Source: Tomocerus qinae
Taxonomy: Eukaryota > Arthropoda > Collembola > Entomobryomorpha > Tomoceridae
Length of the DNA stretch: 64,000 nucleotides
Assembly (NCBI GenBank): GCA_020055645.1
Contig: CM034547.1
Location: 34,664,909 to 34,728,908, forward strand
Direction: 5' to 3'
The notes beneath the pieces were generated by a model that saw nothing but the letters and a program-made list of their open reading frames with translations, made no database searches and was not told where the DNA came from. The translations under genes and the position numbers were made by a program. Below, piece after piece: positions 1 to 64,000 of the stretch. Positions within the stretch are counted from its first letter, which is position 1, and each line of letters starts with the position of its first letter.

Positions 1-3000
1 AATTCATAAAAAGCAGTCTATCCAGTGTGAAATATCGTCAGTTTGGGTCAGTTCAGTTCAATTCATGTAAAGACTTGGTTGTATTGAAGAAGTCGCATGT
101 CGGCATCAAGAAAGTCCACTGGGACAATTGAGAATTTTTCACAAGTCTCTCCAGTTTCCGTCATTCAGGAGAAAAGGCATGAACTTACACACAAAATGCG
201 TGTGTTTAGAACTGGTACAACAAAAACATGGATTTCACTCTATTATTTTGTATGTATATAAAAAACTCTATGCAATTATATCAATAGCTCAGCCAGAAAT
301 GTTCTGAGGCTCTGCACTTGTTACCACGAAAATAAAAAAGAGGGAAGAAAACCCCTTCCGAAAGCAAACTGCACAAACTAGGAATTATTGTATTATGACA
401 AAGCAAACATAGACAGGCAGGTATATTACATTCAATAAAATGTAGCTGCCCATAACATAATATTTATACGAGTCACATATGCCATTGCATGTTCAGTGCT
501 AAGTAGGAGAGTCCCAAAACCAAGTATCCTTCTATTGTATCATATCATGCATCTGTTTTCCTATCTCACAAGGAGAATATTACGAGACCAAGTGGAGAGT
601 TCCGTTTCGTCTCCTTTAATTATCACATCAGTAAACTGGGAAGAGGAACGGGGGGATATTACTACATCTTTGTACATAGTATACCTCATATGTGGAAATT
701 ACCCACACACAAGTAGAACAGAATATTATTCTAAAGGAAGCTCCATACTAACCAAAACACAGGGAGTCAGGTGTATACGAATGTCCATGTACAGCAAGTG
801 GCTAAGAATATTACACATAATATCGGTAATTGTAATAAAAAATAATCTTTCGTTTCCTTAAACATTCAACGCCTACTTGAACTGAGCCACGCAAGGAAGA
901 GTAAAAAACAAATAAAAATGAAGCAATATACACTGAAATTGACTCTATGGGATCCCCATACATAAATATTATTACAACAGTAGTAACGCTTAATGATAAA
1001 TAATGCAAATCTGAAAGGGAAAGAGACAAGTGACTTTATCTTGGATGATAATTTTTACGATTTCTATGAAGTGCAGACCAACATGAGTGTATTTGTATTG
1101 CTCAGAGTGTGCATACCTGCATAATAATAAAGTAGGTAACCTCGTCTGCCTCCGTCTGGCATGCTAAACTCAATGAACGAACTACGGCAGCAGATCACAC
1201 TATTAAAACCTACTGTAAAATAAGATAGTCTCTTTCACTTCCATCTTAAGATTCTTTGACTCGTCAACAACTGTGAATTAAGAAAAGTCATAAAAATCTT
1301 TAACCTTCTCTCAGTTACATTACCCTTTCTCGTTTTAGTCTTCCCTCGTACACAAATTCTTGTACTACAACGTATACAAATGCAATCAGGTAAAGTTTGT
1401 AGCAAATAGAGAATATACCAGGTAGACATAAAATGAATTACTTTTTCTTTCAAATGAATATATTCCTTTTCTGGATTAGATAGTATTCGTTTTTAGATGT
1501 CTATTACGCAGTGCAGGTGCTAGAAAATAATTTCCCCAAGGAGGTATGCTAAGTTCCTCACACCACCTTAATGCCACAACAAGTACAAAATACATTAGAC
1601 TACATATTACATGGGATTGCATGTAGTGCGCTCAGCCAGCAGTTAACAATGACACTAAGTGTAATAATAATCATGGTAATAATACATGACTTCTTTACGA
1701 CATGCATTTCCAAGCACTACCTAGCCCCATATGCACAGCCTTATTATTATATTACAACAAGCACTTTGGTCATGTTTATGGACAAATGCCAGTATACTTA
1801 TCTATGATATGATTATAACTTTGAGCTATGATCTCTAAACTTTACTTAGAGTATGACAGTCTGCAAAGATCATATTAATATTCTGTTTGTATAGTTGTGT
1901 ACCTATATTAAGTGCGAGTGCAGTTGTTATTGTATATCCAAAAGGAGTTTGCATCACCTAGTCGGGTAGTTGGGTCAGTAAAAGTGAGTCCACAGGGTAG
2001 TTTGAATGTGAGCATGAATATGTAAGTGAGGTTGAGTATAATGAACACTTTGACAAAAAGGCTTATGACTATTCATATGTAATACAAACACGATGCACAT
2101 ATTCTCCTGCACAACGTACAAAGGAAAGAAATAATATACATAATTTTAAGGTGAGAAAACTGACAGAAAATTGCGTTAAATCTCTTTCTCTCTTATTTAG
2201 ATGGGACGAGTGAGTGAGTCTTCTATCTACACTTTGATCTTTTACCCTCTACTGCTATATTACATTCTAAAATATGCTATACAATACTATAACTCATTTT
2301 CTAACCGAGGAACATTATTCTCTATATTGCATTACTTAAACTCGATACATTATATATTCTCCAGTTAGGTTCTAACCTACCTGTCCTGTCTCTTCATTTA
2401 CCTTTTTTCAACTACTAGAAATTAAGTTTGACTTTCTTGACATTAGAATATGAATTAGCTAGTTGTTTGTATAGGAGACATTGTAAAAATCAAATAACCC
2501 ATTCACAAATAGGTATAACATGTTCTTTGTATAGCATATGCACGCTATACTCGTAACATTAGCTACATCGGCTTCCAATTCCTGTTTTGCAAAGAGTGAA
2601 CATATGTTCCTTAGGATTCACGAGCCAATCCAAGTTAAAAATCAAGAGGAGATAAGGAGGGATGTTTATACAGAATCTGGAGAGGCAGGCCAAGCCTTTA
2701 ACAGGCTGCCAACGATGCTTTATTTTAGTCGAGTAATAGAATTGACTGTCCGTCTTGCTCCTGCTGTTGAACAGTATCGTATTCTTGGCTATTTACCTTA
2801 TCTTAAATATCATCGCACAATAAAATGGCAGTTGCACTCCACAGTAGGTGTCACAAAAAGCCTTGCCCAAAAAACTACTTTATGCCGTATGACAAGAAGA
2901 ATACAAAGATGCGTAAAGTAAACGAAACGTTAAACGTGACATCCATAATCGGTTCCCGTCTTATCTCTGCTAAATCCAGCCCATTGTACTCTCTGTTTTC

Positions 3001-6000
3001 TTTGGCTTATCCTTACCTCTACTATGTACTCTTCGTCCTTACTGAACATGACAGCGGACATTATTCTATTGCTTCTTCTTCTGTTTGCTTTTTATTTTAT
3101 ATTTTTTCTGTTACTACCTAATAGCATCTAAATAGGACTACCCCGATCTCATCCTTCCAATATCAACCTCTATAAACAGATAGACAGTTTAAGTATGGTA
3201 ATTCCACATTGTAAGTAGCTGAATCATTCTTATATGGTATATCTATAAGTTGGTCACAGATAGAAATGAAGATAGCCAGATTAGCTTAATGATCGTTTGT
3301 GTCCCAGTATTTAGCTGGTGTAGTTTTATCCGACCAATGCTAAGCTGGCTTAAACTTTCGTTTATATTGTACGCACAAATGTACGCTATTGTCATATTTT
3401 ATGTATGTAATCGTTGTGCTACTTCATAAACCCACACATAACCATCTTCATATCATGTGCTAACAATACCCTTACAATGATCAAAAACCAAATCACCATC
3501 ATCACAAGAAATAAGAGATTGACAATTGGAATATGAACTCCAATCTCATACTCTGCTGCTCTGCTTGGTTTGATATTTTTAATAATGTAGTGCAATTTAG
3601 GAAACGTGGAGGCTGTTTATTGATATCTTTTCTACAAATTAAATATTTTTATTATACAAACAGATTTTGTGTATTTGAAACTCTGTATTTTTGAGTAGAG
3701 AAACTGTCAATCGATGTAGTATGATTTAAAATACCTGTAACTTAAGTATTTACAGTACAGAAATCAAAAAGGGATGGAAGGATATTTGAGGAGATGGATG
3801 GATGGAGAGGAATGGAGATGCTGGATGACTTGATAATATGTATAAATAGATATGTATGATCTGTGCACTAAAGCATTTGGCACGTAGGGTGTAGTTTGGT
3901 TAAAGAAAATTTGTTTTTGATTGGTGTGGTGTGATCCATGCGGTGATTGGTGTGTGCATGGATAATGCCTTCGATATAGATAGGGGATTTAGACAGTGAC
4001 TTGTGAAAAATCATAAAGAACACAAAAGGGCTTCTTTCTGTGAGATCCTTTGAAGGACTTCAGTTCAGTTTAGTTAGACTGATTGTGAGTTGTGAGTGAG
4101 TGACCAGCAGGTGATATATTCTTCCCTTTGTATCCACAACGATTATACAGAAATGGAATCCATGTTACTTATAATGCTCTTGTCACGATACCTTAACATG
4201 TATGTACCTACACTCTATGTGGCTGGCTTCTCTAAAACAGTACAGTAGTGCCATCAAGGGTGAATTGTATGCTAATGATTGATTTCAAATGACTATACAG
4301 CAAGTAACTACAATTATATGTACCTCTTGTTTAGATGGACGCAAATACATTAACTACATGCTAAAAAAGTAGTAAATAACAATTACACCATAAATTCTTA
4401 TTTATTAACTTGGTATTTTATGGTGATTTCTACTTGACAGGTAGATTTGCTAATTATGATGTAAACAATTGTCAATAATTATAGGGAAGAAATCCCTTAT
4501 GATTTCGCTTTTTTACTTTGTTATTATTATTATGACCACTGTTTTGCAACAATGCTAATAAAGTGCACACAGTACAGTTTTGTGTCGTAAAATTTTAAAT
4601 GCTAATTCCCTTAGTATAGAAGAGTAGGCACAGGTGCGAATAATAGTGTGTGTTTTATCTTTAATGTCTGTAGTAATATCTTCCGTTCCGTTATCTTCTT
4701 TTAAGTGGTGAGATTTTTTCTTTGTAGAATCATTTGCCTAGTATTTAGTAGGTTCCTACGGTAAACATTTTTATTTCAGTCTGCAATATTGCTTATCATA
4801 AGCTTTCATATCTCTTGTACACCTATTTTGATGTTGCAAACATTCTCATGCCATTATACTAATTTCATTTTATGTTGATGACAATAACGGATTTAGTTAT
4901 TCAGAAAGGATCAGTTTATGCAGAGGTAAGGAAGAAGGTAGCTAAAGCATGTTCTTTCAAATGTCATTTAGAACAGAAAGCTTATAAAGTAATACTAAGT
5001 ACATACACAGAGCAACGTACCTACATGTTCTAAAAACAGTCTGTGATGTCTTTAATCTGACTGTCAGGATTCGGGCAAGAGAAAAGTTGACTCACAATCA
5101 GTCAGAGTCTAAATACGAGTAGGTGGTAAGCTATAACTAATTTATATGGAATACGAAAGGCTAATACTGCATTTAACTTTGTAGCTAGCCTATGAAATAT
5201 GAAATGCAACTCTCTAAAATATTCTTTTCAATCTTTGTCATTGACTCATTTGATTATAGCAAGTAAAAGAAGGAATCTGAACAGAGACAAACGGACAATT
5301 CCACAGCTGCATTGTATTTCTCAAATTGTAAATGATGATCAGTCGATCGCCGATCTCTGACTGACTTAAGTAAAAGCAGCGTGTTGTATGCATCGCTTCT
5401 TATTGTCAGCTAATTCTATACTACAAATGCTACTTTTATTTTCATATAACAGCTGATAGGGTAGGTACTCAGTGTATACGGATATTATTTATTGCTTGGT
5501 ATCACTTAATCTTATATGAATGTTTAAAGTTCAGATTAGACAAATTCATAGCATAACTCACTGACTGCCTTGAGTGACAATGAAGTTGTGTCGAATCACT
5601 CAAATATTCTTTTGTCTATTCACATGGTATGTATACTTAATGTATTAGATCTGTGGTAATGCTAATTCTCTTTCATGGTCTTTGATCCGTGCATGAGCAA
5701 AGGAGTCAATATTCAATTTGTCTAAAATTATATCTCTAACCTAACTGTATGTACAAATGTAGCTAACACATTTTAGTATGCTATATCCGTGGTATCCGTA
5801 AAAAATAAATAGCAAATCGTACATCACCTACACATACAATTGGCATAACAGTTCATCCATTATTATTGTACCTTCATTGATGTGATGTACACACTTTCTA
5901 AAGCGTGTCACTGGAATAAATCCACATACTCTTTGTTCAATTACTTATTCACTCATGCAAATGTCCCTTGACTATTTATATCCTGCTATTCAATTTACAA

Positions 6001-6263
6001 TGTGTCACAGGACACATATCCTTAGTTTTACTTACCCACATTGGACTCATATCTTTTTCTGTACAACTGCCTCATGTTTACATGCTCATTGCTCAATAAA
6101 AGATCATCAGCTTTATAATATGCATTTAATTGTATAATTATGCTTTGAGTAATATTTTTCTCTTTCAACTGCTTTCACATTCGTGCTAAATCGTTCATGA
6201 AACTTAATTCAGTCACAGTCGATTGAACCTTTTATTAATTCTAATTTTATTTGTTCGTTTCAG
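1..6263. other. no recognisable exon: intron or 5' sequence upstream of the first visible CLCA exon
   Basis: This AT-rich stretch has stops in all frames and only short open frames, none resembling a known protein. I looked for the missing CLCA N-terminal exon (signal peptide plus a strand like GYxxIVVAI followed by a donor) and did not find it. The simplest reading is that the sequence lies inside the preceding intron and the first exon is upstream of the window. Confidence 0.6.
3768..3830. repeat. purine-rich degenerate GGAT tract
   Basis: On the plus strand the segment is almost all A and G with scattered T, and includes GATGGATGGATGG and GGAGAGGAATGG. It is a short, impure tetranucleotide-like tract in noncoding sequence. 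No function is implied. Confidence 0.55.
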
Positions 6264-6564
6264 GATTTAATCAGCCGAACATCCGACAATCTTTACAAGG
6301 CTACGAATGGACAGTCGTATTTCCGCCAAGTGTCCATCGTTCTCCCATCTAACTGGGCAACACCAAATTGCACTGGACAAACGGAACAGGAAGTTACAAC
6401 CGCAACTTACCAATCGAGTACTTCTGCAGACATTACTGTAACAAGAGACCACCCGGTGTACATTGACAAGCCGTGGACACTACAATATGGTCCTTGTGGA
6501 GTGCCTGGGAAAAAGATTTCTGTCCCTGTCTCCTTTCTCGCTAACAATCAAGACGACCTCAAAG
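6264..6564 (+). CDS. CLCA: CLCA exon A: N-terminal domain, first visible exon
   Basis: Follows acceptor TTTCAG and ends at donor AG|GTAAGC (phase 1). It encodes residues 1-100 of the fragment. The segment YFRQVSIVLPSNW corresponds to the YFKNVAILIPETW stretch of human CLCA1, and the later GPCG...SADI context also matches. NCT is a possible N-glycosylation site. By comparison with the family, about 50 residues carrying the signal peptide and the IVVAI strand should lie in an earlier exon. No such exon could be found in 1-6263. Confidence 0.9.
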
Positions 6565-9500
6565 GTAAGCTTACACGTTTCATATAGGTTTCTATATTAA
6601 ATGTGTTAGTTATGGTTGCATGTTCACGCATAAGCATTATCATTAGCTTACTAAATATTAGCCGTTTAATTCAGTGCAAGCGTCCAGTAATATATAGCCA
6701 GTCTAAAAATTGTGGAGTAGAACTAGAAGACACAATACCTGAAAGCAACAATAGAATGAGGTTGAGTGTTTACTGTTTACCCCTATTAATTGTGATAGAT
6801 ATAGGAACACAATGGGTTCGTTGGATCCTAATTTTCCTAATAACAAACGCAACTGAACCCGATTACTTAAGTTACCTTATTGTTAGCAGTTGGTTTTGAT
6901 TAGGCTGCAGGTATGCCTATTACTGTATTAGGATTTTTGAATGGGTGTTCACTATCGTGTCATGTCATGTCATATCAACTGCAGCCTCACTCTACTACAC
7001 GCAGACAGACAGAGTCAAATTAAAACCAAGTTTCGTTATGTCATATTCAGATCATTTTCACTTTACGTTGGTGGTAGCCTTGTCTTGGCTTCCTTTTAAT
7101 GCTCAACTTGGGAGGGATCAAATTAATCGTGAGTGAAGTTGAAGGTGTTCAGGTGTCCCGTTTCATTCTGAAATTGAGATTCTGGCATCATCCTTTCTAT
7201 AATAAATAAAAATGAACATAGTAAATGATATTCAGCCCATTGTTAGCCATTGCCAGTGTTTGTAGGCACGTCATAAAAATTATGATTATTATGAGCACTG
7301 CGTACTCAAATCAATTAACATTATGCCTAATTATAATAAATTATGCTCTCCTGATAGTTTGTGAACTCACAATGTTTGGGCATAGTGAATGACTTTTATG
7401 TAAAAATGAATATAAAGAAAGGAAATTACATTTTATAAAAGCAATCTGACATTTGAGCGATGAGATTCAACTCGCTTTCCGTTTTTGTAATGGATATTTC
7501 AATCTTTCATGAATAGCCTCTACTTGATTTGACAAATTACATAGGAAAGTCTATTTAGGTGGATAGGTTTGTATTTGTACCTAGACAATTGCAAGAAATG
7601 TTTATAACATGAAAATGTGGGTTTACAGTTTACATATGCGTGCAAAATTGTTTTGTGTCACTTTAATGTGGTATTACATTACAAAGCAATATGGAAGGCA
7701 GGGAGAGAACTTTAAACTGAAGGTGATAAATCTTTGCTTTTGTCATTTGTCGCCTTCATGGACAACAGGATAGTTGGAATCCTGTAACTTGTAATTTCTC
7801 AAATGGACAGTATCATTGTACAACTGAATTAAGGTATAGTCAATAGTTGTTACGTAAGGGTTATTGTGAACTTGTACTGCATTGTTGTGTGGGCAGAAAG
7901 AGGCTAGTGTGTAATGCATAGATAAGCCTTACACACATGTAGAGTTGTGCATTCTTGTGTTACTATTGTAATTGCTTAGGCACATAAGTTTTATTATGCA
8001 AATATTCTACTAAAGTTCATAGGCCACTATAGAACAGAACAATTTAATTGAGTCTGGTTTGAACAATGCCTTGCATACTCCGTTGCAATCCAAGTGCAAG
8101 TGCGAAAGAGACATTGGCATGATGAATTGCTTTTAAAATATACGCCATTACTACCTATATTAGAATATTGCAAGCTGACAATGAGCTGTACTTGTTCAGT
8201 GTCCAACTCTATTAAGTCTGCTCTGTTGTTACGCAAGACAAGATAAGCAAACTGTGCTGACACTTGCAATTGATCGAATGGAGAGGACAACGGCAAAATT
8301 TAAATTGCTTATTATTATTGAACTGTACATATTTCTCAAGTGTCTACAAGAATTAATCTCAACAAATAAAATTAAGAAACAATTCCATATTGCAATGAAA
8401 TGTACGTTTACAAAGCACCGATACAGAGTTATTTGTGTTTTAGTATTCTATACCCAAGTTGTGAAGTGAAATATTGTTTAATTGTGTATGCTCAGGTGCC
8501 CTAATAGATACTTATGTAACATTGGATTGCACTCGTCACTGTATTAGTTGTTTATGCGAGTTCCTACACTCAATGCATATCTGTTTTCAAAAATTTGAGT
8601 AATAAATATGTATAGCACATTCCATATAGCATAGGAGTTTGTTTCGGACCGAAGTATTTTGAAGTTGGGTAGAGATTCATAAGGGCAGACATAGTGGAGC
8701 AGATAGCGTAGATCACGCAGGGCTTTTCATTCTCAGCAGGCGTTGAAAGGGAGACTCCAACGTGTTTCTCCATTAAATCATGAATTTGCGTCGACATTTA
8801 TCATTCTGTAACCAACCTTAAAATGACCAATTTTACCGCATGGGGTCAATGAGAAAAAAGAATAAAAAAATTCACCACTCGGACAGAATTTAACACAGGC
8901 AGAATGCTTACTTACATAAGCAAGTAAATAAAAAGATGGTCAGTAGGGATGCGTAGGGCTGAGTGAGTTGGAGTGTGGTGTGTTAACTTTATCCGTTCCT
9001 CCGTCACATCATATCACTTTTTACATTATTTACGTCCATTTGGAGGGACTGCACTAAGCTCGGGAAGTACTACAGGATATGGAATATAAGAACTTCAAAG
9101 TTTGCATTGTATAATAGAATGTGACATGGAGATGGTGAGCAAACTTGCTTTACATTAGTTGCTTCATATCAAAGATCAGACAACATCATATCACAGATTT
9201 ACCTTGACTTTGGCCCAACTTGCACACTCGTACAGGTCAGATATAAGTGCATACCTATCTATGTATGTACTCAAAATGAATTAAACATGATATCTAACAT
9301 GATTATATACCTCAGACTTCAGGCGTATAGACTATATTAGTTTGTGGAGTCAGAAGATGAGGAAAATACAATTTTACGCAAACATATTTCATTTCCTTCA
9401 TTTCTCTCTTTAATATATTTCTCGTAATGTCTTGCGTATATTTTAATGTAGCCTGTTAACCTTCACTAATAAGTAGTATTATATAATAACGTACTAGTTC

Positions 9501-12500
9501 TGGATGCTTTATGCAGTGGATATCCTCACATAACTAAGAAAGATAAGTATCTATAAGTTGTTCAAAGTGACTAGGTTTATGTAGTGAGAGTACTTAGGCA
9601 GAAGACAAGAGATTGCTGTAATAACTTTCCGGAGCACATGTTTGAAATTTTAATTATTCATTTCGAATGCATGGCTTAATTCAATTTGAGTCTTACTGTT
9701 TACTATCCGGAATCATTATTTTAGTGGCCATCTGACGGAACTGAGCAGAGCAAATGAATTAGATTCAATTTAGTTGGAGATGAGTTGACTGTTGTTGTGT
9801 CCGGACTCAAAGTCAAAGGTCAGTTAGGTTCATCTTCTTCGCCAGCAGCAGTTTACTTAGATGCAAATGCAACTTTTAAAATAAAAATCAGAACGCAAAG
9901 TAATGAAAGAAAATAGATTTGTTCTAGGATGATGCACGTATTCAAAATGACTTGCAAAGGGAAGCCTGTATAAGGAGGTGATAGAAAAGCAGTGGCGGTG
10001 TTAGCGCCGTATGCCACCTGCTACCTTTAATTTGCTTCTTCTTTCCTATGAACTTATAAATAAGTTTGTATCTGTCTGTAGTATCTTTGTAGTAACCCTC
10101 TTCTCAGTTTCATCTCTCTCTCTGATTGCATTACAAGAGAGTTTTACCGCATAGAATTAAATCTAAGGTAGTACAAGTATTTAGTGTCTAAAGTAAATAC
10201 TTTCATAGTGTATTAGTGCAAAAGGGTTTTGTTTTTAGAGGCTCATTGTGTAGTAACTCGATCCACTAGATAGTATAGGACAGCCATGTTGTTGATATTG
10301 TGTATTGTATTACCTGTAGTTTGTAAAAGTGAAGAAAAGATTAGCATTGTAAGAGATACAAAGCTCGGTTTCACTTCACCTACAAGAAAGTAGTGTTTGT
10401 TGGGTCCAAATGCTCCTGCTGTCTTAAGATGTTTCAAGATGAATGGAGAAGAAGCAGACTTCCCATTCATTCCCTCATTCATGAATTTAAATGGTTCATA
10501 AAAACCTGTCGGTTGAAATCTGCAAATTGTAAATAATTACAAATGGGTCGTTCGAAACTTTCCAGTGGGACTAATACATGGTCAGTATAGAGACCCAACA
10601 ACGCTCACCTTTCAACTTTATTAACATACCTATTAGCTATTCAGTAGATCCCTGCATAGGCAGATTCGAGTAAGGGGAATCTGCATAGAAGGTATGTAGC
10701 TGGGATAAAAGGTACATGCAGAAAGAATCTAAGCTAGTAGCTAGTACTTAGTGTAACATAGATATTGCATGATGCTATTTTGCTTGTTAATCGTTTGACT
10801 GAACTAGAATCCAGTTCCAGTCCAGTTTTGCAGAGGGGCAAATAAAAGGGGAAGATAATAAGGGCCAGGCCTGAGCGAGGAAACTAGCAGAGAGCATGAT
10901 GCCCTGTCAATTGGATTTACACTTAAGCCTCCTTCATATTGCCTAAAGAAAGTATGCATCTTAAATATGTATGCTCTGCACGCAAACAACTCAACCCATT
11001 TTGCATTTTTACATCCATCCATCTGAGTTCAGCCCAAGCTGCCTCTGCCTTCACGTACTCCGAGCCTATGTAACTAATGGCACAACATATTCAAAACTGA
11101 GTTATGAATACACAATGAATAATTCTTATTATTTCTGCACTCGCAGTAGCATTATATTTTATTACATTGTAACAGCATCAAACATTATCTTACCTACATA
11201 CATAAGTACTACAACTCCTCTCCTGACAAGATACCTACCTACCAACCTATGCTCTGTAATTAACTATATTATAGTCCGTATTACTATGTACTCCGTACAT
11301 TTTACGCATCTCTTCTCTTGTATAGTACATTTACGTGGTGACTTGGCTACTAATGAGTAAATACATATCTGCAATGTACATTGTCAAAAACAACATCCGA
11401 ATGTCCACTGAACGGATAAACCAAAAAGAAAATTAAAATATAAACTACTACAGTGAAATAAACTTAATTAAAAGCAAGTCAAAACAATATTCCTCGCATG
11501 TCATATGAAATGAATTTAGCGTGTAGGTTCTATTACGTTAATACAAAGTGCATATGTTTAAAATCATCTCCTCCAGGATGGCAGTACTGTGTCTGTATTC
11601 ACACTTGTATGTATAAAGCTTGTTAGCATTAAAAAAGCAAACTCCTATACGATTCACATTCCAAGTAAGTAGAAAATACGAACCAGATATACAATGAATT
11701 GTAAAATAGGTGACCACTCCTATCATCAATCACCGGCTCTGAACTCTGAACTGATCCGGGTTGTTTAGCTGTATCAATTCCTGGGTATACGTGTACTTGT
11801 TCTAGTACTGTAACCTATAATGTATAAGTAGCCTGAATATTTTGTCCATAGTATTTTATATTGATACAGAGTACAAGCAGGATTGATAAATCGTGTGTAT
11901 ATATACAATGTGTATAGGTATGTCTTTGAGATGAAAATTTGAAATACAAAAGAGATCTCCCTTACATTGTCCAGGAAAGCAGTGGCACTGCCTATTAGGT
12001 TGGGACGAGATGGACAGACGTAGACTGAACGGTTGAACTGAACGCATTTTGATTGTTGAGGGAAGATATGCATGGACATATGGAGAAGACGCTGCTCCTT
12101 CTATCTGAAAATCAGAGTTGCACATTACTATTACTACCTACGCCAAATCAAGTCAATTCAAACTTGACATTCGTTTGTTGAGAAATAAAATAGTTTCGCC
12201 CAGTTTATTTTCTCCGACATACATTCCAATTACATCGGATGAACATCCGATAGTTTCTATTTATTTCCTTCTGTTTCCAAGTCGTGTCTATTAGTTGTGA
12301 TTGAGAGACATGACGCAATAAAATAATGAGTGCCTGTACACATCTTTGCGTGCTACCACACCCTAGCCCACTCCTGTGCTATATCACTTTTATTCTCCTA
12401 ATAATATTGGTGCTGCTTACTGATCCATGTATTTTTTTGTAGACTCCTTTTGTTTGGTCTCCTGCTAAGAATTTTGACTTAATGCCCCGTCAATCAAATT

Positions 12501-15500
12501 GGAAACTAAAAGTACCCTGTCCCTACCCACATAAACGGCAAACATATTATTTTTGGAACAAACGAAAGAAAACAATAGAATTTCGTTGTTGCTTGGTGGG
12601 ATATGATTATGAGATGCGTTATTCCGTAGCTACCTTTTAATTTAGGTGGAAGAGTGAACACTACTGGGAACTTGGCTGACTACCACCAATTAAATATATG
12701 CACAGCCAACAATGAGAGAAAGGTTTTGTGACTAGCTTGACTTCATATAGGTAGACGAGGCAAAGACTAGGTCCTAATTACACCTGTCATTAGGAGACTT
12801 ATCGTTCGTCCTAATCAGAATTCCACATTGAAATTTCTTATTGTAACAAAGCATGCATTGCAATGCAGTCTTTTAACATAACCAGAAGTTGTGTACAAGA
12901 AAACAGACAATTCTTAATTTACAAGTGAGCTGACTGAGAAAAAGTTTACTGTTACTGTTATGTTAATGCTGGGATACTTGTACAGTAGGCAAATGGGAAA
13001 TGACTTGTCTTACCACTAAATTAACTACATTACAAAATCTAGCAAACCAAGTAGCAACGCATCGCACTTTCAATAAATGCCTGGTAGTATGTGTTGAAAT
13101 GTTCTATTGAGGTGTGTAGACTCTGACTCTGACATGACATAAGGTAGAGGGATTGTCTCCTATATCTCCACTCTACCTAGTTATTATTTTTTGACTGACA
13201 ATTATTATTGTTTTTAGTTTGTCTTCATTTGTGTTGAGACACTTAAATACCAAGAAAAGGCTTGGCCCTTCTTCAAAACATTAATATTAACTATTCCCCA
13301 GTTCAGAGTAATAAGGATAGACTTATTTTACTAGCTATAAGTCAATTGGGCTATAGTCTGGGGCAGATCAAACTAACCACGACAAGGCTGCAGCTCATCA
13401 CCCTCTTTACCCCATCATTATCATTACCATCTTCTTTTCGTCTGTCTGTCCTCCCGTTGAAAATCTTGCAGCTGACTAGCAAGTTACTTACTCCTTCCTA
13501 TTTCAAGTATTTGTACCTTGGAAAAGAAAGCCAAGAAATAGAAAAGGAAGACATTGAAATAATTACACAGAACGGCTCGTAATAATGACCTGGACAATAA
13601 TAATCAAAAGAATGACCAAGCTTATGGGTTAATGATTCTTTACTTCTGTGGAATAAATGAAAGCTGCAATTGCATCTCTTGCTAAGTTACTTTTCTAATT
13701 CTTCTCCCAGTTCTTAATGGGTGTCATTCATTACATGCAGCGTGTGTACATGTATAGCTATACTTTTGAGATCAGTAAACTAAACCAAGTCAAAACAAGC
13801 TTGTCATGTCATAATATATAGTGAAATAAGGTAACCACCACAGGTACTTTTGTGTGCTATGTTCAAGTTAATGAAGATGATCCGTATGAAAAAAGGAGTC
13901 AGCTAATGCATCAGTACAGTCATTCTAATTTGTCGATGATGACTCGAAAAGGTAGGACACTATCATAACGTGGGCTTTTAATGGTTATTTTTATTTCAAA
14001 CACTCATGGCTTTTGTACAGGAGCAGGTCCACTCTAGAATCACACAACTTTATCACTAACTAACCTAACCTACAGAATCTATGGACTTTTATAGTTCTCA
14101 CTATATAGACATAATTACAGTATTACATTCACATATATGGCAGTTGGAAACTTGTATGATTATTACATTATCATTACAGAGTCCCAGAAGGGGAGAGAAG
14201 ATGGGAGCACAAAAAAGTCCAGTGAAAGAGAAATAAAGTTGTATCTTATTCTTAATTCCATGTATCATTGTATTTGTTAAAGGAGCCAGAGAATAAGACA
14301 TGCCCATACCTTGCCAGACAGTCCTGCCGGTGTTTCTAATGAGAGACAAATGGGACTTGGAGTAGTTAGCAAAGAGTTCGGGGAAACATGTGGAAAGGAC
14401 AAAAAATACTTTCTGTCTGGTGTCATTTGCCACAATTTCTCATTTCTGTTCCGTTGATGGTGAAATGATGAGACGGTGTTGTTACTCACTGTGCGTATGC
14501 TGTGATCTTATGTAATGCAAAGGGATTATTATTATTTAGAAGGATGCCCGAGTCGAATTCAGAGTGAGTCGCTGTGACTTTGTTGGAAATCGGTCCTGAG
14601 TCCAGGAAAAAGTTAATGTCAGATGATTATAGGTCTGGCATCGATTCTCGGCCTGAGTCACATCACATTTATTTTCTAGCTAACAACGAAGCTTGCGTTT
14701 GTTTGTGTGTGAGCTACGACCCTCGCTTCATACATCACATTGCATTAACGACATAAGTTACATTAGATTACATTAGTAAATTGCTTCGCCTTGCTCGAAT
14801 GGCTATGGCATGTAGGGGTCCATTATCTATTAGTCATACTGGCTAACTGCTTACGATAGGTGTAGCAATCATTTTTACTCCGTTGCCTTCCATTACCATT
14901 TCCTTCGGTGGAGAAGGTTCTTAAACCTAAAGACGGAAAAGACACAACAGAAAACAAAAATTCATTTCTCCGCATTTTATCCAACAAGAGTTGTATCATT
15001 GTAATAAAACTAGAAAGATGAGACAAATATTTTATACATTCCTTTATTACATTGCATTTGAGTATTCTATAAAAACTGTGGATTCACGGATACAGATTTA
15101 AATGTTAGTTCTGTACGTGCAATATAATTTCATTCTGACAAAAGTAAAGATAAGTAGGTGTTCATGTATTATTTGAGTCCCATCCGTCAGTCACGATTGA
15201 ATTGTATTGTAAAAGCGTATATTAGATTAAAATGTGATAGAATGTTTTCTATAGGTGCATCCCTCTTATAATTCTATATCGTCAGGGTGTATATTTTTTG
15301 GAATGCCTTTGGCTTTGAAACTTTGAAGGTAATGTATACGGACATCTAAAGATATTGTAGAAACATCTGGAGGAATACTTAATGTCCTTGTCATTTTTAC
15401 AAAGCTTTGTACTACTCACGTAGAGATATAAGGAGGTGCTCCATTTTAAACATGTAAAGCACTAGAGATATTTAGTTTCAGTTAAGCCTGAGCTAACTAG

Positions 15501-18500
15501 TGAAGAGATATTAGCTAAAGATATTTACATGCATCCTCGACGAGTGGGTGACTTGATTGAAGAAACAAGTTGATTGCATCGCCATTTAATGCCAGTGGCA
15601 TTATTTTTCAGAGAAAAAATCGAAACAAGTCAGTCAGTCAGTGTAATTCCTTCTAATCCAAGTTGAGAATAGTCGTAATGGAAGGGAAGACAGACGAACA
15701 TCGAAATAATGGTATCATGTAATGCACGTAGTAAATCTAATGTCTATTTGTTAGACTTATTTTCTGCTCTAGAGGAAATGACATTTAGAGAAAAAAAACG
15801 TTGGGAGAATTCAACTGCGTCCTTCCTTAGCCTTACACTAGAGTATATTATTTATCGAAGGCAACTTTCCTGAATCATAATAACGTACATTAAGCCAAGT
15901 AAACGAAAGCATGCTATTTATTTTGCATTTTTCGTTTAGGAAAGTCCTGGCCTAGCTGTCAGGTACAATATAGATGTCCTATAAACATGAAATAAAGTAT
16001 GATTATGCCTGATGGTGCTAACGTATATGTACATTGTAGTAGTAGGTGCTTGACTTATGAGAAATAAAAAATGGTTAAGAACGTGCCTTACTGCAGTGGA
16101 AAAATTAACAAGTCTTCTGATGGTTAATGTCAATATACATTTGCTGCGTGGAACTTATTATCATTACCACAGACCAGTATGTTGGCAATCTGCATGCAGA
16201 GAAAAAGACAGAGTAGTAAAATGGAATAGTAGAAACAAGAAGTTTATTCTCTGTAGTAAAATAAGGAGTTGTATGCACTCTACATGACAACACACATGCA
16301 CGCTAGCTCATCTTCAATTTGACTCCAAGTCCATTCTTGTATCTAGCTACTTTTAAGCAACATCTAAATTCAAATGCAAATAGGAAAAGTGTTATTTGTA
16401 GAAGAAGACGAGTTGATTGGAAGAGGTCAGAGTTATTAAATGTACAGAAACGCACTAGGCAGTCATTCAGTGTTCTGTTATGCTAAATAGTGGTTTGTAT
16501 TGCCTGTGTGTATTTATTATACAGAGCAGGGAACTTATTAATACTTTATTTGTATGTGTATGCCTAACAGTGTGTGTATATGTAAATACAATAAAGATAA
16601 ATCATCGCAAAATGATAAGGCACACCTTGCCCTTTAGATAGTTGAAATAGATTGAAGTTGGAAGACTCTGTCTGCTGTACAATAATTCTTACTATTAACT
16701 CGTACTAATGTTATTTGATGGCAATTTTTATTTACTTAGGCTATTGTTGTTTTGCGTGTAGGAAGAGCTGGTTGTAGTGTGGTCTGTGATACATTTCAGT
16801 CTCAGCACTAGAGGTGTTCATAATTCAACGTAGCAAGTGAAGTGTTAATTTGTCCCAGTTGTTAAATAAATAAAACACTGAATATAAATTACATATTGGA
16901 GATACAAATGTTTAATGCACTTTGCATTTTTTATACCTATATGAAATATACCGCTAGCTTAGTATACTCGTACAGAAAATGTGTCTTCTAAGGACAACTC
17001 ATCAGCAGTTCAAAACAATTTACAAACTTGAGGACTATTACTATGCAAAAAGGTTGTGAGTTAAATTGTTTTTGTAGATTGTGGACACATAGATGTAGTA
17101 GGTAGCCAAGAATTGCAAGGCAATAAGGCATCACTCATTATCTATATTCTTCCGTAGGAATTTTTAAGGTAAAAGGGTGTTGGTCCTCACTTGAACACTT
17201 ACTTATCGAGGAAAATGACTTTCGTGTAAAAGTTGGGCTGAAGGAGCGCATAGGAGGGCAATGAATGTTTTAAGCAAGCAAGGCTAATAAAATAACACCT
17301 AATACGAATATAATAGAAACATAAATCCTTCCATAAAATTTCACGCTTTGGTAGCCAAAATATGATGGATGGACTTGAATTTGGGAGGAGAGAAGAGAAG
17401 GAGGATTTTCTACACAAGACTCAGTAGGCACACATTGCACAACGCTGCAGCACATTTCTGGGATGATCTTCTCTCCAAATGGCATGAAGCCTTAAGTTTT
17501 TATAGATGCAAGGATTTTTATTTATTTATCGAACAGACGCTTACATAACTGCTCTCCCCTCCGCTCTGCCCTAACTGTTCTCTATTGTTGGTCAGTCTAA
17601 AAATTGACAACACATTTAGATATGCATTTTCATCTCTCTCACCATTGTACTTATTAGTAGATAGTTAACTAACCTAATGTGTATATTTAGTTGCTTTCTA
17701 TTCGCTAAATGAAAGAGTAGACATCTGAGACACTACTTTATCTATTGCCGGAGGCTTTTCAATTCTGTGGCAATCTTTCTTTAATTTATTAGCTTTATGA
17801 CCACCTATTCATAAGTATGTGGATTTTGGATCGGAAATTATATACATGGGAAATATAATTCCAAATTGTAACATAGTTGAATATTAATTCACTAAATACG
17901 CAACATTTTTAATCACTAATCATTTAATTGTCAAAATAAAAGGTAACATTCCATCATCTATTTAACTGAGTGCAAGTATTACTTGGTTGTTGTTCTCTCA
18001 CAACTTACAATTTATCTTTATCTGTGTTTTAATCTAATTATTAAGTTTTATTGGATTGTATATTAATTTTATGGACAGTAAACCTTTACTATCAGATGCC
18101 TGGTAAAATGCCCAATTACAACAGACCCAAATATTAAGTATAGGGTACGTATAGACATATAGATCCTCTGTAGGGATCAATTTACCTGTCATTTAGTTTG
18201 AAACTTGAGAAGAAAAGGGTAGACAGCCTGAAACCCAAAAATAAATGCTAATTAATTGTGGCGTCTGTGCAATTATAAATTACTTACAGCCTAGGAACCT
18301 TGGGGCTATTAGGCCTTTTTTAATTGTTAGTTTGTTTATGCAGTCGTGTATGTTATGGAATCCCACAACAAACATTAGTTTGTACTTGATTTTAGGTACT
18401 GGGGATTTGGTTTAGTGTCATATTTGAGTTAGAACTAAATCTTGTTGGCATTACAGTGCCATTATTTATGATCGATGACTTTGTAAAGATTTTTGGACTT

Positions 18501-21500
18501 GAAAGTGAACCGGACTGTGTTTACCTTCGTTGAACTTGCTATGGTGGGCTGTGAGTAAACGAAATGGAAGTATCTTGTCGGGTTTACTATATACAATTCA
18601 GTACTTATTATTTTTAAAGATGATATAAGGATCTAATTACAAAGAGTTTGCATGCATTAGCAAGTTCACGCAAATCTATATAGAGACATGTGCATATTTT
18701 CTTTGTGAACATGTATTTGTTTGCATTTTGGAATCAAACAACACACGAGAAAACAAAGGTGGGATAACTAAGTAAAGGTTGGGATAAGTATCTACAGTTT
18801 GTAAAATGAAGTATTTTATCTCGGTTGTATCATCGCCATCACGATATGATAAATTGTCCAGGGGCGTTCTCAAAGCATTTTACATAGAAAATCTTTAAGT
18901 GAGTTGAGTTTAGTTGGCTTTAGCTACCTACAGCTACTTACTAAGCTGTGTGCTAATCTCAATTTTTAGAATCTACGAACAGATCGTAAGTTGAATTGCT
19001 TGTGCGGCTTATCTTGTGATAAAACCCAGCTTTTCTCTTAACTGAAGATCAAGACAGGGTAGTAGAGGCTAAAAGTAATCCAGCCCACGAAGTAATAATG
19101 TTAAATAATACTTTTCATGCATATTAAGCGTATCTGTTTATTAGTATTGTGGAAAGGAGTTCACTTTGGTCAAGAGACACAGAGCTGAGCCAAAACTTTG
19201 AACAGGGGGATGAGAAGGGCAGAGAATTATGACATGAATAAGAAAATCGTATTATGCATGCATGGCTGACTTATTATTGCCTACCTTAGCGAATTTCTCA
19301 GATTCATTTCGTTTCTCGTAGCCGTTCGACTAACTTAGCATGTTTAGCATATCTTAACGACTCTCTCGCACTCTGTACTTGAGTTAATTGTGATGTGAGT
19401 TCTTACCACGTCTTCTTACTTACTATACCGAGTTCAGTTCAGCCTCCAGGTCTACTACATGAGAAATTTCCGTAGAACATAAAAATTACGATGACTATCT
19501 GGCAAAGCCATGAGTTTGTACCTACAAATAAGTGGGCAGGGAAAATACATACGATATTAAGTGTAGCAATACTTTTCTACTACTTGAGCTTCTTGGAGAT
19601 ATAGATTACTAAAGCATTACAAGCTACACATCCTATCTGACCTGTGGATACTAAATATGTAGCTACAGTATCTGTAATCTGTAATTGTTTCAATAATGAA
19701 AGTCAAAGTTTGCCGGTATTGCCTTTATCATCTATGGTTATGTTATATTATTATGTACGAGCACAGTGCTGATTTGATCGTAACTTACATTTCTCTTACA
19801 CACTGAAGATGCTCTACAGATACATAATATTACTATTAGTAGCGGTGAAATGGATTGGATTGGAATGATCATAAAAGGAATTCTCCATCATGTTTTTGGT
19901 GTCGTGGGCTCTCCTTTCTCAACTTACGAGTTTTCTACCTTGTCTCGTGGACGATCAAAGGTCGAATCTCAATTTGGCATCTGTTCGCTCCACTATTAAA
20001 TAAATATGCATCCCTCATACAATAAAATTGTCTCAATTTTCTTTTGTTGCTTGTATGTACATTTACGTATTTTATGCAGTGATTCTTCCAAGTTGCTTAA
20101 CCTACAAGGTGAAGAAGGCTACTGTCACTATCACTATACACGCTCAACCTTTTGTTCGGGACACAAACAAAGATTTTACCTTATTCTTCGTCTGGACAAA
20201 GTAGTGGAGGAGACAGGCTGACCACAACTATTTATTTGTTGCCCTGAGTCAGATACCAAGACAGATGTTCAATGTATCTTCGTTAGTGGTGGTTTGGTGT
20301 CTCCTCAATTATTTTGCCATTTGGGTTGACTCATCACAAGATAATGTGTATGAAATGATTCAATTTGTCATTATTAAATTACTCTCGTTCTTTCCCATTT
20401 TCCTCAAACTTCCAAACTACTTTGCACCAGCCAACATACCTGTGTAATATTATTAGGCACCCACCGTATTATGTTTGAATTTGTAGCAGATTAAATGGTC
20501 TTGGAAGAGTATTTTATAATAAATGGTACTGCAAGACACTTCACAAAGGCATTCTCATGTGCATCATCATGTACTTATCATCAGTGCAAGTAAAATCATC
20601 GAGACAGCAGGAGGAAAGAGAGTGAGATGATATTTATTACTGGGACTCCATATATATGGAGTCCCAGTAATAAATATCATCTATATTACAATATGCATAT
20701 TGCAATATTTAATACTGCCGGTTTTCATAAATCATGACTTCCTTTCTGTTCTCTTCTGACTCTAACTATTCTTCAGCCAACACTTTCTCAGGGTTTCGGT
20801 TTACCAACCAAACCAGAGAATTATATTTGTGGGTAATGTCTACTACAGGAATTGAACTTGAACGTGTACGCATATTAAAATTATATCTACATAGGTACTT
20901 TTACATGATTTTTTCTACAAATATATCTGTCAAGTTTGTTCGTTAAAAATATATAAAATCCAAAAGTCAGGGAAAAAATTGTTACAACTGCTACCCGAAC
21001 ATGCTGTACTACACATTCACCAGGCAATGATACATCAGAGACTAAAAATACATAGTGGGCAATGAATTTTATATAATTTGAGTGTATTTTTCGGTAGTCC
21101 TAGCACATGAACTCTTCGTGCTCTCATGCAAGACGGTTCTACATACAACTCAACATAATAATATAATAATAACTATTCATTTTCACTTTATATTGCATTC
21201 CCAAAGGAATAAATGGTAATGACTGTCCTTGTCTTGTTAGCATGCGGTGGCTACATGAAATATTATATACCTGAGTATACATGGTTAAATGTATTCTACG
21301 CCGAAAAAGATTGGACTTAGACTGGCATTGCATTATCATAAGCATTATAAAACTCACCTATGTACTTGTGTGCATAATATACTGAATATGACTTGATATA
21401 CTAAACAAATATTGTAAACACAGGTTTACAAACATGACAATGTAAAGGGAGATATACCAAATATCATGGCCAGAATGAAATAACAGTGGTATGAATTACA

Positions 21501-24500
21501 TGTGTAAAAGATAATGACATTATAATGCACCAAGCACTCAAAATTGAACTAAGTAACTGTAGTGTAGTTAGTAAGCAACCAAAGTTAATATAATGTAAAA
21601 ATATGGAGTGGAAGTGATGTAAACCACCTGGATATTGTTTGCATGGGAAAATGAAACCGCTGTAAATGTAGTAATCATATCCATAATGATGGTGTCTACG
21701 TAAGTAGTAAAACATGGAGGGGAAAAACACCTACAAATCTTTTTTACAATAAAGTGCACTGCATTTTACACTACATTACCATTACACTCTACTGCATTAA
21801 ATTAAGTAGCTAAATAATAGGAAATTGTCATATAGACAGATGAATGAGTTTCTACTCGTTACTCGCTGAATGAAATATTTTCTGTTGCACATTTATTAGT
21901 ACTTTACATCAGCCGGCTTAATTTAGCTACCTATAATTTTTAATACCCACTTTACTATTGATGATCTTGTATTAGCACTTAGATAGGTAATAATTGTAAG
22001 TTCTGAGGTATATATCATATTACATACTTAGGTTTAGTATGGGGAAAGTTTAATAGTCTTTGCTTTGGTTTGGCATGTGAATAAAATGAGTTGCATTATA
22101 TGTAGAGGCTATAGAATGGAATGACAAAGAGTGAACCGTTTAGAAAACCGCAATAACTCTATGAAATGATAACAGCATCGAAAATTAGGAAGGGATTCGT
22201 TTGAAATGAATGGGAGACCACAGTTTGAAAGAGGTGACATGACATGAAGATTGACAGCCAGTTAATTCCCACCGAATAAATAATTTATGACGTATCAAGG
22301 AAATGTGATATAATAACTGAGTTAGAATCAAGTGGTTGATTCTCTTGCAATGATGTGGTAGGTACTTGTGAATGTTGTGATAAGCCAAAGCAGAATGTGA
22401 TTGTGAGTGATTGTGGTGATTAAAGCCATAGTCGAAAGAATTCCGTAATGTAATGGGAAAAGTTTCAAGGATATGTCAACAAGTGTTTATGGATATTTTG
22501 CAGATTGCAAGTAAATTGAATTGAGCAAAGTTTGTCTTGTCTCATTAAAATCAACATTATGTAAAATAAATCTCATAATATTTTTTTTCAAGATCTTCCA
22601 AGTAAATGGTTGCTAATTACAATTTAGCTTGTCAATTCCGCAAGATGTGACATATGAAAGGCAAGCATTAAAAAGAGGTTCATTGTAGTGTGTTTTGTTG
22701 TGAAATGACTTTTAATTGTTGGAAGAAGCCCTAGAGTGATGCACTGAGACAAAGTGTCCAAGCAAAAGCGTTAATTGCATTCACTCAAACCAAGTTTTAA
22801 TTTAGCTGGCAATTTAACACACAGAGAGTTGAGCTCAGTTCATTATTTTATTATTATTTATCTGGTTTCTTGTTGAATGAGAAACTGTGGCTTGGCTTGT
22901 GGAGTTGATTTGGCAATGCTAAGCTATGCAGGACACTGTTTTTCATGCTGTGATCAAAGATTACAGACAGATGACTTAATTTCCAAGATGACCAGACTAG
23001 GATTCCCTTTTCTCCTCTCTATACAGCAAAATAATGGATGAATCAGTCAGTCACAGTTGGGTCTCTGACCGACCGACATGTTACACAGGACAAATTGCCT
23101 TCTCTTCTATGTCATTACATTGCATTGCTCTTTTATTATTTTATTCTTTTGCGTCGCATTGCGTACCATTGCATCTTTCTTTTAAATACATTTCGTTTAC
23201 ATATAAAGACTACGGATGTGATGGGTTTATCTCGTATAGAGGTACTATTTGTGATTGCATATTAAAATACAGACTTTCTTGGGTTAGGTAGCATCAGTTG
23301 GGTAGCTACCTATGCCACAATAATAGTGCTACAATGCAATGAGAGTTACAGTCATTATGATTTCATTTATTCGTAGGATTGAAGTGCGATGTAATTCAAC
23401 ATTATTACACAATAGAAGTTAATATTATTGTTTGTCTCTGTATACGTATAATGCGTACCTACACGGACGAAACAGACAGATTGATAGAAATAATAATGAA
23501 GACGAGCCGAGTCATTTCTTCTGCCTTGGCTTCATTTCGTCTATTCCGAGTCACTTTTTAGCATCGGCAGGCATCTGCCTGAATCATTTTCGAGGACTTG
23601 GCCCATCAGGGATTCTTGTAATTTTAATTACGTCTTGATAATTAATTATTCGATTGATTGCATAGAGAAGAGACAAGCCGAGAGCACTTCAGAGAGATGA
23701 AGATGAGTCAAGATATTGTTCTGAGTTATCGTAGTCCTTACCATACGAAAGCGAATTTAGTGAAATCCTGCAGCTGCACGTATGTTTTGTTTATAGGTGC
23801 GTTGCTCATCATCCTAATCAACGATACGGTAATAAATACTGCTCAGATACCCATATCTCAATTGTTGGGATATACACATTTTGAGTTGAAAGATCTTATC
23901 CATCCTCTCCAACAATAGCTCAAGTGTAAAAATACAAATGAAATAGTCATTTGCCAAAAGGGAATTGTTAATATTCATTTCTTACCTCCTGCATGCTTAT
24001 TCATTTAAATTCCCAATACCAATGTATTAAAGTATCACTCACAATTAAATCAAGGTAAACCTTTCAGACTTGTCATGCTAACCATCTTCTAATTCATAGA
24101 CAATTTTGAGTAGGATTCGGAAACATCTTTAGAAAACATTGTATTATTATTTTACAGACAAGGTTTTATTGGGGGTGCACTTATCTTTTTTAATATAATT
24201 AGGACTATTAGTTATCACAATTGTATAGCAGGTTTGGATATGAAAAGTACCATAATCAAAATTAAAAAATGATATTTGAGTAAAATTCGGGATGCGGTTG
24301 CTGATTAAAAATTCTACTAAAGATGTTAATGGAAATGAGAAACTGCATTGCGTAATTACAAGTATATGTGTAAGTAAAGATAAATGTAGTGCAAGCATAA
24401 TTTAAAATTTATTGAGTAATTATATCTGGGACTTGCTTCTTAAAATTAGAAGAAATAGCACTTGACTTGACGAAGATTTATTTGTAGACAAGACAGTAGT

Positions 24501-27500
24501 TTACAGTTTACACACAGAACCACAAATCACAGTGCTTCTGGTAAGGTACGCGTAGCATGAATGCTGTACATCCGTGCACTTAAAAAACAGACAATGAAAT
24601 TAAAATTAAAGGATCGGGAGCAAGAAATGGAGCAAAAAAACGAAAGCATTGTATTGTGGATACATTCTAAAGATAGATGTATGAGCGTACGTATCTTTCT
24701 TCCAATTCTATTGTTGGCTCATTTCATAGGGATGCATCTAATAAATATTACTTAATACGGCATGCATTAAGATAGTATACTTCTGTATAAGAAATGTATA
24801 TCTACTTAACTGGGGTATGAGTAATTTTATGTAGAAGCCAGGTACCAATGCACCGCCTCTGTTACAATAAGATAGATGGACGGAAGGGTGAAATGAAATG
24901 AAACGTAATGTAACGAAATGAATTCAATTGAGTTGAGACGAAATTGAAGAGTGAATCTGATTCCTATTATTGTCATCCCTCTTGTATTTCTTTATTGTTA
25001 CGAGTTTTCTGTACTGATCGTGGATATCCTAGACACATCAGGCGGCAATTGTGCCGTACCATTTTAGCTGATAGATATATATTCCTTACACCAACATTTC
25101 GTAACACACTTAATGCACTCATGTATACCAAAGGTAAATGCAGTATACAAAAAATGCAGTAATGAAATACGTTACTTTACTTAGCTCATCTTCCTGGTCG
25201 CGTCATTGACACGACAAGACACGACTGGCTGTCTCTTAAAATTAGCGTCGATAGGTATTTGTCAATAACGAATTGAAATTAGGAAAACTAATTTCTGCAG
25301 ATTATTTCCTTCGTTCAATGCTAATTATTCAGTAAAATTATTTGAAAATAAACATTTACTTTGATTATTAGCATATTTGTGGATATTCATTTAGTTGTGC
25401 AAAAACAAGTTTCAATGGAAATCTGCACCTGAGAATATTATTGGAGCCATATCCATTTACTTAGTAGATTTACCAACAAATACTTAATAAGTAAGACATG
25501 CATCAATTGATTTTACATCAGGTACAGAGATGATGCGAATACGAAGGACAATTCCACACGATATAATTAGGATTTTCCTGCGTGTAGTTTAAGGAGGGTT
25601 TACGATCTGTTTTTCGTTTTCGTAAAAGGATTTTAATATTTGAGTATTAAAGGAGGAGACGGGAGGGAGGGATGTTAAGATTTCAAGTCTTAAAAATCCA
25701 ATACAAACGGCAAGTCATCATTGGTAATTCAACTGTGTAATTTTGTAGCTCTTTCATCCCGTATTGTTCGTTGGTCGGCTCAGTTTTTATCTGTAGACTC
25801 ATGTAAGTATTATATGTCTTGTCTTGTGTGTATTGTGTTCTGTTGTGTGTATTTTTTCTTATTGGAAATTGCTTTCTTATACTACAACTATAGTAGTAAT
25901 GTCGAATCGGACCTAGCACATATGCGTAGGGATTCAATGACTTGCCTTTACTTTTTGCCTTGCCATCTCATATCCAAATAATACAGAAGACTAAAAATAT
26001 ACAAAAACGGTTGATACTGCATAAATAGAATTATAAGTTATCTGCAACTTTTGGATGGCTATATATCAAAATATACATATAGAATAGACAATGCAAACTT
26101 CCAGAGTACAAAGCAGATTGGCTGAAGAGTAATTTTTTCTCTGACTCTTCTTCACTCTTTTATTACGTCTTCTTCACTGTAACTGCAGTGGAAGGCTGGC
26201 TGTAGTATGACATGATGTGTGTTGCCTATGCATTCTTATCTCCGTCTTCTATTCTTCTTTTCATTGCCTATTCTTGTGCCGTATCAATTTGTAAGTCTCC
26301 TTTCAATAAACTAAACTGCGGCTAATAACTATTTTAACTGTGCTGACTGAGTGATTGGAGAGGATGGATCTACTAAAGTATCCAAAAAGTCTCAATTCTA
26401 TTCTTCTGTAGTGAAATGCAAGGATCTCTAATCAGAAATGGTGTTGAGAGTAGGTTGAGCCCACATCTATCAGTATTCTATTAAAATTTTCATTTTCCTC
26501 CTTACAAAAATCTTGCTCCACTCCACACATTGTGAATGCAGATAGCAACTGCTAACAGTTATTTGTATACTTAAGTGAGAATGTAGATTCAGAGTTATGA
26601 TAGCTACAAGGCAAGTAGGCACCTCAACTCTATTATATTTTAACTGAAATTGTAATAACCAACGCTTTTCCTCATACGTAGTTGTTCTTCAGTTCCCATC
26701 GGAATTGTAGGAGGTGATCAGAACTGAACTAAACTTCTTCTTACTCCATGTCTTCCCACTTCAATTCTTTACTTTTCTTGGAATCAAATTCTCAGAGTTT
26801 TCAGTTGTCTTTATGATCCTTCACCAGTGCCAAGGCATTTGAGATGAGTTCAAGTCTCATTGTATCAATCCATTGTGTACCCATGTAATATAAACATTGA
26901 AATATTAACGTATAGCTTAAATTGTTTATCTTGGTTTACTTGGATTGAATTCATCTCACTCACTCAGCAGGGCCAAGCCAAAAATGATGAGTGATGAGCC
27001 AAAAGGAACTCCGCCCAATTTTTATGTGTCTCTGGTTTTTTAATCGACGGGGACCCAACCTTTGAGTCTTCCATGTAATACTACTTATCGCCCTATAGAC
27101 AACCATGTTTATGTAACTTCTTGTTATAATGTCTATGCTAATCTTATGTTGATGTATCTGCAACAATCTGTCTGCACAAGGAATCTTGTACTTGGGTCCC
27201 TACTTACAAAGTGCAGTAACATGTATCGTAAGAGTAATAAATGGAAAATTGTAGGTATCTACCACTATAGTAATTCCCTTGACTCTTCCTTAGTTAAAAC
27301 TTTGACTTGTAACTGTTGATATCGTAGGGATGTTGAGTTGTAAATAGTAAAAATCAACATGTAGTGCACTTTGTTTCTCTTGCTCCCTTTGGCGATTTTC
27401 TGTTGATTCATCCCTGTATGTATTTCTGTACACAAGGATGAAGTTGGACTCAGTTGTTACTATAAAGTGGATGATTGAACAGATGAAAGATATGATATGA

Positions 27501-30500
27501 TGATGTCTGACTTGCTCAACTGTCATGTCAGTTCTTCTGGATTTAGATTCTCAATTCTACCAGTGTGTACAAAATTCTTATAACACTGAATAGTTAACAT
27601 GCTGTACAAGTAGCTACCTTATACTCTGTTCATACCCTTAATTGTGAGTAAGCATCGGTTTAGATACATTAGGAAAAGTCAAAAAAGTTATCAAAGCAGA
27701 ATCAAGCGAAACTCTTGTTAAGCTGTCGATTTTAAAAGTCAGGTCGAGGCAGTGAGGAAACAAAATTTGAAAGAGAGCCCAGCCCGTGGCTTTGGCGTGG
27801 CTGACTCGGACTCTTCTGTCTACTCAACGTGCAGTCTACTATAGGGAACATGCATTTGTCTAGTCTGATCCGAAAATTTCAACAAATCAAGTAATCTTTC
27901 AATCTTATCTGTAAACGCATAAATTTACTTTTTGTACGAGTATGAACATGTTGATCATAGGGATTCGGGTACTTCTGTTTCTACTTCTGTAATGTGAAGA
28001 ATTGATTAGAAACGCTCCCGGTGTGGAGGGGAAGGTTATTCTGGATGGCAGTAAAACAGTAAAAGTAATGAGTCTTCTTCATGCAGCTTTTTTATTTATT
28101 TACAATATAGCGGGATTCACTACCTACAGAAATCGATTGACTTGATTCTTTAAACAGTTACTACTAGTAAATAGATTGTCAGACAAAGTCAAATCAAAAG
28201 CTTACTGCTTACTTAAAGATGTTGTTTGAAATTCTAAATGCATAATACAGTCTATGACGTGGGCGAGTATTTATTTAATTTGGAGAGGAGACCATGTTTA
28301 CATTTTGTATTTACTTGTAAGTTATAGCTACATAGTAATACACGCAATGCAGTACTCTATAGATGGATTTTAGATTGTTGTGTAAGTCTATTTCTTTCTG
28401 GTTTCGTTTAACTAGAATGAAATGCAATTGAATCCATTTGATTACATTTAAGAGAATAATAATCTTTGGGGTAGTTAAGGTGGTTGAGTTGGATTAGGCT
28501 GTGAATTAAAATGTTTCATGTCGTCTTGACTTGAGTGGATGTTGGCAGTTGACCCCCTGTGAGGATTCAGGATCACATCCTTCACAATCTTAACAATCAC
28601 AATTCATTCCGCAAGATTAAGATTAACAGCCTGGGCTTGGTTGCTTTCCTTTGCTTGGTTGCCCTTAACATGAATATCACATCAACAGAACATAACCCAG
28701 TGCAACGCACAATGCAAGGGAACAGAGATCTATGTGGCACATTACATTGCATTACATGCGTGATTACAATTTACAAATCTGCTTTCTTCCTTCGACCAAG
28801 ACAAATGGCTTTTACTTATTTGAGCAGGAATGTTGCATTTTTCTGGAGGAAACTCAATGGAGATGTGCAATTATGGCATTTCTGGTTCCTTCCCATGTTA
28901 TTCCATTATTTACATAACTAAGCAACTTTATCCCAAGATAATGTAATTATACCTACTACTAATACAAACTTGCTGCTGAATCCAACAACAATACTATACC
29001 CATAATTGTAAAGTACTTATGTATTGCAGATAAATATCGTACATCCATGTACTTTTGTAAGTATTACCATAAGAGAATGTAAACGAATTTTAAAGTTACT
29101 GAACTGATAAAGTAATTGAAAATAGCAGCTTGTCCCAAGATAAGATTAGTTTGACAGATACGCGTGTAATTGCAATAATAATTTTAAAGTAGGTACGTAT
29201 CATTTTTCTCCATGTGCGTAAGTGATTTGTACAGATTAGTGATTCTAAGTAGTTAGAAGTCAAAGTGTTAAAACTCAGGGCAAGTGCATTGAAACTTAAA
29301 GTATTATTGTCACGCGACTACCGTTACTAATCCCCAGTTGTCAAGATTGTCAAAAAGTCAAACTAAAGGTAAACCTAACGCGATACATAGAAAAAAAAGT
29401 TAATTTTGACATTTTTTCTTGCCCGACCGAAAATGTTCAACAGAATGCTGTTGGTGTTAATTCCTTTCATCAGACTTCTGTTGAACTATTGAAAAAGATT
29501 ATGTCTGCCGAACAGCTACCAACTTAATACCGCAGAATTCGGCTGTGAGTGTTCCCGTGAAAATGTCAGTTGACATTTTCACGCTCAAAACTCTGATTGA
29601 ATTCTTCTGCTGACATTTCCCCGCTCAGACATCCGCTGTCATGCGGTGAAAATGTCTGCTGACAAATCACTAACAGAAACTCACAGGATTCAGCAGAACA
29701 GTGGACTTGTGATAAAAATAATAGTTCTGTTAACTATCTTTAGGTGTTTTATGCGTGATTTCTCTCGCTGGCACTGAAAAACGAGTAATCTGCAATGCTG
29801 GATATAGTATTTACCTCTACTATTTAGTATTTAAGTATTTTTAGTATTTGTTACTTCATAATAAAGTTCATCTTGTCTTCTTTTGAGGGTTTAATCAGGC
29901 GCTATTTTAATGACAAATGAGGTCAACCGTATGCAAACCCAATTGAAAAATTTCAATGAAACATAATTATTAACAGTCTTTTAAATATATTTCTGCTAAT
30001 CCCAGTGTAGCACCATTCTTTTAATGCTGACATGCTTACGACAAATGATAAAATCAGCTATCAAATGATTTGGTGGGGATCATTAGAAGTTGACCTCATC
30101 TGACATGGAAAAAGGTTGATTTATTTATGAATAATACGTAATAAACAATTACGTATTTAGAACAGTTAAGTCGTTAGAATATGCAGCCACATTTAGTAAT
30201 AATGCGTAGAAATAATACGCATGTTAAGTTTTCTAAGTCCTAAGTAAGGTCTGCATCTTCAGGTATACTGCATTTAAGCAACCAAAATGTCCACTTCTTC
30301 CAGAAATGGCGTAGTGGCATAATGGTATAAACACAGGTTGGTAAGATAGGAACAGAAGCAGCAAAAGCAACACACAGGAGTTCGAGTCCTGTCAATGGTA
30401 TGTTTTTGCTTCTGCTGGCACTTTTCTGGTGAAAAAATCAGCAGAGCGAACTTTTTTGTTTTGCGAGCCGGAAAATTGCTGCTGCACTTTGTCTGCTGAG

Positions 30501-33500
30501 TCCGGTCCGAATTTTCTTGTGCAATCTTTCTGCCGAAATTCTCTGTGTGTTTCTGGTGACACATTTTCGGTCGGGTGCGCCCTTGAGTAAGACATCTGTC
30601 TATCTACTGGTAACTCACCTTTCAGAGTTGAAGATCTATTATAATAGCAGCAGCCACTAGTATTGGGATGCTGTCCTTCTAATAGAGACATTTTGAGCAT
30701 ATTTTAGTAGGCATATGTGCATAGTCCTCTATGTATTTATAACAAGTAGCAATCATCTGTACTAAGCTTATTAAAAATTCAATGTTTGTACTTTACCGTG
30801 TTGGACTTTGCATAAAGAAGCATTTATAAACGAGAATAACGTGTGAGGAGTTTCTTGAGTGTGGGCATCTAAGTAGAATTAGAAGAGTTGGAGGAGGAAC
30901 GTAGCAAATTGAGAGGATAGAGATGTAAATGAAATGTGACTTCATGCGGATTTGATGACTGAGGAGTGATGGTCATAGCCAAAGATACTTTATTGCAGTG
31001 GTAGTTGGAGTCAAGTCAAGTCCTTCTATTGTATTCTACTGGTTCATGGAATGTTGTTTGCTCATAAGAAAGGATTAGCGTAACATTGTGGAAATACAGG
31101 AGCAAAATAAAGCACGCTTTTTCAATTTATTACCAAAGGATTCTCGTTTGGGCCACGTGGATGGGCAGCTAAGCTAAAGGTCGACTTCCCATCCACTCCT
31201 GTCCTCAACTGACGAAGAGCTACTAATGCATCAGACTCATCTATATAGCTTCATGCAACACTGGCTTAATCATTTACTTAAAACTGGACACGACATCAAG
31301 AGCTCTGTACTTATTCTGACTTCTCCTTTAGATACATTCCCAGCACAATACCATTCAGTCTCTATCCTTCGGCCACTATCAGTAAACCAAAGCCAAAATC
31401 AACTATTTTATTCAATTGAATTGACTTGACTACGGCTACAAACCCAGTGTAGAAATCAATCTTGAACAACTACTAAACAGTAGAGGAGTACTACTAACAA
31501 CGATGGTGTGGTGAATTGAATATTATACATACAAGTCGGGCGATGAAAAAATGAAAGAACCAACTGAAAGAAATAAATGGGGCTGTTTAGCTTCAAAGGG
31601 ATCATCACGATTTCAGAAGCCGAGACTAGTCAAGTAAGACTTGACTTGCCTTCACTTGGCATCACTTTTTGTTTTCTCAAGTTGATCAGATCCATCTGCT
31701 CATACTGTTCTCCTACTACGATTTACTATATTGCATTTCCACATTTTGGTTTGAAGATTCATCCATACCCTCTACCTATAGTATTAATTTTATATTTGTA
31801 AATCATGTACACAGAGTACATAATAAAATGCGTCTAGCTTATGCACAGGTTTTCTCTTACATTAAAAAAACTCGACAAGGAACACGCACTAGCCCTGATC
31901 AAAAAGAAAGCAAAATTCAGCTCAATCTATCTTAATCGGTTAGAGGAAAGGATAATTGATTAGGAACTGGATAATAAAACATCATTCACGAATGTAGCTG
32001 CCGCTTCTGCATTAAACTGAGACGATCTGTATGGTTGGATTTCTTTGAAACTCTTAGCTGAATCACCTTTTTTATTTTATTCTTTCTGTTGTTCTATTCT
32101 CAGCCGCAGCATCACCACATAAAGTATTGTTCATTATGTCAGAATTAAATCTATTCGAAATAAAAAACACTTTTCTGTGTAGCTCCTTCTTTTCCTTCTC
32201 CTTTGGTTTCCACCCCAGCAAATCATCGTTTCTCTGTACGGGTTAATATTCTACGGTTCCATTGTTCAAGTACTAATGTAAAGAATTGTATTTTATTATT
32301 AGAATTGGAATCTTTAAGAGTCTCTCATCTGCACTAATGAAGCATATAGGGAGCCACGCGTGCCCCCGGCTGCTTCCCGCCTTGAAATTTTTTCCATAGA
32401 TCTTAGACTCGTCATACAATGCACATGTATTAGTGTTATGTTTTTTATCCAGCAGTCACAGACAAGCTATATATTTTATATTGGACGAGGCAAGAAACAA
32501 GTACACAGATAGGCACTAATAGCTAGAGAAAGGGGTACCTCAAACTCCAAACCACATCCCATCCCTCTCCACTCTTCTACATTGCATAATAATATGTATT
32601 ATATAACAGAGCATTAGTCCATGCATTTAACTAGTACTAGGAACACTTAAAGTTCTTATGGAGTTGCGTACAGCTTGAGGTTGACTTGACATAAACATCT
32701 ATCACTCCTCATGTAGCTTTCCATTCGAGCCGTAGCCGTAAGGGTCCTTCCTTTCTATCCTTATCCTAGTCTCAACATTAAAAATGCGACGGACGGACAT
32801 ACGGGATCCACACATACCAAAGTCTACTATAATTCATACTACGCATATCCTTATCACTGCGACGTCCCTATCTCATTTCCTCGGAGTATCTGCTAGTACT
32901 ATGCGCGATGATCATCCTCCCTCTAAAAATAGCCTAGGGCAGGAAACTTCCTTTTTGTTTTTAACTCCAAATTATTTATCCATAGTGGTGTGTTAAAGTA
33001 TAAGTGTGTCCATAGAGCCTATTCCGAGTTACCCTTCATCATCATTACTTTCCTATTACACGAGAGAAAACCAAAGCAGCCATCAACAATAAGCATTCCA
33101 TTTGTTTCTATCTGACTGCCTCACTGCTGTTCTGCTCCTGCTCATTTACTTGTACATCTTCCGATTGCTTATAATATTCTTATACCTTTGCTTTGAATGG
33201 CCCGAGGTATTTATTTTTATGTCTGTCTTGTCTCATCTTAGTCAGGTAGTGCGGCGGTGCTGACGGACACTCCACTAATCTTCAATATTCTGCCCAGAGA
33301 TAAAGTCCCGTCGGTCATCATGATGCCAGAGTTGGATCTGACCCGAATTATAATGATAGCTTAGTAACTTTTGCTGCACGTTGGCAGCACTCCGCCAACT
33401 AAACTAAATAACTACTAGTAACTACCAACCGAACTATGCATTTATCTCGTACACGTAGCATTAAAGGATAAACCACGTCATTTAACTATTGGGGTACCTA

Positions 33501-36500
33501 AAATCTGATTGTTACGTACAGATAGTCCACTTGTCGGCTTGCCCAACTGTATAATTAATTCTCCCCGAAATGGTGATATGGTTCACAATTCACAATCAGC
33601 TAAGGTACCTATCGCCTTCTTTTCCTACATTCTACTAGAACAGTAAGTATGAGTAGCGAGCTTGGATTACTCAACATTAAGGGCAGAGGTTTTCAATGCT
33701 AACACAAAAAATAGGAAATTATGTATTGGTATCTGGCTTCAGCACCTTTTCGTTCTACCCCCTCTTCAAATAAATCAGTGTCTACTTAGCCTTTACCTCC
33801 TCTGATGCTATGTGTCTTTGCTTGCCAATACACACATTGTAAGTAATAATAAGTATGCATTATGTTTACCATATTTGATGTTGTAATGGTGTTGTTGGAT
33901 GGAAATGTAGCTTGTGCAAACATACAGAAATAACAAGGCTGTGTATGCAATTACACATAATATTGCGTATACATCCTTTAGCTATAAATATTATTACCAA
34001 GTTTACCTCAAGAAGAGATTATCATTGAACTCGTAGAAATGACACAGAAACACGACTTGAGTAAGGGAAATTTTCAATAATGTGATTTAATGATACGTTT
34101 ACATAGACCAAGTATTGGATTGGTAAAGTAAAAAAGTAAGCAACGGTGCACTTTAAAGATAGTTTAACAAGATAAAACTGCGATTTGCTAACTAGACAGG
34201 ACAACCTTGTATTTTTTGATTCATGATCAGGATATCAAGATTGATGGGACAAGAAGGTCTGGACAGAAGTGCTCTTCTTCTCGTTGTGAGATTGTCCTGT
34301 TTCCCTTCGCACATATAATTTATAGCTGAGTAAATACATTTAGAAATGCAGAATGGATAATCATCGAGATTTATAGGGTAAGCTAACCAATAATCCAATG
34401 GATTTGTTTTAGTCCCAATAAAAAGTGAGTCTACATAAACAGACATCAGTACGTATGTGCATTATATGGATAGTAAATAGGACATAAAATATCTATAATA
34501 GGAATAGGTATACTAATGCGAGCCGGATTCTCGTTTAGATTAGGCATCTTGTGATTATTGCAACTCTCTGGCTCGCTTAGCTGACAGTAAGAATTAAATT
34601 GTGACCTTGCACAGTTCTAAACTCCAAGAATCAAGAATATTTCCATGCGTTTGACTTTTGACTTGAATTGACTACATATAAAAGTTGAAAGTAAAGCAAA
34701 AGTTTGTTTGCATTGTTTAGAAAAGAGTAACAAAGGTATGCAGTGTTGATTGTACATGGCGCGTCTATGTAATTCAAAGGTATAAGAAAGATAATGATTT
34801 GAGTAATGCATAATATTATATAATAGAGTGTAGGCTGCAAAGGTAACAGATGGGATGTGGAAGGCCATGGAAGTCAGAGGAGAGAGAAAAAGAGACGGAC
34901 TGTCGTTTACTTACATTAAATTACATTACTCGCTCAATATACATATGCACATTAGGCATAGATAGACTGCATGTGTATCATGATTTTTATTTCACTGGAG
35001 GCTTTAAAAACCAGTCCAGTTTGATTTGCAGAGGAGAGTCGAGTTGATTCGAGCCGCGAGTTCAACCAGTTGACTTAACTTCCCTTACATATTAGCTTAG
35101 AGTTCAATCCTGTAGAATGTCTCTCGTCTACAGCACAGCTAAGTATTTAAACAAGGATGTCATGCAATCCTTCTACTCACCTAGAACATTAAATGCTATA
35201 AAACTATCGCTAACTCAGATGCACAGCCGCCCATTCTTCTCCACCACTCCAAGTTTCACTGAACCAGGTAAACGAATCAATAAGAACAAGAGCAATCCCT
35301 TCAGCCTCACAAATACTACTTCTTACGTGACTAAGTTGAGTTACCTTTACATTAAGGCATACCATTATATCCTTATATGCCTATTCATCTCTACAAACGC
35401 TATTTACATATTATATAGTTAGCAAAATGACTGAACTGCTCCTATAGAGAGCCCAGACATATGTATTACAATAGATGTAACAAGTCTACACCATCAGACC
35501 TTCTTCTATATTGCTATCAATTATACCAAGAAATATGAATTGTTAAAAGAGGAAAACAAGTGAGACGATCTCTTAGAAATATCCAGTCCAGATCAGTTTA
35601 TACGAAGCTTTTTAGTAGTAACAGAACAGAGCCAGTTTGTTTGAGTGTGGAAGCTGGTCAAGTTGTTTGGAATTTGACTCCCTCAGAGCACAACCATCAT
35701 ACATATGAAATATCTCAACTGATTGTAAATGCACAACGCAACATTTAACACAGACGGATGCAGATACAAGAGTGATCTTTCCGATCCAGTCAAATAACGC
35801 ATGTATATAGATGATATACCTATATAAATATCTTATGAATGTGTATTGTGTGTATGCAGTAAAGTAAATCAGGTAGGAGTAGCAATATAATATGTAATAA
35901 GCAGTTAGCTATTAACTTGGCTAAAAGTTGGGATAGAAAAGGTTGCATGGGAGAATAACAATCAGCAGAAGATGAAGGAGGATAGAGATAATTCGTATTA
36001 TGCATTCAGTTCAGTTTCCTTTATTTTCTCCTCTACCTCTACCCATGTAGGCACTTAGAGTTGTCTTCTCTACAATTAAGAAACTCGCACTCTTTTCCCT
36101 CGCTACCCCGTCTTGTCTTATCTTACACTCTTCGGCCGATTTAATAACGTCTATCGTCTATGCATCTACAATGTTATTTTATTTGTCCGTTCTGTTCTCA
36201 TTCCTCTTCGGTGTGCTCTCCTTGGTGTGGCTATCTGTCCAGGCTGTCTTGCCTGACGTAGGTAGCACCACACTACGACCAAAACTTTGGCAACGTACAA
36301 TTTTCATGTTGCTTTGGCTTGTACACTTTTGTTTTTTATATCATCAGATACGAAATACTACTTGTACATATACAGATTAGTTAGCTGTTGCAGGAATAAT
36401 AATTTAGCAAGGTGGTGTATATAGTAGTTACACAGAAAGTGCGTTAGTATTTAGTACTGGAGAGTCTAAATGCAAAACACCATATATTCTCACTGATAAT

Positions 36501-39500
36501 GATGATAAAACAAGAAATGGAATGAAATCGTAAATTCTAATGTTCTGTGAGGTAATTGAGGAGCAGAGGAAGTTAACCGTAGGATTTAAACATAATAGTT
36601 ATCATATTTCGTTGCTGAAAGTCAAGAGTGCATAAGTAACGACTATAAGGTATGCAGTATGTTAATTATAATAATTACTATTGCTATTGTGTAGCACACT
36701 GCAGAGAATGGTTGAATAGACTAACAAGATGAGCAAGGAAGATGATTAGGTAGGTAAATCAATAATATCAGAAGTACAACTCAATGTAGAGAAAGAAATG
36801 GTTGGAAACATTAGTTAGTTGTTTGAGATGAAGTTGAAATGAAATAAAGAAGAGTAGTGAGGAGACAGATTGAAGGAAAGAAGGCGATAGTCAGACATAA
36901 TTCTTTCAACATTCAACAAAACCCGTCTGCAATTTATTTTATCGAATCGACAAGTGTCAAGTTTCCTCTGGTAGTCAACTAATGCATGAAGAAGGAGCAG
37001 CTTACCGTCTTCTGTACTCTACTGTCTATTATATTATCTGCATAAGTAATGTCAGTGCAAACTTACCAGTTGAGATTCTTGACACTTGTTATCACCTCTT
37101 GGTATTGATGGCATGTTATCTATCGACTATAACTTAGCAAATACCAATATCACCCTTTTCCTCTCTTAACTAACCAACAACTGATGCAAATGGCGTGATA
37201 GACATTGTAAGTTTCTGCATAACTTCACTTGAAAAACTGCAAATGAGATACTTTACTGCGATACTTAGGACATGTATTATGTTCAATACCTACACTTCCC
37301 AATACACAATGCTAAACTGTATTTCGTTCACATTCTCCGCTTACTTTACACACTTGTAGAATGCACTAAGCCTCTCTTACACAATACAACTTCATCATAA
37401 CATACCATTTTGCAGACCTAAGGAACCTGTATGCTGTTATAAACACGCTATTTCATTACCAGTGACAAAATACAAAGGGCACTAATGCGTAAAGTATCTT
37501 GATACCTACCTTAAGCGTGTGTACTTATACTAGTATGCACTTTCTATAGTAATATACTTCTATAACCATTTCAAGTGTTTATATCACATAGTAAAATTTT
37601 TTTAAAGCCAGTGTAAAGTAAGACTACTTAAACTTGACCCTCAATAACATTTATTGTTGCACAAAGTGTGATCGTAAAGATGCCAAAAATCTTAATGTTT
37701 CCTTTTGCAGGAGAGTTTGTACATTGAGACATGATAAGACAAGATTTCGAAATCAGATGTGAGTTGTAGCGGTAGTGTTCCTGCAATGCATAAAGTCGGA
37801 TTAAACTACAGATGATTGGACTGCAGTTCAATCGAATGGAAAGGAGGATTGATGTGTTTCATTTTGCACAATAGTAAACAGTGAAAGAGACACAATGCAG
37901 AGGAACTTGTAGAGTCTAATGTGTGTAAAAATGCAAAGTACAAAGCCACATTCCGTCGACATAAGAAATTCAAATGGCAATTGAAAAACTTGTTACCTTT
38001 TCGCACTCGCTGGCATGCTTGTCAGTCCCAGTGGAGGTAGTTAGTACAATTGAGCGATAAAAGCTTTGTACTCCAATATTCCATCCATAACATCCATAAT
38101 ATTATATAGAAATGCAAGTCAAGTAGGTACTATTCAAAACTTTTGTAATTTGATCACATTATCGGCATCTTTTTAGTACCTACGAGTTCACTTTGCATTG
38201 TATTTCCCTGTGTGAGGAATGCACCATTATAACCTAATCGTTCTTAAGTACTAACGGCTTCAGTTTTATAAAAGAGATTGAATTACTTGGGAGAAGACAA
38301 GGACATGACAAGTTCATATAACCGACAGACCTAATGCGTTTAATTGTCATTTGAAATAAAAGTCTTGAACTTTTACCATTTCGTCGGATTGTGCCATTGA
38401 GTTGAAAAACTTTGTACCGTTGCTCAACTTTGCATGAGAAATTAACAGCACTTTCTGCAGTTTCGTTTGGGTAAATATCCTAATTATCAAATTGACATTG
38501 CATTACACAATCCTATGCATTTAGTTTTTGTAAGGTATGATTTAAAGGAATGCTATTGTTTGTGCACGGAGAATTTGAGGATCTTAAGCATTGAAATGAG
38601 TAATGTAATATTAAAAGCTGGTAAAATAACATTGCTCGTTTATTGTTGAAGGCTGATGGCACATTATCTCCTATCATCTCTTGTAAGTTTTATTGCCTAC
38701 TCTCATCTCTCTCAAGTGCATATTTATTACTGGCTTCTATTATTCTTCCGCTAACTACCACTCATTGAGTTTCGCCGTGAATATGATGACCATGAATTGA
38801 CTAGAGTTTGCTATGCCCTATACAGAAATCCTTTCTTATGCTGTTTTTTCAACATTTTCAATAATTATTTTGCCAGGCCACACTGTACACGACTGGGATT
38901 GTTAGTCTTAATTAGATTTGAATAAAAACATGTTCACTTACATCTTATCAGTGTGTGTAATGTGTCATTTTCAGTTTGCTCAAGAAATTACATCCTCTAG
39001 CTAACAATATGTAAGACTGCGAGGAAGGTACTGGTTATGGGCATACTCAGAGGTATCTCAATTTTTTTCTATCTGTCTACCACTCCATAATACAGATACT
39101 ACTTTTAAACGAGAGTTAAACACAATAATATATAGCGCATTAATAACGTTGTATCTGAAATATCATTAATGCACAGACTACTAAGTGAGTATGTCAGTTT
39201 ATATAGACAAAAGGCTATTATTATGGCTACAGTCAAAGCCAAGTCAACTCTGAAAACAGTTCAGCTCCGGCCGTTAATAATAACGACCAAATTAAAACCA
39301 CTACAGGCTAAATTCGCAAATAAAGTACCTGTACGCAAATGTTATACACTTTCAGACTGCGTTGGTGTGTAGCAGAAATAAACAAGGGAAGGTACATGTA
39401 CCTTTTGCACCTTCTGTGTATGAGAAAATCTAAAACGAGTTCATCCATTTCTCGTTGACTTGACTCTGACTTGCTTTTCTGTTACAGATATTATTCATTT

Positions 39501-42500
39501 ACTATAAAAATCCATTTGTAGTAATTATTCATGTTCTGCAGTTACACAATAGGTACCTAATGCGTTATATTACATCATAATTTATGTACATATATAGAGA
39601 AATATTATGTTTCTTGTATAGTTACACATGTACGCATAGGTAGGAAGTAGAGGAGACAGAAAACACACACATGGCAGATTTATTTTAGATTTAGTGCGAT
39701 GGCAGCTCTTTCCCGTTCTCTTAAGAAGCTTACTGACTTAAGTTCTCAGACTTATTACTCAGCTCACCATCAGTTTGCTCAACTACAATAAAAGTATGGC
39801 AATCCTATTTAATTATTAATAAATGCAGTTTTCCCAGTTAACATTGACGTATGAATCCTCCTATCTGATACTCCTTAGCTTCAATTTGGCTGTTGGTTTT
39901 TCTTTTTTCTCTTTAAATACAAGTTACTAAAATCCTGCATTAGCACAGTTTGTACTTGTATAAGTGCCATGTCAAGTCTGTGATCCATTCCTTCTTATTC
40001 ATTACCATCAACTCAATCCTCCTCTCGCTCACATCATTCAGATTACAATCAAACACTTAAATCTCTATGACTTACTAAGAATTCAGTATGGGAGAAGGCC
40101 AAATGCACCTCTATACTTATAATCAAACTGCTATTTATTTAGGCATTTCCAGTCTACGCGTCTGTATGCAACAATAAGTGCATATTAACACTCTTATTCG
40201 TGGAATGCGAAAAAAACTATCAAACCGGAAATTTTTGCTTACTAAATAGTGTGCATAATAAATACATTCATGAAAATCCACTCTGCCTGCTGCCTTGTCG
40301 TGGTCGAGTACTAGAATAATGACGCGTATTAATTATATCTATAGCTGATTGCTAGGAAAATATTTCGTCGTCTGCAGCGCATACTTTGCATAGCACTTAA
40401 CACATAACGCTATGAAAGTGAATAATGTTAGGTATAGAAGGTCCTATTCATACTATTGACTTTTTAGACTCGTGTTGTGGATAGACCACATTTTGTATCG
40501 TTAATTATTTTTCTTATACAGCATAAGATGCTAATGTAATACCTGTATCTAATTCTAAGATCTGTATGGTATTTAAGGAGTGAAACGTTGAATAGTGCAG
40601 CATAATGAAAAATAAAGTAACTTTGCTTGAACTTGAACTTTTATCGATTTGATATGATAATTATAATGATAACGACTGTGCAATAATAAGTCCCCTGTAG
40701 TTTTCCACCAAAGTCATTCTGGCTAAGCAACCCTCCTTCTCTTATGCATCTTTGGCTTGCTTCAATTGAAAGAAAGGAAGTCTTAAATGCTTTTGAAAGC
40801 AATTTGCACTGCCTGCCTGGCACTAGCACGTTGTAGTTACCTTCGTAGATTATATTTATGTTCAACTAACGATAAGTCTTGTCAGTCGAGATTCCTCACT
40901 TGCAAATCTCAATTTCCTGTCGGCACTTTCTCAATTGTCAGTTCGGTATGGCGTCTTCGTGTATGTTTTGTCTGCCTTGCCTTACATACTTTAGGTTAAA
41001 TGGCCGTCCGTTATGCGTACGACTCTGCCTATCGTATCTGTTGTGGTAGACTAATTGCAAACTAACAGGGTCACTGTTTTCTAACCTTTTGCCATGCCGC
41101 CTCCCATGGAAAGATTCGTCATTCTGCCCAAAGTCAAATATCAACACTGCTCTATGTGCAATATATTGTCTATGTCAATACACAGTGCATTCCTTAGAGA
41201 ATACATTGTGAAAATATTCGTGCAACTAATGACACTTGTGTAAGATTCCTCTATGCATCTAATAGATAAATACACAGATTGTTTTATTCTTTTAAAAAAT
41301 TGACAGTTATAATAAGTTACGTTAAATGGTCTACTTGCAACATGTTTAATTTTAACTATGACTATATTTTCAGTAGGAGACTTAGTATAGATATCTGAAT
41401 TGACGTAAGCTGTTCTGGAATTATTGTATTTTTAGCTGAAGAAGCTTTCGTATTCGAAGGACAATATCTATAAAATAAATCTCAGACAAGACGAGTGATT
41501 GCGCTGCTAAGAGTAATTTCAATATCAGATGCGTAACACCTTGTTAAAGATGATGCATCAGCAATAAAATGATGTTTGCCATATCAAAAAAGTGCTTTAG
41601 AGCTACTGCGAGGTTTATTTGTGTATTCTTAACCCGTCTTGATGTCTGTACAAGTGAAAACGAATCTTTCATAAAAAATTGTTTATGGACTCTTACGAAA
41701 GTGCTTCACGAGGCTTATATTTATTATATTAATGATAACACTTGCATTCCTTGACTTTTGGGATGTCTGTTTTATTATTCATTCATTTGGAATCATAAAA
41801 AGGAAAATTAATCTGTAGATTTTAATAATCCAATGCAACGAAGCAAAGACTGCTCATTTAGTTTAAAGCTGAACTCGGATAATGAGATAAGAGCATTGAG
41901 AATCGGAGTGGTCTAGCTGGGACACTTGGTTTACTGCCCAGACCTGGATATAATATATTACAACACTTTTCCACATTACACTATGTAATATTGGGTAGTG
42001 GATTTGATTGAAATGAAGTGGACTGTTAAACTCATACGGAGAAACAAAGTGTTATGGATGGAAGCTAACGCATTTACATTTTTCTCTTCAGCTTGCGACC
42101 GGAATACTGAATGAGACGAAGTGAATTTAATTCATCTTCTCTCTTATTGTTAGTTCTGTGTATCTTATACCTAACTAACTGATTTACTCTGGATATCTGT
42201 CTTACCACTGTAGTAGTAGCCATATAGATATTCGGAATATTCTTCTTGATATCTTCCACCTTACAGAAGACAGGGATAAAAAATTAACACCGCAGGATAT
42301 ATCGACAGATGGAAGGTTAATTGGAAGCAAGGTTTTTTGTATGCAGTTACTGTTAAAGCACATAATGTATCCGACTCATCCTTTACTTGGGATATAATTC
42401 TATATGGAGTGCTCTATAAGTAATGCATTATTATTAGTCTGTACCGGATTTATTGTATAGGTTGACTTATGTACTACTATCCTCTATGGCCAGGTACACA

Positions 42501-45500
42501 TGCATCCAGGTAGACCTATCCAGTCCGTTTCTTGGGCTTTATACCGATAAGGTTAATTCTTGACTAGAAAAGGAAGAGATATGTGTTCTTTAATTCTATG
42601 TGATGTGTTCAAAGCCCACTTGGCTATTAAGTCACGGTGGTAAGATAGTTTTTGGTTTGATTCTGATAAACTCATCCTGTCTCTCTTTGTTGTGATGTAA
42701 AAAGTAGGAGAACGAAGGCAGGAATTAACTATTAGCCACATTAGTATTAAAAGTACAAATATACTCTTTTGAAGTGCACACGATAGGATGATGAACGCCT
42801 TTCCAATCGAAAATAGGCACTCTGAGGTAGTAATTTTGATAAAACTCGTAACTACGCACACACGCCCAATGATTCCTTAAGTTCGATACCATGGTTGGTT
42901 TCCTCTTTTTACACACTCTTCCTGCTTAACAATGTATTAGAGTATTCATCCTTGTGCTAGATAGCTATCTGCTAAATCTGGCTCCATGCTCTACTACTCT
43001 GGATCAATAACTCAAGTCGTGGCACTAGAAATATTGTTCAGGTAATTAATGCTATCAGATTTTAGATCCTTCCTTTTTTAGGAAAGGTAACGAATGGTGT
43101 GGCCTAATACTACTTACGTGGTAAGATGAAGGATATATTTAGTGTTATTATTATATATGATGAATGCGCACTGTACACAGATGCTGATCTTGTGCGGGTA
43201 GTATCGTGGAGATTAGTGCGATAGTCTCCACCGGCACGAAAAGATCAAATGAGCCTTAAAATAGGATTTACACAGTTTAGAAATGCAAGGAGTAGCCTTT
43301 TGTCAAATTGAAAATGTCTAAAAAAGGTATGAAAGAGAGGAAAGACGTTATCTTGACTTTGTCCCGGTTCTTTCACATTTCACACTCGGCTAAATGCTTT
43401 GGGTTTACCTTAAAAAGAGCCAGTTGGTTTCGTTCTGTCTGTTCTCTATGAGAGATTAGATGCGGAAAGGAAAGCTGAGGGAACCTCACCCGAGGTTAGG
43501 TTCGTTGATTTGCTCGCACACTCAACACACAGCACAGTAGTGGCTAATCATTATTTATTGGGGATTATGTGACCTAAATTTGGATTCTACTCAAAATTAT
43601 TATGTATGATTATCTCTTATCTTTTTATCCGATCCTGTGGCAAGCATTCTTCCGGGAGGCAAATCTATACTTCATCCGTTACCTTATAGTACAATAACAG
43701 TCATCATGACCTTTACTAATATATAGACATAGGCCTGCATTGCATGTTGAGAATAGGGTAGCTAATTCCTTGTCGTGTCCTCTTACACAGATATTTTAGT
43801 GGATAAGAGATTTCCAAAGTGAGCCAGAGTGCTAAGCCAAGCCACATGTTTTTAGCTTCACATTTATTAAAGTCTTTGTTGACCTTTAGGTTATATCTAT
43901 ACTGCATCACGTTATTATGTTACAATGGCATTGCGTTGATGAATCTTAATTTGCCTGATGCCTTCCAGCTGAAAGCCCAAATTTATCGGGCGGGGTTACA
44001 CAAGTCATGCCAGGCAGGAGCTAACTCTAAGTAACTGGGTTAGGTTTAGTTATATTGTATAACAAACCTCTAATCAAATTCGGAAATGAAATCAGAGTGA
44101 AGCTATAAAAAACTTGTACGTTGCATTTACAACTTCAAACAGCCATTTTGAAGTATTTAGCTCCCGGTCATAAACTAACCTAATTTTGGATTCCGAGCAC
44201 CCTGATTTGAGTTTAGATTGACTTGGATATATTTTTATGACTTACACATTCCCAATCAACGTATGTGAGAGGTTAACCTTAAAAATATGCAGAAGAAGCA
44301 GATTCTACCAGATTTTCCGTATCCCATTTACTCTTACATTCTTACCATATGGTTTTGAAAATAGTTGGCAAGTTTTTTTCTTTTTACAATTCACATAAAT
44401 GGAGAAATGCAGACAATCAAATTGTAAAGACTAAGGGCAATAAACAAATCTGTTCTTGCATGTAGGTTCATCGTTTTCACCAAATTATGGCTGATTTATT
44501 CCCAACTGGAGAAATTTTATGGCTTACTTTGTTTCAAGAATATCAATTTGGTTGTTAACATATCTAAAGATATACATACTCCACTGCATTTTATGTGCAT
44601 TTTCCACTGCATTGCGTAGTATATGCATGAAATCAAGTTCATAGTGGTTTAGAAAACATACCGAAACTCAAGCTTTCATGTTTTCTATTTTTTAATCTCA
44701 TTTACGTTGATTGGCGGGATGGAGCACCTGTTCCTTCACATAAGTATGTGCATGTACATGCAAATACTAAGTGTAAAAGGATCAGTGCCCTGGAACCGGA
44801 CTGGAGAACTATATACAATTGTGTGTAACCGTGTAAATATGTGTGTAGTTAGTATGTCTTATCACAATGACAAAGGCAGTAGTGAGCTTTAATATAAAAG
44901 ACATAAAATTCTTGAGCTACATGTAGTTGGGGCAGAAAACCAGTGTGAAGGTGTACACTAATGAATTCCATGCATGTTCAGTGTTCAATTATGCAGATAA
45001 ATATAAATAAATAGCCAGTGTTTCTATGTAGTTGGTAGTTAGAGAGAAATAAAGAAGAAATCGAAGATAAATCTTTTGTCAATGTTTCAGCACGTTTGTT
45101 CTCTCACAAGGAGTTTTTATATAATGTGGGTAAATGTAAGGCAATGCTGACTTCCCTTGGCTTTATGTACTTTATCACCAAATGCATTGAACTGATGATT
45201 TGATGACTGGTTGGTTAGTAAGTTCTGTGGTGCAGTTGTTTGTATATAATATGTGAGTTAGTCGGTTGCTTCTGGACGGACGGGTTCTTTAGGCTTCTTC
45301 CCTACAACGCATTACATCACAATAGTAAAATGCAGCACATCCTTCCTTTCAACTTGGCTTTGGTTTTAGTTTCCTTCGTTCGTTAGCACAAGAGTTATAT
45401 ATTACATTACCTTACACATGCATAGACTTGGGCTACAGAACAAGTGCTAGTTCCATAGTAGCAAAGACAACTTGGCTTTGTAGCCAAACGAACTTGTCAG

Positions 45501-48500
45501 TAAGTTAGCAGCAAAACTCGGTCTCTCTGTCTCACTCACTGAACTGGAGTTGGTTTGCTCCTACTAATGAGGAGCATGTACTTTCTATAGTATTAGTATT
45601 TTACTATTGAGTCAAGTCATGTATTCTTATGTAATGCCAGTTCCATTGGCTAACTATGTATATTTACTATAACACTTGTGTCATATACGTATTTACGTTA
45701 ATTTACTACGCTAGGAGTTAGAAGTTAGGACTTTCGGCCGGAGGCACTTTATCTGGAAAAAATCAGAAACTTTCAAACTGGCCTTATTGTGATAAAATAT
45801 ATCCCTGTACTTGTACCTATATGCCTAGATTCTGCATAGATATCATATTTCCGTAGTAGCAAGGTGTGTTTCAATATGTATCATATTAGATGTACACAAA
45901 GAACTGGCTTTTTTAAGGCTGAGAGTTGAAATAGCATCAACTTGTTCAAAAGTACGTGTGGTGCCTATTTATACGTGTGCTTTTGCAACTTGTTTGTAAA
46001 GCACTTGTTCGTTCGTTGCGGTTCGGTTCTGCTCTGGTGAATCTTCAGGTTCCAATCTGTCTCTGCGTGGCAGTTTTACCTGGCCGTTGTCTCATGTCTT
46101 TAGGAGGGGTGACTTTTTTCAAATGCTTTTCACTTTTGAGAAAATACTTGAGAAAATGTTTAACCCAAGTCGTATAATTTTATTATCTGGACTACATATT
46201 TCTATTTGCATGCACTACTTTTGATATTGAAATACTTGAATACCACCGCAGATGAGAATTTACAAAGCTATCATTAGCTACGTGCCTTAGTATTAATGAA
46301 ATTGATTAGCAAAGAATTTCTAGTGTTTTTCTTCTCAAATTACGTTGAGTTATTTTAGAATGTGTTTACATACAAGTCACATACTACCAAGTTTTTTGAT
46401 AGTATATTAGTATCAATAAGTTCATGTTGGTTTCTATAATATAAGAAACAAGCAGTTGTTTTATTCAGTTAAGTGTATCTTTGTATTAAGGAGATATTTA
46501 TCTTAACATCCATTGTGTAGGAATTAATGGCTCAAGTCAGTCCGTAAACAAATAAAAAGTCATATCTATATCATACTAATTGATTCTCTCGACTCTTGCG
46601 GCAAACGGTTGATAAAGGCTAAACTTCAAACAAGTGATGCGGTGCTGATGGAAGAAAAGGCATTTTTTATAATCACTTTCTTTATTAGTCGAACTGGACC
46701 TGCTGGACTAAAGGAAATACCAATTGTACTAATACATATAGAGTGTGGGTTGATATAAGCTATAGAAAGCCTAGCAAATAAAAACAGATAGAAAAGTATG
46801 GAAAATAGTAGAGTGAATAGGCTCTAAGGTCAAAAGCTTAAAAATGAGATGGTTACATGCGATCGGGAATATAATTGATACGTCCTGTCAGAAATATTAA
46901 TTTTTTCCTGGAATATTCGTAGCTTTGGGACAAGAGAAGGCACTAACTAATGAGAATGCATAATAAGCCCATTTTATACTCTGAGATAATCAATATCATC
47001 TTAAAAGAGAGTTTAAGCTAATACTAGATGAACCTCCACTAGGTACTTGGGCATCCTATAATTTTCTGTAGAAATGGGTACCTGCTCTAATACTTTATTG
47101 TTAGGTATACATAGTTAATGTGTTTAAGGTACTTTTTCTACTCACCGCATCCCACAAGGAAAATAGTTATATCTCCGTTCTTCACCTCGAGTTTATTTTA
47201 TATCAAATCCCAGTCTCCTAATCAAATGACAGAAAAACAGAAATGGGAAATGCGGATAAAAACTGTTTCACGGTTGAGTTAGAGACGGATAAAATTTTGA
47301 GAATTAAGCAGATGCTTGATTTGAGGTTGGCTCGGTTTGAGGATTGTCTGTAGGTTATGCGAGAACATTATTTATTCCAAATGGTATGTATGAGATATTG
47401 TATGATACTGGGAGTGATGGAGTTACCCAGCCTCAAAGTAAAAGTCTGTGGCCAGTTTAATACATTTTTGTTTTGGTTTAATTTGCTTACAGCCCGCCTA
47501 ATGGTTCGAGAATGGATTAAATTACGCTACGGTGTATTTGATGAAAATGGCTTCAGTCATGATGAAAAATACCCTGCCGCGTTTGTTGGGTCGAATGGGA
47601 AACCAGTACCGACGGCTTGTCATCTGAATCGGTAAGGAGTCATAATATCACATCAAATCATTAGAAAATTCTAGAGAAGTACCTTAGAATATGATAACTA
47701 CTGGGAGTAAGTACCTTTGAATAAATCCCAGTTTTATAATGAATTCAGTTCAACAAGAAGTTATCAGTCACTACCTACCTGAAGTCAAATCCAGGGAAGA
47801 AAAGTGTCTCAGTCCGTCAGTCTAAAATAATGATTATCATAAAAACAGGAGGAGTTCCTATCTTAATGTTTTAAACCAAACCTTATTTCCATCTCCTCTT
47901 GTATGCATAATTTGCTAGAGGCTCAATTTTCTATTATGTACTTTTCCCGAAGACTCACTGTTAATTTACAAAAAAAGTAGTAGATTTGGGAATTCTTAAA
48001 GCAGTACCTATCTTATTACTCTATCTATATGAAATATAACGTCCACAATTACGAAACATGTAGACATTACATTGAGGACAAGACAGACAACTCAATAGCA
48101 AGATCCAGATCCAGTTTTCTTGCAAATTACTTTTTATGGCTACTAAATCTCAACTACAATGCTCAGTAGGACCGCATACTTATATATGCATTGCTATATT
48201 GCTACCTTACAGATCAACCTGTGCAGATCCAGAGAAATGCGGTGAAGAGTCTGAAGCTCAGGGTGAAACGCACCATCATTCGTCTCATGTTCATGATGAT
48301 GTCGTAGGAGCAGCTACTTCAATGATGTCGCTACCACTTGATCCCAATGTAAGTTCGCTTCAGATGAAAAAATAAATTGTACAGCTAATACTCCAACTTT
48401 TTTCAGCACTCATTTGATATTCAAAAGAACCCATGTGTATACATATCAACAACAACTCTCTCCTAAATAAGTCTCAATTTCTGTAAAGGTGTGCCGTGTG

Positions 48501-51500
48501 GTGGGGTTTGAATTGGTAGTGATTACATAAACTCTAATGGAGACATGAATAAAATAATAGCCATTTTATACCCAAAGAAAGCTACTTATTGCAAATTTTT
48601 TAATTTTTTTTCTAAATCCTACACAATGAAGTACTGAAAATGTCTAGCCAAATAATTGAATATGAGTTAGCTTAGCACAGATTTATTTATATTTGCACTT
48701 TGATAAATATTGTCCATCTAGTATATACTAGATTTCCAAACTGATGAATGATAGTGAGTTACGTAAAGTGATAGTTCAAAATACAAATATAAATAAATTA
48801 AAGGTGTATGTAGTGCCCTGCCCTAGTAGATAGTGATTTTATTTAAATATATTATTGGCCTTAGAGGTGTAATCTAATGCAAAAGCCATTAAAACAAAAT
48901 CATTACATAAAACACTTTAATTACTTCAGTGAAATGAAAGTGCATCTGTTTTCAAGTAAATGACCAAGCGTGTGCAGAGAACAGAGCGCTGTTCGCCATG
49001 TCAGTTGATTCCAGTTCAGTTCACACCCATATTTTACTGGATTGTGAAGGAAAAGATAACATTAAATGAATTGAATGCTGTAGGTAGATGGGCCTTTGCA
49101 AAAGGCTAGGCAGGTAATTTTTTCCTAGTGCGGGTTTCAAGAAAGGAAATTCTGAGGGAGTTAAATGAAATCTGATGCTGTCTTAAGTACATTAGCCTAC
49201 CTAATAGAATATTATTATTGTTAGGAGTACGGTCCAGTCCACTCACACTCTACTTAATGACCAGCCTTATTGTTAATGTTTAGTTTGCTACTAAAGAATC
49301 AGTAAGTTCTTTGTGAACAACAGGATTCTGCATTCTTTTCAAGATATTAAAATGGTTGAGCTTGATTAGATTACAAACAGAGCAAGACAAAAGCATCTCT
49401 TCGTTCGCCCTCTTTCTCTGAAATTTATGTTATCGTCTTTTATTATTGTTTCAAATTTTTGGCTAAGCAAATCTTACATGATTCATACCACACCACATGG
49501 CTCCACCCTAAAGAAAAACAGGAATGCTTATGGATGGCACAAAAACTACTTAGCAAAAGACACAATCTATGAATATGCACACGTGATAGTTATAAAATCA
49601 CAGTACAAAATATTATAGGTAATAATAATAAGACGAATGATATCTTGTCTTGTCCATGTTTGTTTTGTGCATGGCAGAATGATACGGAAAAAATGTTACT
49701 GTCTCAGACTTGCCATTCGAAATTTATTTATTTAGATTAGGGAGGACAGCAGAGGCTGGACTGAACTTTTAAAAGAGTTGGCTCGCTTTTAAAAGAGAAC
49801 AGGAGTTTTGTATAAAATGTAGATAGCCAAGTCAGCTACGTAATAAATATCTCCTATATGTGGAGAGGAAAGAAGGAAATCCATAAATTACCGTAGGTAC
49901 CAACTCCAAATCAATTGGAAATTGAAGCAGAACGTAAAAAGTCAAAAGCACTGCAACCCCTTAACACTATAAGTGTAAAGATGGATAGATATGTAGATTT
50001 CCAATTTAATATTTGGTTAGGATAGGGTAGGGAGCTAGTTTTGTAGTTGTAGAGCACTATTTGAACCTGAGTGATTGAAGGCGTATGTGTCTTGTAATTG
50101 TAAGTATGGGATAGTGTATTATTGGATTGAGATCAATTCTGAATTATAATGTTATTGAATCTTTACCATAGATAGTATAACTTAATATAATGGATGTTCA
50201 TGGTGCGATCTAGTTTAGTATTATATATTTTTGTTACATTTCCAACGTGCTGTGTATGCCTGGAGTCTGAAACTCATAAATTAGTCTGCGAGTGTGCGAG
50301 TGCTGAGCTGAGGAGAGTCTTACAGACTCAGAACACGATATATAGTATATAACCTAAGTATATATGGTTTAAAGCGTAATATCCACTAATGCAAATGTAA
50401 CGTCCGTAACTCACCTGTTGTTTTATTCTGTTCTAAAAAAGGTAAACGAATTCTGCAATGAACATACTCACATCCGAACAACGCCTACTAAGCACAACTT
50501 TTTGTGTGACGGTCGGAGCATTTGGGAAGTTATGAAACAGCATGAAGACTTCACTAAGCTGTAAGTCAAATTTTTACTTAAATATTAGTACCTATATACT
50601 TACCAACTACCTACCCTAACTAGGGGAAGACTTAAATGCTTTAATTTAGTATGGAACGTGTATTTATTTACTTACGTTTAGCCACCTGCCTAAAACAGTC
50701 AACGAATTCTGTTTAAAATTTATTTATCTGTAATATAAATTAGAGTAAGCTCTAGTTTGCTGTCTTCTGAGACAAGACACGCACATTTTCCAGCAGTAAG
50801 TATCTAATAACTATTTACACATGTAGATGAGGGACCTACAATTAAGTTTGTATAAAACAAAGATGGGCAAAAAATTCTTTGTTTAATCTCCTCGAGTAAA
50901 TTGGAGTAGAAAAGAATGAATGTGTTGTCATACTGTTAGCAAAACAACATGTGTGAATATAAAGTGATGTTTGGCTTGACTCCTTGACTTCTCTCTAGAA
51001 TTTCGGAGGATAATTTATGCCGACTATCAAAAATGAATTGCCCCAGGATGGAACTTTTATTTACAAAGTTATGATTTCAGAGTTAGCATGTATTTAAAAT
51101 AAGAAGGAGAAGCAACTTCATTTATGAATATCATGATATTGCCAAGACAGACCAAATCAAGTTAGACTGATTATCATTTGATTTTGTTATAGCATTTCAT
51201 TAAATTCAATTCAGTTGCGTATGTATTGCAACAGAATATAAGTGCAGTTCAGATCGAAAAGCTGCATAAATTCAGAGAAAGATTATTAGGTTGATAGGAT
51301 TGAGTCTAGCTGCCGGACAGATATTTGAACGTTTGTTCTTTGTAATGCAAACTCTGTTTGGTACTTTATATGCTACTCATGGTGATATCATTTAGCAATT
51401 TTCCTGTGGCTAAGAAATCCGATCACGACATGACATCCTTATTTAAAAGGAAAATATCTATAGGCAATGACATAAAGATAACATTCTCATCTCTTCGTGA

Positions 51501-54500
51501 CACTTACACATAACATAACGTAACATAAGCTTAGCATATCATAACTTTCTTCGATAGCTTACCTACTTCGCAATCACATTTACTTTATTTACTATCTACC
51601 TGTAGTTACGTGCTGATCAATAGCAGTGCAAAAATGGAATGCAGTTCTGTGTTCGCTCAAATAAATAATATTGAGACTTCTATTCTGCGAGTGTACAGAC
51701 TTGTATTGTGCTGGGGCACTTACGTGATCCTTACAGACAAGTTTGGCTCTCCTTTTCTTTTCTATGGTACAAATAGCAAACACAAAAGAAGTAGACACAC
51801 TCTAACAGAACATATTCAAACCGAACAATACGACAACTTTTGTTATGCTGCATACATTACTATTATTATTGTTACATCACAGAAAAGTTATATGTCAGTG
51901 TAGGCTGAAAGACATGATTAGCTTTAATCAATATAAATTCCATTTATATGTATGTACATGAGCCACGGGTAGCAACCATTAGATGCGTTAAATACTGAAA
52001 TATTTATGTGTTCGATACAATACCTAGCTATTTTGGACATCCTACTTAACTAATCGTAAGTAGACATGTAACTTGCATTTTTATAGAGAGTGTGTAAGCT
52101 GGTTGTAAATACACAAACAGATGCCCTGTACTCACTCAGCTACCTATTAGTTATGCATGCCAAGAGTGAAAAAACGACAGGAGGGAAGATGTAGTGGACT
52201 AGATATGTATGATATGAGGAATTATTTATTTATGCTCATAAATAAAAATTAATTGTTTTTTCGTTACTATATTAGGGATGACAGTCAGAATCAGAATACT
52301 GTGAATGGGAAGGAGAAGCCACACTTGGAATCAACCACTGTACCTGGCTCAACCCCCAAATCGATAATTTCCGCTCCTGCACCTGTCTTCTCTTATGTTA
52401 CGGCCAAGTCTCATCGGATGATCTTTCTCTTGGACAGAAGTCGGGCTATGAATCAAAATGTAAGTGAAACGACCGTGTTTTAAGTCTATTAGTCATCCTT
52501 CTTTGGCAGTAGCAGACCAATTGTGCAACTGCTTCACAATTATTATTACTAATAGTAAATATTAGACGATACATTTTTGGCTTGTATGTGCAACTGCAGA
52601 TTTCATTTGCATCTACTTATTATATCGTGACTATTTTGTTTAGTTCATTACCAGTAGAGTAGAGTTGAATAAAAAAAGCAAAGAAAAATGAAAGTGGGTA
52701 CCTACTTTTAATATACTCGCAATGGGAGTATATTTCTGTCAGATGCATTTTTTATATTCCTAGAAACACTACCATACATATATAAACTGAATTCTCCGGG
52801 GTATTAAAACTTTTGAGTGCCCAAGATTAATTTGAATATCAACGGTCAACGTATTTATTACACTGGTAGCAGAAAAGCCATAAATTAAAAGATATTGATT
52901 AACCGCATTTCCGATACAGACTCGGATAAAATCTTGTAAATGAGGTCATGCATTACGACATCATCTAAATGCCTGCAAGGAAAATTGTCATTTATGGTAG
53001 TGGATTGCCTTGCTGTTCACTAAATGCATTGGTTCGTGTCACGAATATTTTTTTTGAATAATGAGTATAGCGATAACTATCAAATACAGAATGAAAATGA
53101 AAACATCCAATTGAAGTTAGTACTTCTAGTGAGCACTTATTTTTGATGAGTTTTTTAAGCAGAGAATTGTACACGGAACTGTAAGGATTTTATTGTATTT
53201 TGTTTAGAATCGATGGAAGAATTTGCGATTGTCGCTCTTCCGGATGTTGCAGTATCTGCCCAACGGAGTGGAGCTAGGGATCATTTCTTACACTAACGAC
53301 AGCGTAATTAGTCTTCCGTTGACAATCACCACCCCTCATAACCGAGACAACCTTCATGGACGAATTCCTCCAAGACCGCTTTCCACCGGCTCTGAAGATT
53401 CCTGCATCTCTTGTACCTTGAAAGCAGCCGTTAAGGTATTCTTACTTTTTATCACTAAAGTGCATTAGGTTTTATGGAAGATGTTTTGTTTCCTGCTCAT
53501 CCAGTAGTCTTGTACTGCGACGACAGTAATGGTCGACAGAGTGCAATAGGCACGTATCTTTAATCCTTTGTGAAGTCAGTCAAAAGACAAAGCAGAAAGT
53601 AAAGCCAAGATGTGCGGTAGTCCATCCAAGTCGAAAGAAGACTTGTTAAAAGACGATTGTACAGTAAAGTGCAGTATAAAAGACTAGTTTAATGTTCTTA
53701 TTCGTGTTGGGTTGATTTGGAGAGAGATGCAGTGCAAGGATATTTCCTTCATTACGTTGTATTACGTGGATTATTTTATTATTATTGAAGAAGCAAAGTT
53801 GAGAATTATCATGGAAAATAAATTGCAATTTATGACTTCGACCACATTTTACTGCTACCCACACGACGAAAGTAACACAATGAGCATTGAACACCAGGAA
53901 GAAAATAGCTTGAAAATCATCACAAAAGCATTAGCTTCTGGATTCTACTAATATTTATTCTTTTATAGTGTTATGTAGTAAAGCAGGTATCTCGTCAGTA
54001 AATAAAGCTGGTTTTGTTAGATTCATTATACTGTACAATAATGTACATCTCCTACGCATGTTGTTGTAAGACGTGCTTTTTCCTATCTAAATGGCTAGCT
54101 CGAGCTAAACAAACTGAGTCTTTTGTTTTATTTTTCTTAATGAGAACTAATGATTAGGAGAATAATAAGCACAGGGAGAGACAGAGAAGAAAGTACTATG
54201 GGTTTAGCAATAAATAAACAGTGTTGTGGGATGTTTGTAATTAGGCAGTATCTTACCTGTTATGTAACAATGAATTCTGTACTTGGATATTTAGTGGCAG
54301 AGATAAGAACAGATGTAGACCAAACATAAATACTACTGCAATAAAGGAAATTTTGAACTAGTAAATTATTGAAGTAGAATTTGAATGTAGGAAGTATGGA
54401 AAAGAACTGACAGAAGACGTGATGTCTCAAGTTACGTAGCTAACTGTTATAGTTTATGAGTTTGTGTATCGGACATGTTGTTCAAACAAATAATAAAATT

Positions 54501-57500
54501 CTGTTGCATTTTAGCTGATCAAGACATCGAGTGAGCATATTGGGCCGGCAACGATAGTTTTGGTGAACGGATCTCCTTCGCGATTGAACAGCCGAGAGTG
54601 GGACAAGATAATGAAGATTATTGACAACACACCGCTCCGCGTCATTGTCATCACGTACGCAAATACGAACGAGTCTTCAGGAGGAGGGCATCAACTTGTT
54701 CAATTGGCTCAGTACGGTGGATTCTACAAGGTGCCCGACACGGCCGACGGCAATCACAATCTAGAGCAAAATGAGATTCTCAACAATATCTTCCTTCAAA
54801 TCATCAGCGACAATGTGGGCACTCCTTTGAATAAGGTGAGTTCACGTTATTGACATTGGTCTACAGAGCAGACTACTGCTTGGTGTATATAGGAGATAGG
54901 TATACACTATTTACTATAGGTGGACCAACAGCCGTAGTTACTGGGTAGTTTATGTGCAGGAGATGATCTAAGTTCTCTATAAATCTTTCTCGTGTAAGTG
55001 GCTGAAGGAGCTAAGTGTTTATACTGGAGTCCCTGCTTAAGTAAATATACATATATTATACATAACTACTTGTAATGTAGTGAGCCAAGCCTAACTGAAG
55101 AAAACTTCTTCGGCAGGACAACCTCATAAACCAAACGGAATCGAATGGAGTGAAGAAGAGTTAGCTACAAGACAACTCGATCGAGTATCTCTTCTACTTA
55201 CTTATGTGTCTTTGAAATGAACAGTCGTAAGATAATAAATTAACTCCACCAATCGACTCTACCTTTATTATAATAGTATATAGGATATAGAATCCAAGCA
55301 ACCCTTTGGGAATTTATTCACAACTTTTCTCGTACCAGGCTTCTTTTCCTTATCTGTCTACAATGTGTTACTTTATAGTAACACAAGTTGTATTTGGATT
55401 ACTAAAGAAACATCTTTCGAATAGGTAAAAGTAATAGTCCAGCTTACCAAGTTGTTAGTCTAGTGTAGACCACTCCAGTTTAATGTACTTGGATATGTTT
55501 ATTTGAGTATGTGATGTCCTTCCAGTTAAGTTCCACCTATACAATATAATAAGTAAGGCGGTAGAGGATACCGGGAAAATAAACTGATAGCCTGACTTTT
55601 ATATCTACAATTCTTATCTACTAAGTACACTTATACTGAGAGAATATCGAGGATGGGGAATACAATCAAACCTTTTCCACAATACTAGTTACTACACCCT
55701 TCCTTCAAAGAAGCAAATGAATCATTTTTCAGATCAGATGCTTATCAATATTTTCTTTAGAAATCGAATGGAAAATGGCCATCTGTTCTGGGGAAGTTAT
55801 AGCTTAGAGTAACCGCTTTGCATTTTAGTAGTTGAGAATCACGTCCACTTTCCATTACTTGAAGTGTATTCTTGAACTGCATTCGGAAAACAAATAGTGT
55901 AGACTTGACTGTGACTATTTATAATAATGATACTTGTTGGTAACGAAGAAGCATTGTTGATGATAATTAGCCATTTAGCAAAGAAACAAATGAAAAATTA
56001 GTGCAAGTGTAGAGCTAGTTGCAATACTTAAAATGCAACAAGTGGTTGTTGCAGAGTGGGTTTTGTAGTAAAACTGTTTCAGGTTCACATGGAATTTGTA
56101 GTCTCATCACGCCTCAATTAAGTGTATTGAAATTGAAGTAGGTATTTAATGAGCTGTGCGTAAAATTTGCGTTCTGTCTAACATCTCTTCAATTTACAAC
56201 CAAGTAGCTTCCTATGTGAAATTCAATTGAATCTAAATACATTGTTAAGGAGCTAGACTCATTTGCATTTTTATCCAATGAATTAATTTGTTTTCTGCAC
56301 CATTATATAAATTCGAAATGTGTTTCTACAGGTTTACGAAGCAGTGCACTGGCCAGACGCTGAATGGCAAAGTCGAGGGAAGTTCACAATTGAAGACAGT
56401 CTGGGACGCAACACTTACGTGACAGTGACCACCGAGGAGAATGGAGATGTTGATGGATTGCAATTAGTCAGTCCGACGGGAAAAGAATTCGATTTACCAT
56501 TTCATGCTGAAGGGCTTCTGTACAACAGGATTCCTGGTCTTAGTGAGGTATGTCACTTCACTTACATGCATCGCATAATAAACTAATTCATCCTGTGCCT
56601 CTACTATCTTAATTCACTCATAACTATGTACACTAAGTGTTTAATATCTTATCTCTTTGTGTTTCTCCTCTAAATTATTCTTGTAACTGTAATAAAATAG
56701 TAATTATGCCCACCTTAGAAAAGTTATTAGCTTATCTGTTACGTTTTACTACAAGTGTAAGTGAACCTTTCAAAAATTATTTTTAGCACCACAGCGAGTT
56801 GCGTCGTAAACTTATTAACTAACTCATCTCATGTAATTTTAAAACTAAGCCTGACGTCTGTCTGTGGTGTATGGGATTGCTAATACTACCGTTGTTTTGC
56901 CATCTTGTCCCTTGAGGGTTCTCTTTCATAATTTCTCTATTATGATTTATACCTTATTGTTTTGCCCCGTGTCGTTTCTATCTACTAAAACTTAACACAG
57001 CGTGATTACTATGTACTAATGATTATGCAGTAACATATATAGCAAAACAAATGTAATTATATTATTTATTACTTGGTTATTTTTAGGCTGGTATCTGGAC
57101 TTACATTGTTAAATTCTACCAAAACCAATCACAACGTCCCATCACCGTAGATGTTATTACCGAGTCTCGCAAAACGGAATCAATCTCTGTCAAGTTCTGG
57201 AATAAAGTTGTTAAACAGCAACAGCAGCAGACGCCGGAAACATCAGAAGCTTCGTCTGCGTTACAGGATAGCCAAAATGATGTGGTGGAGGCAGAAGTTG
57301 TCTTGCTCTACGCTCAAGTTTTGCAAGGGGAGCTCCCTGTTCTTAATGCCAATGTCACTGCAACAATTACCCTTCCTGGCCATCCTCAGCATGGGCCTAG
57401 CACTATTAGCGTTCGATTGTTGGACACGGGAAGTGGAGGTAATAACAATGAAACGTTAATTCTCTCTAGATTCTTGTAGCGTGGAGTACAATGAGTATTA

Positions 57501-59758
57501 GACGGTTTAGGATGCTATGCTTCGTATGCACAATTAGCATTTGGTTAAGATTAGACTGACAATAGATCGCCATGCAGGTACAAAGACTTACCTTAGAACG
57601 TAATTCTACTAAAGCTATTACACAAAATTACTTTTGATTTTATGGAGCGTAAAAAATAATTTATTTTTCTCTTTCCCAAAGAGCTATTCCATTGCCATTA
57701 GTGTCTACCCTACAGCTTAGATAAAAATGCGGTAAAAAACGCATGAGAGAAATCAGCAAAGCTTTTAAATCTTCTTTTCATTTTACGACTTGCATGGAAA
57801 TAGACTGTAAGCAATTGTATAGGCTAGTTGTAGGGTGTAATCTACAGTAGAGTTTTGAACTATGGTAATTGACATACTTTTTATACTTTTCCAACGCAGA
57901 TCCTGACATTACGTGGGGAGATGGAATTTATTCGGCTTATTTCACTCAATTGGGCCCAAATCCTGGATTCTTTAGTGTGAGCGTGCACATTGATGATAAT
58001 AATGGACAAGCTGTCGTACCGGTGCATACAAATATCTCACGTGGATTTCTGGGTAAGTTTATATCTATACTTATACTATTACAAACGTATTGTGTTGTAT
58101 CTCTGCCTGAATCGCTATATAATTCGGTTAGGGAATTATTAGTCCTCTGCAGAGTTAAATTCTCGACAATGAAGAGATTAACGCTTCAAAAGGAATTAGT
58201 TCGTTAGCGGAAAATGTCAATTTCATTCTAAGCATGTCTTTTCTATTTTCAGACTTTGCTACCTGTTGTGGAAGCAGCATACCTCACATTGCAACAATTC
58301 CGACTGGTTCCTTTCAGAGGAAAATTGCAGGTCCTTCTTTTGAAATAAAGAATGGAGTTCCCTTTGGTGATGATCCTTATCCTCCAGGCCGAGTGACTGA
58401 TTTGCGTGTGGACCGAATTGTTGATTCTACTTCAGAAGTTAAATTAAGCTGGACTGCTCCTGGTGGAGATTATGACAAGGGAAAAGGTAAACATTGGAAA
58501 ATTCCTGTGAATTACATTTAAACACAAAAAAATTCTTTGTTTTATTTGCTAATATTTTCATGTTAATTTGACAGCTGCCCGATATGAAATTCGTTGTTTC
58601 ACCTCTCGCGAAGCTCTGATGAACGATAATTTTGGAACCCAAGGGATTTTGGTTCACAGCTCGTTAACTCCCGAACCGGAGGAATATGGCGTGCGTCAAA
58701 GCTGCTCAGTTGGAGTACCATGGTCAAACGAGATATTTTACTACGGGATAGTTTCAATTGACAGCGCTCTGAATCGTGGGAAAGTATCTAATCTCGTCTC
58801 TGTTCTCATCAAAGAGACTCCTACATCAACACTAAAAATAATGGATGCTTGGGAAGATGATGCTTTAGTTTCCAACTTAACATCTTCACGATCCCTGAAT
58901 AAAAACGACAATGTGTTTCAAGCTGGAGCCACTTGGTTCCGCGGATTAAGTGAAGTTGAGTTGTACATTATAATCGCTGGAGCTGCTGCATTTCTGCTTC
59001 TCGTGTCTACATTCATCCTCGTTTTGGTTTGCGTGAAAAGGAACAAAAACAAGAATAACGAAGCCCCACCCGCCTACCATAATATCTACGTAGGAGTTGC
59101 AAATGGGAAAGGACAACCGACTCAGCCTCCTAAAGATGCAATTGGTTGCTGTTGGGAAAACGAGAGCAATTCCACAGATCCAAATCATCAGACTGCAAAT
59201 CAAAAGCTCTCCGGACTGAATGGCCCTTACTTAACAGATTCGACTGCTTCCTACATCCCTGCATCAGCTCTCTGTGCCCCGATGCAAAATGGCTCAATTT
59301 ACCGGGATATGTACGCCGGATCTGGATCTACAACTCACACACACACTCATGACTCTAGCTCCGTAGATTCAAAACCCTCCGATGGGGGTAGCAATGAAAC
59401 GGTTCATGTTTCCGATGGTCACAACACTCCCGCCTCTTTCTACGCTCCTTCCCAAATCTCTCAAAGAAATATCAACAATATGAATCTCAGCTACGATCAC
59501 AACAATCTGAACCACAACCATAACAATCTGAGTAGGGATAACATTTTGATCCGCGGAAGTGAATTCAGTCCTTCTGACGATGATGAAGGAGGATTTAAGT
59601 CTCAGAGGAGAGATATGGATGGTTTCCATAAAATTGTTCCCATGCCAAGTAGTGACTATGATAGTCCGTCAATAATGAATGGAAGCACCTACGGAGGCTC
59701 CGTTATGTCAATACCTAATAGTAATAAGAAACGAACGAGACATATTTCGTTCGTGTAG
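6264..59758 (+). CDS. CLCA: CLCA-family (calcium-activated chloride channel regulator) membrane protein, 12 visible exons, 5' end missing
   Basis: Joining exons 6264-6564, 47493-47631, 48213-48348, 50442-50560, 52276-52459, 53208-53435, 54515-54835, 56332-56547, 57087-57438, 57900-58052, 58253-58486 and 58575-59758 gives an open frame of 1188 residues plus TAG. Every intron is GT-AG and every junction keeps phase. In order the product has the CLCA N-terminal domain (1-230), a VWA domain (about 278-470), beta-sandwich regions (about 477-716), an FnIII-like domain (about 758-880), one membrane helix (about 924-948) and a 240-residue cytoplasmic tail. Landmarks shared with vertebrate CLCAs are LRYGVFDE, IPGL, the LLD-G-G segment and PPGRVTDL. 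CLCAs modulate TMEM16-type chloride channels and cleave themselves through HExxH. Here that motif is R106-E-W-I-K110 and the VWA metal site is degraded, so catalysis and metal-dependent adhesion are probably lost. Roughly 50 N-terminal residues, including the signal peptide, are not found. Confidence 0.93.
20625..20682. repeat. 58-bp perfect palindrome (29-bp arms, no spacer)
   Basis: Every base from 20625 to 20653 pairs with its mirror from 20654 to 20682, with the centre inside CATATATATG. The match breaks at 20624/20683. The arms contain TACTGGGACTCC and its complement GGAGTCCCAGTA. A separate 14-bp palindrome, CAATATGCATATTG, lies seven bases further on. Confidence 0.95.
20689..20702. repeat. 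14-bp perfect palindrome
   Basis: CAATATGCATATTG reads the same on both strands. It sits just beyond the 58-bp palindrome and is followed by another TTGCAATATT word. Confidence 0.85.
29556..29583. repeat. hairpin with 13-bp perfect arms and 2-nt loop
   Basis: CGTGAAAATGTCA (29556-29568), then GT, then TGACATTTTCACG (29571-29583). Related words, GTGAAAATGTCTGCTGACA and CTGCTGACATTTCC, recur within the next 90 bases. Confidence 0.9.
30133..30157. repeat. hairpin with 10-bp perfect arms
   Basis: AATACGTAAT (30133-30142) and ATTACGTATT (30148-30157) are exact reverse complements separated by five bases. A second, weaker hairpin (ATGCGTA/TACGCAT) follows at 30202-30222. Confidence 0.85.
30300..30393 (+). 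ncRNA. tRNA-like segment with A-box and B-box-like motifs (tRNA relic or SINE head)
   Basis: TGGCGTAGTGG at 30307-30317 fits the RNA polymerase III A box (TRGCNNAGYNGG), and AGTTCGAGTCC at 30379-30389 is one base from the B box (GGTTCGANTCC). CAGGA-GTTCGAG-TCCTG folds into a 5-bp arm. The box spacing (72 bases) is longer than in a normal intronless tRNA. The D-arm pairs badly and no convincing anticodon arm or acceptor stem was found. A working tRNA is unlikely. Confidence 0.3.
47493..47631 (+). CDS. CLCA: CLCA exon B: degenerate metalloprotease motif
   Basis: Acceptor TTACAG at 47492; donor CG|GTAAGG. Encodes residues 101-146. The stretch MVREWIKLRYGVFDE aligns without gaps to the FVHEWAHLRWGVFDE of human CLCA1. 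Both zinc-binding His are replaced (R106 and K110), while the Glu, Gly and distal Asp of the motif remain. Phase 1 matches exon A, and the residue spacing to exon A is close to that in CLCA1, so no exon seems to be missing between them. Confidence 0.93.
48213..48348 (+). CDS. CLCA: CLCA exon C: Cys-poor, His-rich insert region
   Basis: Acceptor TTACAG, donor AAT|GTAAGT, ending in phase 0. Encodes residues 147-192. Vertebrate CLCAs have a conserved Cys-rich hairpin here. This copy keeps two Cys (TCADPEKCG) and then has an acidic and His-rich stretch (HHHSSHVHDD), followed by a segment matching the SIMFAQHVDSIVEFC region. The hairpin is thus shortened or rebuilt. Confidence 0.88.
50442..50560 (+). 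CDS. CLCA: CLCA exon D: end of N-terminal domain
   Basis: Acceptor AAAAAG, donor CT|GTAAGT (phase 2). Encodes residues 193-231. NEFCNEHTH and SIWEVMKQHEDF align to VEFCTEQNH and STWEVIRDSEDF of human CLCA1, including both flanking Cys. The acceptor has a weak polypyrimidine tract, but the phase and the homology fix the junction. Confidence 0.92.
52276..52459 (+). CDS. CLCA: CLCA exon E: linker and start of VWA domain
   Basis: Acceptor TATTAG, donor AAT|GTAAGT (phase 0). Encodes residues 232-293. A Ser/Thr/Pro-rich linker leads into beta-strand RMIFLLD. The first metal-site motif, DxSxS in active VWA domains (DKSGS in human CLCA1), reads D285-R-S287-R-A289, so the second Ser ligand is gone. 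Confidence 0.92.
53208..53435 (+). CDS. CLCA: CLCA exon F: VWA domain middle
   Basis: Acceptor GTTTAG, donor AAG|GTATTC, in phase 0 at both ends. Encodes residues 294-369. GVELGIISYTNDSV matches the VWA strand GSWVGMVTFDSAA, and the end of the exon aligns with the SGGTSICSGL region that holds the metal-site Thr in CLCA1. In this copy that place reads TGSEDSCISC, so which residue replaces the Thr is uncertain. Confidence 0.9.
54515..54835 (+). CDS. CLCA: CLCA exon G: VWA domain C-terminal half
   Basis: Acceptor TTTTAG, donor AAG|GTGAGT, in phase 0 at both ends. Encodes residues 370-476. ATIVLVNG stands where CLCA1 has EIVLLTDG, so the third metal-site position is Asn387 instead of Asp. LRVIVITYAN and LVQLAQYGGFYKV match the closing VWA strands and helix (IIHTVAL, LEELSKMTGGLQTY). 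NES is a possible glycosylation site. Confidence 0.93.
56332..56547 (+). CDS. CLCA: CLCA exon H: beta-sandwich after VWA
   Basis: Acceptor TCTACAG, donor GAG|GTATGT, in phase 0 at both ends. Encodes residues 477-548. GKFTIEDSLGRNTYVTVT matches GTVIVDSTVGKDTLFLIT, and LYNRIPGLSE matches the AYLQIPGIAK segment of human CLCA1. Confidence 0.93.
57087..57438 (+). CDS. CLCA: CLCA exon I: beta-sandwich with polyQ linker
   Basis: Acceptor TTTTAG, donor GGAG|GTAATA (phase 1). Encodes residues 549-665. AGIWTYIV aligns to VGTWKYSL. A short polyglutamine tract (KQQQQQTPE) and a Ser/Gln-rich insert precede LPVLNANVTATI, which matches SPILRASVTALI. The exon closes with LLDTGSG, matching LLDNGAG. NVT and NQS are possible glycosylation sites. 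Confidence 0.92.
57900..58052 (+). CDS. CLCA: CLCA exon J
   Basis: Acceptor ACGCAG, donor CTGG|GTAAGT, in phase 1 at both ends. Encodes residues 666-716. WGDGIYSAYFTQ aligns with KDDGVYSRYFTT of human CLCA1, and GFFSVSVHID with GRYSVKVRAL. The basic triplet near the end of this segment in CLCA1 (RRRVI) is absent. Confidence 0.91.
58253..58486 (+). CDS. CLCA: CLCA exon K: start of FnIII-like domain
   Basis: Acceptor TTTCAG, donor AAAG|GTAAAC, in phase 1 at both ends. Encodes residues 717-794. YPPGRVTDLRV and VKLSWTAPGGDYDKG match FPPGQITDLKA and INLTWTAPGDDYDHG of human CLCA1, the typical start of the family's FnIII-like domain. Confidence 0.94.
58575..59758 (+). CDS. CLCA: CLCA exon L: FnIII end, transmembrane helix, long cytoplasmic tail
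   Basis: Acceptor TTGACAG; the frame runs to TAG at 59756-59758. Encodes residues 795-1188. RYEIRCFTS and FYYGIVSIDSALNRGKVSN match the YIIRIST and IAIQAVDKVDLKSEISN stretches of CLCA1. A hydrophobic helix of about 25 residues (about 924-948) is followed by a basic stop-transfer segment, KRNKNKN. The cytoplasmic side has APPAYH (PPxY, 959-962), GCCW, a Thr-His run from a CA microsatellite, Asn/His-rich repeats, an acidic SDDDEGG patch and a basic C-terminus ending in RHISFV. The topology expected from the family and the helix is type I. Confidence 0.95.
59333..59351 (+). repeat. CA microsatellite inside the CLCA coding tail
   Basis: A short CA run (CTCACACACACACTCATG) encodes alternating Thr and His in the cytoplasmic tail. 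The flanking residues are low-complexity Gly/Ser and Asp/Ser, so the length is probably tolerant of change in steps of six bases. Confidence 0.8.
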
Positions 59759-60850
59759 CCTTGTAAGTTATTTAGTTTAAATTGTTAGTTAAGTATAGTT
59801 TATCCAGAATCCCTTTAATATATTATATTAATCAATCAAAGTCATGCAATCAACGTTTAATGTACATTTTTAATACGTTATGATGAAGTTGCCCTTGCTA
59901 ATATACTCATTTTTTTTTACTTTTATATATGAATGTGTTAGTAGCAATTTACTTGCTGCATTTATAATTTCATTTCATAATATTTTTCTCTAACATCTCT
60001 TTGCATAGTAGGAACCTAACACTAAGATACGTTTGTAAACCAATGGCTAGATTGGATCTTATCGTTCATTTTTGTTGAGACTTTGATTTAGCTAAACCCA
60101 AACCCAACGAATTCATGTTTTACAAGTGTTAACTACTTCGCAACTCAAAGCCAAAAATTAGACGCCAATATTTTCCACGATTTACATAATATTGCATTAA
60201 TATTTGCAATTTTCTTCCTCAAGAGTGCCTTAAATAGTTGTACATGAACGAACTATTGCGCGAATGAATGCAGTTTGTTTCCTTTTTTTATTTTGTACCT
60301 TCGATATTTTGTACATGTGCTTGTACAGTTTGATATATTTACAGATATTATAATTGTGTCGAGTGTGCTTACAATTATCCTGTCACATTGTTACAAATAA
60401 TGTATTAATACTAGAGCAGCTAAGTGTCACTACTCTTTGAGTAGTTTGGCTTTTCATGTGAAAAATATACTTGCTATGACTGTACTCATTGTACGTTTAA
60501 TTTTGTAGAGGTGAGAATTTATTCATGTAGAATTATGTAAATACCAAATACTAGTGTGTGGTTGAATTTTCCTGTGAAATGTAGATTTAATGTAGTGGAG
60601 TGTGTGGTAGATTTGTATTTATGATAAATGACAGGAACTGATGCATCGTATCCAAATTAAAATCCGTATTCAGTTCATACTACAATATTAAAAGACAAAT
60701 TCTGATGCTACTGTCTATCGAGTGTGTTTTTCAGTCTTATGTTATAATTGTGTCATAGTGTAAATAGTAGTGAAGTAGTTTAATGAACAACGAGTGTATG
60801 TACGCTTGGTGTAAATTAATTCTTGGTACAACACAATTTGTATGTAGACG

Positions 60851-60856
60851 AATAAA
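60851..60856 (+). terminator. candidate poly(A) signal of the CLCA gene
   Basis: AATAAA is the first canonical hexamer downstream of the CLCA stop, about 1.09 kb away. Further copies lie at 60936-60941 and 61190-61195. Which one is used cannot be decided from sequence. Confidence 0.35.
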
Positions 60857-61957
60857 ATAAGAGCTATACAAAGATTATATTATAGATAATAACTGTAACT
60901 TCAATTTGGATAGAGTTAGTAAGTAGGTGTAGACTAATAAATCAAATCTTTTGAATTAACGTCATTATGAAGAGATGCTCATGAATTGTATACTAATGTT
61001 TGTAAACTAATAATATTTACCTTTGAATGATTAAGAATGGATTGTATTACTCAGTTTGTAGTATTCCCAATATTATAACTATTCCCCCTCCCCCAACAGA
61101 CTATATATCCAAGTATGCTCATTCATCATTAAAATGAACTTTATGAATGTGAATCACCGCAAGCTGTGCGTAAGCGTAATATTTAAAGGAATAAATTCTT
61201 AATTATATGTAAATGAAACCGAATGCTGATATTCAAGCTCAACTTATTGTCATTGTTATCATTTTGCATCAATGCTGTTTCAGAAAGTCAATAGTCAAAG
61301 TTTAAGGTTTCATTGTTTCATGGAAACTGTTCCAGTGGTTCATAAATACGACTTTGATTAGCTTATAATTTTCAGATAGGTATAATCCATCATTAATGAC
61401 AAGTAACACAAGGTCGAGTAAACAAAGGTGATCGAGCTGGCTATCATTTGTTATTTGCAAAGCATGACCATTTTATTGAAGTACTCTTACTAATTATTTT
61501 AGGCTGAATATCACTACTTGGGGTTCTTGGATTTCCATTCGTAATGCCATAACGAGGATATGATGAAATGAATAAAATGAGATTACAACCTTTGAACACT
61601 TACAATTCTGCAGTGTTAAAACACGATTTATTGACAATTACGTGCTGCATGAAACCCGAACCATGGATAATTTACTGCAACTTGCCCCAATTGAGAGTCG
61701 AATGTATTCAAATCGCTTATGTATGTTATCATAATAAATAGTGCTTTTTAACTCTGAATTTTCCAATCCCAGTCTCAAATTAGGCCTTAATACTTAATAG
61801 CTTCAGGATAGAATGATAATGTAGTTAAAATTGATATTAGGTATAAAACCTAAAAAAACATGGAATGTTAAATATAAAAATTATTATGTACTTATTGATG
61901 AATTCATCAGTTGTCTAACGACATAGTTTTGGTTGTTTAGCTTAATTGAATGATTAC

Positions 61958-61963
61958 TTTTAT
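61958..61963 (-). terminator. candidate poly(A) signal of the protease gene
   Basis: TTTATT on the plus strand is AATAAA on the minus strand, about 150 bases after the protease stop codon. That distance suits a short 3' UTR. Confidence 0.5.
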
Positions 61964-62115
61964 TCAAAAAGTAGCTCACAATTAATCTGTTACATTACCT
62001 ACACCAATACAATAACAAACAACTCGTAAATGGCATTCATAAATTAATGAGTGCAAAAAGAACACAGATATTCATAATATTTTAGTATTGGTAATCACGC
62101 AACTCGGAGTAGAGT

Positions 62116-62230
62116 TTATGTCCAAGAAACTGTGAATCCCGTTGCTACAATGGAAAAGTCGGTTTTCATAACCAGAAGAATGACTCCGTCACTTTCAAAT
62201 GCTGTTGATGGTGGGTTAGTGCCGCAAATG
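62116..62230 (-). CDS. protease exon h: end of second CUB-like domain and stop
   Basis: Acceptor CCTCAG, phase 2; frame ends at TAA (62116-62118). Encodes SICGTNPPSTAFESDG, then ILLVMKTDFS and GFTVSW, the standard end of a CUB domain (CG..P...F.SD....GF...W/Y). The exon contains no ATG-led frame long enough to stand out by itself. Confidence 0.9.
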
Positions 62231-64000
62231 CTGAGGAAAAAACAAAATTAAATAGTTTACATAATGACCCAGTGGATTCTATTACACCAAATGCGTATTA
62301 GAAAAGAGTTGAAAACCTCTGGACAGAGTTGAATCCCTCTGCAGTGTGAGTGTGGATATTAAGAACATCATAAGAACAACTTCCTCCTTCCATATCGAGA
62401 CGGGTGAATCTGAGACTGATGGCCCCGGTAGGTGGATTGATAACAAAGGTGTTCAGTTCATTGTTGCCGTAACTGCCACTTTCTGGGTAGGAGAAAGTGG
62501 AGCTGACGTTTCCAACGTGGAAATGCTTCAATGTGAGCTCAGATTGTCCTTGTTCTCCAAGACCTTGGAAAAGAAGAGTGAATTCGCCTCCGTTGTCTGA
62601 TGTGTTAGAGACTAACGTGATGAAGACCATTGGTCCAGGGACAAGAGTGACGGAGTTATCTGGGTCACTATTGAAACACAGATTACCATCAAATAATTTT
62701 CAGGCCGATCTAAGTAGGATGTAATACAGGAACTTAACACAAATACTAATTATGTATTTACACTCGAGATTTGCGGGTTGTTTTGCCTAAAGTAAAGTCA
62801 ATTTCGGTGACTTCGAGGTAAGTTCCAGGTCCAAATCCTTCGCTGCTGTCAAGGGTCAATCGGACAGTTTCTCTAAAATTAGCTCTTACTGACCAAGTGC
62901 ATCGTTCATTGGGTCCGTTCGCACCATCCAGTTGGTAACCAATTTTTCCAGATGATCCGACAAGGACACCACCGCATCCCTCAACTAAATCGATTCAAGT
63001 ATAATTAATGAAACTCTTTAATACTACAATAATGTAGACTACTATATTTATACTGTCCATTGTCCACTTTAAATATCAAGAACTTACGTTGTTCAACATA
63101 AGTGGAGTTGTCTTCTGGCTCAGGAACTAAACAAATGACAAATTAAATTAAGATTATGTCTGAATGTTGAGCATCTTTAAAATATTGCAGTTTAAAATAC
63201 TCACGGATGGCTTCTCCCAACCATTCGGAGAAATGGGAAGTTTCTGTGTACACTCCTGGGAAGCCAGGACGTCCACATCCAAGACCCCAGGACATGATTC
63301 CGCAGACATTGGAGTTGGATTCGGCAGAGCACAAAAGTGGGCCACCTATGTCATTCGAATACAAATTTGCAGTCTAATCTGATTTGCATATGTCTAATAC
63401 AATTTGCAAATTCTGCTTTACTGTTAAAAGATTCTTACCAGAGTCTCCAGTGCAGAAATCGACTCCATTTCCTCCAGCACAAACCATAGAAGGAGTAACA
63501 GCATCTCCACCGTAAGCTGTGTTACACTCATCATCAGAAACAACTGGGGCAACGGCCTTTCTCAAAGTACCGGAGGCAGCTCCCTGTTCAGCAGTTGCTC
63601 CCCATCCAGCGATTGTTGCCTCAGCTGTTCCAGAATTGGGGGATTAGTTGCTTAACCCATTCTTCATAATGCAAGATATTGGTACAAGGAGGGATATTTC
63701 TCACCTGAGGGTTCGAAACCAGCGGTAGGGAAAACAGCAGGCCTGACATTATCATTGAATTGAAATGGAGGAAGTACTTGCATCACTGCGATATCATTTT
63801 CAAAGTCAGCAGCGGCAGGCCTAACATTACGAAGGTTTATTAGTTTTCCATGTCATGTAAAAAGCTATTACAGTTTACTATAAATTCTTACGAATCGTAT
63901 AATGGATGTTGGACAACTCGGACAACTTGTCTGACTTGTTCGGATCCTTCGGTGGAATTAAGAGTGTGGTCTCCAGCAACGATATTATAGTCAGCGGGCC
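62116..64000 (-). CDS. secreted trypsin-type serine protease with two C-terminal CUB-like domains, 8 visible exons, 5' end missing
   Basis: Minus-strand exons 64000-63892, 63820-63705, 63624-63439, 63345-63205, 63126-63088, 62984-62762, 62667-62317 and 62230-62116 join in frame into 425 residues plus TAA. Residues 1-183 are the S1 (chymotrypsin-fold) protease from just past the expected catalytic His region. The catalytic Asp is D45 (NDIAVM), the nucleophile is S136 (GDSGGP), and D130 occupies the S1-pocket position 189, which in this family means cleavage after Lys or Arg. A short acidic linker (PEPEDNSTYVEQ) leads to two CUB-like domains, about 198-306 and 307-425. The seven introns are only 71-103 bp. 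The signal peptide, activation site and catalytic His lie upstream, outside the window. A secreted digestive, immune or developmental protease is likely from the family; the substrate is unknown. Confidence 0.93.
62317..62667 (-). CDS. protease exon g: end of first and most of second CUB-like domain
   Basis: Acceptor CAATAG, donor CAGAG|GTTTTC (phase 2). Encodes the CUB closing strands (VFITLVSNTSDNGGEFTLLF) and then a second domain with ISLRFTRLD and SCSYDVLNI, the latter fitting the CUB signature CxYDxLxI. Without splicing at 62316 the frame would stop at 62298. Splicing to 62230 restores a complete domain. Confidence 0.87.
62762..62984 (-). CDS. protease exon f: first CUB-like domain
   Basis: Acceptor ATTTAG, donor GAGT|GTAAAT (phase 2). 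Encodes EGCGG at the domain start and NERCTW, the first Cys pair of a CUB domain (C200 and C225), then RLTLDSSEGF and YLEVTEIDF. Confidence 0.88.
63088..63126 (-). CDS. protease exon e: 39-base linker micro-exon
   Basis: Acceptor GTTTAG, donor CAAC|GTAAGT, in phase 1 at both ends. Encodes only an acidic linker, PEPEDNSTYVEQ, with one glycosylation sequon (NST). Supported by phase and by good splice sites on both sides. Because 39 is divisible by three, skipping it would keep the frame. Confidence 0.8.
63205..63345 (-). CDS. protease exon d: GGP to C-terminal helix
   Basis: Acceptor ACATAG, donor ATCC|GTGAGT, in phase 1 at both ends. Completes GDSG-GPLLC. Also encodes IMSWGLGCGRPGFPGVY, with the Gly residues that shape the S1 pocket, and the final helix FSEWLGEAI. 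An extra Cys (NVCG) near LLCS may replace the usual partner of Cys201, since the normal Cys136 is absent. Confidence 0.93.
63439..63624 (-). CDS. protease exon c: IAGWG strand to GDS
   Basis: Acceptor GAACAG, donor CTG|GTAAGA, in phase 1 at both ends. Encodes ATIAGWG, DDECN, MVCAGG and DFCTGDS. The upstream frame has a stop (TAA) just before the acceptor, which together with phase fixes the start. The Asp two residues before the Cys is the S1-pocket residue. Confidence 0.92.
63705..63820 (-). CDS. protease exon b: catalytic Asp
   Basis: Acceptor TGTTAG, donor TCAG|GTGAGA (phase 1). Encodes FENDIAVMQV, with the catalytic Asp, and NVRPAVFP, matching the usual trypsin strand. Confidence 0.92.
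63892..64000 (-). CDS. protease exon a (partial, cut by window end)
   Basis: Encodes YNIVAGDHTLN and RVVQHPLY, typical of trypsins just after the catalytic His loop. The exon continues past 64000. Donor TTC|GTAAGA, phase 2. Confidence 0.9.

What the first reader, a model, noticed from the sequence alone, without database searches (positions are those of the whole stretch)
47493..47631. CLCA with both zinc-binding histidines replaced (HEWAH becomes REWIK)
The segment aligns without gaps to the catalytic motif of CLCA metalloproteases, and flanking residues (LRYGVFDE) are strongly conserved. Both His ligands are changed, to Arg and Lys. This predicts loss of zinc binding and of self-cleavage, while the fold and later domains are kept without stops, so the gene looks like a maintained pseudoenzyme rather than a pseudogene.
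Basis: partly seen in the sequence, partly recalled or inferred. Interest (0 to 1): 0.7.

Follow-up and report, generated by a model that had tools for sequence, protein, structure and literature searches.

The report
CLCA gene lacking its protease site
This animal gene makes a large cell-surface protein of the CLCA family whose built-in zinc protease site has been replaced; the other CLCA genes found in the same genome lack that site too, so this is a known kind of protein and not a one-off oddity.

Summary
An exon at 47493-47631 encodes ...ARLMVREWIKLRYGVFDE..., with Arg and Lys where active CLCAs have the two His of HEWAH. It joins in frame to a CLCA exon 41 kb upstream and to ten exons downstream: 12 exons, 11 GT-AG introns, 1188 open codons ending in a transmembrane segment and a tail; the first coding exon was not found. 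The spliced protein matches PF08434 (E 8.1e-33) and, end to end, TIGR00868 (E 9.7e-68). The 'maintained pseudoenzyme' reading is supported: omega = 1 is rejected, and no second HExxH exon was found in the window.

It is not unique. I assign the 15 PF08434 matches in this genome to 11 loci, and none of the 11 keeps HExxH: REWIK, REWAK, HEWAK twice, and ALWAQ/NLWAR/NLWAQ/TQWAR/KLWAR in the rest. All four that keep the Glu have Lys at the second His. The VWA metal site is also incomplete. Lenart et al. 2013 already reported both substitutions as frequent in CLCAs. New member of a known kind, of modest interest; the family-wide absence of HExxH is the more useful fact.

The parts
6264..6564 (+). 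Exon A: start of the CLCA_N domain
   Evidence: PF08434 positions 22-127, E 1.4e-16; cag|GAT...AAAG|gtaag
47493..47631 (+). Exon B: substituted zincin motif REWIKLRYGVFDE (REWIK at 47507-47521)
   Evidence: joins exon A in phase 1 through a new Ala codon
48213..48348 (+). Exon C: start of the Cys-rich region
   Evidence: AG/GT borders and consistent phase
50442..50560 (+). Exon D: end of the Cys-rich CLCA_N region
   Evidence: PF08434 match at window 50289-50558, which runs across the intron end
52276..52459 (+). Exon E: start of the VWA domain, MIDAS position DRSRA (start chosen by phase among candidate acceptors)
   Evidence: PF13519 on the spliced protein, 29.3 bits against cut-off 27
53208..53435 (+). 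Exon F: middle of the VWA domain
54515..54835 (+). Exon G: end of the VWA domain, VNGS
56332..56547 (+). Exon H: beta-sheet-rich region
   Evidence: TIGR00868 end-to-end match
57087..57438 (+). Exon I: beta-sheet-rich region
57900..58052 (+). Exon J: beta-sheet-rich region (GDGIYSAYF)
58253..58486 (+). Exon K: stretch where the usual cleavage junction would lie (CCGSSIP) and start of the fibronectin-III-like region
58575..59758 (+). Exon L: rest of the FN3-like region, hydrophobic segment VELYIIIAGAAAFLLLVSTFILVLVCVKRNK (transmembrane by eye, no predictor run), polar tail of about 240 residues, TAG stop

Best explanation
The gene encodes a single-pass membrane CLCA protein whose N-terminal zincin domain is kept as a fold but not as an enzyme. 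Shown from sequence: both zinc His are Arg and Lys; the Glu and the GxxDE part of the motif remain; the gene is intact from exon A to its stop; and none of the 11 CLCA loci found in this genome has HExxH. Inferred: it binds no zinc, is not self-cleaved, and stays at the cell surface in one piece as a receptor or scaffold. The Arg and Lys probably pair with the retained Glu and Asp, putting positive side chains where the zinc ion sat and holding the old active site shut. The second His-to-Lys change is most simply older than the split of the four paralogues that keep the Glu; His1-to-Arg arose on this gene's line and again in the 35.04-Mb paralogue, or arose once and was reversed.
For: 12 exons, 11 GT-AG introns, 1188 open codons. 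Full-length family match, TIGR00868 E 9.7e-68 over residues 1-868, and PF08434 E 8.1e-33. 0 of 11 loci have HExxH. A DNA pattern for HEWAH-L-R-[YWF]-G had 0 matches in the genome, while a pattern for the [H/R]EWxK form, used as a positive control, found exactly the 4 known loci and 0 in its reversed control. The four Glu-keeping loci are one side of a branch with 99/99 support. Omega below 1: 2dlnL 57.3, 51.2 and 56.3 for the window gene against three paralogues. Single changes H155A or E156Q stop self-cleavage and current activation in human CLCA4 (PMC11231702, passages); E165Q stops cleavage in human CLCA2 (PMC10669480, passages).
Against: No expression, protein or metal-binding data. The first coding exon was not found in 9,908 bases upstream plus window 1-6300. 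Synonymous changes are saturated (t reaches the bound of 60 in 4 of 6 pairs), so omega values are not measurements, and the test covers the whole divergence, not only the time since the His were lost. The window row has the longest branch of the tree (1.61) and its place among the four Glu-keeping rows is open. The salt-bridge idea was not modelled. In murine CLCA4a the E-to-Q change only impairs cleavage, and other proteases could still cut the protein.
Confidence: 0.85

Rival explanations
1. The gene is a decaying pseudogene that still has an open frame.
For: Both His, MIDAS positions and the stretch of the usual cleavage junction differ from the canonical form, its branch is the longest in the tree (1.61), and its first coding exon was not found.
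Against: 1188 open codons and 11 canonical introns; omega=1 rejected in all three pairs with the window gene; the same kinds of substitution recur in other paralogues.
Confidence: 0.04
2. Another exon or gene copy supplies HExxH: a mutually exclusive exon in the 41-kb intron, an assembly error at the motif, or an HExxH CLCA gene elsewhere that the searches missed.
For: The intron is 40,928 bases long, and no RNA or read data were available.
Against: Four exon-B queries found only weak second hits in the window (best E 0.74); the motif regex found only exon B in the window; a separate locus carries REWAK; the PF08434 search of the genome led to 11 loci, none with HExxH; HEWAH pattern 0 in the genome.
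Confidence: 0.04
3. The domain is still a metalloenzyme with altered ligands.
For: Glu and the GxxDE part remain; two paralogues, HEWAK, keep one His. Lenart et al. say some substitutions may let a protease partly retain properties such as zinc binding.
Against: Arg and Lys are not expected to take part in zinc binding (Lenart et al.); a single His change abolishes cleavage in human CLCA4.
Confidence: 0.04
4. The protein is still cut into two chains, but by another protease in trans.
For: Human CLCA2 E165Q is cut in trans by wild-type CLCA2, and cleavage of murine CLCA4a with the E-to-Q change is only impaired.
Against: None of the 11 CLCA loci found keeps HExxH, so no CLCA partner is apparent, and the usual ALY junction is not seen: the region reads CCGSSIP here and CCGHEVP in the 99.16-Mb paralogue.
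Confidence: 0.12

Closest known systems
CLCA proteins with substituted HExxH sites (Lenart et al. 2013, PMC3650047; abstract, passages and sections 6 and 7 seen)
   Same: CLCA_N domain with His1-to-Arg and His2-to-Lys, both called frequent in CLCA_N there; loss inferred about five times independently
   Different: In the parts seen, no gene with both changes as REWIK is named and no genome is described as wholly without HExxH; its figures and supplements were not seen
Active vertebrate CLCA1, CLCA2, CLCA4 (passages of PMC10669480, PMC9007345, PMC11231702)
   Same: CLCA_N, VWA, beta-sheet-rich and FN3 order; a transmembrane end as in CLCA2
   Different: They have HEXXHXXXGXXDE, a full MIDAS and a known cleavage junction; here the motif and MIDAS are incomplete and no such junction was recognised
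Inactive ADAM metalloproteases
   Same: Zincin-type domain kept without catalysis (as described by Lenart et al.)
   Different: A different metalloprotease family; no comparison was run here

Membership tests
CLCA family (defined by the CLCA_N domain, Lenart et al. 2013) | CLCA_N domain (PF08434) | tested here: met
   114.5 bits against cut-off 25.6, residues 1-231 to profile 31-261 of 266
CLCA family (defined by the CLCA_N domain, Lenart et al. 2013) | VWA domain after CLCA_N | tested here: met
   PF13519 29.3 bits against cut-off 27; PF00092 21.4, below its cut-off 23.8
CLCA family (defined by the CLCA_N domain, Lenart et al. 2013) | Beta-sheet-rich and fibronectin-III regions | tested here: inconclusive
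   TIGR00868 aligned through position 861 of 863, but no Pfam FN3 match
NCBIfam TIGR00868 (hCaCC subfamily) | Score over the curated cut-off | tested here: not met
   228.8 bits against 900.85: related, not in that subfamily
Active zincin / self-cleaving CLCA | HExxH zinc-binding motif | tested here: not met
   REWIK
Active zincin / self-cleaving CLCA | GxxDE part of HEXXHXXXGXXDE | tested here: met
   GVFDE
Active zincin / self-cleaving CLCA | Canonical cleavage junction (such as QNR/ALY) | tested here: inconclusive
   No ALY at the corresponding stretch (CCGSSIP); placing it rests on a recalled vertebrate sequence
Active zincin / self-cleaving CLCA | Zinc-dependent cleavage | not testable with these tools
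   needs protein
MIDAS-dependent TMEM16 regulator | MIDAS (DxSxS, T, D) | tested here: not met
   DRSRA in place of DxSxS; VNGS where a recalled TDGE would stand; the T was not placed, because no PDB alignment could be obtained

The most novel reading that the evidence does not exclude
The animal has turned its whole CLCA family into zinc-free surface receptors. In the Glu-keeping branch a basic side chain at the second His position stands in for zinc by pairing with the retained acidic residues, and long cytoplasmic tails now carry the signal that cleavage once did.
Probability: 0.25. Interest if true: 0.5.

Novelty: new member of a known kind. Interest (0 to 1): 0.3.

Why it matters
In human CLCA2 and CLCA4 self-cleavage is needed for their effects on calcium entry and on chloride channels (passages). 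A lineage that keeps eleven CLCA loci, none of them with an intact protease motif, would be a natural test of what the CLCA fold does without cleavage.

Tried and rejected
A second HExxH exon in the 41-kb intron: exon-B queries and a motif regex found none. Long repeats, tandem arrays and tRNAs in the window: none at the settings used. PDB relatives by sequence: 0 for the exon A frame, for the exon J frame and for the spliced VWA. Relatives in other collections: 0 confirmed of 69 pattern hits in genome contigs and 0 of 46 in viral contigs; these collections are prokaryotic and viral, so this says little about other animals, and no other animal's CLCA sequence could be examined. Pairwise dN/dS was spoiled for the C1:99.16 row, apparently by a stop codon that shifted the codon register (identity fell to 10-13%), with that exon's border reset, replaces it. 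In one search exon A was taken one base too long (to 6565), which broke the frame; corrected. The first coding exon was sought and not found. The species is not identified; a mitochondrial search did not complete.

Full report
Observation. The exon at 47493-47631 is real in form: acceptor gcttacag, donor gtaaggag. It reads RLMVREWIKLRYGVFDENGFSHDEKYPAAFVGSNGKPVPTACHLNR after an Ala codon made across the splice. Active CLCAs read HEWAH at this place: HEWAHL in human CLCA2 (PMC10669480, passages) and HEWAH at residues 163-167 in chicken CLCA1 (PMC9007345, passages); the full motif is given as HEXXHXXXGXXDE for all mammalian CLCAs (PMC11231702, passages). Here the two His are Arg (CGA) and Lys (AAA); the Glu, the Gly and the Asp-Glu remain.

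Gene. Exon A (6264-6564) and exon B match adjoining stretches of PF08434, 22-127 and 128-151, although an intron of 40,928 bases separates them. Twelve exons with 11 GT-AG introns and consistent phases give 1188 codons to a TAG at 59756-59758. The start of exon E was chosen by phase among several candidate acceptors. The spliced protein without its tail (873 residues) matches PF08434 (E 8.1e-33) and PF13519 VWA_2 (E 1.4e-6), and TIGR00868 from residue 1 to 868, profile 54-861 of 863, E 9.7e-68, though below that model's strict cut-off. No Pfam FN3 match was reported. After the FN3-like region come a hydrophobic segment and a polar tail; no transmembrane predictor was run. The first coding exon was not found in 9,908 bases upstream plus window 1-6300.

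Family in the same genome. The window lies in a 334-Mb assembly of 115 contigs, at G000:C2:34664909-34728908. PF08434 gives 15 matches there and none in 14 control genomes; I assign the 15 to 11 loci. Motifs read from fetched DNA are: window REWIK; C2:35.04 Mb REWAK; C2:29.32 HEWAK; C1:99.16 HEWAK; C1:49.63 ALWAQ; C1:36.30 NLWAR; C1:74.54 KLWAR (frame broken just after); and four neighbours on C5 at 20.381, 20.375, 20.369 and 20.362 Mb, NLWAR, NLWAQ, TQWAR and NLWAR. The motifs at 20.375 and 20.369 are split by an intron and rest on my splice reading. So 0 of 11 have HExxH; 4 of 11 keep the Glu, and all 4 have Lys at the second His; 9 of 11 have Lys or Arg there, 2 have Gln. A DNA pattern for HEWAH-L-R-[YWF]-G has 0 matches in the genome; the pattern for the Glu-keeping Lys form finds 4, exactly the loci known, and 0 in the reversed control. 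Whether the paralogues are intact genes was not tested beyond the exons read.

History. An unrooted tree of 11 rows places the four Glu-keeping rows on one side of a branch (99/99) and pairs C2:35.04 with C2:29.32 (97/98); 4 of its 8 inner branches are open. His1-to-Arg therefore needs two changes on this tree: two gains, or one gain and one reversal. The second His-to-Lys change is shared by all four. The window row has a long branch (1.61), so its exact place within the four is open.

Constraint. Pairwise codon models on 152-175 codons reject omega = 1 for the window gene against three paralogues (2dlnL 57.3, 51.2, 56.3). Synonymous sites are saturated (t at its bound in 4 of 6 pairs), so only the direction is meaningful, and the constraint is averaged over the whole divergence.

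Other sites. The VWA metal site, given as DxSxS, T, D, reads DRSRA in exon E, and VNGS in exon G where I recall TDGE in human CLCA1. Paralogues also depart from DxSxS: DRGKL at C1:49.63, DRGRI at C1:36.30, EETGN at both other C2 loci, EDSEN at C1:99.16 (read by eye). In human CLCA4 the MIDAS changes S316A and T383A, tested in the isolated VWA domain, ended channel potentiation. The stretch of the usual cleavage junction (QNR/ALY in chicken CLCA1) holds CCGSSIP here and CCGHEVP in C1:99.16; that correspondence rests partly on a vertebrate sequence I recall.

Mechanism. Because H155A or E156Q alone stops self-cleavage and current activation in human CLCA4, loss of both His should do the same here; this is inference, and murine CLCA4a with the E-to-Q change is only impaired. 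I think the protein acts uncleaved at the cell surface, as a scaffold or receptor, with Arg and Lys paired to the retained acids in place of zinc. The last step is a proposal that was not modelled.

Known or new. Lenart et al. 2013 (PMC3650047; abstract, passages and sections 6 and 7) report HExxH in 72% of CLCA_N members, His1-to-Arg and His2-to-Lys as frequent in CLCA_N, and about five independent losses. PMC9007345 (2022) says that only one study of the motif's phylogenetic distribution had been published, citing Lenart et al.. Five literature searches (20 of 59, 17 of 17, 20 of 40, 12 of 76 and 8 of 8 papers listed) showed no later study of CLCA pseudoenzymes in invertebrates, within an open-access library and judging by titles and abstract openings. 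The window gene is therefore a new member of a known kind.

Changes made on checking.

Noticed in passing
window 58575-59758; L020 about 3558-5846 (minus strand): The cytoplasmic tail holds PPAYHNIYVG; the tail of the C1:99.16-Mb paralogue holds SPLYNVYVN. A shared N-[IV]-Y-V core after a hydrophobic segment may be a signalling motif; the alignment of the tails is otherwise weak.
   Followed up: partly
window 6565-47492: A 41-kb intron sits between exon A and exon B of the CLCA gene, while in the C5 paralogues the corresponding exons lie within a few kilobases.
   Followed up: partly
L028 about 2252-2320 (C1:74.54 Mb): The motif exon of this paralogue continues in another frame right after KLWARFRFG, so it may be a pseudogene or hold a sequence error.
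   Followed up: partly
window 62298-62699, minus strand: Open frame of 133 residues that reads like a CUB-type domain by eye (recalled pattern); Pfam gave only a weak FAD_binding_6 match, E 0.1.
   Followed up: partly
L016-L018 (C5 20.36-20.38 Mb): Tandem cluster of four CLCA loci, none with the catalytic Glu; three show VWA starts LDGGL, LDGGL and LDRGS in place of DxSxS.
   Followed up: partly
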